64,000 nt of DNA from Peptococcaceae bacterium BICA1-7 (lineage in GTDB: Bacteria > Bacillota > Desulfotomaculia > Desulfotomaculales > Desulfocucumaceae): contig JUEB01000033.1 in the NCBI GenBank assembly GCA_000802095.1, forward strand, positions 310,001 to 374,000, given 5' to 3'. The translations under genes were made by a program, and so were the position numbers. Numbering within the stretch: position 1 is the stretch's first letter; each line of letters opens with the position of its first letter. The notes below the pieces were generated by a model. It saw only the letters and a program-made list of their open reading frames with translations. It was not told where the DNA came from and searched no databases. This document shows, piece after piece, positions 1-64,000 of the stretch.

Positions 1-2
1 GT

Positions 3-506
3 ATGTACTGGGAAGTCAACAAAATGGATTCCGGGCCATTTTCAGATGTGCCGGAGCTGAGGGAAATCCGGGACTCCTGGATGGAGAAGGGGTACCAAAG
101 AGTTCCCATGGACACCGATAAGGACAAAATCAAGGCTCTTTGTGATTACAATGTGACTATTGTAAAGGGAACCATTCCCTTCTTCGGCCCCAGTTTTTCG
201 ATGAGATTGCATATAAACCACACCAACTCTCTTGATATTGTTGCTAAAACACTGGAGATGATTTCCACCGGCACACTGGTTTGTCTGGAGACTGTTTTAA
301 TGGCTGTTGACGCATCCGCTATACCTGAAGGTGAAGAGGTGCTTGCCCTGGCGGGCACTGAAAGGGGGCTGGACACAGCATGGATTATCAGAAGCTGCTG
401 CTCCGCCAACCTTTTTCACCCTGAAAAAGGCGCCAGGCTGGTTGAGCTGCTGGCCAAGCCAGGAATATCCTGCCAGCCGGATATAATGATTGAGTATTTA
501 AGATGA
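3..506 (+). CDS. Pyruvate kinase alpha/beta (C-terminal) domain-like protein, probably 5'-truncated
   Basis: The reading frame is open from the window edge, so the true start may lie outside and the ATG at position 3 may be internal. The C-terminal half, with ETVLMAVDASAIP followed by EEVLALAGTERGLDTAWIIR and a final KPGIS, matches my memory of the stand-alone pyruvate-kinase C-terminal-domain family of anaerobes and archaea (pattern CVEIALMAADAGLIP..EEVIAIAGTGRGADTAL). Full-length members are about 185-200 residues, so 167 residues fits a slightly clipped protein. These proteins lack the catalytic barrel and have no settled function. The downstream gap holds a dispersed element in the opposite orientation. 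Family assignment is fairly confident; function is unknown. Confidence 0.6.
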   Translation: MYWEVNKMDSGPFSDVPELREIRDSWMEKGYQRVPMDTDKDKIKALCDYNVTIVKGTIPFFGPSFSMRLHINHTNSLDIVAKTLEMISTGTLVCLETVLMAVDASAIPEGEEVLALAGTERGLDTAWIIRSCCSANLFHPEKGARLVELLAKPGISCQPDIMIEYLR

Positions 507-582
507 CTTGAACCAGGTGATTAGCAGAAAGCGGAAATGAATTTAACTTTTACATCTGTGAAGTGTTGAGGCAAATGAAATA

Positions 583-605
583 AGGGCAGGTTGAAAAACC
601 TGCCC
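583..605 (-). terminator. Intrinsic terminator at the 3' end of dispersed element copy 1
   Basis: Perfect 9-bp inverted repeat GGGCAGGTT / AACCTGCCC with a 5-nt loop. Read on the minus strand it is followed by TTATTTCATTT, a reasonable U-rich tract; on the plus strand there is no T run. It would end transcripts coming from the crotonase gene through the element at 606-946. Confidence 0.6.
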
Positions 606-946
606 TCAGACTGATGACAAACCCATTGATCATTATATATGCTTCAAAATGACGTTCATAGAGGCAGGGAATGACCAGCCACTTGCTAGCATTGCGGAGG
701 CTGTTACCGGGTTTTGACGGAGAAGGCTTACGGAATGCCGATCCGTCTGCCGGATGCAGACGGAAACCCGAGAGCCGCATGGACGCGGTATTCGAGGGTG
801 GTCGGCAGTCCGTTGCCTGCGAGTCTTAAAGCCGGTTCAGCCGGAGCACCAGCTTGCATGGGGTTGGTGTTCCAAGCCGGCCCTTAAGTTGCTTAATACT
901 GTTCACTTTGGATGAAAATTAAAACTTCGACTTTGTCAACAACCTG
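606..946 (-). repeat. Dispersed structured element, subfamily A, copy 1
   Basis: Nearly collinear with 51862-52198, and its reverse complement aligns along its length with the subfamily B elements at 9745-10107 and 46655-46998. It contains a perfect 8-bp hairpin at 743-763 (CCGTCTGC, 5-nt loop, GCAGACGG) and a second small hairpin (CCGC, 6-nt loop with GTCCAT, GCGG) about 20 bp away. It sits 31 bp past the stop of the crotonase gene, in the same orientation, and ends near the terminator at 583-605. Short ORFs across it are not conserved between copies. It could be a 3'-UTR element, a stand-alone RNA or a degenerate mobile repeat. Confidence 0.75.
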
Positions 947-976
947 CCCTTTAGTTTATACCTGTATTGATAAAAT

Positions 977-1735
977 TTAGCGTTTGCTTTTGGCAAAGAA
1001 CCTCTGCACCCTTTTTTTAGGCTCGTCGCCGGCAAAGCAGCGTCCCCACAGCTCGTTTTCCAGAGCCAGGCCGGCCGTTGATATGCGGGAGCCCTCAACC
1101 ACCGCCTTTTTGGCGTAGCGGATGTTGTCGGGGCCGTTTTTAACTATTTTCCCGGCCAGCTCGTAGACCCTGTCCATAAACTGACTCTGGGGGTATACAG
1201 CGCTTACCAGGCCCATCCGGTAGGCCTCCGCAGCATTTATGGGCTCTCCGGTAAGTATTATCTTCATGGCGTCAGACTGTCCCACCAGCCTGGGAAGCCG
1301 TTGAGTTCCCCCCCAGCCGGGAAAATTCCCCCATAGTACCTCCTGCTGTCCAAACATGGCGTTTTCAGAGGCCAGGCGAATGTCGCAGGCCAGAGCAAAC
1401 TCCATGCCGCCCCCGTAGGCAAAGCCGTTTACGGCTGCTATTACAGGAACGCTGCAGTAGGCGATACTGTCACACACCAGCTGGCCTATTTTGGACCCCT
1501 TCTGGGCATTGTGCTGGTCCAGTGTCAGGAAAAGGCCTATGTCCGCCCCGGCAATAAAGGCCTTGTCCCCGGCGCCGGTCAAAACAGCCACCACCACCGA
1601 GGGGTCCCTGTCTATCTCGGCAAATGCCCGGCCAAGCTCTTCCACAACATCCAGGGTAAGCGCATTCAGCGCCTCGGGACGATTAATGGTCACAGTGGCT
1701 ATGCCATTCTCAATCTTTAATAGCACCTGACTCAT
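977..1735 (-). CDS. Enoyl-CoA hydratase/isomerase family protein (crotonase)
   Basis: A 252-residue single-domain crotonase, the normal length for the family. The oxyanion-hole segments are AFIAGADI (59-66) and AAVNGFAYGGG (100-110). Both acid residues equivalent to rat mitochondrial Glu144 and Glu164 are present: E112 in GGGMEF and E132 in FGQQEV, which supports hydratase activity on 2-enoyl-CoA. The FPGWGGTQRLPRLVG stretch is typical. The start is supported by a GGAGGT Shine-Dalgarno sequence about 8 bases upstream. It is monocistronic here, divergent from the DUF3786 gene and followed by a dispersed element in sense orientation. Expected role is short-chain acyl-CoA metabolism in the cytoplasm; the exact substrate cannot be read from sequence. 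Confidence 0.9.
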   Translation of the reverse strand: MSQVLLKIENGIATVTINRPEALNALTLDVVEELGRAFAEIDRDPSVVVAVLTGAGDKAFIAGADIGLFLTLDQHNAQKGSKIGQLVCDSIAYCSVPVIAAVNGFAYGGGMEFALACDIRLASENAMFGQQEVLWGNFPGWGGTQRLPRLVGQSDAMKIILTGEPINAAEAYRMGLVSAVYPQSQFMDRVYELAGKIVKNGPDNIRYAKKAVVEGSRISTAGLALENELWGRCFAGDEPKKRVQRFFAKSKR

Positions 1736-1841
1736 TTTATTTTACCTCCGTATCTATTAAAACTGATTCACTATTCATAATAAACCCTGGAGTATGTTGG
1801 CAGCAAGAGGCTAAAATTATGATTGGATCAGAAATTGATTA

Positions 1842-1870
1842 TTGACAGGAACGGATTTTTGCAATATTGT
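1842..1870 (+). promoter_or_regulatory. Sigma-A type promoter of the DUF3786 gene
   Basis: TTGACA at 1842-1847 and TATTGT at 1865-1870 with a 17-bp spacer, about 50 bp before the ATG at 1921. The -10 overlaps the palindrome at 1864-1887. Confidence 0.6.
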
Positions 1871-1887
1871 AAACATGTTAACAATAT
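1864..1887. promoter_or_regulatory. Rex-like operator palindrome over the -10 box
   Basis: A 24-bp near-perfect palindrome. Its core at 1867-1884 reads TTGTAAACATGTTAACAA, one base off the clostridial Rex consensus TTGTTAA-N4-TTAACAA. The overlap with the -10 box fits repression. Rex senses the NADH/NAD+ ratio in Gram-positive bacteria; no rex gene is in the window, so the link is inference. Confidence 0.55.
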
Positions 1888-1920
1888 ATATAAAAAAATC
1901 TTTAAGAGAGGTAATATCCT

Positions 1921-2745
1921 ATGTCCACAATTGACAGCCCTTTGGAGATATACAGGTTCCTCCCCAAAACAAACTGCAGGCAGTGTCAGGTGCCTACCTG
2001 CCTGGCCTTTGCCGCTGCGGTGATAAAAGGTCTGAAACAGCTGGGGGACTGTCCCCATGTAGACGGAAAGACGGTTGAGGGATATAGCGGCAGAATAGAA
2101 GTAAGGAAGGTAAATATTGATCAGCAGCAGGAGAAGATACTGGAGCAGTTAAGAGGAGAGGTTGCCGGGCTGGACTTGTCTGCCGCGGGAAAAAGGCTTG
2201 GAGCCTCGTTACGTGGTGACAGCCTGGTGATAAAATGCCTGGGAAAACCATTTTTTATCAATGCCGGGGGGAATGTCACCTCTGACATTCACATAAATCC
2301 GTGGGTATTGCTGCCTCTGCTCAACTACATTGCGCACAGCCCGGGAATAAACCCTTCCGGAAAGTGGGTACCCTTCAGGGAACTTAAAAACGGGTCCAGG
2401 TACAATCCTCTTTTTGATCAGAGGTGTGAAAAGCCATTAAAGAAAATGGCTGATAAAGATATGGATCTTTTAAAAAGCTTATTGTCCATTCTGGGGGGAA
2501 GGCCGGCAGAGGTCAGTTTTGATACGGATATGGCACTGGCTTTGCTGCCCCTGCCCAAGGTGCCCATGCTTATTTGCTACTCCAGCCCGGAAGAGGATAT
2601 AGAGTCAAGGCTTAATATATTTTTCGACATCACTGTAGATGATAATCTCACCAGTGAAGCAATCTATTTTCTAATCGCCGGGCTTGTGGTAATGCTTGAA
2701 AAAATGACTTTAAGGCACGGCCAGGCCAGTTCCTTTGCCTGCTGA
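1921..2745 (+). CDS. DUF3786 protein with N-terminal FeS-binding motif
   Basis: 274 residues. The N-terminus carries LPKTNCRQCQVPTCLAFA followed by a fourth cysteine in GDCP: the C-x2-C-x4-C-x(n)-C [4Fe-4S] motif found in the gamma subunit of CO dehydrogenase/acetyl-CoA synthase (corrinoid FeS protein) and related redox proteins. The rest, including GGNVTSDIHINPWVLLPLLNYI and the segment near 220-255, matches DUF3786, found in anaerobes and often thought to help corrinoid or FeS enzymes. The start follows AGAGAGG 8-9 bases upstream. The Rex-like operator over its promoter suggests redox-controlled expression. It is convergent with the downstream regulator across a shared terminator. Function is unproven. 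Confidence 0.75.
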   Translation: MSTIDSPLEIYRFLPKTNCRQCQVPTCLAFAAAVIKGLKQLGDCPHVDGKTVEGYSGRIEVRKVNIDQQQEKILEQLRGEVAGLDLSAAGKRLGASLRGDSLVIKCLGKPFFINAGGNVTSDIHINPWVLLPLLNYIAHSPGINPSGKWVPFRELKNGSRYNPLFDQRCEKPLKKMADKDMDLLKSLLSILGGRPAEVSFDTDMALALLPLPKVPMLICYSSPEEDIESRLNIFFDITVDDNLTSEAIYFLIAGLVVMLEKMTLRHGQASSFAC

Positions 2746-2763
2746 TCATGACCGGCCGGGAAG

Positions 2764-2805
2764 AACCCCCCGTTTAGGATAATTTCCGGCGGGGGTTATT
2801 TACTT
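2764..2805. terminator. Intrinsic terminator between convergent genes
   Basis: AACCCCCCG at 2764-2772 pairs with CGGGGGTT at 2790-2797 and is followed on the plus strand by ATTTACTTTT. It terminates the DUF3786 gene and may also serve the minus-strand regulator gene. Confidence 0.6.
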
Positions 2806-2823
2806 TTAGGGGGAGGGCACTAC

Positions 2824-3789
2824 TTATATTTCCGCTGCTATTTTACCTGTATCACTTAAATCATAGTCCCCCAGGCCGGACAATTCAGCCTTGAATTCGG
2901 CGGACTGGAGTATTCTTACTAAAGCGCCGAACCCGGGGCTGTCCATATCCTCCTCTTTGAGCACCAGATCATAGCGCTCTTTATGTACGGGTATAAACTC
3001 AACTCCCCGCACCATCAGGGCCGCCTTTTCATTACCCAATCCAACATCTGCCTCACCTCTGGCCACGGTGCTGGCGACAGCCAGATGAGAGGACTCTTCA
3101 TTCTGGTAACCATTTATTAATCTTCTGTCCAGTTTAAGCAGCCGCAGCTTTTCATCCAGTAAAACCCTGGTTCCACAGCCCTTTTCCCGGTTTATAAAGC
3201 GAACACCGGCACGGACAAGGTCGGGCCAGTCCTTTACCTCCAGGGGGTTGCCGCAGGCTACATAGAAGCCCTGCAGGCGGCAGGCCAGATGTATGATCAC
3301 CGCAGGTATTCCAGGCATGAGGCGGCGTACATAGGGGATGTTATAGGTGCCGGAGTCCCCGTCCCACAGGTGGATTGCCGCCATGTGGGCCTGTCCGTGG
3401 TAAAGCGCCAGGAGGCCGGCAAAACTTCCCACGTGGTGGCGTAAAGCCCTGAATCCATCGGGATGCCGCTCCAGGTGCCGGGTAAGAATATCCAGAATGG
3501 TGTCCTGCCCGCAGACTACCAGCTCCTGGCCTGGACGAGACTTAATGCCGGGCTTTAACTGGGGGGGAGGAATAACAAAGGTGGCCTCAAGGGGACCCTG
3601 GAAGGGGTTGTTGGCAGATCTTTTTCCCCTGCTTTTATAAGTGTCAACGTCTTTGGGGTCAATCCTTATTTTTTTACCTACCCGGTAGCCCTGAAGCTCG
3701 CCCCTTTTAATCAGCTCATAGACCGTATTCTTGGCTATCTTTAATATACCGGCCACTTCCTCAGGGGTTAATGAGATATCGTCCTTCAT
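2824..3789 (-). CDS. Excisionase-type HTH plus periplasmic-binding-like domain regulator (molybdate/tungstate-type)
   Basis: Start placed at the ATG at 3789 because GGGAGG lies 6 bases upstream; an upstream in-frame ATG at 3819 has no Shine-Dalgarno. The 321-residue product begins with LTPEEVAGILKIAKNTVYELIKRGELQGYRVGKKIRI, an excisionase/MerR-like winged helix as in MopR/ModE-like one-component regulators. From about residue 75 it carries a PBP-like ligand domain of the type fused to MoeA or HTH domains (HHVGSFAGLLAL, INREKGCGTRVLLD, VARGEADVGLGNE). Such fusions usually sense oxyanions. It is divergent from the mod operon across a 290-bp gap holding two TGGTGT boxes, which makes it the likely regulator of that operon. 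Ligand identity is inferred. Confidence 0.8.
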   Translation of the reverse strand: MKDDISLTPEEVAGILKIAKNTVYELIKRGELQGYRVGKKIRIDPKDVDTYKSRGKRSANNPFQGPLEATFVIPPPQLKPGIKSRPGQELVVCGQDTILDILTRHLERHPDGFRALRHHVGSFAGLLALYHGQAHMAAIHLWDGDSGTYNIPYVRRLMPGIPAVIIHLACRLQGFYVACGNPLEVKDWPDLVRAGVRFINREKGCGTRVLLDEKLRLLKLDRRLINGYQNEESSHLAVASTVARGEADVGLGNEKAALMVRGVEFIPVHKERYDLVLKEEDMDSPGFGALVRILQSAEFKAELSGLGDYDLSDTGKIAAEI

Positions 3790-3853
3790 AAAAAACCTCC
3801 CAGGTGTATTGACATACATTTTATCATATCTTATTATTTAATGTATAGTCATG

Positions 3854-3879
3854 TGGTGTAGCGTAATGTTATTTGGTGT
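3854..3879. promoter_or_regulatory. Paired TGGTGT boxes in the regulator-mod intergenic region
   Basis: TGGTGT occurs at 3854-3859 and again at 3874-3879, 20 bp apart (about two helical turns), in an otherwise AT-rich divergent region. The placement suits half-sites of the divergent HTH-PBP regulator, but no consensus is known to me. Confidence 0.3.
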
Positions 3880-3939
3880 CAGTAATATTTAAAGCGATTT
3901 TTATTTATGTTTAGTTTAGTTAAGGCTTATTAATTTTTA

Positions 3940-4050
3940 TCTGCCTGGCCAAAGGCGGTCAAGCTAACGAAAGCTAAAAGCCGGCGGGGGAATTAGCAAA
4001 GGTCAAAGATGCCCTAAACTGATCAGCACAGGTTAGGGCTTTGTCTTTTT
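3940..4050 (+). promoter_or_regulatory. Structured leader with intrinsic terminator ahead of the mod operon (riboswitch-like)
   Basis: The last part is a strong intrinsic terminator: GCCCTAA at 4011-4017 pairs with TTAGGGC at 4033-4039, followed by TTTGTCTTTTT. It stands about 30 bp before the first gene of the operon, so it must be read through for mod expression. The preceding GC-rich stretch (about 3940-4000) has several short complementary segments, for example GCC/GGC and AGCT/AGCT around an ACGAA loop. I could not match it to the Moco or any other riboswitch consensus I remember. Termination is well supported; ligand sensing is speculation. Confidence 0.45.
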
Positions 4051-4080
4051 GAGGGAAAGCGCCGGGAAAGGAGGTGCGCC

Positions 4081-4233
4081 ATGGGCGTGGCAGGGGCCAT
4101 TTTATCGGTTTCCGTTAATATAGCTGCTCTGGCAGCGGTGTCTCTTTTACTGGACTTCTTGTTAAGCGGCATCGGTAGAGAGTGTCGGATTGATGAGGAC
4201 AATAATGTCATGTATGAGGAGGGGAGTATATGA
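4081..4233 (+). CDS. Small single-pass membrane protein upstream of modA
   Basis: A 50-codon ORF starting ATG at 4081 after an excellent AAAGGAGGT site 7 bases upstream. Residues 2-30 are a hydrophobic helix (AGAILSVSVNIAALAAVSLLLD), followed by an acidic C-terminus. Its TGA overlaps the ATG of modA in an ATGA arrangement, so the two are translationally coupled. The terminator in the leader ends 30 bp upstream, making this the first gene of the mod operon. I do not recognise the family. It could be an accessory transporter subunit or a leader peptide that couples translation to modA. Confidence 0.6.
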   Translation: MGVAGAILSVSVNIAALAAVSLLLDFLLSGIGRECRIDEDNNVMYEEGSI

Positions 4234-5012
4234 TAAGGCGGTCTGTTTTTTTAGTGCTATTGACAATGGTGGCTTTTAGCCTGGGAGGCTGCGGAGGAGT
4301 AAAGGAAAGGCCGGTTTCCGGGGTGGAGACAGTCAGCCTGACGGTCTCTGCGGCAGCAAGCCTTAAAGAGGCTGCCGAAGAGCTTAGGGCCATATACATA
4401 AAGCAACATTCCGGGGTATCCATAGCATATAATTTTGCGGCCTCCGGTACACTGCAAAGACAGATTGAAGAAGGGGCTCCGGTGGACCTTTTCATCTCGG
4501 CGGGAAAATCACAAATGGACTCCCTGGCTGAGAAGGGCCTTATTGTCAGTGAGTCAAGGAAAGACCTGCTTAAAAATGATCTGGTGTTAATAGCTAAAGA
4601 AGATGCTGATATCCAAGGCTTTGAGGGGTTAAGGGGCTCCCAGGTGAAAAAAATAAGCATCGGCACGCCTGAATCCGTGCCCGCCGGAAAATATGCCAGG
4701 GAAGCCCTTACTTCCATGGGTCTGTGGGACGATGTCCAGCCCAGGCTTGTGCTGTCCAAAGATGTGCGCCAGGTGTTGACCTATGTGGAAACAGGGAATG
4801 TAGACGCAGGGCTGGTTTACCGCTCCGACGCCATGCTGGGCCGGGAAATAAAGGTGGTAGCCTCAGCCCCCGCCCAATCCCATCCACCCATCGTATATCC
4901 CCTGGCCATAATTAAAAATACCGGTCACTTAGAGGAAGCAGAGGCTTTTGCCGCTTTTCTTTCCTCTGATGAGGCAGCCAGGGTATTTGATAAATATGGC
5001 TTCAGGTTATAA
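4230..5012 (+). CDS. modA: Molybdate/tungstate ABC transporter substrate-binding lipoprotein
   Basis: 260 residues with an N-terminal lipoprotein signal ending LGGC (acylated Cys21). The mature protein shows the ModA fold signatures AASLKEAAEEL, YNFAASGTLQRQIEEGAPVDLFISAG and the C-terminal AGLVYRSDA and YPLAII segments that bind the tetrahedral oxyanion. It delivers molybdate or tungstate to ModBC at the outer face of the membrane. Its ATG overlaps the stop of the preceding small membrane protein, and modB follows after 17 bp. Length and motifs are normal. Molybdate versus tungstate specificity cannot be told from sequence. Confidence 0.93.
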   Translation: MIRRSVFLVLLTMVAFSLGGCGGVKERPVSGVETVSLTVSAAASLKEAAEELRAIYIKQHSGVSIAYNFAASGTLQRQIEEGAPVDLFISAGKSQMDSLAEKGLIVSESRKDLLKNDLVLIAKEDADIQGFEGLRGSQVKKISIGTPESVPAGKYAREALTSMGLWDDVQPRLVLSKDVRQVLTYVETGNVDAGLVYRSDAMLGREIKVVASAPAQSHPPIVYPLAIIKNTGHLEEAEAFAAFLSSDEAARVFDKYGFRL

Positions 5013-5029
5013 GGAAACAGGCTATTAGT

Positions 5030-5710
5030 ATGTTTACATATTTGAATGACTGGTTCCCTGTTTTTCTTTCCCTCCGGGTGGCGGTAATAGCTCTTGTTAT
5101 AGTCACCCTTGCCGGACTGCCGCTGTCTCGGCTAATGGCCCGCAGGGAGTTCTACGGCAAAGAATTTATCGAGGCGGCCATTACTCTGCCCCTGGTTCTC
5201 CCTCCCTCGGTTATCGGGTACGGCCTTTTAATGCTGATAGGAAAAAATGGGCTTTTGGGCAGTCTCCTCTCTCAGATGGGCATACAGATTTTGTTTACCT
5301 GGTGGGCGGCGGTTCTGGCGTCAACGGTGGTGGCCCTGCCGCTTATGTATCAGAGCGCCAGGGCGGCTTTTGAGAGTGTGGATGTCAATTTTGAAAAGGC
5401 GGCCAGGACTTTGGGGGCTGGTGAGCTGCGGGTTTTTTGTACAATAACCCTTCCCCTGGCCTGGCCCGGAATTATGGCCGGGCTGGTGCTGTCCTTTGCC
5501 AGGGCGCTGGGGGAGTTTGGCGCTACTCTTATGGTGGCCGGGAATATTCCGGGGCAGACCCAGACAATACCACTGGCCATTTATTTTGCGGTGGATGCAG
5601 GAGATAACGCCACCGCCAAAACTCTGGTGGCCATCATTACAGTGTTCAGCTTTATAGTTATATTCCTGGTAAACCGCTGGTCCAGGCGCAGAAATATAAG
5701 ATTGCGGTGA
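5030..5710 (+). CDS. modB: Molybdate ABC transporter permease
   Basis: 226 residues with about five transmembrane segments. The coupling-helix (EAA) loop is FEKAARTLGAGE at 121-132, and the family-typical ARALGEFGATLMVAGNIPGQTQTI follows. It forms the membrane channel of the molybdate/tungstate importer with ModA and ModC. It sits 17 bp after modA, and its TGA overlaps the proposed GTG of modC, so the operon is tightly coupled. Confidence 0.93.
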   Translation: MFTYLNDWFPVFLSLRVAVIALVIVTLAGLPLSRLMARREFYGKEFIEAAITLPLVLPPSVIGYGLLMLIGKNGLLGSLLSQMGIQILFTWWAAVLASTVVALPLMYQSARAAFESVDVNFEKAARTLGAGELRVFCTITLPLAWPGIMAGLVLSFARALGEFGATLMVAGNIPGQTQTIPLAIYFAVDAGDNATAKTLVAIITVFSFIVIFLVNRWSRRRNIRLR

Positions 5711-6354
5711 TTTTTATGCTGGAAGCCTATATAAAAAAAGAGCTGTGGCATTTTGACCTGGATTTGAGTTTAAGTATTGGCAGTCAGATTATGGTGCTGT
5801 GGGGGCCGTCGGGGGCCGGCAAGACAACCATTCTGCACTGCCTGGCGGGGCTCCATAAGCCCTCCTCCGGTTATATCAGGCTTAACGGCAGAACGCTATA
5901 TTCCTCAAGGGAAAAAATAGACACACCGGCCCGCTTAAGAAGAATTGGCTACCTGTTTCAGGATTATGCCCTCTTTCCCCACATGAGCGTAAGACAAAAT
6001 GTTTTATTTGGGGTCAAGGGCAACAAGAGTGATTTTGAAGACCATTTTGTAGATCCTGTTGAAATGCTTAATTCCTTCGGTGTGGGACATCTCATAGACC
6101 GTTTCCCCCACCAGCTGTCTGGAGGTGAAAAGCAGCGTGTGGCCCTGACCAGGGCACTGGCCGCCAGTCCCGAATTGCTACTGCTGGATGAGCCCTTCAG
6201 CGCCCTGGACAAAAATACAAAAACAAGGCTCCGGAAGGAGCTGAAAGAACTGCAGAAAAGGTGGCGTATACCATTTGTGCTGGTCTCACATGATGAGGAG
6301 GATGCCTCCTTCCTGGGTGACAGTATAATTACATTGCCTAAAGGCAAATCATAA
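5707..6354 (+). CDS. modC: Molybdate ABC transporter ATP-binding protein, short form
   Basis: ATPase of the importer. Walker A GPSGAGKTT at 33-41, Q-loop FQDYALFPHM near 84-93, signature LSGGEKQRVALTRAL from 137, Walker B LLLLDEP, D-loop SALD and H-switch VSHDEED are all present. At 215 residues it ends after the nucleotide-binding domain and lacks the C-terminal TOBE/Mop domain of E. coli ModC, so regulation by bound molybdate at ModC is not expected. The start is either GTG 5707, overlapping the modB stop, or ATG 5716. A good terminator follows. Confidence 0.9.
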   Translation: MIFMLEAYIKKELWHFDLDLSLSIGSQIMVLWGPSGAGKTTILHCLAGLHKPSSGYIRLNGRTLYSSREKIDTPARLRRIGYLFQDYALFPHMSVRQNVLFGVKGNKSDFEDHFVDPVEMLNSFGVGHLIDRFPHQLSGGEKQRVALTRALAASPELLLLDEPFSALDKNTKTRLRKELKELQKRWRIPFVLVSHDEEDASFLGDSIITLPKGKS

Positions 6355-6364
6355 AATAAGCAGG

Positions 6365-6400
6365 ATAGGCCGTGGGAGTTATCACGGTCTATTTATTTTT
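6365..6400 (+). terminator. Intrinsic terminator of the mod operon
   Basis: ATAGGCCGTG at 6365-6374 pairs with CACGGTCTAT at 6383-6392 (one G-T pair), followed by TTATTTTT. It lies 11 bp after the modC stop. Confidence 0.75.
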
Positions 6401-6523
6401 GCAAAAGTGGTATAAGTTAATTGCTTATGCAGGAAATGGCGAGAATGTGAAGAAATTGTCGTTTGATATAGAAAAATTTGTTAATAAAAAATTCCGTTAC
6501 TTTCCTGAAAGGTAATAAACACC

Positions 6524-8830
6524 ATGCTGCAGGGAATGAAGTTGAAGACGAAAATGTTTTTGATGTTTCTGCCCGTTGTCATATTGGGTTTTATATCTCT
6601 GCAAATAATCAATCACCAGATGACAAAAGCAATGGTTGACCGGGAAATTTCTGAAAAGATGGATATGCGGTTTAACAATATAATGGCCGGCTTTGAGGAA
6701 AAAATTAGCGCACACCAGAGAATATCTGAAACCCTGGCTGTTATTGTTGAGGGAAAAGGCCTGGAGATGAGCCGTGAAGAGTTCGGTGAGCTGCTGCAAA
6801 GGCTGGTTATGGTAAATGACGATACCCTGGGAATGGGGGTCTGGTATGAGCCGTACAGGCACAGTGCGGGGGAAAGATATTTCGGCCCGGCTGTTTATAT
6901 GAAGGGGAATAAAGCAGTATACACCGGGGAGTATGAGAAAGAGGATTATGACTACCACTCATGGGAGTGGTATCAAAACGGGAGAATTGGTATGGCGTGG
7001 ACAGACCCGTACTACGACAGCACCACCGGAATTACCATCATCACCACTACTGTCCCGTTTCACGACCAGAAGGAAAACTTCCAGGGTGTAATCACCGCCG
7101 ATGTCAACCTGAACATAATTCAAAAGCTTATTACCGGCATCCACATGGAAGAAGGCGGATGTGTATTTTTATTGGACCGAAAGGGGCGCTACATCACCCA
7201 CAGTGACCAGGAAAAAATAATGAAAAATCTTTCCGATGAAAAGGAGAGTGAGTTTTCCGGCCTGGGAAAAAAGATTCTTATGGAGAATTCCGGAACAGCT
7301 ATCCTTGAAAAGGAAAAGGAGAGGTTCCGGGTTTATTATTACACACTATCCCGAACAGGCTGGAAGATAGTTTTTTTGATACCTGAAAAAGAGCTTTATG
7401 CCTCGGTATACAACAGGTTATATTTGATGATGCTGGCCAGTCTCATAATAATGCTTGCAGCAGTTGCGGTAATAGTTAAGTTCAGCCGCCATATGGTTAA
7501 TAGGATAGAAAAAATAAACAATATGGCTCTTTCATTATCGTCTGATAGGATCGGGAGGGGCCACAGAACGGAGATCATTGACTTAGATTCCGCAGATGAA
7601 ATAGGTCTTTTGGCCACAAGGTTTAATGATGCTTCAGCCCAGCTAAATGACCTCTTCGGCAGACTGAGGAGCAGGGTTTTATTTGAGCAGCTCATTTCAT
7701 CCATATCCACAGGGTTTATAAACTTGGGGCATAGTGAGACAGACACGCAGATAAACAGTGCCCTGAGGGAGATAGGGAAATTTACGGGAGCCGGCCGGTG
7801 CTATGTTTTTCTATTGTCCAATGATGGGACAAGGCTGTATAACTCTCATCAGTGGCGGTTGGAAGAAGCCGGACTGCCTGGGGAGGGCAAGTTTAGAGAT
7901 CTGCCCGCGGCTGGTTTTTCACGCTGGCTTGAAGATAAGGTGTTTGAGACGGTCTGTCACCAGTCTCCGAAAGATCTGCGGCTGTCAGCGGGCGGAGAGG
8001 CCAGCTGTTATTACCCGGAGGGAACACATACTCTTGTGGAAGTGCCCATGGTTTATGGAGGCTCCCTGAGGGGCTTTTGGGGGTTTTATTCGGCACGGGC
8101 AGACGTGGTGTGGAAGAGTGAGGATATAAGGCTTTTTTCAATGATCGGGGAGATATTTGTTAATGCCCTTGTCCGCAAAGAGGCCGAGATGGAAAATCTT
8201 CATCTGAACCTTGAAATTGAGGATACTCAAAGGGAAATAATTTTTACCCTGGGTGAAATAGCAGAGGCCAGATCCTACGAGATGGGGAATCATGTAAAGA
8301 GGATGGCTGAATACTCCAAGCTGCTGGGGCTTAAATACGGCCTTTCAGAATATCAGGCCGAGCTGTTGAAGCTGGCCTCTCCTATACATGATATTGGAAA
8401 GCTGGCCATACCCGACGCAATACTTCTAAAGCCGGGAAAGCTTACCCCGGAAGAATTCGAGGTAATGAAAACCCATTCGCTGATAGGCTATAAAATGCTA
8501 TATAAATCAAAAAGGGAAATAATGAAGACAGCGGCCACCATTGCTCTCCAGCACCACGAAAGATATAATGGAAGCGGCTACCCCTATGGGTTAAAGGGTA
8601 AGGAAATACACATATACGGCAGGATTACCGCCCTGGCCGATGTTTTTGACGCTCTGGGCAGTGTCAGGGTTTATAAAGACGCCTGGGGCCTTGACCTTAT
8701 ACTGGAATATTTTAGAATAGAAAGAGGGGAATACTTCGATCCCGATCTGGTAGACATCTTTTTCGAGAATATTGAGGAAATATTAAATATAAGAAATTCA
8801 CTTTCTGATGACCAACAAAAAATGGAGTAA
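6524..8830 (+). CDS. Membrane dCache-HAMP-GAF-HD-GYP signalling protein
   Basis: 768 residues. A transmembrane helix at about 10-30 is followed by a large extracytoplasmic region with dCache features (LGMGVWYEPYRH, WTDPYYDSTTG, VITADVNLN). A second helix near 290-315 leads to a HAMP segment (residues about 315-375), a GAF domain (about 385-555) and an HD-GYP phosphodiesterase domain. The HD pair is H622/D623 in HDIGKLAIPD, with THSLIGYKML, LQHHERYNGSGYPYGLKG and ALADVFDAL in order. HD-GYP domains hydrolyse cyclic di-GMP; this protein should link an extracellular small-molecule signal to c-di-GMP level. No partner cyclase is in the window. It runs straight into the DUF4846 gene 3 bp downstream. 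Confidence 0.9.
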   Translation: MLQGMKLKTKMFLMFLPVVILGFISLQIINHQMTKAMVDREISEKMDMRFNNIMAGFEEKISAHQRISETLAVIVEGKGLEMSREEFGELLQRLVMVNDDTLGMGVWYEPYRHSAGERYFGPAVYMKGNKAVYTGEYEKEDYDYHSWEWYQNGRIGMAWTDPYYDSTTGITIITTTVPFHDQKENFQGVITADVNLNIIQKLITGIHMEEGGCVFLLDRKGRYITHSDQEKIMKNLSDEKESEFSGLGKKILMENSGTAILEKEKERFRVYYYTLSRTGWKIVFLIPEKELYASVYNRLYLMMLASLIIMLAAVAVIVKFSRHMVNRIEKINNMALSLSSDRIGRGHRTEIIDLDSADEIGLLATRFNDASAQLNDLFGRLRSRVLFEQLISSISTGFINLGHSETDTQINSALREIGKFTGAGRCYVFLLSNDGTRLYNSHQWRLEEAGLPGEGKFRDLPAAGFSRWLEDKVFETVCHQSPKDLRLSAGGEASCYYPEGTHTLVEVPMVYGGSLRGFWGFYSARADVVWKSEDIRLFSMIGEIFVNALVRKEAEMENLHLNLEIEDTQREIIFTLGEIAEARSYEMGNHVKRMAEYSKLLGLKYGLSEYQAELLKLASPIHDIGKLAIPDAILLKPGKLTPEEFEVMKTHSLIGYKMLYKSKREIMKTAATIALQHHERYNGSGYPYGLKGKEIHIYGRITALADVFDALGSVRVYKDAWGLDLILEYFRIERGEYFDPDLVDIFFENIEEILNIRNSLSDDQQKME

Positions 8831-8833
8831 TTT

Positions 8834-9685
8834 ATGAGGAAAATATTTGTGATGCTGCCGCTCCTGCTGGTTCTGGCAGCCTGCGGCCCTACTGATGTAA
8901 CACCTGTCGTAAAGCAGTATAATCCCCCGGCCGGCCTGGTCAGTATTGAGGGAAGTACTTTGGCTGAGAGGTTCAGCCCGCCTGCAGGATATACCAGGGC
9001 CGGGGCGGAGGAGGGTTCCTTCGGCCAATACCTGAGAGGCCTTCCACTAAAGACCCATGGCGCCAAAGTCAAATACTACGACGGGTCTGAGAAGCCCAGG
9101 GAGGTCTACGAGGCTGTGATTGACCTGGACGTGGGTGAGAGGGATCTTCAGCAGTGCGCCGATGCCGTTATCAGGCTGAGGGCTGAGTTTTTATATGGCA
9201 AAGGACAGTACGAGCAGATACATTTTAATTTTACCAGCGGCTTTAAGGCGGACTATGCCACCTGGAGGCAGGGCAACAGAATCGTGGTGGAGGGGAATAA
9301 TGCCCGCTGGGTGAAGGCCGGGGGCGATTCCGGGAGCTACGCCTCCTTCAGGAAGTACCTGGACATGGTCTTTGCCTATGCGGGAACACTCTCACTGTCC
9401 GGGGAGCTGAAGAGGGTGGCGGTGGAGGACATGAAGCCAGGCGATGTTTTTCTGAAGGGAGAGGATCCGGGCCACTGTGTCATAGTGGTGGACATGGCCG
9501 AGAACAAGTCCGGCCAAAAAATGTTCATGCTGGCCCAGAGCTACATGCCGGCCCAGGATATACATATATTGAAAAACCCTCAAGATACTGAAATAAGCCC
9601 CTGGTACCCGCTGGATTTCGGAGAAAGGCTGGAGACTCCGGAGTGGACTTTCAGCAGGGGCCAACTGGTAAGATTTAGCGATTAA
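8834..9685 (+). CDS. DUF4846 lipoprotein
   Basis: 283 residues with a lipoprotein signal peptide (MRKIFVMLPLLLVLAACG; lipobox LAAC). The body matches DUF4846: a FGQYLRGLPLK start motif, YYDGSEK, VIDLDVGERDLQQCADAVIRLRAEFLYG, and a C-terminal part with KPGDVFLKGEDPGHCVIVVDMA, which resembles an NlpC/P60-like Cys-His arrangement (GHC). It is a predicted membrane-anchored surface protein of unknown activity. It starts 3 bp after the HD-GYP gene and is probably cotranscribed with it. The dispersed element at 9745-10107 follows in sense orientation and supplies a terminator. Confidence 0.75.
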   Translation: MRKIFVMLPLLLVLAACGPTDVTPVVKQYNPPAGLVSIEGSTLAERFSPPAGYTRAGAEEGSFGQYLRGLPLKTHGAKVKYYDGSEKPREVYEAVIDLDVGERDLQQCADAVIRLRAEFLYGKGQYEQIHFNFTSGFKADYATWRQGNRIVVEGNNARWVKAGGDSGSYASFRKYLDMVFAYAGTLSLSGELKRVAVEDMKPGDVFLKGEDPGHCVIVVDMAENKSGQKMFMLAQSYMPAQDIHILKNPQDTEISPWYPLDFGERLETPEWTFSRGQLVRFSD

Positions 9686-9744
9686 AATAAACAGCCTTCG
9701 CCAGTACAGGCCACCTGTTTGGATGGGACATACGTGATCGATTA

Positions 9745-10107
9745 GGGCAGCTTTGGGGTCACTTTGTGGTCGCTAAAGGGCCGGTGGAGGGGCTTGAATC
9801 CGAGCTCCCGGACCTCCGGCTGAACTGGCTCTAAGCTCGTCGCCTAACGGACTGCCGGTCGCCTCCAACGCCGCGTCCATGCGTCGATTCCGGCTGCCGT
9901 CTGCGTCCTGCAGCCGGCCCGGCATTCCGTATGGCTCTGTCGCTAAGAGCCAGTATCAGCCTACGGGACGTCCGCCTGGATTAAATCCCCTCCCCCTCTA
10001 TGCATGTCACCAGGAGGTCTTTTTGCTTCCAGGAATGCCTGCCTATTCTGTCCCCTGTCTCCCCGCCGTCTGTAAAGACGGCACCGCCTGAAAGGCGGTT
10101 TTTTTTG
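9745..10107 (+). repeat. Dispersed structured element, subfamily B, copy 1
   Basis: About 90% alike by eye to 46655-46998 and recognisably homologous to the reverse complement of the subfamily A copies. The central hairpin at 9890-9917 has arms CCGGCTGC and GCAGCCGG around a 12-nt loop ending GTCCT; a smaller CGC-GTCCAT-GCG hairpin lies 15 bp before it. The 3' end is a double hairpin (GCCGTC/GACGGC, then CGCC/GGCG) with a run of eight T. It begins 59 bp after the DUF4846 stop, same orientation. ORFs inside it overlap the hairpins and are not conserved. Confidence 0.8.
10064..10107 (+). terminator. Tandem-hairpin terminator of element B copy 1
   Basis: Stem GCCGTC/GACGGC followed directly by CCGCC/GGCGG and then TTTTTTTT. 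It ends any transcript through the element or from the upstream HD-GYP/DUF4846 pair. Confidence 0.75.
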
Positions 10108-10183
10108 GGCAGGGGAATAGTTTTAGGTATAGTTGGGCAAAAAAATATAGTGTTAAAAAATAATTTACGGGAGGAGTATATGG

Positions 10184-10630
10184 ATGAAAAGGATGACCGT
10201 TCTTTTGGCAGTTATGGCGCTTGTATTGGGGCTGGCCCAGGTGTCTTACGGCTGGGGAGGGGGAGGCTGCAAACCCGGTGACCCACCGCCCCAGCTCAGT
10301 GCGGATAAATTGCAAAACCAGGCTGTTTTCCTGGGGCTTACCGACGAGCAGTCCGCAGGTATAAAGAAAATAAGACAGGACCACTTTAATAATACCAGGG
10401 AGCTAAAAGCCAAACTGCAGAATGCCATGTTCGACTTAAGACAGTTGAGCTGGGATAAGAATCCTGACCCCGCCAAGCTCACAGAAAAGATAAATGAAGT
10501 AAACAGCCTGCGGGGTGAGCTGTACAAGCAGTCCCAAACCTGCCGGGAGCAGATAAAAGCAGTGCTTACCCCGGAGCAGCAGGCCAAGCTGGACCAGCAG
10601 CGTCCCGGCCGCATTGGCAGGGGAATCTGA
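10184..10630 (+). CDS. Spy/CpxP-like periplasmic protein
   Basis: 148 residues with a clear signal peptide (first 23 residues, ending near VSYGWG). The mature part is helical with two LTxxQ motifs, LTDEQ near 53 and LTPEQ near 127, the hallmark of the Spy/CpxP/zinc-resistance family. Family members are extracytoplasmic ATP-independent chaperones or metal-binding stress proteins. The start at 10184 has GGGAGGAG 7-8 bases upstream; an ATG 4 bases earlier is out of frame. It appears monocistronic, between element B copy 1 and a terminator. Confidence 0.75.
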   Translation: MKRMTVLLAVMALVLGLAQVSYGWGGGGCKPGDPPPQLSADKLQNQAVFLGLTDEQSAGIKKIRQDHFNNTRELKAKLQNAMFDLRQLSWDKNPDPAKLTEKINEVNSLRGELYKQSQTCREQIKAVLTPEQQAKLDQQRPGRIGRGI

Positions 10631-10660
10631 GCCTGGCTGTGCGTACACGGTACATATAAA

Positions 10661-10709
10661 GACAGGGGAGAGGCGTTAGACGACCCTTTCCCCTGTCTGT
10701 CCCCTTTTT
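10661..10709 (+). terminator. Intrinsic terminator after the Spy-like gene
   Basis: GACAGGGGA at 10661 pairs with TCCCCTGTC ending at 10697, with CCCCTTTTT following. Confidence 0.7.
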
Positions 10710-10731
10710 AAGCCCGCCCGGAGTGGGACCC

Positions 10732-10776
10732 AAAACCACCTTTTCAGTATGGTGTCCGAAAAGGTGGTTTTACCTT
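10732..10776. terminator. Very stable 14-bp hairpin before the methyltransferase gene
   Basis: AAAACCACCTTTTC at 10732-10745 is perfectly complementary to 10758-10771 with a 12-nt loop, followed by ACCTTTTGCC. It could be a second terminator or an attenuator in the leader of the gene at 10807; the T run is weak on the plus strand. Confidence 0.5.
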
Positions 10777-10806
10777 TTGCCTGCATTTTAGAGGAATATC
10801 TCACAT

Positions 10807-11505
10807 TTGGAGGAAATTAATAACAGGCAGGTATTCCCGGTAAAGAAAAGAGGGTTATCCATTAACAATAAGACAAATATTATAAAATACAGGTTTCTTG
10901 CTCCCGTATATGATTTAATAATGGGAAGCCCAATTTTTGCCGGGGCCAGGAAGAAAGGACTCGGCCTTTTGGAGTTTCGGCCGGGCCAGAAGGTGTTGCT
11001 GGTTGGCATAGGCATAGGACAGGACCTTTCATATATACCGGGTGAGGTAAGCGTAACCGGGGTTGACCTCTCGGAGGAAATGCTGGCCCGGGCCGCTAAA
11101 AGAAAGCGGGGCGCCGAACTGATCCTGATGAATGCTGAAGAGCTTTCCTTTGCTGACGGCATTTTTGATGTTGTGGTCTTAAACCTTATTTTAAGTGTGG
11201 TTGAGAACCCCGGCCTGGCCATGGCCGAGGCCAGAAGGGTATTGAAGGAAGACGGAAGAATACTGGTATTTGACAAATTCCTTCCGGAAGGAAAGGAAGT
11301 CAGTCTTATCCGTAAAATGCTGAATATAATTACTTCATTTATTGGCACCGATATCAACCGGCGCTTTTCCGATGTGGTGAGAGGACTGCCGCTGGATATT
11401 ATTAATGACGGGCCGGCGGGCTTTTCCGGGAATTACAGGACCATACTGGCGGTAAAAAGACCTTTGCGGGCTTTGGGTGATAGTAAACAAACAAGGCGGT
11501 TGTGA
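10807..11505 (+). CDS. Class I SAM-dependent methyltransferase (UbiE-like)
   Basis: 232 residues. SAM-binding motif I is VLLVGIGIGQDL at about 63-74, followed by the acidic VTGVDLSEEML, NAEELSFADGIFDVVVLNLIL (motifs II/III) and an EARRVLKEDGRILVFDKF strand typical of Methyltransf_11. The likely start is TTG 10807, with AGAGGA about 11 bases upstream. The substrate is not recognisable. Its TGA overlaps the GTG of the metallophosphoesterase, indicating an operon. Confidence 0.8.
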   Translation: MEEINNRQVFPVKKRGLSINNKTNIIKYRFLAPVYDLIMGSPIFAGARKKGLGLLEFRPGQKVLLVGIGIGQDLSYIPGEVSVTGVDLSEEMLARAAKRKRGAELILMNAEELSFADGIFDVVVLNLILSVVENPGLAMAEARRVLKEDGRILVFDKFLPEGKEVSLIRKMLNIITSFIGTDINRRFSDVVRGLPLDIINDGPAGFSGNYRTILAVKRPLRALGDSKQTRRL

Positions 11506-12686
11506 TATTGAGGAACGGTGGTTTTCTTATTGTCCTGGCAGTCATTCTGCTTATGTACGGCCTGATCAATTTCTGGGTGGGGCTGAGGGGCTGGCAGCTG
11601 CTGGGGAGGTTTGTCCCCTTTTTGAGTGTTAAGCTATACTGGATAGCCTTCTGGCTGGTAGCCCTGTCCTTTTTCGCCGCCAGGCTGGGAGGTGGTTTTT
11701 TGCCTGCCGGGGCGGGCAGGTGGTTGACTGTTCTGGGTTCTTACTGGCTGGCGGCGCTCTTTTACCTGATCCTGGTCCTGGCCCTGGTGGAAATTGTGGC
11801 GCTGGCGCTGAGAATTGCCGGTCTTATGCCCGGCGGCCTGGCCGGTCATGCCGGGGCCTCCCTGGCCGTGGGACTGGCGGTGTTTATCGTGGTGGGCTGC
11901 ACTGTGTCCTACGGGTGGTGGAACGCCCTGCACCCCCGGGTGGTTCAGTACCAGGTGAACATACCAAAGCAGGCCGGCGCTTTGAAGAACCTGCACCTGG
12001 TGGTGGCGTCCGACCTGCACTTGGGGACTATTGTTGACAATGGCCGCCTTATGCAAATGGTAGACATGATTGAGGAGCTTGGGCCGGACCTGGTTCTTCT
12101 GCCCGGCGACATTATAGATGAAAACCCGGGCCCCTTTGTGGAGCAGGATATGGTTTCCAGCTTCCGGAAACTTGCTCCGGAGTACGGAGTGTACGCTGTC
12201 CCTGGCAATCACGAGTATATCGGCCGGGAGTCTGAAGTGATTGCCGCCCATCTGGGGGATGCCGGAATAAATGTTCTCCGGGACCAGTACGTCAAGGTGG
12301 CTGACAGCTTTTATATTGTTGGCAGGGATGAGATTTCCCGGGGCCGTATGGGGGCAGGAGGCAGAAAGGACCTTGCTGAGGTCATGGAGGGGGTTGACCG
12401 CTCTTTGCCGGTTATTCTTTTAGACCATCAGCCGGTTGAGCTGGACCGGTGCCGGGAGCAGGGGGCCGACCTTATGTTTTCCGGTCACACCCACCTGGGC
12501 CAGATGTTTCCCAACAACCTGATCACCAGGAGGATATTTGAGGTGGACTGGGGCTATCTTCGCAAAGGAAGCCTGCAGGTGATCGTGTCCTGCGGCTTCG
12601 GAACCTGGGGGCCGCCCATCCGGGTGGGGAACAGGCCGGAGATTGTGGACATAAGAATAAGCTTTGAGCCGGGGGACGGCAAATAG
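11502..12686 (+). CDS. Membrane-anchored metallophosphoesterase
   Basis: 394 residues. Four hydrophobic helices fill the first 135 residues, then a calcineurin-like phosphoesterase domain of the YkuE/YaeI type. Metal ligands are visible in order: DLHLG (171-175), GDIID (202-206), GNHEY (235-239), LLDHQP and GHTHLGQ. Relatives act on lipid or nucleotide phosphodiesters at the membrane. The GTG start overlaps the stop of the methyltransferase by 4 bases, so the pair may act on a common, perhaps lipid, substrate; that link is inference. Confidence 0.85.
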   Translation: MILRNGGFLIVLAVILLMYGLINFWVGLRGWQLLGRFVPFLSVKLYWIAFWLVALSFFAARLGGGFLPAGAGRWLTVLGSYWLAALFYLILVLALVEIVALALRIAGLMPGGLAGHAGASLAVGLAVFIVVGCTVSYGWWNALHPRVVQYQVNIPKQAGALKNLHLVVASDLHLGTIVDNGRLMQMVDMIEELGPDLVLLPGDIIDENPGPFVEQDMVSSFRKLAPEYGVYAVPGNHEYIGRESEVIAAHLGDAGINVLRDQYVKVADSFYIVGRDEISRGRMGAGGRKDLAEVMEGVDRSLPVILLDHQPVELDRCREQGADLMFSGHTHLGQMFPNNLITRRIFEVDWGYLRKGSLQVIVSCGFGTWGPPIRVGNRPEIVDIRISFEPGDGK

Positions 12687-12774
12687 TCAATTTCTAAAGG
12701 CCTTCAGGTAATTGCTGCAATTATTGCTTTTATGCCCGTTCGGCTATAAAACTTTGTATTTGACTTTATCCAAG

Positions 12775-12812
12775 GGCGTTGGCGCCATTTGCCAGCGCCT
12801 TTTCTCTTTTTA
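12775..12812 (+). terminator. Intrinsic terminator in the 12687-12986 gap
   Basis: GGCGTTGGC at 12775-12783 pairs with GCCAGCGCC at 12791-12799 (one G-T), followed by TTTTCTCTTTTT. The rest of this 300-bp gap is AT-rich upstream sequence of the next gene with no convincing ORF. Confidence 0.75.
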
Positions 12813-12986
12813 TACGAAAAAAAATGAGTTGTGGGTATCTTTTTATTTTATATATGGATATATTGGAAAAAGTGTCAATAAACTGGGCGCTGACATATTA
12901 ATATTTGAAAATGATTACGTATCGGTTACCCCTGTATACTTTACGTTTACCTTGAGTAGAAGTAAAAAAAGGGGAGGTATTTATTA

Positions 12987-14276
12987 ATGCCTGCTGAGAG
13001 AAAAACCAAATGGGAAAACATTTCTGATAAGCCCTTTGTTGACGTAAGGGATTTTGGAGCAAAGGGTAATAATGTTCATGATGATACTATCTTTCTTCAA
13101 TTTGCTATAGATTCTTCTCCGGAGGGTAGTTTAATTTATGTTCCTCAGCCTCCGGTTGCATATAAAATCACCAAACCTCTTGTTTTGAGGAATAGAAGAT
13201 TGATGGGAGGTGGTATGAAGGGAACCAAAATACTTCAACATACACCAGCAGCTGATGTGCTTATAGCAGGAGGAAGAATCAGCATATCTGACTTAATTTT
13301 GGGTCATCATGAAACTCCTGTTGGTGTTAGTGTTCCTAATGGTACCGGGATTAAAGTGGATAGGATAATGGATGGCAGTACAATTGAGAGAATCGAGCTT
13401 CTTCATAATACCTGCGGTATTTATTGTAATGAACCGGTAACTGAAACTATAAACTACATTTTTTCCACAACTATAAAAGATATTCGGTTTTACAATTTTA
13501 ACCATGCAGCCATGGATCTACGCGGTTATAATGGTGGTATAACCGGTTGTGTGCTTTCTAATCTATATGCCACAAATAGTGAATCAACCTATGGTGGAGC
13601 TACTTACGGGTTTTACTTTTCATCCTGTTCGGAAATGACAGCTAATCAGCTTAATGTTGAGCAGGGCAGGTACAACATGGGGATTGTGGTGATTTCCTGC
13701 GATAATTTCCTCATGAATAGTATCCACTTTGAGGGATATACACCGGCTCAAACTGAAAAAGCATTTTTTGTTGTAGATGGGATACATACCAAAGTTGTCC
13801 AAATAAATGGCGTAACTATACAGACTTGTATATTTGATGGTGATTTAGCCAGTAATTATGGCATATTAAATATCGGCCAATCTCCGGAAGTATTTATGAA
13901 CGGCCTTGTTACCAGGGACAATATCAGGACAAATGGAGCAACAGTAAGAAGATTTATCGGAGAAAGCAGTGTTTCCAAGGGAGCTGCTATTCGTGCAAGA
14001 GGTTTCAAAATTATTGATAGTATAGTTAATTATGGGGATCTCAATATAGACAAATCCGCACTTCCTGTTCTTAGAGAGTACAATGATTCCCGCTATTATT
14101 GGGAGATCAATGAGAAAAAAAATCTTACCGGAACTGCCGCTCCGGTAAGAGGAAACTGGGGTGTTGGAGATACTGTATGGAATACCAATCCGGTTGCCGG
14201 CGGCTATTTGGGCTGGGTTTGCACAGCGGCGGGCACTCCCGGCACCTGGAAAGCTTTTGGGCTTATAGCAACATGA
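12987..14276 (+). CDS. Right-handed beta-helix (Pectate_lyase_3-type) protein, probably acquired
   Basis: 429 residues. The N-terminus FVDVRDFGAKGNNVHDDTIFLQFAID, then VYVP-like and KPLVLRNRRLMGGGMKGT, is the classic start of Pectate_lyase_3/tailspike beta-helix proteins that bind or cleave polysaccharides. The C-terminus, with NWGVGDTVWNTNP and GWVCTAAGTPGTWKAFG, is the short tail module common in phage tail fibres and exopolysaccharide-associated helices. There is no signal peptide. The start has GGGGAGG 10 bases upstream. The gene is much more AT-rich than its neighbours except at its 3' end, suggesting transfer. It is convergent with and overlaps the end of galE by 73 bp. Confidence 0.75.
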   Translation: MPAERKTKWENISDKPFVDVRDFGAKGNNVHDDTIFLQFAIDSSPEGSLIYVPQPPVAYKITKPLVLRNRRLMGGGMKGTKILQHTPAADVLIAGGRISISDLILGHHETPVGVSVPNGTGIKVDRIMDGSTIERIELLHNTCGIYCNEPVTETINYIFSTTIKDIRFYNFNHAAMDLRGYNGGITGCVLSNLYATNSESTYGGATYGFYFSSCSEMTANQLNVEQGRYNMGIVVISCDNFLMNSIHFEGYTPAQTEKAFFVVDGIHTKVVQINGVTIQTCIFDGDLASNYGILNIGQSPEVFMNGLVTRDNIRTNGATVRRFIGESSVSKGAAIRARGFKIIDSIVNYGDLNIDKSALPVLREYNDSRYYWEINEKKNLTGTAAPVRGNWGVGDTVWNTNPVAGGYLGWVCTAAGTPGTWKAFGLIAT

Positions 14277-15277
14277 TATCCATCCAAAATATTATCGCCA
14301 AATCCGTCTGGGTGCTTTCTATGCCAGTCCCAGGCAGTTTCAAGAATTGTTTTCAGGTTGCTGTGCTGAGGTTGCCAGCCTAATACTTTTTGTGCTTTTT
14401 CGGAACTGGCGATTAGGACTGCCGGGTCCCCGGGACGCCTGTTGACAAGCTTTAATGGTATCGGCCTCCCTGTAATTTCCTCTGCAATTTTGACAACTTC
14501 CAGCACGGAATACCCGCAGCCATTTCCCAGATTAAAGCAGTCGGAAGGTTTTCCGGAATAAAGGTAATCAAGGGCCAGCAAGTGGGCCAGCGCTATATCG
14601 GTAACATGGATGTAATCCCTGATGCAGGTGCCGTCATGGGTAGGGTAGTCAGTGCCAAAGACACTGATCTCGGTTTTTTTGCCTGATGCCGCCTGCAGCA
14701 CCAGGGGAATCAGGTGGGTTTCCGGAGTGTGATCCTCACCTATGTCACAGTTTTTATCCGATCCTGCCGCATTGAAATACCGGAGGTTAATATATTTAAA
14801 CCCAAAGGCCCGGCTGTACCATTTGAGCACTTCCTCAAAGGCCAGCTTGGCCGCTCCGTAGGGATTTGCGGGCATAGTACGGTGGTTTTCCCCCAGAGGC
14901 AACTCCTTCGGATTTCCGTAAACAGCAGCAGTGGAAGAAAAAATAAAATATTTAACCCCTGTACCCACCAGAGTGTCCAAAAGGTTTATGCTCTTGACTA
15001 AATTATTAAAATAGTATGCATCCGGCCGTCTAACAGACTCACCCACCTGACTTAGGGCGGCAAAATGCATACACCCGTCTATTCCATAACTCCGCACCAG
15101 ATCACTTACCAGGCTGCCATCGGCAATATCACCTTCCACCAGGATGGCGTTTTTTACCGCCTTCCGGTGCCCCCGGGAAAGATTGTCCAACACTACAACG
15201 GCATGTCCGGCCTTTACCAGCTCTCTCACAGTATGACTGCCGATATACCCGGCGCCGCCGCATACCAGTACATTCAT
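14204..15277 (-). CDS. galE: UDP-glucose 4-epimerase, with an atypical C-terminal extension
   Basis: Start placed at ATG 15277 because GGAGGAG lies 6 bases before it; an upstream ATG at 15301 lacks a site. The 357-residue short-chain dehydrogenase has NAD-binding GGAGYIG (7-13), the SSTAAVYG serine/threonine segment, YGAAK catalytic Tyr-Lys, and NLGNGCGYSVLEVV. It interconverts UDP-glucose and UDP-galactose. GalE proteins normally end soon after the W-x-W-H-x-x-H-P-x-G motif; here about 30 more residues follow (from FGDNILDGY), antisense to the end of the beta-helix gene. It is the last gene of the long minus-strand run. Confidence 0.9.
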   Translation of the reverse strand: MNVLVCGGAGYIGSHTVRELVKAGHAVVVLDNLSRGHRKAVKNAILVEGDIADGSLVSDLVRSYGIDGCMHFAALSQVGESVRRPDAYYFNNLVKSINLLDTLVGTGVKYFIFSSTAAVYGNPKELPLGENHRTMPANPYGAAKLAFEEVLKWYSRAFGFKYINLRYFNAAGSDKNCDIGEDHTPETHLIPLVLQAASGKKTEISVFGTDYPTHDGTCIRDYIHVTDIALAHLLALDYLYSGKPSDCFNLGNGCGYSVLEVVKIAEEITGRPIPLKLVNRRPGDPAVLIASSEKAQKVLGWQPQHSNLKTILETAWDWHRKHPDGFGDNILDGYHVAISPKAFQVPGVPAAVQTQPK

Positions 15278-15309
15278 TTTGAACTCCTCCAGGTCTTGCA
15301 TTCACCGCA

Positions 15310-15708
15310 TTACCGGCGGTTTTTCACCAGAATAGCTAAAAACAGAAGCAGTAGGGCTAATTCAAACAATAGAAAGGTGGGCGGTATAGGATACGTCTTT
15401 TTAAAATGAAAATAGCTGTGAATGTTTATCAGGGTGCTGTTGAGGTCGAACACCCAGATCAAATCCGGCAATAATCCAAGGAAGGCCGCTGCTGAAATGA
15501 AAATGTCCCTGCGCAAAAAAGAAATATAGGCGATGAATAGCCCTGCCGCTGCCAGTAAGATCAAATTTGTGTTTAAAGTCAGCTCATAGTGGGGAATGGC
15601 GTCAAGAATAAAATGACTGGCGAAGGCCGCTGTCAGGGCGGCAGGCCTGGGTAATACTCTCATGCTGTAAATGGATGCGGAAACCACCATGTGGGTGATG
15701 CCTGTCAT
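15310..15708 (-). CDS. Small integral membrane protein with SHxxLDxxPH motif
   Basis: 132 residues from ATG 15708, with GGAGAGGA 9 bases upstream; a TTG at 15744 is less likely. Four hydrophobic segments. The N-terminal MTGITHMVVSASIY and ASHFILDAIPHYE resemble the membrane-bound metal-dependent hydrolase (YdjM/DUF457-like) group, which has scattered His/Asp residues in helices. The protein is shorter than most of that family. Function is unknown. It lies between galE and the BNR-repeat gene in the same direction. Confidence 0.55.
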   Translation of the reverse strand: MTGITHMVVSASIYSMRVLPRPAALTAAFASHFILDAIPHYELTLNTNLILLAAAGLFIAYISFLRRDIFISAAAFLGLLPDLIWVFDLNSTLINIHSYFHFKKTYPIPPTFLLFELALLLLFLAILVKNRR

Positions 15709-15748
15709 GAGTTTTGTTCCTCTCCGTAATAACTTTTCAACCAACCGG

Positions 15749-17275
15749 TCACTTTACACTGATCAGCCTGTGGTCGTCGTAACGAAGAACCCTGCCGTAG
15801 AGTGTAAATGTGATGGCGCCGGCAGAAGGAACCTCAGGAACTTCAACACCCAAAACCATCCCTTTGGGCAGCGGCCCTTTCAGCAAACTCCAGCTTTCAT
15901 TGTTGATGAGGGCATCTTTCCCGGCCTCTATGGTATAGCCATAAGTGGAGTCCATGCCGTCGGTCAGCCACTCAGTGCCTCCGCTGGCCCTTATTACAAC
16001 TTTTTTATCCAGGGAACTTTTCAGCACCAGCACCGGATCGAAAACCGTTTCATTAAGCGCCGAAGACCAACAAGGGAGGGCGCACGAAATATCGGCTGCA
16101 TTTAACGACACCATTGTTTTTTCATAAGGGTGCCAGGAACTGCTTTCGGACACCGGCTTAAGCGGAACACTTATGCCCTGGCGTGGCTCCGCCCTCACCG
16201 TGGTGTACAACCCGTCCGTACTATACTGCAGGTAAAACCTGTGCTTTGCGTCCGGCCCGATTAGGCCGTAATAGGAATCGGGCGTGGAGAATTCCTGATA
16301 CCAGGTGGCCCCTGCGTCCGGGCTTGCATAAGTCCATGACAGCTTAGAACCTTTCGGGTCGGCATCTTCAATCCTGGCTGAGGCTATAAGTAGATTTTTT
16401 GAGCCCCCTACCCCCATGCAGTGGCCCGGAAGCATACCTATTCTTTTCAGGCTGCCGGCCATGTCGTCGATATTGGCGGCATAAATCACCGAGTTGGGGG
16501 AAGAATCACAGCCCCATACAGCCGTTTTCCACGGAATGATCGCGAAGCCCACTGTCCTGAACTGAGGGCTCCCGGTTGCTATGCGCGTCCATTCCAGCCC
16601 GTCATTTGTCGACTTGCTCCAAAAAGTTTCGGTTTCTCCGTCACCGCTTGTCACCATCCAGGTTTTCAGCTCTCTGATATATTTGACCGTGTGCCAATGT
16701 CGTATTTCAGAGGTGTTTTTGGAAATAACAGCCTGCCATGTTTTTCCCCCGTCAGCCGACCTGTAAAGCTTGTACGTGGCGGGGGAGACTATGCCATACT
16801 GGGCAAATATGACTGTCTCTCCATTGCAGTCAAACCCTCCCACCAGCGGATTCCAGCTTTCATCAAGGGTTCGGGTGAAAGACGCCCCCTGATCACCTGA
16901 ATAATACACATCTCCGTTAAGCGCAAACAGCACCACCTTCCCGGAATCTGTTACCACGCCGCCACGGCAAGTAGGAATTCCCGCGGCCAGCGGCCCATTC
17001 CAGGTAGTGCCCCCGTCCAGGCTGCTGTATATATCTCCGGTCTCCATGCACTGAGCGTAAAGGGTGTCTCCAGACACGGCCAGTACGAGATAGGGAAGTC
17101 GGGTGTATTCAAAAATGGTGGTTTTGGATATAACCGGCCCCGGAAGATTACCCTCCCCGGTAACGGCAGGGCCGTCGCCTTTTAACTGCACTAATCCGGT
17201 AGATGCGCTGGCGGGCACTACCATTGGTAATGTCAGCATCAAGGTAACAATAAGAATAATGATTTTTCTTTTCAT
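15749..17275 (-). CDS. Secreted Asp-box (BNR) beta-propeller protein
   Basis: About 508 residues from ATG 17275 (AGGTG upstream); a GTG at 17287 is the alternative. A typical signal peptide (KRKIIILIVTLMLTLPMVVPASAS) precedes repeated Asp-box motifs: SSLDGGTTW, YSGDQGASF, RSADGGKTW, STNDGLEW and SPDAGATW. These mark sialidase-fold or photosystem-II-stability-like propellers, a surface scaffold rather than an enzyme in most cases. The C-terminal 120 residues form a separate, unrecognised beta-rich domain. It is exported and may bind the glycan made by this cluster; that is inference. Confidence 0.75.
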   Translation of the reverse strand: MKRKIIILIVTLMLTLPMVVPASASTGLVQLKGDGPAVTGEGNLPGPVISKTTIFEYTRLPYLVLAVSGDTLYAQCMETGDIYSSLDGGTTWNGPLAAGIPTCRGGVVTDSGKVVLFALNGDVYYSGDQGASFTRTLDESWNPLVGGFDCNGETVIFAQYGIVSPATYKLYRSADGGKTWQAVISKNTSEIRHWHTVKYIRELKTWMVTSGDGETETFWSKSTNDGLEWTRIATGSPQFRTVGFAIIPWKTAVWGCDSSPNSVIYAANIDDMAGSLKRIGMLPGHCMGVGGSKNLLIASARIEDADPKGSKLSWTYASPDAGATWYQEFSTPDSYYGLIGPDAKHRFYLQYSTDGLYTTVRAEPRQGISVPLKPVSESSSWHPYEKTMVSLNAADISCALPCWSSALNETVFDPVLVLKSSLDKKVVIRASGGTEWLTDGMDSTYGYTIEAGKDALINNESWSLLKGPLPKGMVLGVEVPEVPSAGAITFTLYGRVLRYDDHRLISVK

Positions 17276-17306
17276 AATTAAATTCACCTATCCTATTGTT
17301 TTAATA

Positions 17307-17990
17307 TTATGTAGACTCAACCAAGCGGGCAATTACCGTACAGGGGGAGCCGTCTCCGCCGGCCACGCGCAGGGGCAGGACGATCACTCTTTCAACAGTG
17401 CACTGCCCGTCAATCCCTGTCAGGTTCATGTCCTCTATCAATACTATGGGGCTGCCGCCGGCCTGCGGGTCCAGAAAGGCTTTGTGGGCCTCCCTGCCGG
17501 TATCCCTGTTTTTCCAGGAGGTAGCAGATATAAAATCAACCCCGACGGCGCGGATAGATGGAAAGGCAGCCCTGAGGGCGCTTCCCAGCCCCGGGGATAA
17601 GCCGGGGTTATCGCTCCAGTACAGGCTTTCACCAATATATCGGCCCATGCCGGTCTTTATCAGCAGTAATTCGGGTCTGCCCTTAATAAAAGGAATAACG
17701 CTGTCAGGCCCTATTAAGTCGTTTAGCCCGCATTTTACTTCCAGCACCATTACCTTTTCAAAAATCCAAAAAGAAGGTTCAAAAAGATCTACCGGCAGAC
17801 CATCCCGGAAAAAGTGTCTTGGCGCGTCAACATGTGTTCCCAGGTGGTTGGGAAATTCCCACAAGGCGGAATTACAGTGATCACCTTCTTCAATGGACTT
17901 GATCATCCTTACGGATACCGGCTTCCCGCCGCCATATGCCGCAGTTTTTTCGCTCAGAGTGTGGGACAGCCATAAATATCTTGTATTCAT
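17307..17990 (-). CDS. Cyclase family protein (kynurenine formamidase-like)
   Basis: About 227 residues from ATG 17990; an ORF start at 18044 would overlap the next gene and lacks a site. The diagnostic HLGTHVDAPRHF (HxGTHxDxPxH) metal-binding motif is present, with FISATSWKNRD and GIDGQCTVERVIVLPLRVAGGDGSP at the end. Family members are manganese/zinc amidohydrolases such as KynB and isatin hydrolase, but many have unknown substrates. No tryptophan-catabolism genes are nearby, so a role in the polysaccharide cluster is possible but unproven. Confidence 0.8.
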   Translation of the reverse strand: MNTRYLWLSHTLSEKTAAYGGGKPVSVRMIKSIEEGDHCNSALWEFPNHLGTHVDAPRHFFRDGLPVDLFEPSFWIFEKVMVLEVKCGLNDLIGPDSVIPFIKGRPELLLIKTGMGRYIGESLYWSDNPGLSPGLGSALRAAFPSIRAVGVDFISATSWKNRDTGREAHKAFLDPQAGGSPIVLIEDMNLTGIDGQCTVERVIVLPLRVAGGDGSPCTVIARLVEST

Positions 17991-18015
17991 AAGGGCTTTC
18001 TCTTCTTTCCTGTTG

Positions 18016-18774
18016 TTATTTCCGCCGGCAAAATATGTTTTCATGTGCCGAGCAGGCTACTTTTACCGCCCACTTATGACGCCGGGACCTTTCGACACTT
18101 ACCCGGCCGCCGGCAGCTTCAACCAGCGCTATCCCGGCAGCAACGTCCCAAAGCATGATGTCTTCTTCAATATAGGCGTCCACGCAGCCTGAGGCCAGGT
18201 AGGCCAGGGATAGGGCAGCCGATCCCAGCAGGCGGACCTTTTTAAAACTTCTTACCCTGTCCGCAAACCCTACCAGGGAATTAAGTCTGAAATCACGGTT
18301 GACCGGGAACCCTGTGGCCAGCACCGCACGTTCCGGGCTGTCTATACCTGAGACTGAGATGGCCTGGCCATTGCGCCATGACCCCTTCCCCACGATGCCA
18401 GTAAACAGCTGATTGCTGTTGAAATCATAAACCACCCCCAGCACCGGCCTTTCACCCAGCCAGAGAGCTACTGAAACACAGCACAGGGGAATGCGCCTGA
18501 AAAAGTTGACCGTCCCGTCCAGTGGGTCCACTATCCAAAGGGGAGAGCCATCCTCCTGTGTTCCATGCTCTCCGGTCTCTTCGGTCAGAACCGGGTAGCC
18601 AGTGTTTTTTAAAAGACAGTCCAGTATTATACTCTCGGCCTCCCGGTCCGCCTTAAGCCTTATGTCTCTCCCGTCCGAACCGTTGACGGAGCGGCTGCAA
18701 TGAGGGCCCGCCAGGTATTTGCCGGCCTCCCGGGCGGCTATAACGGCAATGTCCAGCTCTTTTTCCCAGTTCAT
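18016..18774 (-). CDS. Inositol monophosphatase family phosphatase
   Basis: 252 residues. The lithium-sensitive phosphatase motifs are present: the acidic LTEETGEHG, WIVDPLDGTVNFFRRIP (first metal site) and MLWDVAAGIALVEAAGG (second site). It hydrolyses a small phosphate monoester, for example inositol, sugar or 3'-phosphoadenosine phosphates. Its ATG overlaps the stop of the 2-hydroxyacid dehydrogenase in an ATGA junction, and the SIS isomerase and aldolase lie nearby. It may therefore dephosphorylate a sugar or sugar-acid intermediate of this cluster. Confidence 0.85.
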   Translation of the reverse strand: MNWEKELDIAVIAAREAGKYLAGPHCSRSVNGSDGRDIRLKADREAESIILDCLLKNTGYPVLTEETGEHGTQEDGSPLWIVDPLDGTVNFFRRIPLCCVSVALWLGERPVLGVVYDFNSNQLFTGIVGKGSWRNGQAISVSGIDSPERAVLATGFPVNRDFRLNSLVGFADRVRSFKKVRLLGSAALSLAYLASGCVDAYIEEDIMLWDVAAGIALVEAAGGRVSVERSRRHKWAVKVACSAHENIFCRRK

Positions 18775-19691
18775 AAGCCTACACCCAGGTCCTTGAGTAA
18801 ATTTTCGGCAGCAGCCGTTTCCATCTCACGGCGGCACTCCCTGGTGTACGTGCTGATATGCGGGGTCAGTAAAACCTGACTGTAATTAATCAACGGGCCT
18901 TTGTAAGGCTCTTCCGGGAAGGCGTCAATCCAGGCGCCGCCCACTATTCCGCTGTCCAGGGCGTCAATAAGCGCCTTTTCATCGATTAGCCCGCCACGGG
19001 CCGAATTTAAAAGGATCACACCTTCCCTCATCAGTGAAAATTCATTTTCACCCAGTATCAACTCATCGCCGCTGGCGTGAAGTGTTATTATACGGGCTGT
19101 TTTAAGCCCCTCCTCCAGAGGAACAAGCTTTTCGCCATCTTTAAGAGAAGAAGCCTCAATGCCGGGATCGGCAACATTTACTTCCGCTCCCAGGGCCTGC
19201 AGCAGCCGGCCCACTTTGCTTCCGGTGCGGCCGTAACCTACCACCAGCACCCTGGTTTTGTACAGTCCCATGGCAAGTATTTTTTGCCATTTTCCATTGT
19301 GCATATCAGCATTTATAGGCAGCAGGCGCCGGCAAACGGCAAGCATGGCGCCGAGGGTCATTTCCGCCACCGCCCGCGCCGGGACCTCAGGTGTATTGGA
19401 TACCTTTATGCCCAGTTCCCGGGCGGCTTTAAGATCAATGTTGGACATTCCTATACCGACCCTGGCGATAGCCTTCAACCGGGGGACCGACTGAAGAACC
19501 CTGCGGGATAAAGGTTCAAGGCCGGCTATCAGCCCGTCCATGCCCTCCAGGTGCCCTATGGCCTCATCCTCAGTGAGGCGGCGTCCCACAGTATTAATCC
19601 TAAGATTGATACCTTTACCGTTTAGCAGCCTTACCGGGGTATCATCCCCTTCACCGAAGGTTGATGTACTTATTGCCACGTTCCAGCTCAT
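18771..19691 (-). CDS. D-isomer-specific 2-hydroxyacid dehydrogenase (phosphoglycerate dehydrogenase-like)
   Basis: 306 residues without an ACT domain. The NAD-binding loop is GYGRTGSKVGRLLQALGAEVNVADP, and the catalytic Arg (NSARGGLIDEKAL), Glu and His (TPHISTYT) are present. Members oxidise D-2-hydroxyacids or reduce 2-keto acids. GGGAGG precedes the ATG at 19691, and the gene overlaps the SIS isomerase by 41 bp. The absence of serine-pathway genes and its position argue for a dedicated role in a sugar-acid pathway rather than serine synthesis; that is inference. Confidence 0.82.
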   Translation of the reverse strand: MSWNVAISTSTFGEGDDTPVRLLNGKGINLRINTVGRRLTEDEAIGHLEGMDGLIAGLEPLSRRVLQSVPRLKAIARVGIGMSNIDLKAARELGIKVSNTPEVPARAVAEMTLGAMLAVCRRLLPINADMHNGKWQKILAMGLYKTRVLVVGYGRTGSKVGRLLQALGAEVNVADPGIEASSLKDGEKLVPLEEGLKTARIITLHASGDELILGENEFSLMREGVILLNSARGGLIDEKALIDALDSGIVGGAWIDAFPEEPYKGPLINYSQVLLTPHISTYTRECRREMETAAAENLLKDLGVGL

Positions 19692-20268
19692 AGCTTTCCT
19701 CCCCCCAGGCCTCCAGGTATTTGTCCAGCCAGCAGTGAAGTATGAACTGGTGCGAAACCTCCACCAGGCCGTAGGTTTTGGCCGGCACGTAAAAATTTAA
19801 ATCCCCCAGCAGGCGTATCTTGTTGTCAGCGCTCATGCCGGACAGGGTGATTACCTGCATCTCTTTTTCCCTGGCAGCCTTAATGCATTTAACAATGTTG
19901 GCCGAATTTCCGGAGCTGCTGATGGCCACCAGTATGTCTCCGGCATTGCCGAATTTAGCTATTGGCAGAGCGAAAGAATCCTCGTAGGACTGATCATTGC
20001 TTATGGCTGTCAGAAGGGCAGTATCGTTGAAGGCCAGGCTTTTGAGTCCGGCGTTTTTGCAGGCGTCGGCGGCCATGTGGCTGGCCATCATGGCGCTGGC
20101 CCCATTGCCTATGAAGTACATGGTGTTATTGGAGCCCGCCAGCCGGCTGGTTTGGCGGCACCAGAGAAGAATACCCTCTTCAATGTTTATTTCAGCCGAC
20201 AGCCTGGTAACAATTACATTTTTCAGTGAAAAAGAAATATCATTGAGGTACTTTCTAAAATATTTCAT
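19651..20268 (-). CDS. SIS-domain sugar isomerase (GmhA/phosphoheptose isomerase-like)
   Basis: 205 residues, the size of GmhA. The SIS phosphosugar pocket is seen in FIGNGASAMMASHMAADAC and AISSSGNSANIVKCI, with LSGMSADNKI after. These proteins isomerise ketose and aldose phosphates, such as sedoheptulose 7-phosphate to D-glycero-heptose 7-phosphate. GGGGGGT precedes the ATG. It is followed by, and overlaps, the dehydrogenase and phosphatase genes, consistent with consecutive steps on a phosphosugar. Exact substrate unknown. Confidence 0.82.
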   Translation of the reverse strand: MKYFRKYLNDISFSLKNVIVTRLSAEINIEEGILLWCRQTSRLAGSNNTMYFIGNGASAMMASHMAADACKNAGLKSLAFNDTALLTAISNDQSYEDSFALPIAKFGNAGDILVAISSSGNSANIVKCIKAAREKEMQVITLSGMSADNKIRLLGDLNFYVPAKTYGLVEVSHQFILHCWLDKYLEAWGEESYELERGNKYINLR

Positions 20269-20272
20269 TTAT

Positions 20273-22498
20273 TTACCCCCCTTTCTTGCTTACATAGACC
20301 TGGCAGGCCCCGTTGCTGTATACCAGATCTCCCTTTGCCAGAATATTTTTGTATAAAGAGGACTGGCTGATATCCACGTAGGTATACAGATCCTTTTCAT
20401 TCTTCCTTATTTTTTGGGGGTTGACGTTGATATCCCGGAGGAATATGTACGACCCTCCCGGCACCCGTTCGGTGTCACCCCACATGCGCCATACCCTGCC
20501 CCAAAGATCCTCGTAAAGAAGCCGGTCTCCGTATATGTCGGCGTATATTTTACTGTCGCCGTTAATTCTTGGGGACAGCCAGTTTTTACCCAGTATTTCC
20601 TGTGTTTTAAAGCGGTGGTAGTCCAGCTCCTGATTAAGCGCCACCGAGGTTGGAGTAGAGCCGGTAACCTCGAAGACAAAACCGGACTGAAACAGGAAAT
20701 AAGGCGCAATTACCAGGCAGGCCAAAATACCCGGGAGAACCCTGTCTCTTTTAAGCGGGGATATCTTTTTTCCCATTAAGCCTGAAATGATATTTATTAT
20801 TTTCTTCCCGCCCAAAATACAAAAAGGTGAGAGAAAAAAAAGGGCAATGTGATAAAACCTGTCTATATTCAATGTTTCCGAGAATTGGGGTATGACCACA
20901 CAGAAGCCCAGCACTAGGAAGACAGACATGCTCATAAATATGTAGGTCCTGTTAAAGCTGCTGTCTTTTATGTTTTTCAGTGTATTAAGGAAACCCGTCA
21001 CTATGAAAAACTGGGTAACGTATTGAACATATCTGGCAATCTTCCATGAGATTTCACCCCCGTGGGTTTTTGACAGGCCTAATGCCTGCAGAACATAAGG
21101 GTTTCTTGACTCGATCTCGAAAATATCCTTCAGGCTGGCGTATATGTGGTCGCCAACCCTCAGGACGTGGTAAAATATGCTTCCTGAGGATATAAAAAGA
21201 TACCAGGTTATGGTCAGCACCAGAAGCAGTGTTATAAAGTTTGCTGTTAGGAAGCCATGAGCCGGATTCCCCCTGCAGCTCAAGCTTTCTTCCCACTCCC
21301 TGCGTATTTTTTTAAGCATTTTAAGCGGCACAGCTGTGGGTATTCTTTTTTCAATCCATGCTGCTGCCGCTGAGAAAACACAGCAGAAACAGAATATGTA
21401 CGTAAGGCTGTAGTGTGATGCCACCATGGAGACAACAAACACCACAATAAGCAGAGCCCTGTGGAAACCTCCGGCTTTAATGTCCAGCAGCAGCATTAAG
21501 AAAAGAACAAGGAACAGCTCGGCAATTTGCTGCCGGCAAAGCGCCGGCATAATGCTGAAAAAAACCACCATGGACATAAAAAGAAAGACGGATAAAAAAG
21601 ACTCCTTTTTACTCACCTGGCATAGATAGATTTCATATAAGGCCAGGGGGACAAAGGAGTATATTACCGGATAGGCCAGCTTGAATACCCACAGGGGATC
21701 CAATCCCGTAAAAATGGAGTATATGGCCGGCAGGACGGTGATGCTCAGCATTGCGTTGTAATCGTTGGATATATGATAATTCCAGTAGCCACTTTGGGTC
21801 ACCAGCTTGAAAAAATAGAATTCGGCGTGCACATCCCCTCCTACTAAATAGGGAGTGATAAGCGACCAGTGCCATAAAAGCGCTATGGCTATCATGACTA
21901 TGGCATACCGGTGGTATTTGGCCTCGACCAGCCTGTCAAGCATAATCAGCATGACTGTGACCGCGATTATGGCAATTAGAAAAAGCAGTACCCTGTTTTC
22001 CTTATAAATGTTGACAGCACTGGCGCCCAGTGCGCTGATTACAGGCAGCAGCGTCAGAAAAAGCAGCTGGTTTAGATCTCTCACCTTCAGGCCCCTAAAA
22101 TATGCAGCCAGGCTAAAACAACCTTCCTCTGGGCTGTCATCTCTCCTTTCCCTGTAATACAAAATGATGGAGGCTAAAAAAGTGGCCAGGTAAATCACGG
22201 GAACTACAGCCTGCCAAAAAGATTCCGGCCTTCCCCCCGCAATACCGGCCATGTTGATGAGAAAGCCCGTAATCAATAGAAAGGACGTGCTTAGGCCAAG
22301 GCTGCACAGCACTCTTTTGGCGCCCTGAAAATTTAGCTTAATTAGCCTGATAATCAGGGTTCCCGGCACAAAGGCAAGGTAAAGAAAACAAATAATTTGC
22401 CTCAGAGGCGAAATGCCCAGATAAATAAGGGCCGGAACCGCCAGATGAAGCGGGAGGAGGAAAAAAAAGAAAAATTTATCAGCTGCCCGGTTAAGCAT
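20273..22498 (-). CDS. Large multi-pass membrane protein (DUF2206-like)
   Basis: 741 residues, with at least 13 hydrophobic helices in the first 600 residues and a soluble C-terminal tail. The overall layout (long polytopic domain, conserved HAEFYFFKLV near the first third, C-terminal extracytoplasmic segment) matches DUF2206 proteins, which sit in archaeal and Firmicute surface-glycan loci and resemble oligosaccharyltransferases or polymerases of the GT-C type. The ATG immediately follows the TAA of the upstream oxidoreductase. A role as polymerase or glycan transferase at the membrane is plausible; no catalytic motif is proven. Confidence 0.65.
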   Translation of the reverse strand: MLNRAADKFFFFFLLPLHLAVPALIYLGISPLRQIICFLYLAFVPGTLIIRLIKLNFQGAKRVLCSLGLSTSFLLITGFLINMAGIAGGRPESFWQAVVPVIYLATFLASIILYYRERRDDSPEEGCFSLAAYFRGLKVRDLNQLLFLTLLPVISALGASAVNIYKENRVLLFLIAIIAVTVMLIMLDRLVEAKYHRYAIVMIAIALLWHWSLITPYLVGGDVHAEFYFFKLVTQSGYWNYHISNDYNAMLSITVLPAIYSIFTGLDPLWVFKLAYPVIYSFVPLALYEIYLCQVSKKESFLSVFLFMSMVVFFSIMPALCRQQIAELFLVLFLMLLLDIKAGGFHRALLIVVFVVSMVASHYSLTYIFCFCCVFSAAAAWIEKRIPTAVPLKMLKKIRREWEESLSCRGNPAHGFLTANFITLLLVLTITWYLFISSGSIFYHVLRVGDHIYASLKDIFEIESRNPYVLQALGLSKTHGGEISWKIARYVQYVTQFFIVTGFLNTLKNIKDSSFNRTYIFMSMSVFLVLGFCVVIPQFSETLNIDRFYHIALFFLSPFCILGGKKIINIISGLMGKKISPLKRDRVLPGILACLVIAPYFLFQSGFVFEVTGSTPTSVALNQELDYHRFKTQEILGKNWLSPRINGDSKIYADIYGDRLLYEDLWGRVWRMWGDTERVPGGSYIFLRDINVNPQKIRKNEKDLYTYVDISQSSLYKNILAKGDLVYSNGACQVYVSKKGG

Positions 22499-23485
22499 TT
22501 AATTGCTTCCGTCCTGGTAAATTCTTTCAACGAGCTGCAGTACTTTCAGCGCGTCAAGGGAGTTTCCCGTGCAAACGGCCTCATTATTGTCTATACACCT
22601 GACAAAATCACTTACCTCACTTTTAAAGGAATCATCCACGAAATAGGTAATCCTGCGTTCCTCGGTCCAGACTGCCTGGGGGGCTTTGGTCCTGTTCTCG
22701 GCCACGGTCATTTGCTCCTTGCCGTAGGTCTGCGAAGGGGTGTTCAGGCCGTTGATGGTGATATACCCCTTTTCCATGAAAACCTCCAGTGAGAATAAAT
22801 TTCTCCACTGGGTCATTGTGGAATGAAGAGAGGCCACCTGTCCCTTTTTATTCCTGAATATAGCAAATACATTGTCCTCGACATCAAGCTGCCAGTACAG
22901 ATTGGAGCAGAAGGACTTCACTTCCTCAAATTGGCCGCAAAACATCAGAAACAGATCGAGCATGTGAATGCCCTGGTCCATCAGGATGCCGCTGCCTGCC
23001 AGGTCTTTCCGGGCCCTCCATGTGCTGTAAAAGTTTTGGTCCACACTCTTGCCGTAGCGGCCGCGCAGCCACAGTATCTTCCCAAATTTACCGCTGTCCA
23101 CCAGCTCTTTGGCGTCCAGAATGCTCTGGTGCCTACGGTGGTTGAATCCGATCATCAGCTTGCAGCCGGGGTTTCTTTGCTCCGCCCCGATAATATCCAG
23201 CACCTGGCCTGAACTGATGCCGGGGGGTTTTTCGCAGAATACGTGCTTTTGGGCGTCAAGCCCCCTTACCACCAGATCTTTAATCAGGTAGTTGGGGGTA
23301 CAGACAAATACCATGTCCACTTCCCTGTCTTCAAATATCACACCGGGATCATATGTATAATTGAAGTCTCCCTCCACCGGGCTGTCGTCACACACCCACC
23401 CGATGGAGCACCCGGGAATCAGGTCGATGGCGTTTTTGCGGATTTTACCCATCTTCCCGTAGCCTATAATGGCAGCTTTATGCAT
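22499..23485 (-). CDS. Gfo/Idh/MocA family oxidoreductase
   Basis: 328 residues. N-terminal Rossmann fold AAIIGYGKMGKIRKNA, the CEKPPG motif carrying the catalytic Lys, and GSGILMDQGIHMLDLFLMF containing the catalytic Asp/His pair. Members oxidise or reduce a carbinol or keto group of a sugar or nucleotide sugar with NAD(P)H. GGGGGAAA precedes the start. It lies 3 bp from the HpaI-type aldolase gene and directly abuts the DUF2206-like gene, so it should act on an intermediate of the surface sugar. Confidence 0.85.
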   Translation of the reverse strand: MHKAAIIGYGKMGKIRKNAIDLIPGCSIGWVCDDSPVEGDFNYTYDPGVIFEDREVDMVFVCTPNYLIKDLVVRGLDAQKHVFCEKPPGISSGQVLDIIGAEQRNPGCKLMIGFNHRRHQSILDAKELVDSGKFGKILWLRGRYGKSVDQNFYSTWRARKDLAGSGILMDQGIHMLDLFLMFCGQFEEVKSFCSNLYWQLDVEDNVFAIFRNKKGQVASLHSTMTQWRNLFSLEVFMEKGYITINGLNTPSQTYGKEQMTVAENRTKAPQAVWTEERRITYFVDDSFKSEVSDFVRCIDNNEAVCTGNSLDALKVLQLVERIYQDGSN

Positions 23486-23488
23486 TTC

Positions 23489-24277
23489 TCAATTTCCCCC
23501 GCTCATGTATTCTTTCACTCCTGCCAGCCCTTTACGGCAGGTGTCGCCCAGGAAAATAATATCGACGCTAAAGGCGATAAAAGTGTAGCCGTTGACCATC
23601 CTGTCGGTCACCAGTTCCCTGTCCGCCGGAACCACGTGGTAGCCTGCAGAAATTCCATGCATTTTGCCGGCCCTCTCAATAGCACCCAATGCTTCCCTGA
23701 AGGCCGGGTGGTCAAACTGCCCCGGCGCCCCAATGGACCCGGAAAGGTCGTAGGGCCCCACAAAAAAAGCATCTACACCTTCTACTGACAGAATCTCATC
23801 AATATTCTTCACCGCGTCTATATGCTCTATCTGCACAACAACAACACTCTCAGCATTGTTCCAGGCCAGGTGCTTTTCAAACGAAGGGCCGTAGGAATGA
23901 GCCCTGGCTATGCCAACGCCGCGGCTTCCCAGCGGGGGGTATTTTACTGCGGCAACGGCGCGCTCTGCATCGCTCCTGGAGTTGACCATGGGGACCACAA
24001 CCCCGTGCGCCCCCATATCCATGGCTTTTCCAATCAGTTTTGCGTCGTTTTTTCCCACTCTTACCAGAGGCTCACAGCCGGAAAGCTCAATAACCTGTAT
24101 AAGCTGCTGGGCCTGGTCTGTGCTGATGGCGCTGTGCTCCATGTCAACGGTCAGCCAGTCGAATCCGGCCGCCGCCATGATTTCCGCAATGCACGGGTGT
24201 CCCAGAGTAATCCAGGAACCCAGTGTCAATTCACGGTTCTTCAGTTTGGACTTTAAGCTGTCTCCGGGGCTGTTCAT
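23489..24277 (-). CDS. HpcH/HpaI family class II pyruvate aldolase
   Basis: 262 residues, standard for HpaI. Active-site features are in place: WLTVDMEHSAIS with the catalytic His, PLVRVGKND with the pyruvate-binding Arg, VVVQIEHIDAV with the metal-ligand Glu, and DAFFVGPYDLSGS with the metal-ligand Asp. The family reversibly joins pyruvate to an aldehyde to give 2-keto-3-deoxy-4-hydroxy acids. In a glycan cluster beside a cytidylyltransferase, the synthetic direction (making an ulosonic-type acid) is an attractive inference. It overlaps the preceding gene by 47 bp. Confidence 0.87.
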   Translation of the reverse strand: MNSPGDSLKSKLKNRELTLGSWITLGHPCIAEIMAAAGFDWLTVDMEHSAISTDQAQQLIQVIELSGCEPLVRVGKNDAKLIGKAMDMGAHGVVVPMVNSRSDAERAVAAVKYPPLGSRGVGIARAHSYGPSFEKHLAWNNAESVVVVQIEHIDAVKNIDEILSVEGVDAFFVGPYDLSGSIGAPGQFDHPAFREALGAIERAGKMHGISAGYHVVPADRELVTDRMVNGYTFIAFSVDIIFLGDTCRKGLAGVKEYMSGGN

Positions 24278-25616
24278 ACTGCAACACCCTTCCTAACCTT
24301 TTATTCAGAGCCGGGACAAGAGACGGCGTCAGTGATATGTACTTTTTGCCCATTGACTCTCCCATTGCCACTATTTTTTCCACGTCCTCACAGTATTCCT
24401 TATAATTCCTGTCGTAAAGAGAGTCATAAAAAAAGCCCGGATGAGTCCGGTAGGCGGACTCCATCAATTCTGTAAACTGGGACTTTGAGCTGTGCTTCCA
24501 AAAGTATTTTTCACCGGGCCTCCTTCCGTCCGCGCCAATTATATAAATCTCTTCGCACTGCGAGGACGCCACAGGGAGCATAAAAAGCGGCAGTATACTG
24601 TTGGCCACGGCCACGTAAAAACTGTCCTCCGCCGGGAAATTGTACCTGTCCCGGTTTCCTGAAAGTCTCAGGAAATAGTTCTTCACTGTTTGTAATATAG
24701 AAGAGTCCCATATTCCGGGAACCTTCATGCCTATTATTCTTTCCTCAAGCTGAGGGTAGTGGGCCAGCAGCAGTGCCACGTTGTAGTCGGGCACCATTAC
24801 AAAGCAGTCGTATTTTTTAACAGCCTCCAGCACCAGCCTTCTGAATTCTGCGGCGTAAAGGCAGGGGCTGAAGTGGAAAACCGGGTCCGCGAAACAAATC
24901 AGGTGGGGCCGGATATGGGCCATCAAATCCCCGTTGTTCACAATGCTGTTGCAAATAACCCGTATGCCGTCGCTGAAGTCATACTTGAAGGAACTTTCCA
25001 CCGAGGGCCCGGTGCAAAAAACATAACCCTTGCGCAGGCCGCATCCGTGTGCGGCAAATTTCCGGTAATTACTCATTGACAGAGACCTTAACTTTTCTTT
25101 TTCCCCCTCTGTCAGGGCCCTGTCATACAGGCGCCTGTACACGGTGCTTTCCAGTGAGAGGTAGCCTGTGGGGTCAACTATGTCGGCTTTGTGTATATGT
25201 CTTATTACCTCCAGATCAAGGGCGCTTTTCCCATTCCAAATCAACACAGCCCCGCACCTGCCCAGGCCCGGCCTGTCTCCTACCAGGCGGATATCAGCTT
25301 TTCCCCCGGTATAGCAATGTTGTGAGGCAGGCGGCAAAATGCTTTTTAAGTCTGTTCCCAGGAGCTGCCTGCCGGCAACAATATCTATCCTGATCTTCAA
25401 TGACCCGGAGGAAGGCAGGTACCAGGAGACCCTGTTGACTATATCCCCCAGTGTTTCGGCGTCGTTCACCGCAGGGTACAGCACAAAATGTCTGCAGACC
25501 CGGCTATCCCCTTTGAAAAACAGCCTGGCAAGCTCTTTCAGGCCGTAGTACCCGTAGGCTGCCGATTTGCGCAGAAAAATACTGGAAAGCCTTCTCGGCG
25601 CGGTAGCGATACTCAC
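24231..25616 (-). CDS. DUF115/Maf- or sialyltransferase-like protein of unknown function
   Basis: Start taken as GTG 25616 because it makes a GTGA overlap with the stop of the cytidylyltransferase; GTG 25625 is also possible. The protein is about 461 residues. The middle (about 200-330) has GYVFCTGPSVESSF, RVICNSIVNN and IRPHLICFADPVF, a pattern like the nucleotide-binding G-x-GPS...N...PD..v..Dp of DUF115 (Maf flagellin nonulosonate transferases) and GT42-type sialyltransferases. No signal peptide. Its position directly after a CMP-sugar-type cytidylyltransferase makes it a candidate transferase for that sugar. The resemblance is by eye only. Confidence 0.5.
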   Translation of the reverse strand: MSIATAPRRLSSIFLRKSAAYGYYGLKELARLFFKGDSRVCRHFVLYPAVNDAETLGDIVNRVSWYLPSSGSLKIRIDIVAGRQLLGTDLKSILPPASQHCYTGGKADIRLVGDRPGLGRCGAVLIWNGKSALDLEVIRHIHKADIVDPTGYLSLESTVYRRLYDRALTEGEKEKLRSLSMSNYRKFAAHGCGLRKGYVFCTGPSVESSFKYDFSDGIRVICNSIVNNGDLMAHIRPHLICFADPVFHFSPCLYAAEFRRLVLEAVKKYDCFVMVPDYNVALLLAHYPQLEERIIGMKVPGIWDSSILQTVKNYFLRLSGNRDRYNFPAEDSFYVAVANSILPLFMLPVASSQCEEIYIIGADGRRPGEKYFWKHSSKSQFTELMESAYRTHPGFFYDSLYDRNYKEYCEDVEKIVAMGESMGKKYISLTPSLVPALNKRLGRVLQYEQPRRQLKVQTEEP

Positions 25617-26344
25617 CTGCCGCACCCCGCTTTATATCTGACAAGCATTTCAGCCAGCCTGAAATCCTGTTCCTCATCTATGTCCACGGCCTCAAGCCTG
25701 TCCATCATAAACATCTGCGGCCTTCTGCCAATCCTTCTCCCGCAGGGTATAAAGGATGACCTCGAGAATAAATAGATATTCGAATTCTCCTCGTAGACCG
25801 GCTGCAAATCCTGAGTACGCGCCAGCTTCTCAGGGTCGTGGTTTATTTCCCCGCCGTCCGCCCGGTATAGCCGGGTCCTCAGACAGTTGACCGAAAAAAG
25901 AGAGTCGTATTCTTCCAGTCCTCCGAAATATGCCTCCACGGCCCCGTTTATTGTGGAGTGGTCCAAAAGAGGATTGGTGCTGTGGGTCTGCAAGAAATGT
26001 TCGCCCCCAACCTGTGTTAAATCATAGGCTATTATCTCATTGGCCGAAATGTGATCCCCGCATATATGCCCGGGCCTTCTTATAACGGTTATGTCATTGA
26101 AGTTTTGAGAGATGTCGCCGGCTATTTCCTCACTGTCGGTGTTTATGACTATTTTTTTAACGTACCGGCATCTCTTAAGGCTCTCCACGATCCAATGGTA
26201 AAGAGGTTTTCCGTTCAAGTCTCTCAGGTTCTTGCCGGGAACGCGCTCGCTGTGCCCTTTCATCGGCACCAGCGCTATTACCCCTGAATCTGCCATGTTT
26301 TTTCCCGCAGGCGCGGGCACTGCATCTATGCCCCACTTCAACAC
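25613..26344 (-). CDS. Acylneuraminate/Kdo-type cytidylyltransferase
   Basis: 243 residues, the length of NeuA/PseF enzymes. The N-terminal nucleotide-binding signature ALVPMKGHSERVPGKNLRDLNGKPL is the CMP-sugar synthetase form of the loop; VINTDSEEIA, TNPLLDHSTINGAVEAY and IDEEQDFRLAEMLV follow as in the family. These enzymes activate sialic, legionaminic, pseudaminic or Kdo-like 2-keto acids with CTP. The start is GTG 26344 with GAGAGGG 7 bases upstream. No NeuB-type synthase is present in the cluster, which is unusual for a nonulosonic acid locus. Confidence 0.85.
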   Translation of the reverse strand: MLKWGIDAVPAPAGKNMADSGVIALVPMKGHSERVPGKNLRDLNGKPLYHWIVESLKRCRYVKKIVINTDSEEIAGDISQNFNDITVIRRPGHICGDHISANEIIAYDLTQVGGEHFLQTHSTNPLLDHSTINGAVEAYFGGLEEYDSLFSVNCLRTRLYRADGGEINHDPEKLARTQDLQPVYEENSNIYLFSRSSFIPCGRRIGRRPQMFMMDRLEAVDIDEEQDFRLAEMLVRYKAGCGR

Positions 26345-26374
26345 GATCAGCCCTCTCTAACGGTATAATGTGGT

Positions 26375-27577
26375 TTACCGGTAAAACCTGATTACTCTCG
26401 GGGTCCTCATGCAATTTTTTACAGCCTCCAGGGATCCCTCCAACTCCGACACTATCTCCGGGTGTTCCACCAGTACAACCAGCAAATCGGCGTTTTGGGC
26501 AACCTGGCATATGGAATCAAACTCCCGCCCGGCAACTCTGGGATCGAAAGCCTGCACCGTATACCCCTCGCCCCTGAGCATTTCTATTATCCTAAGCGCA
26601 GGGCTGTTCCTGGTGTCATTGGTTCCAGGCTTGTACGTCATGCCCAGGGCCACAATGTGCGGGTCCCTGATATCCCGCACCGCCTTCCTTATTTCCGCGG
26701 CTATTCTTTCCGGAATACTCTCGTTAATCTCCCGGGCGGTATGAATAAGCTTGGTGTTGACGGGGTCAACCTCCTTTATAAACCACGGGTCAACCGGTAT
26801 GCAGTGTCCCCCGGTACCGATGCCCGGGCTTAGCACGTTAACTCGCGGGTGCTGGTTGGCCAGATAAATGGCTTCCATCACATTCACACCCAGAGTGCTG
26901 CAAACAGCGGCTATTTCGTTGGCCAGTGCAATATTCACATCCCTGTACGTGTTTTCTATCAGCTTGATAAGCTCGGCGGTAATGTCATCGGTAACAAATA
27001 TTTGGCCCTTTACGAAGTTGTTGTAAATATCCCTGGCCATCAGTGCGGACTGGCGGTTTATACCGCCTATAACCCGGTCATTGCTTATTATTTCCTGTAT
27101 AACCTTGCCGGGCAGTATTCTCTCAGGGCAGTGGGCCAGATAAATGTCCTCACCCACTGTCAGCCCGCTCTCACTTAGTATGGGAATTATTGTCTCCCTG
27201 CAGGTCAGGGGGGGGACTGTGGACTCAACTATTACCAGGCACCCTTTATGTAAAAAGGGAACAATTGACCTTGCCGCTGCATTTACGTAGCTCAGGTCTC
27301 CAATCCTTTTTCTCTCGTCAATTGGCGTGGGTACGGAAATTATGTAGACATCAGCCTCACACGGTTTTTCCCTGGCTGAAAATCTTCTGGTGAGGTCTTC
27401 TCTTTTCAGCAGCGAGATTATTTCCGGCTCACTGTCCAATGCCCCGTTGTTAACCGACTCCACCACTTTGCTGTCTACGTCGACCCCCACCACCTCATAG
27501 CCGGAGGCGGCAAGCATAACCGCCAGGGGAAGCCCCACGTAGCCTATCCCCATTACAACTATTTTATCGGCTGACAA
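26375..27577 (-). CDS. wecC: UDP-sugar dehydrogenase (WecC/UDP-N-acetylmannosamine dehydrogenase-like)
   Basis: 400 residues. The N-terminal Rossmann motif GIGYVGLPLAVMLAASGYEVVGVD, the hinge with ENTYRDVNIALANEIA, and the catalytic cysteine in GIGTGGHCIPVDPWFI identify the UDP-glucose/UDP-ManNAc dehydrogenase family; the GGHCIPVDP form is commonest in WecC-like enzymes. It oxidises C6 of a UDP-sugar to the uronate in two NAD steps. The TTG start has GGGAGGT 8 bases upstream and overlaps the preceding epimerase gene by 14 bp. The UDP-HexNAc versus UDP-Glc choice is not certain. Confidence 0.87.
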   Translation of the reverse strand: MSADKIVVMGIGYVGLPLAVMLAASGYEVVGVDVDSKVVESVNNGALDSEPEIISLLKREDLTRRFSAREKPCEADVYIISVPTPIDERKRIGDLSYVNAAARSIVPFLHKGCLVIVESTVPPLTCRETIIPILSESGLTVGEDIYLAHCPERILPGKVIQEIISNDRVIGGINRQSALMARDIYNNFVKGQIFVTDDITAELIKLIENTYRDVNIALANEIAAVCSTLGVNVMEAIYLANQHPRVNVLSPGIGTGGHCIPVDPWFIKEVDPVNTKLIHTAREINESIPERIAAEIRKAVRDIRDPHIVALGMTYKPGTNDTRNSPALRIIEMLRGEGYTVQAFDPRVAGREFDSICQVAQNADLLVVLVEHPEIVSELEGSLEAVKNCMRTPRVIRFYR

Positions 27578-28487
27578 TTCCGTATACCTCCCGCTGCCAT
27601 TCTATAGTTCTTTTTATGCCTTCTTCCAGGGTGATGGTGGACCTGTGTCCCAGATCGGCCAGTGCCTTTTGGCTGCTTACCCTTTTGTGCAGTGTGGTGG
27701 CCGGCTCCGCGTCGTAATACTCCACCAGGGAGTCGTTTTTTCCCAACAGCCCCAGTATGATGTCTGATGCTGTTTTCATATCGTGCAGGTCTTTGCCTGC
27801 TATGTTGTAGACCTCTCCCGCCCTGAAGTTGTCCACTATATTGGCCAGTGTCCACACAGTGTCATCTATGTACGAAGATGTGCGGGTATGATTTAAAAAC
27901 ACCTTTATGGGCCTATTGTGCAAAAGGTTATAAACAAACAGGCATATACAGCTTCTGTAGGGAGAATAGTACTCACCCGGCCCATAGGTATTGAAAAGCC
28001 TGACCCTCACTGTGGAGGTTCCGTTTAAATCACTGGAATTCATAATCTGCATTTCATTGACCCATTTAGTCATGGCGTAGTCATTCATCTGCCTGATGGG
28101 GTTTAAAACCATGACTTCCTCTTCCATGACCCCGCTGTAGTCGCCATAGACCTCGGAGCTGCTGGCGGCGATCATTTTAAAGCCCAGCTTTTCCTGCAGC
28201 CTGATTAAGTTCTTTGTTCCGACAACATTGCTTCTCCAGAGGGTTTCGTAAAAATCCTCCCCGTTCCACCTTCCGAATTCCGCCGCAAGGTGATAGACAT
28301 AATCGAAAGGTCCGTGCTTTAGAAAAATGTCTTCAATTTGCCGGTACTCTCCGACATCACACCTGAAATATTCCGGCAGGTGGCTGTGTATTTTATCAAC
28401 CACTGCCACGTTATGGGACCTTTTTTTCAGCTCTGCGACCAGGGGCATGCCTACAACCCCCAGGCCTCCGGTAACCAATATGTTCAT
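27564..28487 (-). CDS. NAD-dependent nucleotide-sugar epimerase/dehydratase
   Basis: 307 residues of the extended short-chain dehydrogenase family. N-terminal GGLGVVGMPLVAEL replaces the usual GGAGFIG but keeps glycine spacing. AASSSEVYG and YAMTKWVNE supply the catalytic Ser-Tyr-Lys, and VRLFNTYGPGEYYSPYRS is the substrate loop. GGAGGAGGA precedes the ATG. It probably modifies a UDP- or dTDP-sugar for the polymer made by this cluster; whether it is an epimerase, dehydratase or decarboxylase is not decidable. Confidence 0.83.
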   Translation of the reverse strand: MNILVTGGLGVVGMPLVAELKKRSHNVAVVDKIHSHLPEYFRCDVGEYRQIEDIFLKHGPFDYVYHLAAEFGRWNGEDFYETLWRSNVVGTKNLIRLQEKLGFKMIAASSSEVYGDYSGVMEEEVMVLNPIRQMNDYAMTKWVNEMQIMNSSDLNGTSTVRVRLFNTYGPGEYYSPYRSCICLFVYNLLHNRPIKVFLNHTRTSSYIDDTVWTLANIVDNFRAGEVYNIAGKDLHDMKTASDIILGLLGKNDSLVEYYDAEPATTLHKRVSSQKALADLGHRSTITLEEGIKRTIEWQREVYGIVSR

Positions 28488-28498
28488 AATCCTCCTCC

Positions 28499-29686
28499 TT
28501 AAGCTTGCGACTGTGTTTGGTTATACAGTATTGTCCCGAATTTCTCCGCAACGTCGTCCCACGTTCCGCTGGCCGTGGTATAATCCCTGGCCTGGCGGCT
28601 ATACATCTGATATAGCACCGGACTGTCCAGCAAATCTGCAGCGGTGTCCACCACATCTCCAGGCTCCTTACAGTAAATAACCCCGCAATCAGTGCCAAAT
28701 TCACCGATCATGCCCCGAAGCCCGGTGGACACCACCGGTTTTCCCGCACCCAGGTATTCATTGACTTTCATGGGCACAATATCCCTTGTCACGGGTGTGT
28801 CCTGTGACGGCATTATGCATAAATCAGAGGCGCAAATAAAATCAACAGCCTTTGTATGAGGCTGTTGACCGAGCAGTACTATATTATTGTTGCGGGAGGC
28901 AAATTTTTGCAGCTCCCGGTATATATCCCCCTCTCCGATGATCAGGAGCTTTAGGTTCCTTCCCCTGTTTTCCAGGGACCGGCAGACTTCTAAAAGCCCT
29001 GAATGGCTGTACAGCCAGCCTACGAACAAAATAATTTTGTCTTTTTCACCCAGCCCAAGCCTTTTCCTTATCTGGTCCCGGCGGGGCCTGGTTTTCCAAA
29101 AAGGTTCCATACCTGCTTTCAGTATGGATATTTTTTGCTCTCCGGCTCCCATCTTTTTAGCGTAGTCCACCAGCCGGTTGTTAATAACCACCACCTTTTG
29201 AGCCTGTCTGAAAATACTTTGCTCAAACTGAAAGGCTATAGGCCTGGCCACCGTCGGGCTCATCCTGTAGGTCGGCTCCATGCAAAAATGAACGTAAGAA
29301 CAGTTGAACCTCCTGGCCAGCTTTAACGCCAGCAGTCCGTTGGATACCCCGTAGCCGGCCACCACAGAGGGACGCCAGTCCCTGAACAGCTTTATTAATT
29401 CTACGCAGTTTCCCGCAAACCAGGTCAGGCGGCTTACACCAGGAATATAAACCATATACGGCCTGATCACATCTATGGACGCCCCGGGGATAAGTTTGGA
29501 AACCTTGTTAAAAACCAGCGAAGGCTGGAAAAGCCGGTGACCGTTTTTCCCGTCAAACCGCCATAGTATTTCGTAATCAATTACTTTGATGTCATGTCCC
29601 CACAGAGAGAGCCGTTCAAGCATATGGTGGTGGTGAATGGGATTTCTGCGAATCCAGTCCGTTTCCTGTACCCATAATATCCTCAA
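28499..29686 (-). CDS. GT4-family glycosyltransferase
   Basis: 395 residues with a GT-B layout: an N-terminal acceptor domain (HHHHMLERLSLWGHDIKVID) and a C-terminal donor domain with ILFVGWLYSHSGLLEVCR, LLIIGEGDIYRELQK and the E-x7-E-like region MPSQDTPVTRDIVPMKVNEYLGAGKPVVST. It transfers a sugar from an activated donor at the cytoplasmic face of the membrane. The TTG start has AAAGGAG upstream. It is followed 11 bp later by the epimerase gene. Confidence 0.87.
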   Translation of the reverse strand: MRILWVQETDWIRRNPIHHHHMLERLSLWGHDIKVIDYEILWRFDGKNGHRLFQPSLVFNKVSKLIPGASIDVIRPYMVYIPGVSRLTWFAGNCVELIKLFRDWRPSVVAGYGVSNGLLALKLARRFNCSYVHFCMEPTYRMSPTVARPIAFQFEQSIFRQAQKVVVINNRLVDYAKKMGAGEQKISILKAGMEPFWKTRPRRDQIRKRLGLGEKDKIILFVGWLYSHSGLLEVCRSLENRGRNLKLLIIGEGDIYRELQKFASRNNNIVLLGQQPHTKAVDFICASDLCIMPSQDTPVTRDIVPMKVNEYLGAGKPVVSTGLRGMIGEFGTDCGVIYCKEPGDVVDTAADLLDSPVLYQMYSRQARDYTTASGTWDDVAEKFGTILYNQTQSQA

Positions 29687-29722
29687 TTTAATAACTCCTT
29701 TTCAAAAGACGCCACCTATTCT

Positions 29723-30049
29723 TCATCCAGTAAAAAAATACAATATTGCCCTGTGAGCGACAACAAATACAAACACGTATAGAAGCGGCACTATCCCGGC
29801 GTCCATCACCCGGCCGGCGCGGTTCAAGGGAGGAATTGCGCCATCCTCTCCTTTACCCGGCCATGCGGACCCGCCTGCTGCCGGGCAGAAAACTTCATCC
29901 GGCACAGCCCAGTAGGTCAGCTCCCTGGCAATTAACAGGGCGATCAGCAGAAATATCGCAGCCAGGTCAACGCCTGCGGCAGGCCCGGCCCCGGTCGCGG
30001 CAGCCGCGCATAGGGCAGCTGACGTTACAGTTGTCACCAAATTATTCAC
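29723..30049 (-). CDS. Small membrane protein of unknown function
   Basis: 108 residues with two or three hydrophobic segments (residues about 5-25, 28-47 and 85-105) and a polar loop rich in Gly/Pro between them. GTG start with a G-rich stretch just upstream. It sits between the CPBP protease-like gene and the glycosyltransferase, same strand, with short spacers, so it belongs to the cluster. I do not recognise a family. Confidence 0.5.
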   Translation of the reverse strand: MNNLVTTVTSAALCAAAATGAGPAAGVDLAAIFLLIALLIARELTYWAVPDEVFCPAAGGSAWPGKGEDGAIPPLNRAGRVMDAGIVPLLYVFVFVVAHRAILYFFTG

Positions 30050-30055
30050 ACCCCC

Positions 30056-30883
30056 TTACCACGAGCTAAGATATGGATCCAAAGGACACACAATATAAAA
30101 AGCTATATTAATAATACCGTGGGCTAGAGACAGTCCCAGAATGGACCCCTGCCACGCATAAACCCGGGTGAATAACAGGGAAACCATAAATACAAACAAT
30201 AAGCCTGAAAAGGAAAGCTGTGTTATGTGCATTATCGTAAATACACTGCTTGCAAAAAAGAGCGCAAATCTTTCCCCCGCCGCCTTAACCGCCGCAGAGT
30301 ACATGATCCCGCGAAAAATAAACTCTTCCAAAAAACCGGTGCAGACCACCAGCACAATGGCAGAAAGCCAGATATTGCCGGTTGCGCTTTGAATTATAAC
30401 AGGGGCCGGCAGGGAAACGGAGTATTCAATAAAACCCAGAGGCAATCCAGCCAGGGCGATTAAAAACTGCATCGGAAGGTTAACGCAGGTCAGGCCCACA
30501 TCGTGGGACCTAAAGCCCAAAATCCGTGCGACGATCACACCTGAAGCAAACAGTGGAACACTGATGGCCACATACCAGAGAATGGGTGAAATACCTGCCA
30601 GTGGTATAGACAGGCTGACCACCCTGATTAGCGGCGCAAGGCTGAGCGCCAGATAAAGCCAGGGCTTTCCATGTCTGGAAGACCTGGCCGAGTGTGCCAG
30701 CAATAATCCCGTCAGAGACAGGTGTACAAAAAACCCCAGCTTTATACTCCAAAAAGCGGTAAGTAATTCGGCAAGCGCTACGGCGGCGGCATAAAGCCAG
30801 TATACCGCCAGGGTCTTTGATCTCTCCAGGCCCATGTATTCCTTCAACTTACGCAGCAGGCCCGCTATCCTTACTTCACTCAC
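30056..30883 (-). CDS. CPBP family intramembrane glutamic endopeptidase
   Basis: About 275 residues if the start is GTG 30883, just past the stop of the DUF1616 gene; longer starts up to 31027 overlap that gene and read like non-coding sequence. Eight or so membrane helices. All three CPBP motifs are present: EEFIFR (EExxxR), FTIMH (FxxxH) and HGIIN (HxxxN). Relatives include Rce1 prenyl-protein proteases and bacteriocin-immunity proteins; in polysaccharide clusters they often accompany exosortase-like sorting systems, but no exosortase is seen here. Exact start uncertain. Confidence 0.78.
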   Translation of the reverse strand: MSEVRIAGLLRKLKEYMGLERSKTLAVYWLYAAAVALAELLTAFWSIKLGFFVHLSLTGLLLAHSARSSRHGKPWLYLALSLAPLIRVVSLSIPLAGISPILWYVAISVPLFASGVIVARILGFRSHDVGLTCVNLPMQFLIALAGLPLGFIEYSVSLPAPVIIQSATGNIWLSAIVLVVCTGFLEEFIFRGIMYSAAVKAAGERFALFFASSVFTIMHITQLSFSGLLFVFMVSLLFTRVYAWQGSILGLSLAHGIINIAFYIVCPLDPYLSSW

Positions 30884-31385
30884 TTTCCACCACATCCATC
30901 CGTAGATGCAACTCCCTGTACGGCTCCCGGTCGTTTTCCCGGTATAGGAGGAATCCAACCAATAGATCTTTTTGAGCGCCGCCGGCGCTGTACGACAACG
31001 CACTTTCCCATTTTTCGCCATGCTCAAGCTTTAAGGGGTGCAGCTCCTTTGCCGTATAATCACCCGTACGGACTTGAATACGGTAACACATTGGTTTGTA
31101 TTCGTGGTTTGCCACACCTATCAATACTACTCCCTCACCTCCCGGGGCGATTGACCGGGGATAGTTCCCGGCAATTCCGTCTGGGCCCGTAAAGTAAAAC
31201 TCGGTAAACCCCTCACCGGCCGGGGGAGCCGTGACCAGGTTGTACAGTAATCCAGTGGCCAGTATTAAGGCCGCCATCAGCAGGATCAGGAGAAGGTTTT
31301 CATACCTAAACAGTCGCGCGGTCAACCCCGGTGTCTCCGGAATTTGGTGTTGTATTTCGTTCAATGGTTTACACCGCCATGACAT
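30876..31385 (-). CDS. DUF1616 domain protein
   Basis: 169 residues. One transmembrane helix at about 30-50 (LLLILLMAALILATGLLYNLV), then an extracytoplasmic domain with TEFYFTGPDGIAGNYPRSIAPGG and VLIGVANHEYKPMCYRIQV. This is the DUF1616 signature (TEFYxLGPxGxAxxYP...GxxNHExxxxxY). Such proteins occur in archaeal and Firmicute surface-glycan loci, often with DUF2206-like proteins as here. It overlaps the flippase by 25 bp. Molecular function unknown. Confidence 0.75.
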   Translation of the reverse strand: MSWRCKPLNEIQHQIPETPGLTARLFRYENLLLILLMAALILATGLLYNLVTAPPAGEGFTEFYFTGPDGIAGNYPRSIAPGGEGVVLIGVANHEYKPMCYRIQVRTGDYTAKELHPLKLEHGEKWESALSYSAGGAQKDLLVGFLLYRENDREPYRELHLRMDVVESE

Positions 31386-32680
31386 TCAGTGAATTTGCCC
31401 TTGTTTCCTGAAAGAACTGACTGTGAGTTCATTAATGGGATAAAGACTAAAAATGCCGTCAGGGCCTGTGCGGTAAGATATGCCACTCCTATACCGGGCA
31501 GGCCGGACCGCTCCATAAGACCCCAGCCAAGGATCAGGGAAACAGTCGAAATAAAGAGGGCCTGGGCAACCAAAAGGTGCACCTTCTTTTCCAACTGGTT
31601 TACTGTAAAAAACATAACATTGACGCACTGCGGTATGGTAGACAGTGACAGGTAACGTACAACAGGCGCCCCGCTTTCCGCATATCCCGGCCCAAAGAAC
31701 TTTAAAAACCAGCCGCCCAGCAGCATCATAGCCACCGCCGCAGGAACACATATGGCAAAAGACCAGGCAAGAGCGCGGTATACACTCCCGCCTTTATTCA
31801 GACGGTTATTAGATCCTTCGGCCAGAAAGGACTGGGCAAGCCCTCCGGGAATAAGCCAGATTACCATGGTCATCATCCACGATACAAAGAAATATGCATT
31901 CTTTTCCGGCCCCAGCGCCGACAATACCATTAACGGGTAGATCAGCCCCGGCAGGGTATTAAAAAGACCGGCCAGATAGTTGCCGAAGGAATAGGGGAAT
32001 ACCTTTTTCAGTACATCAGCCGACATTTGCGGCCTTGGAGAATACCCCCGGTAGACCGCGGGTAAAAAGCGTCTCCAGGAAAGCAGCAGGCCAAAAGCCG
32101 TTGATGCGCCCACACCGGCAAATATGCCGTAACCTTTTAATCCGGCGAAAACAAGCAGTGCCGCCGGCAATTTCAACAGGCTGATGACCGTGTTTTTAAT
32201 AAGCACATAATGAGCTGAGCGGCCTGCAATCAGTGACTGATCCGTCAAAACAGAAAGGCTGGCGACGACGGAAAAAGTCACAAACATAAGGCACAGAAAG
32301 AAATCCTGACGGATAAAGCATAACGCACTTGACCAGTGCTGCAGGCCGGCAATGTATATAAGGGATCCCCCTGCAGCAGTTACACACACCAGGCTGAAAG
32401 CGGTATTCATCAGTCTTTCCGGTTTCATGCCTGATTCCGGCAGATAGCGTATCAGCCCTATACCCATCCCCAGGTTCGCAAACCCGGCTATCAGCGTTGA
32501 GGCCGCCACCAGTGCCGAACCCACGCCCACCTCCGCAGTGGTAAAGCATCTGGCCATTACATTCCAGAAAATGAATCCCAAAAGAGAGGCTGTCATGTTG
32601 TTGCAGATGAGGTAAAAGGCGTTGCTGTATAACCCCGGCCGCTTTATACTGAGTAGGGGAGTTGAAAAAAATTTGTTCAA
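31361..32680 (-). CDS. Polysaccharide flippase (Wzx/RfbX type)
   Basis: Start placed at TTG 32680, with AGAGGA 9 bases upstream; the open frame extends to 32785 but that part overlaps the preceding HTH gene. The 439-residue product has about 12-14 membrane helices across its length and the MOP-superfamily start (YSNAFYLICNNMTASLLGFIFWNVMARCFTTAEVGVGSAL). It should move lipid-linked oligosaccharide units to the outer face of the membrane. With the DUF2206-like protein as possible polymerase or ligase, it completes an export route for this cluster. Confidence 0.82.
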   Translation of the reverse strand: MNKFFSTPLLSIKRPGLYSNAFYLICNNMTASLLGFIFWNVMARCFTTAEVGVGSALVAASTLIAGFANLGMGIGLIRYLPESGMKPERLMNTAFSLVCVTAAGGSLIYIAGLQHWSSALCFIRQDFFLCLMFVTFSVVASLSVLTDQSLIAGRSAHYVLIKNTVISLLKLPAALLVFAGLKGYGIFAGVGASTAFGLLLSWRRFLPAVYRGYSPRPQMSADVLKKVFPYSFGNYLAGLFNTLPGLIYPLMVLSALGPEKNAYFFVSWMMTMVIWLIPGGLAQSFLAEGSNNRLNKGGSVYRALAWSFAICVPAAVAMMLLGGWFLKFFGPGYAESGAPVVRYLSLSTIPQCVNVMFFTVNQLEKKVHLLVAQALFISTVSLILGWGLMERSGLPGIGVAYLTAQALTAFLVFIPLMNSQSVLSGNKGKFTECHGGVNH

Positions 32681-32693
32681 AATCTTTAATCCT

Positions 32694-33299
32694 CTATGTC
32701 CGGATGCCCAGGCAATCCCGCACCTGTTCAAATTCCCTGCGGGTAACCTTATATATGGCGCTGCCGTCATCCCAATAGCTTTCAATTATGGCATTGCCTT
32801 TTAAAGCACTGAAGCGTTTAAGCCGATCACGGTTTTCTCTGCTCAGTTTCATAAGCACTGAGCCCTCTCCTTTTTTCCCGGCACAGCTCATCAACTTCAG
32901 ACGTTTTAGCCTTCCCCTGCTCAGAGCGGAGTCTTTTTCGACCGCCGCAAGCATAGACCGGTCCTGTTTTGAAATATCACTACCTGTCCCGTAACGTTGA
33001 TACAATAGTATTATGTAGCCGGGATCGTTATGTATCCTGTTTTTTAAAGCCTGTGCCGGGGATACCTCCCGGTTTTGGTCAGGCTCCGCCCTGGGCTCTA
33101 ATTTGTATGTATAACCAAGGTTCTTCATTTTCTTACGTATTCTTGAAAGCTGCACAGCCACATTCCTAGGGTCGATACCCAGTTTATCACCAATTTCCTT
33201 GTTGTTCAGATTAGCCGCAGCCAGCCGGTAGATGGATTTTTGCTGTGCGCTTAAAGCAGTCTCCGGTATATCCGGAATCTCCGTTCTGTGTCTCGCCAT
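32694..33299 (-). CDS. HTH regulator (sigma-70 region 4/LuxR-like) at the head of the glycan cluster
   Basis: 201 residues. LSAQQKSIYRLAAANLNNKEIGDKLGIDPRNVAVQLSRIRKKM at about 17-60 is a LuxR/sigma-region-4-type helix-turn-helix. The rest is basic and unassigned, ending with WDDGSAIYKVTRREFEQVRDCLG. There is no receiver or ligand domain. The ATG has GAGGTGG upstream. It lies between a GT2 gene and the flippase on the same strand, so it may control the polysaccharide genes. No operator is identified. Confidence 0.65.
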   Translation of the reverse strand: MARHRTEIPDIPETALSAQQKSIYRLAAANLNNKEIGDKLGIDPRNVAVQLSRIRKKMKNLGYTYKLEPRAEPDQNREVSPAQALKNRIHNDPGYIILLYQRYGTGSDISKQDRSMLAAVEKDSALSRGRLKRLKLMSCAGKKGEGSVLMKLSRENRDRLKRFSALKGNAIIESYWDDGSAIYKVTRREFEQVRDCLGIRT

Positions 33300-33315
33300 G
33301 GTTACACCACCTCTA

Positions 33316-34032
33316 CTATGCAGAATACATTTTAAACCTTAGTCTGAATAAATGTATTAAATTGCCAAAGCCATCCTTCCAGCCGTTTAGTTTTACCTCC
33401 CCAACCCGGTTTCTGTACTCAATAGGAACCTCAACCCACTTAAATTTCTTGCTGGCTATTGTTTTTATTTTTAACTCCTGTGAAAAAGGCATATGATCTG
33501 AAACAAGTTTAATGTGCTGAACAACTTCCTTTTTAAAGCACCACATTCCTGATTGAGAATCCTTTATATCCGCAAAAAACAGTACTCTTGTGGTAAGGTT
33601 TAATATTGAGTTGCCAATTTTATTACGCAATGACATGGCCTGTTCTTCCATTTTGGCAAACCTGTTTGTTGTTATAAAATCCAAATTTTGATCCACAAGC
33701 ATTTTCACCAGATCAGGAATTATTTCCACGGGATATGTTAAATCCGCATCTGCTGTGACGATTATCTGCCCTTTTGCTTTTTTAAACCCTGTTTTATAGG
33801 CCCGGCCATAACCCCTTCTCTCTTCCCTGATTACCTCAGCCCCTGCTTTTTTAGCCAGTTCCCCTGTCCCATCGTGGGACCCGTTATCAACAACAAGAAT
33901 TTGAACTCTAAAACCCTGTTTGGAAAGACGTTCTACCGGTATGCTTCTTATTACACCCTGAATAGCTTCAGCTTCATTCAGCGCCGGAATAACAACAGAA
34001 ACACAATTCTTTTTTTCTTTTACCTTTTTCAC
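33316..34032 (-). CDS. GT2 glycosyltransferase (dolichol-phosphate mannosyltransferase-like)
   Basis: Start placed at GTG 34032 because AGGGGGGA stands 6 bases before it; the frame continues to 34077 into the upstream gene. The 238-residue GT-A enzyme has SVVIPALNEAEAIQGVI, DNGSHDGTGELAKKAGAEVI, the DADLTYPVEIIP (DXD-like) metal site and FSQELKIKTIASKKFKWVEVPIEYRNRVGEVKLNGWKDG, all typical of polyprenyl-phosphate sugar synthases. It would charge a polyprenyl phosphate with a sugar. It has no C-terminal membrane helices. Confidence 0.87.
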   Translation of the reverse strand: MKKVKEKKNCVSVVIPALNEAEAIQGVIRSIPVERLSKQGFRVQILVVDNGSHDGTGELAKKAGAEVIREERRGYGRAYKTGFKKAKGQIIVTADADLTYPVEIIPDLVKMLVDQNLDFITTNRFAKMEEQAMSLRNKIGNSILNLTTRVLFFADIKDSQSGMWCFKKEVVQHIKLVSDHMPFSQELKIKTIASKKFKWVEVPIEYRNRVGEVKLNGWKDGFGNLIHLFRLRFKMYSA

Positions 34033-34063
34033 TTTTGTTCCCCCCTGGAATCTTTTTGCTTGC

Positions 34064-35278
34064 TCACGCTTCCACACGTGACTTCATTTTTTCTCCGTAT
34101 TCGTATAAATCAATGGCGGCGCGGGCAAATTTCTGCAGCCAGGGACCGGCTGTAAAAAGGCGGCGGCCCAGCCAGGAAGGATAGTCGATGTCACCGTGGC
34201 GGGCGATCAGCCTTCGCCAATACGGGCGGTCAAGAGACCTGAGAAGTTTGTGTAAATCGATGTCACTAAAAGTGCTGTATATTTCCCGGTGCCTTACTCC
34301 CGACTCAAACTCCGCGCTAAATTCGCCATCCCACAAATACTGGTACTCTGCAAGGTATTTCTCAAAAAGGAAATCCCGGCTAAGAGCCTTATTGGCCACT
34401 CCGGAACAAATCTGTGCGCCCCTTAGCCCCGTATACAGCCCGCCGCCGGACATGGGCTTTACCTGTGACGCCGCATCTCCTACCAGCATGGCATGTGAAG
34501 CGTATATTTTCTTCATCGGGCCGAAGGGAACCAATCCTCCGGTGTATCTTATCTCCTTGCAGCCATGGAAAATTGAAGGGTAAGAATCAATCATCCTTTT
34601 GAAGCAATACCTGGGGGAGGTGTTGTTAAAAATGCTTCCTACTCCCACCCTGGCCAGCCGGCCGGTTAGTGGAATGACCCAGCCGAACCAGCCCGGGGCA
34701 AAGTCCTGTCCTAAAAGAACCTGTATTTCATCCAGGTTAACTCTGTTGAGAAGGAGCTCCCCGGCGTACATATTGACTCTTCCGCCTGCCCTTGGCAGTC
34801 CCAGCCAGCGGGCTGTTCTGGAGTTTACACCGTCGGCGCCGATTAACAGACGGCAGCAGGCGGTAATTTCCCGGCCCTCAAGAGCTATATTTATACTGAA
34901 CCCGTGTGAGTTTCTCTTTATCAACGTGGCCCTAGCCCCGGTAAGTATTTCCACCCCGGCTTCCCGGGCCTGATTTGCCAGGTATCGGTCAAAGCCCGAT
35001 CTGTCAATAGCATAGGCGTGTATTCTGTCCCCATTAATCAGCAATTCGCTTCCCATGGAAGACATTATGCGGGCGTTGCTAAATTCCCTCAGCACCAGGC
35101 TTCCCGGGGCGTTAACCAGGGTTAGGGTGCGTGGAGAGATTAAACCGGAACACTGTACAGGCTCCCCAATGCTTTTATGCTCTTCCACCGCCAGAACCTT
35201 AAAACCGTTTTTGGCAATACCTGTAGCGGTAAAGCAACCTACAGGGCCTCCACCCACCACCACAACGTCAAAATCCAT
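34064..35278 (-). CDS. Geranylgeranyl reductase family flavoprotein
   Basis: 404 residues from ATG 35278, with TTTGGAGG 8 bases upstream. N-terminal FAD motif DVVVVGGGPVGCFTATGIAKNGFKVLAVEE, then QCSGLISPRTL (substrate-gate cysteine region), LLIGADGVNSRTARWLG and the second FAD motif AMLVGDAASQVKPMSGGGLYTGLRGA identify the GGR family that saturates isoprenoid chains of lipids. In bacteria such enzymes can act on menaquinone, polyprenyl or prenylglycerol lipids. The polyprenyl-sugar GT2 gene lies immediately downstream, and pcrB is 4.5 kb away. Substrate unknown. Confidence 0.82.
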   Translation of the reverse strand: MDFDVVVVGGGPVGCFTATGIAKNGFKVLAVEEHKSIGEPVQCSGLISPRTLTLVNAPGSLVLREFSNARIMSSMGSELLINGDRIHAYAIDRSGFDRYLANQAREAGVEILTGARATLIKRNSHGFSINIALEGREITACCRLLIGADGVNSRTARWLGLPRAGGRVNMYAGELLLNRVNLDEIQVLLGQDFAPGWFGWVIPLTGRLARVGVGSIFNNTSPRYCFKRMIDSYPSIFHGCKEIRYTGGLVPFGPMKKIYASHAMLVGDAASQVKPMSGGGLYTGLRGAQICSGVANKALSRDFLFEKYLAEYQYLWDGEFSAEFESGVRHREIYSTFSDIDLHKLLRSLDRPYWRRLIARHGDIDYPSWLGRRLFTAGPWLQKFARAAIDLYEYGEKMKSRVEA

Positions 35279-35479
35279 CGGTTTAGCCTCCAAATTAACA
35301 GCATTTCTTTGTTTTGTTTATTGCGCGGAGTAAATCATCTCATATATTACGATTTATTTAAGTCTATATTGACAATATCTGTGGGGCACTGCTGAAAACC
35401 ATTATCAATAATATACAAAATAATACAGTTAATAACATCAGGAACCGGTATGATATAAGAGAATGAATAATAGCCGGTT

Positions 35480-35610
35480 TATCATTCCAACGTTGCATTT
35501 TGGCTGTGCAACTCCCCCGTTGGTATGTCATCCTGGATTAATACTTCTAGGTGGTGAAATGCCGCCGGGTGCCACCATCATGAAATTAGCTGGTGGTATT
35601 TTAGAATGCT
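35480..35610 (+). promoter_or_regulatory. Structured non-coding stretch upstream of the AhpD-like gene
   Basis: The 35,294-35,696 gap has no ORF. Within it CCAAC/GTTGG (about 35488 to 35524) encloses a perfect GTTGCA/TGCAAC hairpin. Then GGTGG and CCACC pair around 35552-35577, and a second GGTGG follows at about 35591, so alternative pairings are possible. A TTGACA lies further upstream near 35369. It may be a leader or riboswitch for the downstream gene; I cannot name a class. Confidence 0.3.
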
Positions 35611-35696
35611 AAAAGAGGATAAATGTGCATTACCATAAAATTAACCCTTTAAAGTAAAAAGGAGAGGGCCTGGTAAGAACGGGCTATTATAATGAG

Positions 35697-36251
35697 ATGA
35701 AAAGTGCCTCAGTGGTAAAGGGGAAGTTTAAAAAAAGGACATACACAAACCCCGGGGAGTTTTTGAATGATATCAGATATCTTATTAAAAAAAGGGGAGA
35801 AGTAATCAAAATAAGCAGGGGCGGCCTTATTACACCTGCCTTCAGGGAGCGGCTGATGCTTGCGGTCACTTCGGTAAACCGGTGCCGCTACTGTACTTTT
35901 ATGCATACCAGGCTTGCTTTGAGTGAAGGTATAGCCGGAGAAGATCTGAAGGCAATTTTGGATGGGAAAATGGAGGGCTGTCCGGTTGAGGAAATAGCTG
36001 CCCTTGAATACGCCCTGCACTGGGCTGAAACCGGGGGCCGGCCGGACTCTTTCCATGTTCGGGAGATTGTCAATACATACGGGGAAAATTTTTCGGATAA
36101 CATTAACCTTGTGCTGAGAATGATCCGGGTGGGTAATCTGTGCGGAAATACCTTTGACTGGCTTTTATACCGGGTTTCTTTCGGCCTGCTGGGCAAATTC
36201 AGCAATCAGCCGTCAGCCGTCAGCAGTCAGAAGACTAAGACAACAGATTAA
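35697..36251 (+). CDS. Carboxymuconolactone decarboxylase/AhpD family protein
   Basis: 184 residues. The AhpD-like core is visible at about 45-70: AVTSVNRCRYCTFMHTRLALSEG, with the C-x2-C-x3-H redox motif, followed by EEIAALEYALHWAETGGRP. Family members are small helical proteins with peroxidase-reductant or decarboxylase activity. Here the preserved CxxC suggests thiol redox chemistry. The last 15 residues (NQPSAVSSQKTKTTD) come from a short CAGCCGT/CAGCAGT tandem repeat and are probably not functional. The start has no close Shine-Dalgarno; a GGAGAGGG lies about 35 bases upstream. Confidence 0.78.
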   Translation: MKSASVVKGKFKKRTYTNPGEFLNDIRYLIKKRGEVIKISRGGLITPAFRERLMLAVTSVNRCRYCTFMHTRLALSEGIAGEDLKAILDGKMEGCPVEEIAALEYALHWAETGGRPDSFHVREIVNTYGENFSDNINLVLRMIRVGNLCGNTFDWLLYRVSFGLLGKFSNQPSAVSSQKTKTTD

Positions 36252-36291
36252 GTTTTTTTAGTAATAGTTTAAAGATGCCGGAGGTAGTCCC

Positions 36292-36891
36292 TTGGACCAG
36301 ACTGAAGTGATTAAGAGGCGGTATAACCGCAATGCTGCTCTATACGGCCTGGTGGACCGGATAATAAGCCACAGCCTCCGCAGGGAGGTGCTGGCCGGGG
36401 TTGGCGGTAAAATACTGGAGGTGGGTGTCGGCACCGGGCTAAACCTTCCCCTGTACCCCCCCGGCAGTGATGTCACCGGCATAGATTTTAGCCCTTTGAT
36501 GCTCAAAAGGGCCGTGGCCCTGGCTTCGGAAAAAGGGCTTAAGGTGCGCCTTATGGAAATGGATGCCCAGAATATGGACTTTCCTGACCATTCCTTTGAC
36601 ACGGTGGTGGCCACCTGTGTTTTCTGCACGGTGCCCGACCCGGTCAGGGGGCTGAAAGAAATAAAAAGGGTTTTAAGGCCCGGCGGGCGGGCAGTGCTTC
36701 TGGAGCATGTGCGCAGTGAAAGGCCGGTGCTGGGCAGAATAATGGACATTTTAAACCCCCTGACCCTGGCCCTGATAGGGGACAATATAAACCGTGACAC
36801 AGTGGCCGGTGTGAAAAAGGCAGGGCTTATGATCACCGGGGTTACTGATATAAAGGGGGACATTCTCAAAATTATAAGGGCCACCGCGTAA
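36292..36891 (+). CDS. Class I SAM-dependent methyltransferase (PmtA/UbiE-like)
   Basis: 199 residues from a TTG start with GGAGGT 6 bases upstream. Motif I is ILEVGVGTGLNLPLYPPGSDVTGID, then MDAQNMDFPDHSFDTVVATCVFCTVPDP and LKEIKRVLRPGGRAVLLEHVRSE, the arrangement of phosphatidylethanolamine N-methyltransferase-like and quinone methyltransferases. It may methylate a lipid or a thiopurine-like xenobiotic. It converges with the acetyl-CoA synthetase gene, 38 bp apart. Confidence 0.83.
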   Translation: MDQTEVIKRRYNRNAALYGLVDRIISHSLRREVLAGVGGKILEVGVGTGLNLPLYPPGSDVTGIDFSPLMLKRAVALASEKGLKVRLMEMDAQNMDFPDHSFDTVVATCVFCTVPDPVRGLKEIKRVLRPGGRAVLLEHVRSERPVLGRIMDILNPLTLALIGDNINRDTVAGVKKAGLMITGVTDIKGDILKIIRATA

Positions 36892-36929
36892 TAAGTGTTC
36901 CATATAAAATATACCCTGTGCCTGGCAAA

Positions 36930-38636
36930 TTATTTTGGCTGGCCGGTATTCAGGCCCAGTACCCACTCCTTTAATACCCTGCGGTCCACCTTTCCTTCCC
37001 GGGTCAGGGGAATGGCGGCCACAACCTCTATTTCCCTGGGGGCGGCATGGGCGGCCAGGCCGGTTTTGACTGTGTTTCTCAACTGGTCATGAAGCTCCCT
37101 GGACCAGATGACGCCTTCCCTTAAGGCAATATAGGCCTTTACTATTTCCCCCCTAAGCTGATCGGGCTTTCCAACCACTCCGGCCCGGTCCACTGCGGGG
37201 TGCTCTTCAAGCTTTGCCTCCACTTCGAAGGGGCCCACCCGCTCGCCGGCGGTGTTGATCACCCCATCCAGCCTGCCCTGGAAGTAGAACCAGCCGTCCT
37301 TATCCATATAGGCTGCGTCTCCGGAAATAAACCACGGCTTTATTTTAAAGTACTCCTCATATTTTTCATGGTCGTTCCAGACATCTCTGGCCATTGCCGG
37401 CCAGCCTGCCCTGATGGCAAGATTGCCTATCTGGCCGGGGGGGAGAATACTGCCCTGATCATCAACCACCGCTGCCCCGATCCCGGGGAAAGGACGGCCT
37501 ATGGAACCCAGTTTGATATCCAGGCACCGGTAGTTGCAGATCATATTCATCCCGGTCTCACTCATCCACCAGGTGTCGTAGATGGGCTGGTTCAGATTGG
37601 CCAGGGACCATTCCAGCACCTCTTCAGTCAGGGGCTCACCGACGCTTAGAATATGGCGAAGCCTGCCCAGATCATATTTTTTTAGTAATTCCTCCCCACC
37701 GGACATGATCATTCTGAAGGCCGTGGGGGCGCTGTACCAGACCGAAACCCCATAGTCAGCCAGGGTGGCGCACCAGTCCCCGGCGTTAAAGCGGCCGCCG
37801 CGCACCACCACCGGCACGCCCATTATCCAGGGTGTAAGGAAGCCGTACACAATGCCGGTAATCCAGCCGGGGTCGGCTGTACACCAGTAGACATCATCTT
37901 TTTTCAAATCATGCACCCACTGCCCGGTGATCAGGTACCCCACCATCGCGCCGTGCACATGCACCAGCCCCTTTGCCCGGCCGTCCGCCCCTGAGGCGTA
38001 AAGTATAAACATGGGGTCCTCCCGGTCCACCCATTCAATTGGAAGGGCATCCGATTTTTCAACCTCCGGCCACCAGTGGATCACATTGGGATGGTCAGGG
38101 CTTTCATTTACCACAAATAAATGTTTAAGACCGGGGAGGGCTTCCCGGGGTATTCTTTCTAAAAGTTCGGTAACGGTGATCACAGCCACGGCGCCGGAGT
38201 CACCAAGGCGGTCCTTCACGGCCTCTTCCATAAAGGCTTCGAAAAGTGGCACCGCCACCGCCCCTGTTTTAAAAATGCCTATAAAGGATATATACAGCTC
38301 CGGGCTGCGGGGCAAAAAAACGCCTACGCGATCACCCTTTTTAATACCACATTTTCTTAATACAGCGGCAAATTTATCTGAAAGGTCCTTTATCTGTGCA
38401 AATGTATAGCGAATGTCCTTTGCTCCGTCGGAAAAGTAAAGGGCGATAGAATCCCCCATGTTTTTCTCCATAACGTTCCTGTCCACAGCCTCATAGGCGA
38501 TGTTTAACCGTCCTGTACTATGCCAGCTAAACTGTCTTTCCACGCTCTCGAATCTTAATTCTTCGCAGGCTTCGGTGTAGTCCGTCAGATTGTGCTCTCC
38601 TGGCAGCGCCCTGTATATTTTATGATCATAAGCCAC
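36930..38636 (-). CDS. acsA: Acetyl-CoA synthetase, AMP-forming
   Basis: 568 residues, close to Bacillus AcsA (572). The N-terminal substrate region and ANL-superfamily core motifs are present: FILYASGADGRAKGLVHVHGA (P-loop), YDTWWMSETGMNMI (adenylate-binding A5), WFISGDAAYMDKDGWFYFQGRLDGVINTAGERVGPFEVE (A7/A8) and PLTREGKVDRRVL with the catalytic lysine. The P-loop is unusual: SGADGRAKG instead of SGTTGKPKG. GTG start with GGGGAG upstream. It activates acetate or a short acid with ATP and CoA, and works beside the ADP-forming enzyme encoded at 47132. Confidence 0.85.
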   Translation of the reverse strand: MAYDHKIYRALPGEHNLTDYTEACEELRFESVERQFSWHSTGRLNIAYEAVDRNVMEKNMGDSIALYFSDGAKDIRYTFAQIKDLSDKFAAVLRKCGIKKGDRVGVFLPRSPELYISFIGIFKTGAVAVPLFEAFMEEAVKDRLGDSGAVAVITVTELLERIPREALPGLKHLFVVNESPDHPNVIHWWPEVEKSDALPIEWVDREDPMFILYASGADGRAKGLVHVHGAMVGYLITGQWVHDLKKDDVYWCTADPGWITGIVYGFLTPWIMGVPVVVRGGRFNAGDWCATLADYGVSVWYSAPTAFRMIMSGGEELLKKYDLGRLRHILSVGEPLTEEVLEWSLANLNQPIYDTWWMSETGMNMICNYRCLDIKLGSIGRPFPGIGAAVVDDQGSILPPGQIGNLAIRAGWPAMARDVWNDHEKYEEYFKIKPWFISGDAAYMDKDGWFYFQGRLDGVINTAGERVGPFEVEAKLEEHPAVDRAGVVGKPDQLRGEIVKAYIALREGVIWSRELHDQLRNTVKTGLAAHAAPREIEVVAAIPLTREGKVDRRVLKEWVLGLNTGQPK

Positions 38637-38720
38637 AGTTTCATCTCCCCTTACGCAAGGCTATACTCAATATTGCTAACATTTATTCGGGGGCGTCAAT
38701 TTATTTCCTGCTGCTTCCCA

Positions 38721-39182
38721 TTATTCTTTTTTCATTAATATGTGCTCAGCTATGCCCTCTTTGAAAAAATCAGGAAGCAGTCCAACCTGCTTGTAGCCTA
38801 ATCTTTCATACAACTTTCTGGCCTTCAGGTTAAAGTCGCTGACCAGGATAAATATTCTGTCGGAGTACTCAAAGCCGGCCTTCTCATAGTGCTCTAGCAG
38901 GGCAGTGCCAACACCCCTGCCGCGATACTCCTTCCTTACAGCCAGGCCCGGACAATAGGGGAAATGGTAAAAGGCTCCTCTCAGAGCTATCCATATATAT
39001 CCTATACAGCGATCGCTTTTATCAAGAGCCACGTATATTTCCCTTTTACCCATGCCCTCCAGCAGGCGGAAGCTCAGTGCGTCGTCGGATGGAGAATACG
39101 CCTCCCCCAGCTCTGAATTTTTGTAGGCCTCTTTACAGTCAGTCAGATACTTGCTGTCGCCGGGAACTATTTTTAATTCCAT
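38721..39182 (-). CDS. GNAT family N-acetyltransferase
   Basis: 153 residues from ATG 39182, with AGGAGG 6 bases upstream; the frame extends to 39218 without support. The acetyl-CoA loop is CPGLAVRKEYRGRGVGTALLEHYEKAGFEYS (R/Q-x-x-G-x-G/A at RGRGVG), and NLKARKLYERLGYKQVG is the usual C-terminal motif. It transfers an acetyl group to an unidentified amine. It stands alone between acsA and the DsrE-like gene, all on the minus strand. Confidence 0.85.
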   Translation of the reverse strand: MELKIVPGDSKYLTDCKEAYKNSELGEAYSPSDDALSFRLLEGMGKREIYVALDKSDRCIGYIWIALRGAFYHFPYCPGLAVRKEYRGRGVGTALLEHYEKAGFEYSDRIFILVSDFNLKARKLYERLGYKQVGLLPDFFKEGIAEHILMKKE

Positions 39183-39316
39183 GAGCCGCCTCCTGTATGG
39201 ATTATACGTTTCTCGCAATTCTTATAATTATATCATGCCGGGGAGGCGCCGATAATGAGGTGGATGCTTTACCGGAGTTATATTGTACGGAGGTGAGCTA
39301 TCCGGTACCCCTTCTG

Positions 39317-39667
39317 TCAGGGCTTGATATAGGCGAATCCCCCGGCCTGCTTTTGAGCTATTTCAGTTATGCCGGCAGGGACCACGGTAATGTAAGGGGG
39401 GAGTTTGCCTTCATCCAGGGAGTGCATCCTTAAAGCATTCCGGCAGGCGGAAAATACTATTCCCTGCCCGGCCAGCCTTTCCATTTCCCCCTGCAGCTTT
39501 TGGTCAGCCCTTTCACCGGTAAGGGCCAAAACCGCCCCTCCATTTGCCACCACCTCTACAGCCACGTTGGCCGGCCCGGCGTCATTAATAAAATTGGTGA
39601 TGTTTAAAAGTACTCTGGGCCACCTCTCGGGATCATTTATGTGGAAAAGAACCTTCAATTTATTCAC
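39317..39667 (-). CDS. DsrE-like protein
   Basis: 116 residues from a GTG start with GGAGG 9 bases upstream. The fold signature VLFHINDPERWPRVLLNITNFIND, VEVVANGGAVLAL, and the conserved cysteine region VFSACRNALRMHSL match small DsrE/YchN-family proteins, which carry sulfur on a cysteine or act in sulfur relay complexes. The cysteine in FSACRNAL is the candidate persulfide site. No partner DsrFH or TusBC genes are nearby. Confidence 0.78.
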   Translation of the reverse strand: MNKLKVLFHINDPERWPRVLLNITNFINDAGPANVAVEVVANGGAVLALTGERADQKLQGEMERLAGQGIVFSACRNALRMHSLDEGKLPPYITVVPAGITEIAQKQAGGFAYIKP

Positions 39668-39829
39668 GGACTAATTCCTCCTTTGGGTAAAGATACCGGT
39701 ATTATATATTCTGCCCGAATGATGGGCTTTCCTGCCGGGGTATACCGGCGTTAACCTCTGCCCGCTTTTGGGGGGGCGGCTTTCTTTTTACGCAGATATG
39801 TTATAAAGTTTAATGCGGGGGTTTTTGTT

Positions 39830-40537
39830 ATGCGATTAAGTGAAGAGTGGAAAAAATGGAGGCTTATGATCAAGCTGGACCCGGATAAGCGCCTGCCGGA
39901 CCAGGCCTTCGATATTTTAAGGCTGCCGGCGGTGGACGCCGTGGTGGTGGGGGGCACCCAGGGAATAAGCTATGCCAATTCCTCAGGGCTGGTTGAATCT
40001 GTCCGCCGGTCGGGCTATCAAGGCCCCCTGATCCAGGAAATAACCGCCGAGGATGCCATAGTTCCCGGTGTGGACGCTCATTTTATTCCTGTTGTGCTTA
40101 ATTCTGCCGACCGGTACTGGCTGGCTGACGCGCATATAGGCGCTATTAAAAAATACGGAGACCTGATAGGCTGGGAAAAAATACTGGCCGAGGGCTACCT
40201 GGTATGCAACCCGGACTCTGCCGCGGGAAGGCTTACCGGTGCAGGGAGAGTGTCGGTGGAGGATGCTGTGGCGTATACCCACCTGGCCCAGAGCATTTTT
40301 AGACTGCCGGTGCTCTATATAGAATACAGCGGTGTCTTTGGAGATATGGAATTACTGGAGGCTGTGGCCAGGGCCAAAAGAAATATTCATCTGGTTTACG
40401 GAGGGGGGATAAAAACCCCGGGCCAGTTGCTATCAGCAGCCTCGCTGGCGGATACCGTGGTGATTGGGAACATAGTTTATGATGACCCCGAGCAGGCCGG
40501 GAATATTGTAAAGGGCTTTAATTTTAAAGGAGACTAA
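39830..40537 (+). CDS. pcrB: PcrB/heptaprenylglyceryl phosphate synthase
   Basis: 235 residues, the size of Bacillus PcrB. Glycerol-1-phosphate and magnesium-site motifs are clear: MIKLDPDKRLPDQ, VVVGGTQGIS, LYIEYSGVFGD and LVYGGGIKTPGQL followed by ADTVVIGNIVYDDPE. The enzyme joins a polyprenyl diphosphate to sn-glycerol-1-phosphate, the first step of archaeal-type ether lipids; in Bacillus the product is heptaprenylglyceryl phosphate. A geranylgeranyl reductase homologue is encoded 4.5 kb away. No glycerol-1-phosphate dehydrogenase is in the window. Confidence 0.88.
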   Translation: MRLSEEWKKWRLMIKLDPDKRLPDQAFDILRLPAVDAVVVGGTQGISYANSSGLVESVRRSGYQGPLIQEITAEDAIVPGVDAHFIPVVLNSADRYWLADAHIGAIKKYGDLIGWEKILAEGYLVCNPDSAAGRLTGAGRVSVEDAVAYTHLAQSIFRLPVLYIEYSGVFGDMELLEAVARAKRNIHLVYGGGIKTPGQLLSAASLADTVVIGNIVYDDPEQAGNIVKGFNFKGD

Positions 40538-40616
40538 AAGGATAGACTTGCCGGTTAATTATAATTACCGGATACTTGTAAGTGTATCTAAAAGAATATA
40601 TAATAACTAATATACA

Positions 40617-40641
40617 GCATTCCATGAAGGATGCATTTTTG
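40617..40641 (+). terminator. Short hairpin with T run after pcrB
   Basis: GCATTCC and GGATGC around an ATGAA loop, followed by ATTTTTG. A weaker hairpin (CCGGT/ACCGG) lies just upstream near 40551-40571. Confidence 0.45.
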
Positions 40642-40669
40642 AAATAAATCAACCGGTGAGATAAAAAAG

Positions 40670-40720
40670 GCCACGGAGGCTCGTATACCAATCAAGGTGT
40701 ATGAGACTGCGTGGCTTTCT
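40670..40720 (+). terminator. Intrinsic terminator upstream of the ABC transporter operon
   Basis: GCCACG at 40670-40675 pairs with CGTGGC at 40710-40715, with further pairing of TATACC and GGTGTA inside, followed by TTTCTGTG. It could also work as an attenuator for the operon starting at 40789. Confidence 0.55.
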
Positions 40721-40788
40721 GTGTTGGAGGTGACCGTTGTACATAAAACAACTGCCAGTACCATTTATGGAGTAAGGAGTGGAGTGTT

Positions 40789-42396
40789 GTGACAGGTAGA
40801 TTGTATGGAATTTTACTGATTATTGCCCTGGCGGTGAGCTTAGTGGTTCCCCTGGCCGGGTGCGGAGGTCAAAAAGAGAAAGGAACACAGGCGGAAAATA
40901 CATATACCGTGGCCGATGCCACCGGTGACTGGGGCTTTCCCTCTCCCTATGCCCACTATTTCCGGGGACCGGGCTACATACGGATGAGCTTAATCTTTGA
41001 TACTTTATTATGGAAGAATGAAAAGGAATACATACCTGCCCTGGCCAAAAGCTGGGAGTATAATGCCGGGGAGAACTCCTATACCTTCAGCCTGGTGGAG
41101 AACGCCACCTGGCATGACGGCAGTAAATTCACTGCCCGGGATGTGGTTTTTACCATTGATTATACAAAAATGCATCCCTATCAGGGAGTAAGCGCCGGCG
41201 TGGTGAAAAAGGCCGAGGCTCTTGGCGACTACCGGGTAAAAATGTACCTGGACAGGCCCTACGCTCCTTTTCTGGAGTATATAGGAGGGACCCTGCCCAT
41301 ACTGCCCGAGCACATCTGGAAGGATGTCGGCTCTCCGGAGAAATTTCAGCAGGAAAAGGCGCTGGTGGGAACCGGGCCCTTCATTCTGGAGGACTACAGT
41401 AAGGAGCAGGGGTCTTATCTATACAGGGCCAACCGGGAGTACTACCAGGGAAAGCCCGCAGTGGACCGGATCAGATTTGTCAAAATGGGCAGCCAGGTTA
41501 TGGCAGCCGCTCTCAGGCAAAAGCAGGCCAGCGCTGCCCAGGTGCCTCCGGAGCTGGGCGGGGCACTGGATGAGGAAGGCTTCTTTATACTGGCGGGAAA
41601 GCATGACTGGGTGGCCAAGCTGATGATCAATCACCAGAGGGAGCCCCTGAATAAAAAAGAATTTCGCCAGGCCCTGGCCTTCGCCATAGACCGCCAGGCT
41701 CTGGTGGGCACCTGCCTCAGGGGCCACGGACTTCCCGGAAGCCCGGGATTAATTCCCCCGGACAGCCCCTGGTATAATGCAGCCGTGGAGAACCAGTACC
41801 CGCACAGCCCGGAGAGGGCCGCTCTATTGATAAAGGGGCTGGGCTATGAAAAGAAGGGAAATTTTTTTGAAAAAAATGGCCGGGCACTGGAGCTGGAGCT
41901 GCTGGTTAGCGGCGGGGGGCAGGGTAGTCCCGGGGCTCCGGGGGACCGGGAGGGTGAAATGATCAAAGGGCAGCTTGAAAAGGTGGGACTGAAGGTGAGC
42001 CTGCGCAGCCTGGAGTCCAAGACACTGGACAGCAGGGTGGCGGAAGGTCAGTACGATATAGCCCTGGGCGGGCACGGAGGACTGGGCGGTGACCCGGAAA
42101 TGCTGAACAGGATGATACTGGATAAAGGGTTTAACAGCGCCAGATACCAGGACAGCCAGGAGCTAAACCTGGCTTTAAAACAGCAGCTGACCCTTATGGA
42201 CAGGGAGAGCCGCAGGGAGCTGGTGGGCAAGGTTCAGGAGATTTATGCCCGGGAAATGCCGGCCCTGCCCCTTTATTATCCCACCTGGTACTGGGCTCAC
42301 GACGGCAGGGCGCCCCTGTACTACACACTCCAAGGAGTGGGCAGCGGGGTGCCCATACCGCTAAATAAGATGGCCTTTGTCAATCAAAATGATTAA
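40789..42396 (+). CDS. ABC transporter substrate-binding lipoprotein (peptide/nickel, SBP_bac_5)
   Basis: 535 residues. Lipoprotein signal MTGRLYGILLIIALAVSLVVPLAGC (lipobox LAGC). The SBP family 5 body shows SLVENATWHDGSKFTARDVVFTIDY, VKMYLDRPYAPFLEYIGG, GTGPFILEDY and FRQALAFAIDRQALVGT. It captures a peptide, nickel chelate or similar solute outside the cell. It is the first gene of a complete transporter that ends with an FmdE-family gene, so a metal-related solute is as likely as a peptide. GTG start. Confidence 0.88.
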   Translation: MTGRLYGILLIIALAVSLVVPLAGCGGQKEKGTQAENTYTVADATGDWGFPSPYAHYFRGPGYIRMSLIFDTLLWKNEKEYIPALAKSWEYNAGENSYTFSLVENATWHDGSKFTARDVVFTIDYTKMHPYQGVSAGVVKKAEALGDYRVKMYLDRPYAPFLEYIGGTLPILPEHIWKDVGSPEKFQQEKALVGTGPFILEDYSKEQGSYLYRANREYYQGKPAVDRIRFVKMGSQVMAAALRQKQASAAQVPPELGGALDEEGFFILAGKHDWVAKLMINHQREPLNKKEFRQALAFAIDRQALVGTCLRGHGLPGSPGLIPPDSPWYNAAVENQYPHSPERAALLIKGLGYEKKGNFFEKNGRALELELLVSGGGQGSPGAPGDREGEMIKGQLEKVGLKVSLRSLESKTLDSRVAEGQYDIALGGHGGLGGDPEMLNRMILDKGFNSARYQDSQELNLALKQQLTLMDRESRRELVGKVQEIYAREMPALPLYYPTWYWAHDGRAPLYYTLQGVGSGVPIPLNKMAFVNQND

Positions 42397-43360
42397 CAGG
42401 GGATATTGTATTAATTATCTGCTGGCCCTTATGGTTATCCTGACCCTGAACTTCATGCTGCCCCGCCTCATGCCAGGGGACCCCCTGCAGGCTATATACG
42501 GGGACGAGGCCATGATAGCCATGACTCCCGAGCTCAAGGAGGAGCTGATCAGTCGTTACTCACTGGATTTGACCCAGGCCGGGCAGTTTAGGGCCTATAT
42601 CGGATCACTTTTAAGGGGTGACCTGGGATACTCATATTACTATAACGTCCCGGTGGCCGCTGTTCTATTGGGCTCCTTTCCATGGACAGCTCTACTGGTG
42701 GGGCTGGCCCTCTGTATTTCCACCGGGCTGGGCCTATTCCTCGGTATTGAGTCGGGCTATCGGCGGGGCCGCACCGTGGACAGGCTTTTACTGGGAGGTT
42801 TTATGTGGATCAGCGGGCTGCCGGATTTCTTTGTGGGGATGCTGCTGCTGCTTATATTTGGTGTGACACTGGGCCTGGTTCCCCTGGCCGGCGCGGTTAC
42901 GCCGTACACCGGCCAGGGCTGGGCCCCCGCCCTGATTGACGGGCTGCGGCACCTGGCGCTCCCGCTGGCCTCCCTGGTGCTGGCCCGGCTGACGGCCACC
43001 TACCTGCTGGCCAGGAATACCATGATTACCACCATGGGAGAGCCCTTTATTATGACGGCCAGGTCCAAGGGCTGCTCCGGGCCCGCTGTAAGATACCGCC
43101 ATGCCGGGAGGAATTCTCTTTTGCCCGTGGTTACCGCTGCCGGCCTGCAGCTGTCGCACCTTATTACCGGGGCGCTCTTTGTGGAGATTGTTTTTTCCTA
43201 TCCGGGAATGGGGGCGCTCATGTATAATGCCCTTTTGACCAGGGACTACCCCCTGCTGCAGGGCATCCTTCTGCTGTCGGCGGTGACGGTGCTGACAGTT
43301 AACCTGCTGGTTGACCTGCTCTATAAAAGAATTGACCCGAGGGTAGCTTATGCACATTAA
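42389..43360 (+). CDS. ABC transporter permease (DppB/NikB type)
   Basis: About 323 residues from ATG 42389, overlapping the end of the binding-protein gene; TTG 42377 is the alternative. Six membrane helices. N-terminal NFMLPRLMPGDPLQ and SLLRGDLGYSYYYNVPV, and the coupling motif TARSKGCSGPAVRYRHAGRNSLLPVVTAAGLQLSHLITGALFVEIVFSYPGMG, are typical of the first permease in Opp/Dpp/Nik systems. It pairs with the next gene product to make the membrane channel. Confidence 0.87.
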   Translation: MINRGYCINYLLALMVILTLNFMLPRLMPGDPLQAIYGDEAMIAMTPELKEELISRYSLDLTQAGQFRAYIGSLLRGDLGYSYYYNVPVAAVLLGSFPWTALLVGLALCISTGLGLFLGIESGYRRGRTVDRLLLGGFMWISGLPDFFVGMLLLLIFGVTLGLVPLAGAVTPYTGQGWAPALIDGLRHLALPLASLVLARLTATYLLARNTMITTMGEPFIMTARSKGCSGPAVRYRHAGRNSLLPVVTAAGLQLSHLITGALFVEIVFSYPGMGALMYNALLTRDYPLLQGILLLSAVTVLTVNLLVDLLYKRIDPRVAYAH

Positions 43361-44183
43361 CTATTGGGGTGAAATAAAAAGGGACAGCCTGGGCCGGGCG
43401 GGGATGGGCACACTGGTAGTGCTGGCCCTTCTGGCAATCGGCGCCCCCATTGTTTCCCAGTACCAGCCGGCGGAATACACCGGGGCTATATTTCAGCCCC
43501 CGTCATCTCAATACTGGCTTGGCACAAATGATGTGGGGCAGGATATCTGGGCACAGCTTTTATACGGTGCCCGCACCTCTCTTTTGATTGGCTCCGGGGC
43601 CGCCCTGCTGTCCACCTTTTTTAGTGTGCTGGCCGGTGGGATGGCGGCAGTGCTGGGAGGCTTTGGGGACCGGGTGCTGATGAGGGCGGTGGATGCGCTT
43701 ATAGCAGTGCCCCCGGTTATTGTGGCCATACTGGCTGCGGCCTATTTCAGGCCCGGCGCCAGTATGCTCATAATACTTCTGTCAGCCTTTCTCTGGCCGG
43801 GTGGGGCAAGGCTGATCAGATCCCAGGCGCTGTCTGTTAAGGAGAGGATGCATATTGCCGCCGCCCGGACCTTCGGGTCATCCTGGCCCTACCTGATCAG
43901 AAGGCACATTATACCCGATCTGGGCCCTGTTTTGACGGCCATACTGGTGCTAAATTTCCGCAGGGCGGTTTTTATGGAGGCGGGCCTTTCTTTTCTGGGT
44001 GTTGCGGACCCCACTGTGATAAGCTGGGGAAAGATGATGCAGCAGGCCCTTAAGTTTTCCTACCTGGAGGTGTGGAAGTGGTGGCTATTGCCTGCTGGGG
44101 CCGCCCTTTCCATGACTATTGCCGCGCTTACCTTTACCGGCTTTGCTCTGGAAAAAGCCATTAATCCAAGGCTTAAGAAATGA
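43350..44183 (+). CDS. ABC transporter permease (DppC/NikC type)
   Basis: 277 residues, five or six helices, overlapping the previous permease gene by 11 bp. Family motifs: HWLGTNDVGQDIW-like YWLGTNDVGQDIWAQLLYGARTSLLIG, and the coupling loop HIAAARTFGSSWPYLIRRHIIPDL, with GLSFLGVADPTVISWGKMMQQA near the end. It completes the transmembrane pore of the importer. Confidence 0.88.
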   Translation: MHINYWGEIKRDSLGRAGMGTLVVLALLAIGAPIVSQYQPAEYTGAIFQPPSSQYWLGTNDVGQDIWAQLLYGARTSLLIGSGAALLSTFFSVLAGGMAAVLGGFGDRVLMRAVDALIAVPPVIVAILAAAYFRPGASMLIILLSAFLWPGGARLIRSQALSVKERMHIAAARTFGSSWPYLIRRHIIPDLGPVLTAILVLNFRRAVFMEAGLSFLGVADPTVISWGKMMQQALKFSYLEVWKWWLLPAGAALSMTIAALTFTGFALEKAINPRLKK

Positions 44184-44193
44184 GGTGGGGGCA

Positions 44194-45861
44194 GTGCTTG
44201 ATATTCGCGGACTAACCGTAAGGTACAGCGGGCTGCCTGTCTTGAAGGATATAAACCTTACCCTTGAAAAAGGAGAGTCCCTTTCTATTATAGGTGAGTC
44301 CGGGGCGGGAAAAACCACCCTGGGGCTTTCTGTCATGGGATTGGTGGAGGGCTGCTGCGAGGGTGAAATATTATTTCAGGGCAAAAATTTGCTATCCCTG
44401 AAAGAGGAGGAAATCCGCCGCCTCAGGGGCAGGGAAATGGCCATGGTGTTTCAGGGGGTAGAGGGGGCTCTGCACCCGCTGTATACAGCTTTGGACCAGG
44501 TGGCGGAGGCCATAGCGGTGCACAGCCGGAAGGATGCCGGGTCAATAAGGAAAAAGGCGCTGGGGCTTTTGCTTTCTGCCGGCCTGGATGAAACCACCGC
44601 CTGTTTTTATCCGCACCAGCTCAGTGGGGGGCTGAAGCAGCGCGCCCTAATCGCCATGGCCCTGGCCAACAGCCCTGAAATACTGATCCTGGATGAGCCA
44701 ACCGCCTCCCTGGATGCCGGGACAAAGGCCGAAATACTGGCCCTGCTTAATAAGCTGGCCGGAGACAGGATAACCATTATGATCACACATGATATTCACT
44801 CAGCGGCATATTTTTCAGATCGGGTAGCCGTGCTATACGGGGGCAGGCTGATAGAGCAGGGTCCCACCGGAGAGGTGTTCAAAAGCCCTCTCCACCCCTA
44901 TACCAGGGGGCTGATCAGATCCTGCCCGGACCTGTCCACCACCAAGGATCTGCAGGGAATACCCGGCCGGATGATGCCCGGTGTGACGGGATGCTCCTTT
45001 CACCCCCGCTGCACCCAGAGAATCCATCTCTGCTCCCTTGATATTCCCGAACCCGTGGTTACCGGAGGGCGGCTGGTAGCCTGCCACCGGGGAGGCATTG
45101 TGCCGCTCCTGGAAATAAAAAAGCTGAGTAAAATTTTTGGTAAGGTAAAGGCAGTGCGGGAGGTGGATTTAACTCTTTATCAGGGTGAGACACTGGCCCT
45201 GGTGGGAGAGAGCGGCTCAGGCAAGACCACCCTGGCCAGGACGGTGATGGGCCTATTAAAAGAAGACGGGGGGGAATTCTGCCTGGAGGGGGCAAATATC
45301 TCCAAAAGAGATGCCTTCTTCTACCAGAGGGTGCAGATGATCTTTCAAAACCCCATGGAGTCCATAAGCCACCGCATGAACGTGCTTCAGGCGGTCAGGG
45401 AGCCTCTGGACATTAACCGGCCCGGAGATGAGGAGGCCAATAACCACCTGGTCAGGAAGGCTCTGGATGAGGTGGAGCTGCCGGGGGACCAGTACTTTCT
45501 TAACAAATATCCTCACCACCTCAGCGGGGGGGAGGCTCAAAGGGTGGCCATAGCCAGGGCCCTTGTGCTGGAGCCCAGGGTGCTTATTGCCGATGAGCCC
45601 ACATCGGCCCTGGATGCAAGCATTCAGGCAAAGATCATTAAGCTTATGCTGAGCTTACAGGAAAAAAGGGGGCTGGCCATATTGCTGATTACTCATGATA
45701 TAGCCCTGGCCAGAAAGGTTAGCGACCGGATGGCGGTGATGCTAAAAGGCAGCATAGTAGAAGAAGGTCCTGCCGGAAAGCTTCTGGGCAGCCCCCGGCA
45801 TCAATACACCCGGCTGCTTGTAAATCAAAGCGAGAGCCCGGCAAAAAGTATGATCCTGTAA
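44194..45861 (+). CDS. Fused double ABC ATPase (DppD-DppF/GsiA-like)
   Basis: 555 residues from GTG 44194 (GAGGTGGGGG upstream); the frame continues to 44119 into the previous gene. Two full nucleotide-binding domains. The first has Walker A GESGAGKTT, signature LSGGLKQRALIAMAL and Walker B ILILDEP. It ends in the Oligo_HPY-type segment with cysteines (GCSFHPRCTQRIHLCSLD), known in DppD/OppD relatives. The second has GESGSGKTT, HLSGGEAQRVAIARAL and VLIADEP. Separate genes encode these in most species, as in nikDE or dppDF. It powers the transporter encoded upstream. Confidence 0.9.
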   Translation: MLDIRGLTVRYSGLPVLKDINLTLEKGESLSIIGESGAGKTTLGLSVMGLVEGCCEGEILFQGKNLLSLKEEEIRRLRGREMAMVFQGVEGALHPLYTALDQVAEAIAVHSRKDAGSIRKKALGLLLSAGLDETTACFYPHQLSGGLKQRALIAMALANSPEILILDEPTASLDAGTKAEILALLNKLAGDRITIMITHDIHSAAYFSDRVAVLYGGRLIEQGPTGEVFKSPLHPYTRGLIRSCPDLSTTKDLQGIPGRMMPGVTGCSFHPRCTQRIHLCSLDIPEPVVTGGRLVACHRGGIVPLLEIKKLSKIFGKVKAVREVDLTLYQGETLALVGESGSGKTTLARTVMGLLKEDGGEFCLEGANISKRDAFFYQRVQMIFQNPMESISHRMNVLQAVREPLDINRPGDEEANNHLVRKALDEVELPGDQYFLNKYPHHLSGGEAQRVAIARALVLEPRVLIADEPTSALDASIQAKIIKLMLSLQEKRGLAILLITHDIALARKVSDRMAVMLKGSIVEEGPAGKLLGSPRHQYTRLLVNQSESPAKSMIL

Positions 45862-45891
45862 ATCAGGTATTTATGGAAGAGGAGGATTAGT

Positions 45892-46500
45892 ATGTGCATG
45901 GAAAAAACGCCCTGGGAAAAGGCTGTTGAGTTTCATGGCCACTCATGTCCCGGGCTGGCCATCGGGTACAGGGTGGCTCAAATTGCTCTGAAGGAACTGG
46001 GTGAGCGGTCCCGGGACGAGGAGCTGGTGGCCATAGTGGAGAATGACGCCTGTGGCGTAGACGCTGTTATGCTGATGACCGGGTGTACGCTGGGGAAAGG
46101 AAATCTGTTGTACAGGGATTTTGGCAAGCAGGTGTATACCTTTGGCAGCCGCAGCTCCAACAGTGCCCTTAGAATATCAGTGAACGGAGAAATACTGCAT
46201 AAACAGAGCCAGGAGGCACTGGAACTCAGGAAGAAAGTATTCGGCGGCGCCGCCAGCGGCAATGAGAAAAAGGAATTTTACGCCTATCAGGCCCAGCGGA
46301 CCGACCAGATACTGGACATGCCGGACAATGACTTCTGCAAGGTGGAAAGAATTGATTTTAAGTTCCCCGGCAAGGCAAGAATTTTCAACTCGGTGCGCTG
46401 CCATCAGTGCGGCGAGTACGTTATGGAAGCACGGGCCAGGATCAGTAATGGTCAGATTGTCTGCCTCCCCTGCGCCGACCAGTACAGCAGGGGCTGGTAG
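45892..46500 (+). CDS. FmdE family protein with C-terminal zinc ribbon
   Basis: 202 residues. N-terminal FmdE domain (formylmethanofuran dehydrogenase subunit E-like): FHGHSCPGLAIGYR with conserved His15, His17 and Cys19, then ENDACGVDAVMLMTGCTLGKGN. The C-terminus has a four-cysteine ribbon, RCHQCGEYV and CLPCADQY. FmdE proteins of bacteria occur with molybdenum/tungsten or nickel systems and are thought to bind metal or a cofactor. It follows the ABC operon by 30 bp with a GAGGAGGA site, so it probably shares its transcript and its metal or cofactor link. Confidence 0.87.
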   Translation: MCMEKTPWEKAVEFHGHSCPGLAIGYRVAQIALKELGERSRDEELVAIVENDACGVDAVMLMTGCTLGKGNLLYRDFGKQVYTFGSRSSNSALRISVNGEILHKQSQEALELRKKVFGGAASGNEKKEFYAYQAQRTDQILDMPDNDFCKVERIDFKFPGKARIFNSVRCHQCGEYVMEARARISNGQIVCLPCADQYSRGW

Positions 46501-46545
46501 CGGAAATACCGGGCCCGCTTATTGAATGGGCTGCTTTTTAAAACT

Positions 46546-46604
46546 GTGGGGCCAGACTTTCTTTTGCTGTTAGAGCAAAAGTTAAGTCCGGCCCCATATT
46601 TTTT
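46546..46604 (+). terminator. Intrinsic terminator of the ABC-FmdE operon
   Basis: GGGGCC at 46548 pairs with GGCCCC ending near 46595, extended by GACTT/AAGTC, followed by a T-rich ATATTTTTTAT. Confidence 0.75.
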
Positions 46605-46654
46605 ATCGTTAAGTATATGCTGCTTTAAAGCACTAAAGTAAAAGCAGAGTTTTT

Positions 46655-46998
46655 GGGGTAGTTTTTGGGTCACTCATTGGTCGCTAAAGGGCCGGTGGAG
46701 GGGGTTGAATCCGATCTCCCGGACCTCCGGCTGAACTGACTCTAAGCTCGTCGCCTACGGACTGCCGGCCGCCTCCAACGCCGCGTCCATGCGTCGATTC
46801 CGGCTGCCGTCTGCGTCCTGCAGCCGGCCCGGCATTCCGTATGGCTCTGTCGCTAAGAGTCAGTAGCAGCCTCCGGGACGTCCGCCTGGATTAAACCCCC
46901 TCCCCCTCTATGCATGTCACCAGGAGGTCTTTTTGCTGCCTGAAATCCCTGCCTATTCTGTCTCCTGTCTCCCCGCCGCCTGCAAGGCGTTTTTTTTT
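46655..46998 (+). repeat. Dispersed structured element, subfamily B, copy 2
   Basis: Close copy of 9745-10107, including an identical central hairpin at 46800-46827 (CCGGCTGC / GCAGCCGG). Just upstream, GCTTTAAAGCACTAAAGTAAA at 46622-46642 recurs with two changes at 58654, tying it to subfamily C. It follows the FmdE gene in sense orientation, after that gene's own terminator, and ends with CGCC/GGCG and nine T. The separate upstream terminator suggests this copy could be transcribed from its own promoter. Confidence 0.8.
46972..46998 (+). terminator. Terminator of element B copy 2
   Basis: GCCGCCTGCAAGGCG hairpin followed by TTTTTTTTT. Confidence 0.65.
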
Positions 46999-47131
46999 AT
47001 TAATAGTCCATATGTTTGCCGGGCTGATCCATTTATATGGATATATATAGGTTTGGCAAGGAGAATCACATCATTTTAGAGAAAACTATGCAATAGAAAG
47101 AAACAGCTTTTTGACATCGGAGGTAAGAATT

Positions 47132-49249
47132 ATGGATGACTTGTATATCCAGGTAAAAAGATTTGTAGAGCCTGAATCTGTGGCCATGATCGGGGTTTCA
47201 AGCCGCACCGGCCCAGGAAGCTTCAATGGTATGGAGAACCTTATAGCCTGCGGCTACAGAGGCAGGATCTACGCAGTGAACCCCAGGGGCGGGGAGATAT
47301 TGGGAGTAAAGGTTTACCCCACGGTTACAGACATTCCGGAGGTGGTGGATCTGGCCGTTATCTCCACCCCCCGGGGGGCCGTGCCGGGCATTGTCAGGGA
47401 GTGCGTGGCCAGGGGCATCAGGGCTGTGGCCATCATTACCCAGGGGTTTGCCGATGCCGATCAAGAGGGGAAAAAAATGCAGGCCGGGATAATTGAGGCC
47501 ATAAGGGGTACCGGCACCAGGGTGGTGGGCCCCAATACACTGGGCATGGTCAACTCTTTTGCTGACTTTAACACTTCTTTCGTCACCTTCACCAACCGCC
47601 CTGCAGCCAACGGGGTGATCTGCCAGTCGGGAATATTTATGGCCGGGGCGCTGGATTTTACCGCCGGGGCCGGTATAGGTATTGATATAGGGAACACTGC
47701 GGACATAGACTTTGCTGATGTCCTCACCTATTTTGAAAGGGAAAGCAGGGTGCGGGTGGTTAACCTGCATATGGAGGGACTTAAGGAGGGCAGGCGCTTC
47801 ATGGAGGCAGCCCGCCGGGTAGCCCGGGTAAAGCCTGTGCTGTGCCTTAAAACAGGGAGGAGCGAGGAGGGGGCCAGGGCGGCCAGCTCTCACAGCGGCT
47901 CTCTGGCCGGGGAGGATGCCGTTTATGGCGCGGCCTTCCGGCAGGCCGGGGTGATCAGGGTAAACAATGTAGGTGAAATGAATGAGCTTAACAAAACCTT
48001 CATGACCTATTCCTCCATGCCTGGAAAGAGAGTGGCCATTGTCACCATATCGGGCGGGGCGGGGATTGCACTGGTGGACGCCCTCTCCCGGCAAGGCCTG
48101 GAGCTGGCGGAGTTCTCCCGGGAAACGCTGGACGCTCTGGCCGGTGTTTATCCCCAGTGGATGGAGGTGGGAAACCCGGCCGATATATGGCCTGCCGGCA
48201 TGTCCAAAGGCTACCTGCCTATTATTAGGCTGGCCCTGGAAAAGGTTATGGAGGACCCCGGGGTTGACGCGGTGGCCTGTATTACCCCGTCCTATCTGGA
48301 GCCGGACCGGGACCCGCTGGATGTCACCGGAGCGCTGAAGGAAGCAGCCCGGAAATACCCGGACAAGCCGCTGGCGGCCTGGATTTTCGGCCCCCACCGG
48401 CGGGCCTGGGCTCAAAGGCTGGAGGAGGAGGGAACCATAGTGACCTACTCTTCCCCCGAGCGGGCCGCTCTGGGGCTGGGAACTCTGTACAGCTATCACC
48501 ACATCTTTAAAGATGCCCCTTCTCCGGCGGGTATAGATCTGCCGGGCTTTGATGCGTCAGGTATAGAGAAACTTTTACTGACGGCGGGGGAAAGAGGGAA
48601 AGAGATACTGGGTATGCAGGCACTGGACATTGTGAGCTGCTGCGGCATTCCCACGGTGAGGTCAATAGCGGCCTCCAGCCGGGAGGAGGCCCAAAGGGCC
48701 GCCAGGGAGCTGGGCTTCCCGCTGGTGATGAAGCTGGACAGCCCCGATGTTTCACACAAGTCCGAGGCGGGAGGGGTGATCGTGGGGCTTAAAACAGCCG
48801 GTGAGGTGGCTGAGGCCTTTGACCTGATAATGCAAAGCGCCGCCGAAAAGGCCCCGGAGGCCAGAGTGGAGGGGGTGCTGCTGCAGGAGTGCCGCTCTGA
48901 GGGAGCCGAGGTGATCATCGGGGCCAGGCGTGACCAGCAATTCGGCCCGGTTATGGTTTACGGCCTGGGCGGAATCCATACCGAGCTATTCAGGGATGTA
49001 TCCTTCCGGGTTGCCCCGGTGGACACAGGGGAGGCCCGGGCCATGATGGCTGAGACCAGGTCTTTTGGAATACTGCAGGGAGCAAGGGGACAGGAGCCCG
49101 CTGACCTTAATGCTCTGGCCGAAGCCGTAGCCAGGCTTTCCAGTCTGGTCAGCAGCTTCCCGCAAATTGCCGAGATAGACATCAACCCCCTGCTGGCAGG
49201 ACCCGGCGGGGTGGTGGCCCTGGACTGCAGGATTTCACTGGCCCGGTAA
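47132..49249 (+). CDS. Acyl-CoA synthetase, ADP-forming (fused alpha-beta, acetate-CoA ligase type)
   Basis: 705 residues from ATG 47132; GGAGGT lies 8 bases before it, inside the longer frame that opens at TTG 47111. The CoA-binding alpha part begins FVEPESVAMIGVSSRTGPGS and contains the phosphorylatable His254 in ASSHSGSLAGED. From about 480 the beta part is an ATP-grasp domain (GFPLVMKLDSPDVSHKSEAGGVIVGL, EIDINPLL). It converts acyl-CoA, ADP and phosphate to acid, CoA and ATP, conserving energy in fermentative or syntrophic growth, or runs in reverse. Acyl specificity is not readable. It appears monocistronic. Confidence 0.9.
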   Translation: MDDLYIQVKRFVEPESVAMIGVSSRTGPGSFNGMENLIACGYRGRIYAVNPRGGEILGVKVYPTVTDIPEVVDLAVISTPRGAVPGIVRECVARGIRAVAIITQGFADADQEGKKMQAGIIEAIRGTGTRVVGPNTLGMVNSFADFNTSFVTFTNRPAANGVICQSGIFMAGALDFTAGAGIGIDIGNTADIDFADVLTYFERESRVRVVNLHMEGLKEGRRFMEAARRVARVKPVLCLKTGRSEEGARAASSHSGSLAGEDAVYGAAFRQAGVIRVNNVGEMNELNKTFMTYSSMPGKRVAIVTISGGAGIALVDALSRQGLELAEFSRETLDALAGVYPQWMEVGNPADIWPAGMSKGYLPIIRLALEKVMEDPGVDAVACITPSYLEPDRDPLDVTGALKEAARKYPDKPLAAWIFGPHRRAWAQRLEEEGTIVTYSSPERAALGLGTLYSYHHIFKDAPSPAGIDLPGFDASGIEKLLLTAGERGKEILGMQALDIVSCCGIPTVRSIAASSREEAQRAARELGFPLVMKLDSPDVSHKSEAGGVIVGLKTAGEVAEAFDLIMQSAAEKAPEARVEGVLLQECRSEGAEVIIGARRDQQFGPVMVYGLGGIHTELFRDVSFRVAPVDTGEARAMMAETRSFGILQGARGQEPADLNALAEAVARLSSLVSSFPQIAEIDINPLLAGPGGVVALDCRISLAR

Positions 49250-49444
49250 TGGAGCCGGACCGGGGACATCAGTCTTATTAGCATGCCCGTGGTAATGGAT
49301 GAATCACGGTGTGCAGCGGAAAAGGGAAAAAGTCATGAAAAAGAAAAATTGGGATATATATAACAAGCCTCCCGGACCATGTTTTATATGCGGCCTGCGA
49401 AGAAGCTGTGGAGCAGTGGCAGGTGGAGGCCGGAGGTAAAGTGT

Positions 49445-50152
49445 ATGACAGAAGATTCTCTTTTGGGTAACGCCTGTAGCTGGAAGCAGGATGGGGATAT
49501 TATTTTTGCCTTCAAAAGTATTAGATACACCCTGGGCGCTGACCGGAACCGTGAGGTTGAGGTTTCGGGGCAAGTTGCCGGGGGCGGGGTGCTGGCAGTT
49601 CGAGGCCCTTCAGGAGCGGGAAAAACCACACTGCTGAGGACTCTGGCCAGGCTGCAGCCCTGTGCGGGCGGGGAGGCCTTCCTGAAAGGGAAAAGCTGGC
49701 AGACCACTCCCGGCCCTCAGTGGCGGGCGGGTGTTCATTACCTGGCCCAAAAGCCTGTTATTTTTGACGGCACTGTCTCCGACAACCTGGCCAAACCTTT
49801 TGAGACACGCTTATTGAGCTCCAAAAAATTTGACAAAGATTCGGCCTTGCAGGTTATGGAGCAGCTGCTGCTGGCCCCCGGCCTCTGGGAGCAGGACGCC
49901 AGAACACTTTCCGGGGGTGAGACCTCAAGGCTGGCCTTTGCCCGGGCTCTGCTTATTGATCCTCCGGTTTTACTGCTGGATGAGCCAACTGCGGCCCTTG
50001 ACGGCAAGTCCCGGGAAGCCTTTTACCGGCTCCTCTCAGGGTGGCTGAACAGTCCTGGCCGGGCCGCCCTGCTTGTATCGCACAATGATGATTTTCAACT
50101 TTTAAGCAAGGTATCTTTTCTCGATATAGAAGCCAAACACCGGGAGGGTTAA
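49445..50152 (+). CDS. fetA: ABC transporter ATP-binding protein (FetA/YbbL type)
   Basis: 235 residues from ATG 49445, with GGAGGT 8 bases upstream; the frame opens earlier at 49379 without a site. Walker A GPSGAGKTT at about 54-62, the characteristic VHYLAQKPVIFDGTVSDNL Q-loop of the FetA group, signature LSGGETSRLAFARAL and Walker B VLLLDEP. With the next gene it forms a two-component exporter implicated in iron homeostasis and oxidative stress in E. coli. Metal specificity here is inferred from homology. Confidence 0.82.
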   Translation: MTEDSLLGNACSWKQDGDIIFAFKSIRYTLGADRNREVEVSGQVAGGGVLAVRGPSGAGKTTLLRTLARLQPCAGGEAFLKGKSWQTTPGPQWRAGVHYLAQKPVIFDGTVSDNLAKPFETRLLSSKKFDKDSALQVMEQLLLAPGLWEQDARTLSGGETSRLAFARALLIDPPVLLLDEPTAALDGKSREAFYRLLSGWLNSPGRAALLVSHNDDFQLLSKVSFLDIEAKHREG

Positions 50153-50154
50153 GC

Positions 50155-50958
50155 GTGGAAGCATCCATTATCCCCATTTCCAATGATCAGCTGGCCTTTA
50201 CCGTGGTGCTGGTCCTTATAACCGGGGGAATTTCTTCCTTTCTAAAGCTGGGCCTGCTAAGAAGCCTTGTCTGGGGCACGGTGCGCACTTTTTTGCAGCT
50301 TACAGTCATGGGGTACGCACTGACCTATATATTCAGAATCAATAATTTCTGGCTGGTTCTTTTGATCATCGCCATAATGAGTCTGATAGCCTCCAGAACC
50401 GCTGTCAAGCGCACTCCCAACGTGCCCGGATACCCCGCCGTAATGGCCTTTGCCTCTCTTTTGGCCAGCACCTTTCTGGTGGGCTCCATAGTAACAGTGC
50501 TGATTATTTCCCCTGAGCCCTGGTATTCGGCCAGGATAGTAATACCCATATTCGGCATGATACTGGGCAATTCCATGAACGGAATAGCCATTTCGGTGGA
50601 CAGGCTGTACAGTGAGTCCAGGAGCGGAGCGCCGCAGATAGAGGCCATGCTTACCTTCGGGGCCACCCCCTGGGAGGCTGTGCGGTCCTGCGTCCGTGAG
50701 GCCCTGAGGGCGGGGATGACGCCCACCATTAATTCCTTAATGGTGGTGGGCCTGGTGAGCCTGCCCGGCATGATGACCGGCCAGATACTGGGGGGAGCCG
50801 ATCCCCGGGAGGCTGTCAGGTACCAGATCGTGGTCATGCTGATGATTGCGGCGGCTGTGGCCATTGGCTGCCTGATTATGGTGGGCCTGTCCTATAAGAG
50901 GCTGTTTACGCCGGACGGGGCGCTGCAGCAGTTTGTTCTGGAGAGTAAAAAGGGGTAA
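50155..50958 (+). CDS. fetB: ABC transporter permease (FetB/YbbM, UPF0014)
   Basis: 267 residues, seven predicted helices. The family core is present: GTVRTFLQLTVMGYALTYIF, FGMILGNSMNGIAISVDRLYSE, and ATPWEAVRSCVREALRAGMTPTINSLMVVGLVSLPGMMTGQILGGADPREAVRYQIVVM. GTG start 2 bp after fetA with a GGGAGGG site. It is the membrane part of the FetAB-type exporter. Confidence 0.87.
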   Translation: MEASIIPISNDQLAFTVVLVLITGGISSFLKLGLLRSLVWGTVRTFLQLTVMGYALTYIFRINNFWLVLLIIAIMSLIASRTAVKRTPNVPGYPAVMAFASLLASTFLVGSIVTVLIISPEPWYSARIVIPIFGMILGNSMNGIAISVDRLYSESRSGAPQIEAMLTFGATPWEAVRSCVREALRAGMTPTINSLMVVGLVSLPGMMTGQILGGADPREAVRYQIVVMLMIAAAVAIGCLIMVGLSYKRLFTPDGALQQFVLESKKG

Positions 50959-50973
50959 ATATGCTTTTCAGAG

Positions 50974-51003
50974 TCGACCACCCGAACCTTTTTAGTGTAT
51001 AAT
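50974..51003 (+). promoter_or_regulatory. Promoter of the toxin-antitoxin pair
   Basis: Perfect -10 TATAAT at 50998-51003 with TCGACC at 50974-50979 (18-bp spacer). It lies just upstream of ATG 51034 and argues against the earlier start at 50995. Confidence 0.5.
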
Positions 51004-51033
51004 TTGAGAAAGTCGGAAAGGCGGATATTAATA

Positions 51034-51327
51034 ATGACGGATAATATGGCGCCAGGATATTTAGAAGGTCGGAAGATTAGAAAGGTTAGGGTTTGGGGTA
51101 AAGGACAATTCACAATACCAGCGGAAATCAGAGAGCGGCTGGACATAAAGGAAGATTCCTATTTGGAGGTATTCCAGATAGGAAGGGCAATTGTTTTGAC
51201 TCCCGAAAGATTAGTTGTGAAAGAACTTGCCGATAGTTTCCAGAAAGAGATGGATAAGAACGGCATTGACCTTGAACAGCTGCTTCAGGAATTAAGGGAA
51301 GGCAGTCATGAGTATGAGACAGATTAG
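51034..51327 (+). CDS. AbrB/MazE-type antitoxin
   Basis: 97 residues from ATG 51034; the earlier in-frame ATG at 50995 falls within the promoter. The SpoVT/AbrB swapped-hairpin motif is KVRVWGKGQFTIPAEIRERLDIKEDSYLEVFQIGRAIVLTPE. The C-terminal acidic helix (FQKEMDKNGIDLEQLLQELREG) would wrap the toxin. It overlaps the PIN-domain toxin gene by 20 bp, the usual arrangement of a vapBC-like pair, and probably represses its own promoter. Confidence 0.85.
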   Translation: MTDNMAPGYLEGRKIRKVRVWGKGQFTIPAEIRERLDIKEDSYLEVFQIGRAIVLTPERLVVKELADSFQKEMDKNGIDLEQLLQELREGSHEYETD

Positions 51328-51748
51328 AGTATTCCTGGATAGCAGTGTGATCATTGCCGGATTGGCATCGAAAAAAGGTGGTTCTTATGAAGTCTTGGCC
51401 TTGGCGGAGTTAAAAATTGTGCTTCCTTGCATATGTGAAGATGTTGTAACCGAAGTATTCCGTAATGTGCAAAAAAAATTACCCGGTAGTGTGCCATACG
51501 TTTATGCACTGTTTAAAAAGCTGCCATTTATAATAATAGATCCAGCTGAAGAAGATATAGCGCAAGCTAAAAAGCTGATTAACCAAAAAGATGCGTCTAT
51601 TTTGGCGGCAGCCATAACGGGTAATGTGAATTGGCTTTTAAGTCTGGACAAGCATTTTCTAAAAGCTGACTTGATGGACTTGAGAGGGAAAAAAGATATT
51701 TTTCAAATATGTTCGCCGGGAGAGTTTTTAGAAAAAATACTGAAGTAG
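51308..51748 (+). CDS. PIN-domain ribonuclease toxin (VapC-like)
   Basis: 146 residues. PIN acidic residues are visible: RVFLDSSVIIAGL (first Asp), ICEDVVTEVFRNV (Glu), QKDASILAAAI (Asp) and LLSLDKHFL (Asp). It is predicted to cleave RNA and be held inactive by the upstream AbrB-type protein. This PIN subgroup (COG1569-like, with K-K-G-G-S after the first strand) is common in Firmicutes and archaea. A dispersed element on the other strand follows. Confidence 0.82.
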   Translation: MSMRQIRVFLDSSVIIAGLASKKGGSYEVLALAELKIVLPCICEDVVTEVFRNVQKKLPGSVPYVYALFKKLPFIIIDPAEEDIAQAKKLINQKDASILAAAITGNVNWLLSLDKHFLKADLMDLRGKKDIFQICSPGEFLEKILK

Positions 51749-51861
51749 GCAGGGAGGCCATATAACAGGAAGTGACTGCCTGCTGGCGTCACAAGACAAT
51801 ATCACCAGGGCCAAAACAGCAAATATTGCCGGCGCCTTGTCTTTTAATTGTGCTGTTTAAT

Positions 51862-52198
51862 TCAGACTGCTGACAACCCCTTTGATCATTATATATGCTT
51901 GCAAGTGACATTCATAAAGGCAAGGAATACCAGCCACTTGCTAACATCGCGGAGGCTGTTACCGGCTTTTGACGCAGAAGGCTTACGGAGTGCCGATCCG
52001 TCTGCTGGATGCAGACGGAAACCGAGAGCCGCACGGATGCGGTATTCGAGGTGGTCGGCAGTCCGTTGCCTGCAAGTCTTAAAGCCGGTTCAGCCGGAGC
52101 ACCAGTTGGCATGGGGTTGGTATTCCAGGCCGGCCCTTGAGCGGCTTATTACTGTTCACTTTGAATAAATCGCAAAGCTTCGACTTTGTCAACAACCT
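51862..52198 (-). repeat. Dispersed structured element, subfamily A, copy 2
   Basis: Collinear with 606-946, with scattered substitutions and small indels. The central hairpin at 51998-52018 (CCGTCTGC, loop changed by one base, GCAGACGG) is intact. The second hairpin has a compensating loop change (CCGC-ATCCGT-GCGG versus CCGC-GTCCAT-GCGG in copy 1). It lies 40 bp past the stop of the RND pump gene in the same orientation. I see no clear terminator at its minus-strand 3' end, unlike the other copies. A hairpin at 52199-52225 (AAGGGCCGGTT/AACCGGCCCTT) separates it from the pump gene. Confidence 0.78.
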
Positions 52199-52232
52199 GA
52201 AGGGCCGGTTTTATAACCGGCCCTTTCGTTAC
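52199..52232. terminator. Hairpin after the RND pump gene
   Basis: AAGGGCCGGTT and AACCGGCCCTT with a 4-5 nt loop. The T-rich side is on the plus strand (TTTCGTTACTCTTTTT), so as a terminator it would act best on plus-strand transcripts entering from the toxin-antitoxin side. Confidence 0.5.
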
Positions 52233-52237
52233 TCTTT

Positions 52238-55200
52238 TTAACCGGCCTTAACGGCGCCGGTTTTTTTTGCGTACCAGTTGGAAATCTTAGTGCCCATGTC
52301 ATCAAAAATGGTATACACCACCGGCACCAGCACCAGGGTGATGAGGGTGGAGAGTGACAGCCCGAAGGCTATAACCACGGCCATGGGGGCCTGGCTCTCG
52401 GCCCCTTCACCGCCGCCGAAGGCCATGGGCAGAATGGCCAGAACTGTGGTCAGCGCCGTCATCAGTATGGGGCGGAGCCTTACGGGACCAGCCTCCAGTA
52501 TGGCCTGGTTTCGGTCATAACCTCTTTCCCTCAGTGTATTTATATAGTCAACCAGCACAATGGCGTTATTTACCACTATGCCCACCAGCATTATGGCCCC
52601 CAGTAGGGCCGATACGCTGATGGAGTGACCTGTTAGGCCCAGCCCCAGTATAACCCCTATAAATGTGGGGGGCAGTGAAAACATTATTATGAAGGGCTGG
52701 AACAGTGATTCAAACTGGGCCACCATAACCATGAACACCAGTATTACTGAAAGGATCAGCGCCAGTCCGAGGGATCCGAAGGACTCGGCCATATCCTCGG
52801 CCTCGCCACCGAAATCCAGGTTGTATCCTTCCGGGAGGGTAAAGCTTGTCAGCCTGCTCTGGATGTCTTTATTTACGCTCCCTGTATCCCGCCCGGAAAT
52901 ATCCGCAGTGACGGTGACCTGCCTGTTTTGTGACGAGCGGTTGATCTGCAGGGGGGCATCCTGGCTTTGTATGCTGGCCACAGAGCTGAGCGGCACCCTT
53001 GCCCCGGTGGGGGACACAATGGTCAGGCTGGACAGTGTGTCAATGCCTGCCGCTGAGTTCCTGGACAGCTCCAGCCGTATGTCCACCTCGTCTTCGCCGG
53101 TGCGCATCCTGCTGACCACCTGGCCGTTAAAGGAGGTGAGCACCGAGGACAGTATCTGGGAGGCCGAAAGCCCGTAGCGGGCGGCATTCTCCCTGTTGAC
53201 CACCATCAGCATCTCCGGCCTGGTTTCCTCCAGCGAGTTCTTTACATTTCTTACCCCTTCAACCTCTTTAACAGTATTTACAAGGGAGTCGCCAGCCTGT
53301 TGCAATATAGCCAGATCTTCTCCCCGGATAGTTATTTCCACCGGGCTGGCGGACCCTCCCATGGTGGCGCTGCTTACACTGACGGTTATCTTTGCACCGG
53401 GAACGCTGGCCATGGCCCGGCGCAGCTTTTCCGCCTCCTCCTGGGTGGTGGTTTCCCTCTGGTCCAGGGGCTTGAGCTTTATTCGCAGCGAAGCGGTTTC
53501 TCCGCTGGTAATGCCAAGAAAAGCCATGTCACCGGACCCCACGGTGGTGAAAATGTTTTCCACATCGCCTATTTCGCTCTTCACCAGGCTTTCCAGGTTG
53601 GAGGCCAGCTTTACCGTCTCGTTAACCTTTGTACCGGGAGGCAGCTCCACCGCCACCGATATTTCACCCTGATCGGTGGCGGGTATGAATTCCGTTCCTA
53701 TCAGAGGTGTAGCGGCTATACTTAAGACAAGCAGCACCACTGTCAGTCCCACCACCTTTTTGCGGTTGCCCAGCGCCCAGCTTAGAAGCTTCCGGTAGCT
53801 GCCGTTCAGCCTGTGCAGGAAGGATGAAAAAATATTGACCGGGTTTCTTGTTTTGGTATTTGTTATGTGCAGCTCCGGTGGGGGAACATTCTTCAAAAGC
53901 TTTGAAGACAGCATGGGCACCAGCGTCAGGGCCGTCAAAAGGGCGGCTATGTGTGAAAAGCTGACGGTCATGGCCATGGGTCCGAAGAGTATCCCGGCGA
54001 TTCCCTCAACAAATATAATGGGCAGGAACACCACCACCTGGGCGGAGGCCGAGGCCATGACAGCGTTGCCCACCTCTGCGGTTCCCAGCTTGGCCGCCTC
54101 AACTATGCCCATGCCGTTTTCACGGTAGCGGTAAATGCTTTCCAGCACCACCACGGAAAAGTCCACCAGGGACCCCAGCCCCAGTACCAGGCCGCCCATG
54201 GTAAGCACGTTGATGGACTGGCCGCCGAAGTACATCATGGTAAAGGTGGCTATAATGGATATAGGTATAACAAGGGCCACCACCAGGGTGCTGCGAACAT
54301 TGCGAAGGAAAAGAAAGAGTACAATTACCGCGATCAGGCCGCCCAGCAGGCCGTGCTCAACAACGTTGTAAATGGACTGCTGAATGAATTCCGCATTATC
54401 CACCACCGTGTCTATTTTCACTTCTCCGGGCAGTGTTTTGTTTAATTCCTCCACTTCGCTGTGAACACTTCTGGCCACCTGGACGGTGTTGGCCCCCGAG
54501 GCCTTCATGATATCCAGCCCCAGGGAGGGCTCCCCGTTTACAAAGGTATAGCTGCTTTCTTTTTTAAAGGAATCCTCTATGGAGGCAATATTGGCCAGTG
54601 CTATTGAGTTCCCCCCGGGGAGACTGATTCTTATATTTTTTATATCCTCAATTTTGTTGTATTCTCCGGACACCCTGAGGGAAATCTCACTGGAGCCCTT
54701 GTCAATCACTCCGGCGCTGCCTGAAACATTATCTCCAGCCAGGGCCTGGGACACCTGGGAGATGCTGAGGCCGTACGACTCCATTCTGGCCTGGCTCAGC
54801 TTAACCTTGATCTCTCTTTCCTTACCCCCGCTGACTGAAACCGAGGCCACTCCTTCTATCCTCTCCAGGCGCGGCTTTATGGTATCCTCGGCTATTTTCT
54901 TCAGCTTGATTACATCGGCCCCTTCAACTGAAAAGGATATGATGGCCTGGGCGTTGGGGTCCAGTTTCATGGTTCTGGGAGTCTGGGCATCCTTGGGAAG
55001 CATGCCCTTGGCCATGTCAAGCTTTTCTCTCAGGTCGTTGACGGCATTATCAACGTTGGTTCCCCAGTTAAACTGGACAACCACCAGAGAGTTGCCGTAA
55101 CTGGATATTGACTGTATCTCAGTAATGTTGCTGACAGTTGAAACGGCGGACTCAATAGTCCTGGTGATGGTTTTCTCCACTTCGGCGGGGTCCGCCCCCT

Positions 55201-55354
55201 CGTAGGAAGTGGTGATCACGGCCACAGGTATTTCCATGTCTGGATACAGGTCCACGTTCAGCCGGGGAAGGGAAAAGAGCCCCACTAGAACCATGGCTAT
55301 TATAAACATGGATATGGCCAGGGGGCGGTTAATAGAGAAGTCGGAAATCTTCAT
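52238..55354 (-). CDS. RND efflux pump permease (AcrB/HAE1 family)
   Basis: 1038 residues, full length. Begins MKISDFSINRPLAISMFIIAMVLVGLFSLPRLNVDLYPDMEIP. It has two large extracytoplasmic loops and twelve helices; the central helix-4 segment GGLVLGLGSLVDFSVVVLESIYRYRENG occupies the place of the AcrB [20 protein letters not shown] motif, with S-V-D-F instead of the double Asp, and the DFGGEAEDM and LVGIVVNNAIVLVDYINTLRERG segments follow. It exports drugs or lipophilic compounds by proton antiport. The start overlaps the adaptor stop (TGATG). No outer-membrane factor gene is present, as expected in a monoderm. Confidence 0.9.
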   Translation of the reverse strand: MKISDFSINRPLAISMFIIAMVLVGLFSLPRLNVDLYPDMEIPVAVITTSYEGADPAEVEKTITRTIESAVSTVSNITEIQSISSYGNSLVVVQFNWGTNVDNAVNDLREKLDMAKGMLPKDAQTPRTMKLDPNAQAIISFSVEGADVIKLKKIAEDTIKPRLERIEGVASVSVSGGKEREIKVKLSQARMESYGLSISQVSQALAGDNVSGSAGVIDKGSSEISLRVSGEYNKIEDIKNIRISLPGGNSIALANIASIEDSFKKESSYTFVNGEPSLGLDIMKASGANTVQVARSVHSEVEELNKTLPGEVKIDTVVDNAEFIQQSIYNVVEHGLLGGLIAVIVLFLFLRNVRSTLVVALVIPISIIATFTMMYFGGQSINVLTMGGLVLGLGSLVDFSVVVLESIYRYRENGMGIVEAAKLGTAEVGNAVMASASAQVVVFLPIIFVEGIAGILFGPMAMTVSFSHIAALLTALTLVPMLSSKLLKNVPPPELHITNTKTRNPVNIFSSFLHRLNGSYRKLLSWALGNRKKVVGLTVVLLVLSIAATPLIGTEFIPATDQGEISVAVELPPGTKVNETVKLASNLESLVKSEIGDVENIFTTVGSGDMAFLGITSGETASLRIKLKPLDQRETTTQEEAEKLRRAMASVPGAKITVSVSSATMGGSASPVEITIRGEDLAILQQAGDSLVNTVKEVEGVRNVKNSLEETRPEMLMVVNRENAARYGLSASQILSSVLTSFNGQVVSRMRTGEDEVDIRLELSRNSAAGIDTLSSLTIVSPTGARVPLSSVASIQSQDAPLQINRSSQNRQVTVTADISGRDTGSVNKDIQSRLTSFTLPEGYNLDFGGEAEDMAESFGSLGLALILSVILVFMVMVAQFESLFQPFIIMFSLPPTFIGVILGLGLTGHSISVSALLGAIMLVGIVVNNAIVLVDYINTLRERGYDRNQAILEAGPVRLRPILMTALTTVLAILPMAFGGGEGAESQAPMAVVIAFGLSLSTLITLVLVPVVYTIFDDMGTKISNWYAKKTGAVKAG

Positions 55355-56478
55355 CAGGATTGACCTCCCCCTGCCGGCTGCACTACTTTTACCTTCTGGC
55401 CGTCGTTAACCAGCCTGTTTCCGTTAACAATAACTGTTTGTCCCTCGGTGACTCCTTCTTTTATCTCAACCAGCCGGTCGGTTATGATCCCTGTGGTCAC
55501 CTGCTTTTCCCTGGCTATGTTGTCTTCCAGCACAAACACATAGTACAGGCCGTCACGTTCTATGACAGCGTCGGCCGGCAGCGAAACAGCTCCCTTTGAC
55601 GTGCCCACCGGGAGTTTAAGGCTTGCTACCATGCCCGGCCGTATTTCCTGCTGCTCATTATTCAGAACTATCTCAACCGGGAAGGCGCGGGTGGAGGGGT
55701 CACTCTGGGGACCTACCGAAACTACGGCTCCGGTTACCGTCTTTTCCAGAGAATCAATGCTTACCGGAACCTCGGCGCCTGTTTTAACGAAGGTAATGGC
55801 ATTCTCCGAAACGTTAACCTTTACCTTCACCTTATCCATGTTAACCACTGTTACGGCGGTCATCTGGGGGCTGGCCAGCTCACCGCTGTTTATGTTTATG
55901 GAAGCAACATGCCCTGCTATGGGGGAGGTCACCGAATAATTGCCGTAGTTTTCCCGGGCGCTGGCCAGGGCGGCCTCGGACTGTCTCAGCTGTTCCTCGG
56001 ACAGCTGTAAACCAAAGCGGGCGCTGGCCAGGGCGCTTTCGGACTCTTCCCACTGGGCCTTGGACACTGCCTGGGCCTGGTACAGAGAGTTGACCCGCTG
56101 GTGGCTCTTTTCAGCGTCTGCCAGCGCCTGCTGGGCTTTCAGCACATTTACCCTGGCGATGCCCACTGCGGCCTCGGACTGTGCCACAGAGTTGCCGGAC
56201 TCTGAGGACTCCAGCGCCAACAGCACCTGGCCCTTATTTACCCTGTCGCCTACCGAGACATTCACAGAGCTTACCCGGCCGGTTACCTTTGGAGCAATGG
56301 CGGCCTCTTCGCTGGCTATTACTTCCCCGGTGGTATTAAGCAAATGGGACAGGTCCGAAACAGTGGCGGCGGCAGTTTCCACCGGTGGTAAATACTCCTC
56401 TGCGGCCGGCGCTTTATTTCCGCAGCCGGACAGTGCCACAACCAGCACCAGTAAAAGAATGAAACGCCAGTATTTCAA
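55354..56478 (-). CDS. RND efflux periplasmic adaptor (membrane fusion lipoprotein)
   Basis: 374 residues from TTG 56478, with GGAGGAG 8 bases upstream. Lipoprotein signal with LSGC lipobox (Cys19). HlyD-like organisation: a biotinyl-lipoyl half (APKVTGRVSSVNVSVGDRVNKGQVLLALES), a long coiled coil (about 85-160, rich in Ala, Gln and Glu), the second half SPIAGHVASININSGE, and beta-barrel segments to PADAVIERDGLYYVFV. It couples the RND permease to the cell envelope. First gene of the pump operon, downstream of a TetR operator. Confidence 0.9.
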   Translation of the reverse strand: MKYWRFILLLVLVVALSGCGNKAPAAEEYLPPVETAAATVSDLSHLLNTTGEVIASEEAAIAPKVTGRVSSVNVSVGDRVNKGQVLLALESSESGNSVAQSEAAVGIARVNVLKAQQALADAEKSHQRVNSLYQAQAVSKAQWEESESALASARFGLQLSEEQLRQSEAALASARENYGNYSVTSPIAGHVASININSGELASPQMTAVTVVNMDKVKVKVNVSENAITFVKTGAEVPVSIDSLEKTVTGAVVSVGPQSDPSTRAFPVEIVLNNEQQEIRPGMVASLKLPVGTSKGAVSLPADAVIERDGLYYVFVLEDNIAREKQVTTGIITDRLVEIKEGVTEGQTVIVNGNRLVNDGQKVKVVQPAGGGQS

Positions 56479-56536
56479 GTTGCAACTCCTCCTTTTTTAT
56501 ATGACAACACCAGGACTATAAAAGTGACTTGACAAA

Positions 56537-56550
56537 ACCGACTAGTCGGT
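56537..56550. promoter_or_regulatory. TetR-type operator upstream of the RND operon
   Basis: Perfect 14-bp palindrome ACCGACTAGTCGGT, 59 bp before the adaptor start codon and 22 bp past the stop of the TetR gene. It matches the second site at 57180-57193 in 12 of 14 positions. Confidence 0.75.
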
Positions 56551-56572
56551 CTTAGAGGGGCAAAAAAAATGC

Positions 56573-57160
56573 TCACTTGTTTGATAAGCCTTCCAAATAA
56601 ATATTCATAGCCGTTTTAGCAATCCTGCGCAGTAAAGAGATGTCTTTATGCTGGAAGTGACACCTCATCATTATTCCTTCAAACAGCGTCCTGAAAACCT
56701 CAGCGGAAGCCCTGGCGTCAAGAGGCCTAAACTCCCCGCTTTCAATGCCCTGGTTAATTATAGCTGTAAGAATATTATCATCGTCGTAGTTGTTCATGAG
56801 ATCTTTTATCTGATTTAAAACACTCTCATCCCTGACCACCATGGCAAACTCATGTATAAGCGAGGGCACCGGTGACTTGGCCTGTTCCAGGGTGCAGTCC
56901 ACAAATTTGTTTAGCTTTTCCGAGGCCGTGTCTTCTGGTTTCAAGCGGGACTCAAAGTCCCTTTGCCGCTCATTGATCCATTTCTGGACCAGGTACAGAA
57001 ATATTTCTTCCTTGCTTTTAAAGTGCCAGTATATGCCTCCTTTGCTTACCCCCGATGCCTTTACAATGCTATCCACCGAGGTGCCGCTGTAGCCTGAAGC
57101 CAGAAAGCAGGACAGGGCGGCGTCCGTGATTAAATCCTTTTTGACATCCCTTTTCATCAT
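56573..57160 (-). CDS. TetR/AcrR family repressor of the RND pump
   Basis: 195 residues from ATG 57160 (GGTGG 7 bases upstream); the longer frame to 57196 runs through the operator. The N-terminal TetR helix-turn-helix is DAALSCFLASGYSGTSVDSIVKASGVSKGGIYWHFKSKEEIFLYLV. The C-terminal ligand domain resembles the QacR/YfiR-like group. Matching palindromes lie just upstream of its own start and ahead of the adaptor gene, so it should repress both itself and the pump until a substrate binds. Confidence 0.88.
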   Translation of the reverse strand: MMKRDVKKDLITDAALSCFLASGYSGTSVDSIVKASGVSKGGIYWHFKSKEEIFLYLVQKWINERQRDFESRLKPEDTASEKLNKFVDCTLEQAKSPVPSLIHEFAMVVRDESVLNQIKDLMNNYDDDNILTAIINQGIESGEFRPLDARASAEVFRTLFEGIMMRCHFQHKDISLLRRIAKTAMNIYLEGLSNK

Positions 57161-57179
57161 ATTTCTGCCACCTTTCCCG

Positions 57180-57193
57180 ACAGACTGGTCGGT
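57180..57193. promoter_or_regulatory. TetR-type operator upstream of the repressor gene
   Basis: ACAGACTGGTCGGT (reverse complement ACCGACCAGTCTGT), an imperfect palindrome differing at two positions from the perfect one at 56537-56550. It lies between the promoter at 57201-57229 and the start codon, about where transcription begins. Confidence 0.7.
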
Positions 57194-57200
57194 CAACTAT

Positions 57201-57229
57201 ATTTTAATAGCCTAAATATTCCTTGTCAA
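57201..57229 (-). promoter_or_regulatory. Promoter of the TetR-family gene
   Basis: On the minus strand TTGACA and TAAAAT with exactly 17 bp between them; the operator at 57180-57193 follows. Confidence 0.65.
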
Positions 57230-57287
57230 CAGAATTAGATTAATCAATATCTGTTTATTTTTTCTTTTTAAGGAAGCCTGCTTTTTA

Positions 57288-57316
57288 TTGACTTTAAATT
57301 ACAATGGAGCTAATAT
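57288..57316 (+). promoter_or_regulatory. Promoter of the Mrp-like gene
   Basis: TTGACT at 57288-57293 and TAATAT at 57311-57316, 17-bp spacer, about 63 bp upstream of the start codon. Confidence 0.6.
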
Positions 57317-57378
57317 ATTTATGAACTATTGACCATTTGTAAGATAATGGAATCGGTATAAAAGGAGCAGGAATAAAT

Positions 57379-58212
57379 ATGCAGAAAGATGATGGGTGCA
57401 GCAGCTGTGCTGACAAAAAGAACGGCGGGGGTGACGGCGATAAATGCCCGGAAAAGCTGGGTCAAAATGATAACAGCCTGATAGGCAGTGTTATTGCCGT
57501 GATGAGCGGAAAGGGCGGCGTGGGCAAATCATCGGTGACATCGCTATTGGCCAGCAGTTTCAGGAAAAAAGGTCATAGTGTGGGGGTGCTGGATGCAGAC
57601 ATAACCGGCCCCAGTATACCGAAAATGTTTGGTGTCAAGGGTCCCGCCACGATGACCGAAAATGCCATAATGCCGGTGGTAACCTCCGGCGGGATAAAAC
57701 TGATGTCTCTAAATCTTCTGACACCGGTTGAAGACGATCCGGTGATCTGGAGGGGACCGATCATCGCCGGGGCGGTAAAGCAGTTCTGGACCGATGTGGC
57801 CTGGGGGAAGCTGGACTACCTATTTGTGGACCTGCCCCCGGGCACAGGGGATGTGCCTTTGACGGTAATGCAGTCTCTGCCTTTAAATGGCATCATTGTA
57901 GTAACCTCTCCCCAGGAGCTGGCCACCATGATAGTGAGTAAGGCAGTAAAAATGGCCAGGATTATGGAGGCCCCAATTGTGGGGCTGATCGAGAACATGA
58001 GCGGAGTTGTCTGCCCCCACTGCGGAGAGGAATTCCCTCTCTTCGGCAATAGCCAGGGCAAGGAAACAGCCCAGAAATTTAACATACCCTTCCTGGGCAG
58101 CTTCCCCCTGGACCCCAGCCTCTCCAAGCTTTGCGACCAGGGGCGGATCGAGGACTACCAGAGCAATTTTTTTGCCGGTATTTTGCCTGAAGCGCTAATC
58201 AGGCCGGTTTAA
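57379..58212 (+). CDS. Mrp/NBP35-type P-loop ATPase, FeS carrier
   Basis: 277 residues. A cysteine-bearing N-terminus (GCSSCADKK, GDKCPEK) precedes the deviant Walker A MSGKGGVGKSS at about 42-52, then VLDADITGPSIPKMFG, DLPPGTGDVPLTVMQSLP and the CPHCGEE CxxC near 214 that holds a bridging [4Fe-4S] cluster in Mrp/Ind1 dimers. It is a likely scaffold or carrier for FeS cluster delivery. AAAGGAG precedes the ATG. The small Gly/Ser/Cys-rich gene at 58243 follows, and such pairing is common in Desulfotomaculum-like genomes. Confidence 0.9.
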   Translation: MQKDDGCSSCADKKNGGGDGDKCPEKLGQNDNSLIGSVIAVMSGKGGVGKSSVTSLLASSFRKKGHSVGVLDADITGPSIPKMFGVKGPATMTENAIMPVVTSGGIKLMSLNLLTPVEDDPVIWRGPIIAGAVKQFWTDVAWGKLDYLFVDLPPGTGDVPLTVMQSLPLNGIIVVTSPQELATMIVSKAVKMARIMEAPIVGLIENMSGVVCPHCGEEFPLFGNSQGKETAQKFNIPFLGSFPLDPSLSKLCDQGRIEDYQSNFFAGILPEALIRPV

Positions 58213-58242
58213 GCACATAAAAAGAATATGGGGGGAGATAGT

Positions 58243-58488
58243 GTGGGCGGCTGTTCGGGCGGTTCATCCGATTTAAACATGGGATCATGCTCCGGTGGAG
58301 AGAATGGCGCCGGGGTTGAAGAGCTGGTCAAGGTGTTTTCTATTGAAGAGGCCAACAGTCTTATTAAGGAAGGCTATCTTTTTATAGCAGTATATTGGAA
58401 CAATGTTAAAGCGTCAGAGGAGTATATACTGGGCAAGGTTAAAAAGAAAAAAGCAACCGATAGAAGGGTAGGGTTTTCGATAACCTGA
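58243..58488 (+). CDS. Small Gly/Cys-rich-start protein downstream of the Mrp-like gene
   Basis: About 81 residues if it starts at GTG 58243, which has GGGGGAG 5 bases upstream; ATG 58228 gives 86. The N-terminal 25 residues are Gly/Ser-rich with two cysteines (GGCSGGSSDLNMGSCSGG), then a charged region with VFSIEEANSLIKEGYLFIAVYW and a Lys-rich end. I do not recognise the family. Cysteines and its place after an FeS carrier hint at metal or cluster binding. Confidence 0.5.
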   Translation: MGGCSGGSSDLNMGSCSGGENGAGVEELVKVFSIEEANSLIKEGYLFIAVYWNNVKASEEYILGKVKKKKATDRRVGFSIT

Positions 58489-58574
58489 AGGGCTTAAGAA
58501 AAGGAGACAGGAGACGGGAGACGGGAGTTTTCATGCATTCTTTATCGGGTCTTTTGACTGTAAGAAATGCCCTC

Positions 58575-58632
58575 CTGATTCTGTCTCCCCGCCGTATGCA
58601 AGATGGAACCGCCGCAAACCGGCGGTTTTTTA
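58575..58632 (+). repeat. Isolated 3'-terminal module of the dispersed element
   Basis: TGATTCTGTCTCCCCGCCGTATGCAA-like sequence (about 58577-58602) matches the last 40 bp of the subfamily B elements. It ends in a perfect CCGCCG/CGGCGG hairpin at 58610-58625 with TTTTTT, a good terminator for the Mrp-like operon. The rest of the element is missing. Confidence 0.55.
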
Positions 58633-58653
58633 TTGATCAGGAAACCATATGAC

Positions 58654-59047
58654 GCTTTAAAGCGCTAGAGTAAATAATTTGTTGACTACAAATACCGTAG
58701 AAGCTTTGGGGAGTATCGGAGAAGACATCGCACTCGCGATTCAGACCTGCGTCAGTACTGCCTTTAAACTCCTCGCCGAGGCTGACGACCGCCCTCGAAA
58801 GTCGCGTCCTGCTCCTCTCAGGCTTTTGGCGGCGTCCTGCCGCCAAATCGTCATCCTTGACGGCTCCTTCGTTAAAAGGCAGTAACTGACTCCGGTATAT
58901 CGCTCGATTGATGCCTTCTCCTTTTCGATACAATAATTCAATGTACTGTACTCCCAACAGGAAGATATCCTGTGATGAATGCTTTAAAACATTCTGGATT
59001 CTGACTCCTGGATTCTGGATTCCGCCGCCTGCAAGGCGGTTTTTTTA
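58654..59047 (+). repeat. Dispersed structured element, subfamily C
   Basis: More diverged member. It starts GCTTTAAAGCGCTAGAGTAAA, shared with the start of B copy 2, keeps the order of blocks (CTCCTCGCC, CGCGTCC, the central hairpin, CATCCTTGACGGCTC, CAGTAACTGACTCC), and ends in CCGCCGCCTGCAAGGCGG plus seven T. The central hairpin at 58826-58846 is TTGGCGGC-GTCCT-GCCGCCAA: a perfect 8-bp stem of different sequence from those of A and B. It lies downstream of the Mrp-like operon in sense orientation. Confidence 0.7.
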
Positions 59048-59221
59048 TTTGGCGTTCCACCTATCATAATTTTTAATTCGACATGTTTTGCAGACATTGT
59101 AAGTCACAATTTGTTAGAATATTTAAAATGGACAAGAAAGATTTTTACGGATAGTTAGGGTTTATATATTAGATTGATGTAACTAATGTCTATCCTGAAA
59201 ACAAAGTGTCAAAGTTGCTTA

Positions 59222-59282
59222 AAAACAAAAAAAGACCACTCATACTCAAGCTGATGCTTGAGCTGCTACAATCATAGGTCTT
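59222..59282 (-). terminator. Terminator of the IS110 transposase
   Basis: Outer stem AAGACC/GGTCTT with an inner perfect CTCAAGC/GCTTGAG hairpin (4-nt loop). On the minus strand it is followed by TTTTTTTGTTTTT. Confidence 0.65.
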
Positions 59283-59293
59283 AGAATTTAGTA

Positions 59294-60526
59294 TTATGCT
59301 GTACTGGTGCCAATGCCTTGATCAATAGTAACGCTAAATCCCAAGGCTTCTAGCCGTTTAACAGTTTTCTTGACGATCTGGTTTTTTTGGCGTAACTCAA
59401 AGAAATCTGCTCCAAGCTCTCTGTATGGCAAGTTGCTTTTGAGCATGTAGTACACTGTTTTAAGAATGGTATGAGCTACAGCCACCGTAGCACGGTTTTT
59501 TCCGCGCCTTGCAGCAATTCTAGTGTATTGGGAGCTGAAATAAGTATTTTTCAGATGCCCGGCGACCTTAGCACATTCTATTAGTGTAGCCCTAAGTATG
59601 TCGCTGCCTTTGCGTGTTCTACCGTTTTTACGTTTGCCTGCACTCTCATTATTGCCAGGGCAAAGACCAGCCCATGAAGCAAGGTGTGCAGCCGATGGAA
59701 ATTGATTCATATTGACGCCGATTTCGGCAATTATAACTTGCGCGCTACGTTCACCAACTCCTGGAATGGTGTCAATGAGGCAAATTTGTTCATTGACAGG
59801 TTTCATCTTTTCTTGTATCTCACGATCAAGCGAACGGACTTGTTCTTCAAGAATATCAATATGCTTGAGCATGAGTCGCAGCATTAGCCTTTGATGGTCG
59901 CCCATAAAACCGTGAAGTGCTTCTTCGATTTGAGGAATTTTCTTTCGCATCTGTCTGCGTGCTTTATCTGCCATGACCTTAACGTCATTGCAGCCAGCGA
60001 CGAGCATATCAAGCATATCACGGGATGATTTGCCATCGATTTCGCTTATGACAGAAGCTAACTTGATGTTTGCGCCCTCAAGCACCTTCTGGATGCGGTT
60101 CAATTTTCTGGCTCGCTCCTGTACCATGCTTCTGCGATAACGGACAAGTTCTTTGAGCTCGCGCTGCTCACGTTTGGGAATATAACTGCCGTTTAGCAGG
60201 CCGTGACGAAGTAAGTCGGCAATCCACTCAGAGTCTTTGACATCGGTTTTTCGACCAGGTACAGCTTTGATGTGTTGAGCGTTAACAACTAAAGTATGTA
60301 TCTCCTCCATTTCTAAAAGATTGTAGATTGGTTTCCAGTATGATCCGGTTGCTTCCATGGCAACACATTGACAATTAACATCCTTCAGCCAGTCAATAAG
60401 GCCAAGAAGAGATGAAGTCATCGTACTGAAACTCCTAATCTCCTTTTTTCTACCTTTGATTAAACAGGCGACAATGGTGTTCTTGTGGACATCCATACCA
60501 CAACAGCGCTCGTAAATCACATTCAT
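59294..60526 (-). CDS. IS110-family transposase
   Basis: 410 residues, full length. DEDD_Tnp_IS110 domain at the N-terminus: CGMDVHKNTIVACLIKG, VAMEATGSYWKPI, KTDVKDSEWIADLLRHGL. A coiled linker leads to the C-terminal Transposase_20 domain with IDTIPGVGERSAQVIIAEIG and WAGLCPGNNESAGKRKNGRTRKGSDILR, which holds the catalytic serine. Recombinases of this family use a bridge RNA from the non-coding end of the element to choose donor and target. GGAGG precedes the ATG. It looks intact and possibly active. Confidence 0.93.
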   Translation of the reverse strand: MNVIYERCCGMDVHKNTIVACLIKGRKKEIRSFSTMTSSLLGLIDWLKDVNCQCVAMEATGSYWKPIYNLLEMEEIHTLVVNAQHIKAVPGRKTDVKDSEWIADLLRHGLLNGSYIPKREQRELKELVRYRRSMVQERARKLNRIQKVLEGANIKLASVISEIDGKSSRDMLDMLVAGCNDVKVMADKARRQMRKKIPQIEEALHGFMGDHQRLMLRLMLKHIDILEEQVRSLDREIQEKMKPVNEQICLIDTIPGVGERSAQVIIAEIGVNMNQFPSAAHLASWAGLCPGNNESAGKRKNGRTRKGSDILRATLIECAKVAGHLKNTYFSSQYTRIAARRGKNRATVAVAHTILKTVYYMLKSNLPYRELGADFFELRQKNQIVKKTVKRLEALGFSVTIDQGIGTSTA

Positions 60527-60780
60527 TGAATGACCTCCAATGATTTTAAATTTACGGCGGGCCTCCTGTAAAGCATTATTCTACCCTGCGTGCTCATGGC
60601 AACAATTTGTGGTGCAAGCAGGAAGCCTTAATCAGTCTATAACATCGGGCTCAATGGCACCAAGACATTTCGACCTTTTGCCGTGATATAAGTATATCAA
60701 ACCTGTTTTCATCTATTTGATGGTGTGGCACAGGGTGCCACATGTGGGTCTATAATAGGTAGTTGGTGGGAGCTGGCGTA
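60527..60780 (-). ncRNA. Candidate bridge RNA region of the IS110 element
   Basis: About 250 nt of non-coding sequence upstream of the transposase on the same strand. It includes a very stable hairpin (GTGGCAC-CCT-GTGCCAC, plus-strand about 60726-60742) and a TATTAT -10-like box just before it in the minus-strand sense. In IS110-subgroup elements the bridge RNA comes from this 5' non-coding end. No loop was matched to donor or target bases, so this is position plus one hairpin. Confidence 0.35.
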
Positions 60781-60952
60781 TTAGAAATATTCTCTTACTT
60801 TTTGCGGATATTGCGACCTATAACGTATGAAGTCTAGGCTTGTTGTTAAGTACTTACAAATTCGTCACCCGCACAGTTAATGTTAACGCTATCTCTTATT
60901 TATGAAAAATTTGAAGAGCACAACCGATTAAAGGAATTTATAGGTGTATACG

Positions 60953-61240
60953 ATGAGTTTAGACGTTCTCGGAGATATCGATGTAATTTACAATCAGATT
61001 TGTAGTATTCACCCCCCAACAGTTATTCAAAGCGGCGCTCTTGAGTTCGGTGATCTAGCTCTCATTCGAACCGTAGACCCACGGCAGGATGATTATTTGG
61101 CAGCGCTTGCCGCGGCCAATGGTGCTGAATCTGAGTGGGCTCGAATTCAACAAGCCGTTGTCAGCCAAAAGAGGCTACGGTCAAGGGTATTTGAATATCT
61201 GAAGGGGGTTAAATTCGGAATTCGAAAAATCCCCATCTGA
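60953..61240 (+). CDS. N-terminal fragment of a frameshifted FRG-domain gene
   Basis: About 95 residues from ATG 60953 (GTG 60944 is possible). The first part is helical with no recognisable domain. At 61203-61207 a run of five G lies at the likely frameshift: removing one G continues the frame through LNSEFEKSPSDYVFPDIYSL into the downstream FRG-domain ORF, whereas the present frame stops at 61240 after 11 unrelated residues. The base composition differs from the core genes. This may be a true mutation or a sequencing error. Confidence 0.5.
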   Translation: MSLDVLGDIDVIYNQICSIHPPTVIQSGALEFGDLALIRTVDPRQDDYLAALAAANGAESEWARIQQAVVSQKRLRSRVFEYLKGVKFGIRKIPI

Positions 61241-61244
61241 TTAT

Positions 61245-62414
61245 GTGTTTCCAGACATTTACTCACTCCTGCTATGGATCTGGACCTTTCAATTGTTCGA
61301 CAATGTCTATGTTGTCAGGCCTAAGCAAGGATGGAGAAAGTACTTCTATCGTGGTGAATCAACAGATTATGGAGCCACTCAGTTCTCTCCGTCGATCGCA
61401 AGGCAAAACAATTCAGGCCCAGCGAGGAGTAGGAGGGTATGTCTTGACCTTTTGGGGGCAATTCGCGAATACGTCTTTGGTAAAATGGCTCTAGGGCGTA
61501 CTTCAAACACTTCATCACTTCACAGATTCCTTATTGAGACAATGAGCTCATCGCAAGCAATCGCAGTTGCTCAGCACTACGGGTTTCCTACACCGATGCT
61601 AGATGTAACAGTAAACCCAGAAGTCGCTGCCTATTTCGCAACATTGCCAAGCAAAAGCGACATTCGTTTTCTTGGGTATTTAGATACAAGCAATAACTCG
61701 GGATTTGCTAATGTTGCATTGGTGATGGCACCCTCAGTGTTCACCCGTATTCAGCGCCAAAATGGATATTTTATTACCATGCCTCCGGGTAAGGATTATA
61801 GAGAGATATTTACTATTCTCCGATTCCATCATCGACTCGACTGTGAGCCCTTTAAGCCCACATGGGTTGCAAACCTGGGCTTTATCAGGACTGACGGAAC
61901 TGACGTTAGAAAAGTATTACTTGAGGATTCCTATGGCTTGGAGGAACACCTTAAACGTAGGCTTTGGGAGTTAATGGAATCTAGTAACACTCGAGTATTG
62001 CATTTTCCGACTATTGAGGCTATGTCTAGCCTTCAGAAAACAGTTATACCCGAGCTTTGTTTCGCGGCGGGCCGATATGGAATTTTGGAATCAGGCCAAC
62101 GGTTTGTAGAATTAAACGGTGCCTTGTTATTCTCTGTATTACGGTACGCGCCATTTTACGGTTTTATTCAAGGAGTTGCACTTCAAGTTTTAGCAGAAAC
62201 CTATGGGGGGTCTTTCGAAGTCTTATTTAAATCTATCATTAATGTAATGCGCACCATGATATCAACAGGCATTTCTGCAGAAATAAGAGAAAACATGGGT
62301 TGGGTACGTCCTGAGGTGGCGACCCAAAAGGATATCATGGGGATGGTGGCAGAAATTGTCATAGATGGAGATCCAAATGAGATGCCGTGGCCACTCTGCG
62401 CATGGTATGAATAA
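61245..62414 (+). CDS. FRG-domain protein, main part of a frameshifted gene
   Basis: 389 residues in the open frame; the GTG at 61245 has no ribosome binding site, and coding-like sequence continues upstream in this frame to 61203. The FRG domain is clear: YFYRGESTDYGATQFSPSIAR (the F/Y-R-G motif) and IAVAQHYGFPTPMLDVTVNPEVAAYFAT, as in Q-H-Y-G-x-P-T-x-x-L-D-x-T-x-x-P. FRG domains are predicted ADP-ribosyltransferase-like modules seen in phage-defence and mobile contexts. It stands next to an IS110 element, in AT-richer DNA. The biochemical activity is unproven. Confidence 0.75.
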   Translation: MFPDIYSLLLWIWTFQLFDNVYVVRPKQGWRKYFYRGESTDYGATQFSPSIARQNNSGPARSRRVCLDLLGAIREYVFGKMALGRTSNTSSLHRFLIETMSSSQAIAVAQHYGFPTPMLDVTVNPEVAAYFATLPSKSDIRFLGYLDTSNNSGFANVALVMAPSVFTRIQRQNGYFITMPPGKDYREIFTILRFHHRLDCEPFKPTWVANLGFIRTDGTDVRKVLLEDSYGLEEHLKRRLWELMESSNTRVLHFPTIEAMSSLQKTVIPELCFAAGRYGILESGQRFVELNGALLFSVLRYAPFYGFIQGVALQVLAETYGGSFEVLFKSIINVMRTMISTGISAEIRENMGWVRPEVATQKDIMGMVAEIVIDGDPNEMPWPLCAWYE

Positions 62415-62777
62415 GTCTTTAAGCTGTGGTACACGTGATGAATTGATAAATTAACTTTTTAGGCATAACCGATGCATAGTTTGATTTGCAAGTCATTTTC
62501 TAAAATTAAAGGAGTTAAATTCACTTTAATAAATGATTACCCGGATTAACGCTTCAGTTATCTGATATGGTAAACCGCAAGGCAGCTTTGTGCATCGTCA
62601 AGTTGCCAATAAGTTTAAATAATTTCGGTTCCAATTATCCATATACCAATTAGGCTAATAATGGGAAACTCAACTTCCTGTGAAACACTTCTACCTATCA
62701 CTGTCTCTATTTATTTTTAGTTTTAAATTTAATCAACGGGGGTATGCACTTGACTCAAGTACCTACTATATAGGTTA
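62415..62777. other. AT-rich non-coding gap
   Basis: No convincing ORF or RNA gene. It ends with the first of two similar direct repeats (62738-62774). The opposing gene at 62778 stops immediately to the right. Confidence 0.5.
62738..62774. repeat. Direct repeat, left copy, flanking the hydrolase-like gene
   Basis: GGGGTATGCACTTGACTCA, then CTATATAG about 11 bp later; the copy at 63964-64000 has GGGGTATACCACTTGACTCA and CTATATAG with similar spacing. The pair brackets the gene at 62778-63935 precisely. Confidence 0.55.
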
Positions 62778-63935
62778 TTACCGTCCGCCAATCAGATTGC
62801 GGAGTGCGAGCGGGTCCGCGTCGGCGAGGCATGCAGGATCCCCGGCAATCAGCCCCGCCTTCTCATGCCAGAACTCGCTAAACAGGATGTAGAGCGGCTT
62901 GAGCCGATCAGTATCGCCGCCATCCGCTAATGTTTTTGCAAGGAAATCGATGGCGAAATACATGGTCTTGCTTTCAAAGCATATGTGAGGGTGCGGGCCA
63001 GGGGCATCGATTATCCAGATAATTAAGTTCCCCACCCGTTGCAGACCATAATGAGGGGATATGCCGAGTGCTTGACAGAAAGGGATAAGTTGATCATTGA
63101 AATCCATCTTCGAACGGCAATTTACAATGACCAGGTACTTGGAAAGGCTATCCGTGGAGAAAACATGCGCGAAATCGACACGCCCTACATCTCCATGTTG
63201 CTTTTCATAGGCAAGATCAATTCCAGTACACTCTTTGAATCTGGCGAGTGCGCTGGGGAGAAAACGCGTGAGGTCAAGTTGGGGATTCGATGCTATTGCA
63301 ACGCTGCCGGGGATTTTCGCAGCGGTGAACAAGCCCGATGTGCCTCCTGATGAGATTGAATAGAAGATAATTCGCTCGTTAGGGATGCCGAGGCATCGCG
63401 CCACGCTCATGACGAGCTTCGCTGTTGCGTAGCGGTAGTCTCGTTCATGCGTGCCGTAGAACCAGCCGACAGGAATGTCCGATTCAAAGTACATCGGGTC
63501 TTCGATGCTTAGCAGATGTCCTCTCAGAAACGTATTCCATGACCACTTATGAAAGCGGGGGAGTGGCCCGTGCGTAATTGTCTCGTCATCGCGCATGGTA
63601 TCCAGCACAACGTAGAGGTAATCGTGTTCGCTTGCATGGAAAAAGCACTCGAAGCGAGCGCCATCAACCTCCGTATGGAACCTGCCGTCCGGCACGCTGC
63701 TGATGCGCGTGTAATCGATACGTACACTTTCAGTTGTGAGGGCCGATGCATCGGCTGATCGGTATCGTTCACACCGGCGTACTTCGAGCGTTTCGGCAAG
63801 GTTGGCCGGGGTGCTTTCGCTATCGAACTCGCAGGCTATATTTTCAAGAAATCTGACTGCTGGGAGGCCGTCATTGTTATCCTCTCTCTTTTGATGCTGA
63901 ACAAGGTATGCTTGATTTTCCTGTCCTTTTTTCAT
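62778..63935 (-). CDS. Alpha/beta-hydrolase-like protein of unknown function
   Basis: About 385 residues from ATG 63935, with GGAAGGA some 10 bases upstream; GTG 63953 is the alternative. The first 130 residues are unassigned. The middle has GWFYGTHERDYRYATAKLVMSVARCLGI and IIFYSISSGGTSGLFTAAKIPG, a Ser in an SSGG context like a nucleophile elbow, then VNCRSKMDFNDQLIPFC. It looks like the hydrolase-type proteins of capsule loci (CpsF/XcbB-like), but I am not sure. The two flanking direct repeats suggest it came as a unit. Confidence 0.5.
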   Translation of the reverse strand: MKKGQENQAYLVQHQKREDNNDGLPAVRFLENIACEFDSESTPANLAETLEVRRCERYRSADASALTTESVRIDYTRISSVPDGRFHTEVDGARFECFFHASEHDYLYVVLDTMRDDETITHGPLPRFHKWSWNTFLRGHLLSIEDPMYFESDIPVGWFYGTHERDYRYATAKLVMSVARCLGIPNERIIFYSISSGGTSGLFTAAKIPGSVAIASNPQLDLTRFLPSALARFKECTGIDLAYEKQHGDVGRVDFAHVFSTDSLSKYLVIVNCRSKMDFNDQLIPFCQALGISPHYGLQRVGNLIIWIIDAPGPHPHICFESKTMYFAIDFLAKTLADGGDTDRLKPLYILFSEFWHEKAGLIAGDPACLADADPLALRNLIGGR

Positions 63936-63963
63936 AACAGCTAATCCTTCCACTTTTTAATTC

Positions 63964-64000
63964 GGGGTATACCACTTGACTCACTACAACTATATAGCAT
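63964..64000. repeat. Direct repeat, right copy, reaching the window edge
   Basis: Similar to 62738-62774 (about three quarters of positions by eye). The window ends within or at its end, so further copies may lie beyond. Confidence 0.55.

Follow-up and report, generated by a model that had tools for sequence, protein, structure and literature searches.

The operon at positions 17307–26344 of the analysed window, a 64,000-nucleotide stretch on contig C33 of Peptococcaceae bacterium BICA1-7, probably encodes a PEP-independent route by which an ulosonic (2-keto sugar) acid is made and activated with CMP, to be placed on a surface glycan afterwards. In this operon, an HpaI-type aldolase would take the place of NeuB or KdsA before the CMP-transferase; as far as sequence can tell, this replacement is well supported, because the two genes are linked in many phyla and viruses, some hosts lack NeuB and KdsA, and the associated cytidylyltransferases form a separate clade. 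The proposal is based on gene content, operon structure, catalytic residues, recurrent linkage, separate phylogeny and NeuB/KdsA-less hosts.

All genes of the operon lie on the minus strand, in the order CTP–D115–HpaI–Gfo–DUF2206–SIS–HADH–IMPase–cyclase, and are translationally coupled. Adjacent genes overlap or are separated by 5 bases or fewer, and therefore form a single operon. The six genes named in the sequence-only reading are intact, each with its ORF complete, and located where it placed them, their Pfam matches are well above cut-off, and neither NeuB nor KdsA is encoded in the window, as had been noted. Three further members, namely the 464-aa ORF, the DUF2206 protein and the PF04199 cyclase, were absent from that reading. 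Directly upstream, a UDP-ManNAc-type dehydrogenase belongs to this glycan locus too, but to a different step, on a UDP-sugar.

Table 1. Genes of the operon and the gene directly upstream (window coordinates).
Gene	Product and proposed role	Position	Strand	Basis
CTP	NeuA/PseF-type cytidylyltransferase, 243 aa; proposed CMP-ulosonate synthetase	25613..26344	-	PF02348
D115	Putative DUF115/MptE-Maf-like glycosyltransferase, 464 aa; candidate CMP-sugar user	24231..25625	-	homologues
HpaI	Class II pyruvate aldolase of HpcH/HpaI type, 262 aa; proposed C-C bond former	23489..24277	-	PF03328
Gfo	Gfo/Idh/MocA oxidoreductase, 328 aa	22499..23485	-	PF22725/PF01408
DUF2206	Polytopic membrane protein; possibly glycan or polymer assembly	20273..22498	-	PF09971
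SIS	SIS-domain sugar-phosphate isomerase, GmhA-like; proposed source of aldose-phosphate acceptor	19651..20268	-	PF13580
HADH	D-2-hydroxyacid dehydrogenase, phosphoglycerate-dehydrogenase-like, 306 aa	18771..19691	-	PF02826/PF00389
IMPase	IMPase-family phosphatase; proposed sugar acid phosphate dephosphorylation	18016..18774	-	PF00459
Cyclase	Metal-dependent cyclase/hydrolase, final gene of the operon	17307..18044	-	PF04199
Upstream gene	UDP-ManNAc-type nucleotide sugar dehydrogenase	26375..27577	-	TIGR03026, 392.6 bits

In the proposed pathway, the SIS isomerase would convert a ketose phosphate into an aldose phosphate, to which HpaI would add a 2-oxo acid, most likely pyruvate, yielding the phosphate of a 2-keto-3-deoxy sugar acid. 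Next, the phosphatase of the IMPase family would remove the phosphate group, the NeuA-type enzyme would attach CMP to the sugar acid, and the DUF115/Maf-like protein may transfer the activated sugar. Meanwhile, HADH, the Gfo/Idh enzyme and the cyclase presumably ready the donor or the acceptor, or modify the product. The direction of the aldol reaction, the donor, the acceptor, the product and the role of the transferase are what we infer from the genes, with the sugar and the chemistry unproven.

The aldolase matches PF03328 (HpcH_HpaI) at 128.6 bits against a cut-off of 25, and alignment to E. coli YfaU/RhmA shows that the residues His48, Arg73, Gln149, Glu151 and Asp177 are kept, which bears out the complete active site read earlier. 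Its scores lie below the cut-offs of the characterised HpaI, GarL and RhmA equivalogs (182/369, 162/407 and 153/441 bits, respectively), and in the tree the cellular CTP-linked HpaIs form one clade apart from GarL, YfaU and HpaI (support 97). The cytidylyltransferase matches CTP_transf_3 (PF02348) at 95.8 bits, is closer to PseF/NeuA than to KdsB, and reaches 86.4 bits with the PseF model, under the curated cut-off of 205.7. Its residues Gln119, Asp221 and Asp223 align to the metal-site residues Gln104, Asp209 and Asp211 of N. meningitidis CNS (PMC2901514). Both aspartates are invariant in the alignment and Gln119 is nearly so, leaving the metal site intact. Furthermore, the HpaI-linked cytidylyltransferases form a clade separate from the NeuB-linked ones, with a support of 98.

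The 464-aa protein has no Pfam match, and a PDB profile search with it was also empty. Its homologue in L015 scores 25.1 bits (E 1.7e-5) with PF01973, under the gathering threshold of 34.6, the c50 proteins of related loci pass the PF01973 cut-off, and the gene is also situated between the cytidylyltransferase and HpaI in L008, L009 and L015. The best PDB match of its low-confidence AlphaFold model (mean pLDDT 54.6) is the Maf glycosyltransferase 5mu5 (E 8e-4), which gives a hint of a possible transferase fold. The SIS protein matches SIS_2 (PF13580) at 62.6 bits and has phosphoheptose isomerases as its nearest PDB relatives, with scores under the GmhA cut-offs (95.7 against 276 for PRK13936 and 85.5 against 209 for TIGR00441). 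The phosphatase matches Inositol_P (PF00459) at 168 bits and contains the DPLDGT and WDxAAG motifs, and HADH matches 2-Hacid_dh_C at 134.7 bits with the Arg-Glu-His motifs present; signature motifs are retained in the remaining enzymes as well. The Gfo/Idh enzyme (GFO_IDH_MocA_C3, 93 bits) has a relative in 8 other loci, the DUF2206 protein (PF09971, 215 bits) has one in L008, and the cyclase (PF04199, 50 bits) has module relatives in L006, L007, L009, L014, L015, L017, L019 and L026.

The sequence-only reading had regarded a neuB or kdsA homologue elsewhere in the genome as an argument against the aldolase route. Two NeuBs do exist in this genome, on contigs C18 and C26 and none on C33, yet each has its own cytidylyltransferase 2–6 kb away; the enzyme in the window is thus a third one and has no PEP synthase partner. 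A simple dependence on NeuB was rejected on the grounds that both NeuBs are flanked by cytidylyltransferases of their own. No protein of the genome exceeds the KdsA cut-off, and Kdo synthesis for LPS was rejected on this absence together with the scores of the NeuA-type enzyme, which lie far under the KdsB cut-offs. It is unlikely, even with two NeuBs in the genome, that NeuB elsewhere makes an ordinary nonulosonic acid for the cytidylyltransferase to activate, with HpaI in an accessory part, trimming, recycling or degrading 2-keto acids. In addition to the separate partners of both NeuBs, four host assemblies (G041, G043, G045 and G050) speak against this explanation, carrying the pair with neither NeuB nor KdsA and with matches at the DAHP-synthase level only, an absence that may be an assembly gap since their completeness is not given. 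In G041 and in G043, the HpaI-linked gene encodes the sole PF02348 protein. Viral islands, too, contain NeuB in just 2 of 54 cases. Counted against the aldolase route itself are the cellular loci L018, L026, L067 and L073 and the viral loci L240 and L258, which have NeuB nearby.

A second body of evidence on NeuB comes from an unseeded sample, in which the same cytidylyltransferase occurs in another context in 37 genomes of one subclade of Chloroflexota, the phylum of G043. No HpaI of the window kind was detected in the genomes with this context that were checked, and HpaI is therefore not obligatory for the substrate of the cytidylyltransferase. NeuB is present in 34 of these 37 genomes as against 31 of the 361 others in the Chloroflexota sample, which favours supply by NeuB. 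The association nevertheless falls where HpaI is missing, and is better understood as an exchange of one synthase for the other, with shared ancestry as a confounder.

Across cellular genomes, a PF02348 gene of NeuA or KdsB type lies within 3 kb of HpaI in 67 of the 79 HpaI-relative loci and in 0 of the 6 with the most distant HpaIs, counts that are one-sided, like most of the viral ones, because the loci were found via HpaI. The pair recurs in roughly ten or more phyla, as well as in viruses from the environment and at least one archaeon, and the two genes are often directly adjacent. Many module relatives contain a KdsB-type enzyme (c3), whose closest PDB relatives are KdsB, and this version is carried by Nitrosomonas and Nitrosospira, which are cultured ammonia oxidisers. 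The constant core consists of the cytidylyltransferase, HpaI and usually HADH, and among related loci SIS, IMPase and Gfo alternate with an SDR epimerase and a HAD phosphatase. The set of six genes can thus be broken up. The earlier interpretation is partly supported: the replacement of NeuB/KdsA by HpaI is backed by linkage, hosts and clade, and its limits are the two NeuBs elsewhere in the genome, the divisible six-gene set and the Chloroflexota subclade without HpaI.

Of the extra partners, HADH is the one that recurs most constantly in cells; it fits no clear step of the aldolase route and is counted against it, as are the catabolic reputation of the HpaI family and the cytidylyltransferase in the HpaI-less context. 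It is quite improbable that HADH itself oxidises an aldonic or similar 2-hydroxy acid to the 2-keto acid for CMP activation, leaving HpaI on another branch. In all 20 HpaI-less loci checked, HADH and the cytidylyltransferase are close together and share a strand (DUF115 in 19 of the 20), and HADH occurs in 64 of the related cellular HpaI loci; among viral HpaI loci, however, it is present in 12 of 54, as against 34 of 54 with a cytidylyltransferase within 5 kb, and a Hadarchaeum locus on a short contig combines HpaI with a KdsB-like enzyme and no HADH. As a variant of the aldolase route, HpaI might instead use hydroxypyruvate or phosphohydroxypyruvate supplied by HADH to form a non-deoxy (Ko-like) ulosonic acid instead of a 3-deoxy one, which is rather unlikely. 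HADH is nearest to phosphoglycerate dehydrogenases (1wwk in the PDB) and is a very common HpaI neighbour in cells, and the relatives of HpaI include 6r62, a hydroxyketoacid aldolase from the HpaI family; YfaU, GarL and HpaI are nonetheless closer than 6r62, most viral sets have no HADH, and the residues do not discriminate between donors. Equally tentative is the broader proposal of a widespread and as yet undescribed PEP-independent route in about a dozen phyla, an archaeon and viruses, with this donor from HADH and products unlike the 3-deoxy acids of NeuB and KdsA.

Similar gene sets were observed in viruses. The HpaI query found 54 viral loci in IMG/VR, and the viral table comprises 54 loci, namely 53 HpaI-found IMG/VR loci and L186. 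The cytidylyltransferase is directly adjacent in 17 of the 54; SIS is present in 21 of the 54 and HAD in 20. GT29–CTP–HpaI–SIS runs, in which the sialyltransferase family GT29 is confirmed by Pfam, are present in L230–L232, L241 and L243. A scan by the cytidylyltransferase alone returned one locus, carrying HpaI, SIS and HAD. As a control, 80 islands were picked by an unrelated sugar gene, using a GDP-mannose dehydratase query; here HpaI and the cytidylyltransferase co-occur (6/8 versus 5/72, Fisher 4e-5, with loci partly redundant), and the cytidylyltransferase accompanies GT29 (10/11 versus 3/69). Other control queries were too sparse (window epimerase, 3 loci; GalE, 0), and named phages gave just two weak matches, both unannotated records labelled Staphylococcus phage. 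Glycan loci are mosaics with many sugar enzymes, so that catabolic and glycan genes could meet by chance in a variable polysaccharide locus. Such an accident is exceedingly improbable here, since the pair recurs across phyla and viruses and not with distant HpaIs, and the cellular linkage and the 80-island counts speak strongly against it.

The operon pathway is best read as a counterpart of the Kdo and nonulosonate pathways that does without PEP. As in the Kdo pathway (KdsD, KdsA, KdsC and KdsB), an isomerase would come first, then a C3 extension, a phosphatase step and the transfer of CMP, but KdsA is missing and an HpaI aldolase stands at the chain-extension step; the phosphatase is of IMPase type, or of HAD type in other module loci, and the hosts include Gram-positives and an archaeon. 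With the nonulosonic acid pathways (NeuB/NeuA, LegI/LegF and PseI/PseF), it shares a cytidylyltransferase of the NeuA/PseF family and neighbours that resemble glycosyltransferases (in cells of the DUF115/Maf type, in viruses GT29), whereas NeuB is missing and the cytidylyltransferase belongs to its separate clade under the PseF cut-off. HpaI-family aldolases are chiefly known as catabolic; the window enzyme has the fold family and active-site residues of the class II pyruvate aldolases HpaI, GarL and RhmA, but is in a separate clade and is encoded beside glycan biosynthesis rather than catabolic genes. NanA (N-acetylneuraminate lyase) is also a pyruvate aldolase yielding a 2-keto-3-deoxy sugar acid, and chemoenzymatic methods use it for synthesis; it is a lysine Schiff-base enzyme unrelated to HpaI and catabolic in cells, in contrast to the metal-dependent window HpaI encoded beside a CMP transferase. 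Searches of the open-access literature on HpaI aldolase together with cytidylyltransferase, CMP, or nonulosonic and ulosonic acids turned up no account of such a pathway.

NeuB or KdsA is taken as the genomic marker of CMP-activated 2-keto sugar acids, which are regarded as products of PEP-dependent synthases. If the aldolase route is true, surveys based on NeuB and KdsA would miss sugar acids in many phyla and viruses, and reversible pyruvate aldolases would have a natural function in building glycans. Simultaneously, new enzymes and new acidic sugars would be open to direct test, including in Nitrosomonas and Nitrosospira.

The window operon comprises nine minus-strand genes, adjoining ones overlapping or separated by a few bases at most. 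Eight of the nine proteins pass curated Pfam cut-offs, the exception being the 464-aa protein; the NCBIfam equivalog models that these nine match all score well under the cut-off, and hence the enzymes are not nameable as characterised orthologues. The catalytic residues of the HpaI-type aldolase (HpaI) are intact in alignment to YfaU/RhmA, and signature motifs were found in the phosphatase, dehydrogenase, Gfo/Idh enzyme, isomerase and cytidylyltransferase. The PF04199 cyclase recurs at the related loci L006, L007, L009, L014, L015, L017, L019 and L026. Elsewhere in the window, by eye, a secreted-looking 512-aa protein carries repeated Asp-box-like motifs (SxDxGxTW), and a 429-aa protein, whose gene runs counter to those for the glycan, resembles a pectate-lyase-type tail-spike or glycan-binding beta-helix.

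Coordinates of the operon genes and of other features in the window and at related loci
Feature	Source	Coordinates	Strand	Operon position
Cytidylyltransferase	window	25613-26344	minus	first
464-aa protein	window	24231-25625	minus	second
HpaI aldolase	window	23489-24277	minus	third
Gfo/Idh oxidoreductase	window	22499-23485	minus	fourth
DUF2206 membrane protein	window	20273-22498	minus	fifth
SIS isomerase	window	19651-20268	minus	sixth
2-hydroxyacid dehydrogenase	window	18771-19691	minus	seventh
IMPase-type phosphatase	window	18016-18774	minus	eighth
PF04199 cyclase (arylformamidase-like)	window	17307-18044	minus	last
512-aa protein	window	15749-17287		
429-aa protein	window	12987-14276		
3-dehydroquinate-synthase-like gene	L008	13516-14598		
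3-dehydroquinate-synthase-like gene	L010	7545-8606		
3-dehydroquinate-synthase-like gene	L017	5613-6701		
HpaI homologue	L216 (viral)	1427-2272		
Phosphatase-nucleotidyltransferase fusion	L225 (viral)	9072-10472		

In the proposed route, with a step order modelled by analogy on the Kdo pathway, the SIS isomerase would provide an aldose phosphate, which HpaI would extend by a three-carbon unit taken from a 2-oxo acid; the phosphatase would act next, followed by activation by the cytidylyltransferase. The phosphoglycerate-dehydrogenase-like 2-hydroxyacid dehydrogenase, constant in cellular loci, may furnish the donor in the form of hydroxypyruvate, or the acceptor may be its substrate. The tests covered which genes are present, their residues, their linkage and their phylogeny; the reaction, donor and product we infer. 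No description of a sugar pathway joining an HpaI aldolase and a cytidylyltransferase was found in the open-access literature.

A search of species-representative genomes with the window HpaI yielded 80 loci, whose ORFs were clustered. A NeuA-type cytidylyltransferase (cluster c15) shares the locus with HpaI in 14 cases and a KdsB-type enzyme (cluster c3; Pfam CTP_transf_3, 161.7 bits; nearest PDB relatives KdsB) at 54, and the dehydrogenase is present in 64. By profile count, a PF02348 gene lies within 3 kb of the HpaI relative at 67 of 79 loci, and near none of the six most distant HpaIs. The linked loci span Chloroflexota, Bacillota, Omnitrophota, Pseudomonadota (redundant, being mostly Nitrosomonadaceae), Thermodesulfobacteriota, Elusimicrobiota, Planctomycetota, Verrucomicrobiota, Walliibacteriota and one Hadarchaeum. 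Furthermore, the cytidylyltransferase-linked cellular HpaIs form a single clade (97), separate from GarL, YfaU, HpaI and the unlinked archaeal enzymes. The core is surrounded by SIS, IMPase and Gfo genes in L012, L018 and L078, as in the window, and elsewhere by an alternative set, an SDR epimerase and a HAD phosphatase. Some versions of the module contain a 3-dehydroquinate-synthase-like gene with an SDR and a Gfo/Idh enzyme. One run in L009 (Peptococcaceae) holds two cytidylyltransferases, one NeuA-type and truncated where the contig stops, the other KdsB-type, together with a 464-aa homologue, HpaI, the dehydrogenase, cyclase, HAD and SDR.

The position of the 464-aa protein, flanked by cytidylyltransferase and HpaI, is conserved in L008, L009 and L015; one homologue weakly matches the MptE-like/DUF115 family, and at further loci an unambiguous DUF115 protein is encoded in the space separating these two genes or close to them. 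A poor-quality model gives a possible fold match to a Maf glycosyltransferase, and the protein probably serves as a CMP-sugar transferase.

The sequence-only reading proposed that the aldolase could replace NeuB/KdsA before CMP activation, and held that a NeuB or KdsA homologue elsewhere, co-occurring with the cluster, would refute this. Two true NeuBs do occur in the genome, on contigs C18 (322 bits) and C26 (296 bits), and no KdsA over its cut-off. Literally, these are such homologues; they are accounted for, because each has its own cytidylyltransferase nearby, NeuA-type and 2.4 kb off in C18, and in C26 a PF02348 protein about 5 kb off, nearer the KdsB-like profile than NeuA. The window cytidylyltransferase is the third strong PF02348 protein of the genome, with no PEP synthase adjoining. 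In addition, neither a NeuB above the DAHP-synthase background nor a KdsA was found in the assemblies holding L006, L008, L010 and L015, whose completeness is not given, the main caveat; the L006 and L008 assemblies contain no PF02348 protein besides the HpaI-linked one.

Similar islands are observed in viruses. Scanning IMG/VR with HpaI returned 54 loci, and with the cytidylyltransferase one, L186, which also holds HpaI, SIS and HAD. Among the 54 loci tabulated (53 from the HpaI scan plus L186), a cytidylyltransferase lies within 5 kb in 34, directly adjoining in 17; SIS occurs in 21, HAD in 20 and NeuB in 2. In L230, L231, L232, L241 and L243, a GT29-family gene (PF00777 above its cut-off) is followed by cytidylyltransferase, HpaI and SIS; since GT29 enzymes use CMP-sialic acid as substrate, this arrangement points to a CMP-sugar product. 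In 80 control islands picked by GDP-mannose dehydratase, including some near copies and edge-cut islands, the cytidylyltransferase occurs in 6 of 8 HpaI-bearing loci versus 5 of 72 others, and with GT29 in 10 of 11 versus 3 of 69. On one viral contig, an HpaI homologue is flanked by the gene for the terminase large subunit on one side and the portal gene on the other; on another contig, a HAD phosphatase-nucleotidyltransferase domain fusion lies near a cytidylyltransferase-HpaI pair.

An unseeded sample of 398 genomes from the phylum to which the window belongs contains a single clear member of the cytidylyltransferase clade, the window's own; of the remaining matches with short flanks, nearly all score higher as NeuA, and many lie beside NeuB or NeuC. 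A second unseeded sample comprised 400 genomes of Chloroflexota, the phylum of G043, the assembly holding the Dehalococcoidia locus L008. The clade is present in 39; in G043 and G045 it is accompanied by HpaI, which leaves 37 further genomes. In 20 of these 37 examined closely, the cytidylyltransferase is accompanied by the dehydrogenase (20/20), DUF115 (19/20) and SDR (17/20) and never by HpaI; genome-wide, 17 have no HpaI-family match and 3 only distant ones. This conserved locus (L187-L206) combines cytidylyltransferase, 2-hydroxyacid dehydrogenase, SDR and a DUF115 protein, and its type of cytidylyltransferase occurs in about 9% of the 400 genomes. NeuB is present in 34 of the 37 genomes with the HpaI-less enzyme versus 31 of the 361 without the cytidylyltransferase (Fisher 1e-27, ancestry uncorrected), and was not found in G043 or G045. 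In the tree, nearly all HpaI-less cytidylyltransferases form one subclade nested among the HpaI-linked ones.

The Kdo and nonulosonate pathways work like the proposed window route, but a PEP synthase is part of their definition; lacking one, the window route falls outside them as defined, and is more likely than not a variant on them. The Chloroflexota sample shows HpaI not to be obligatory for related cytidylyltransferases, and we read its pattern as HpaI having been swapped for NeuB, or the reverse, as their supplier.
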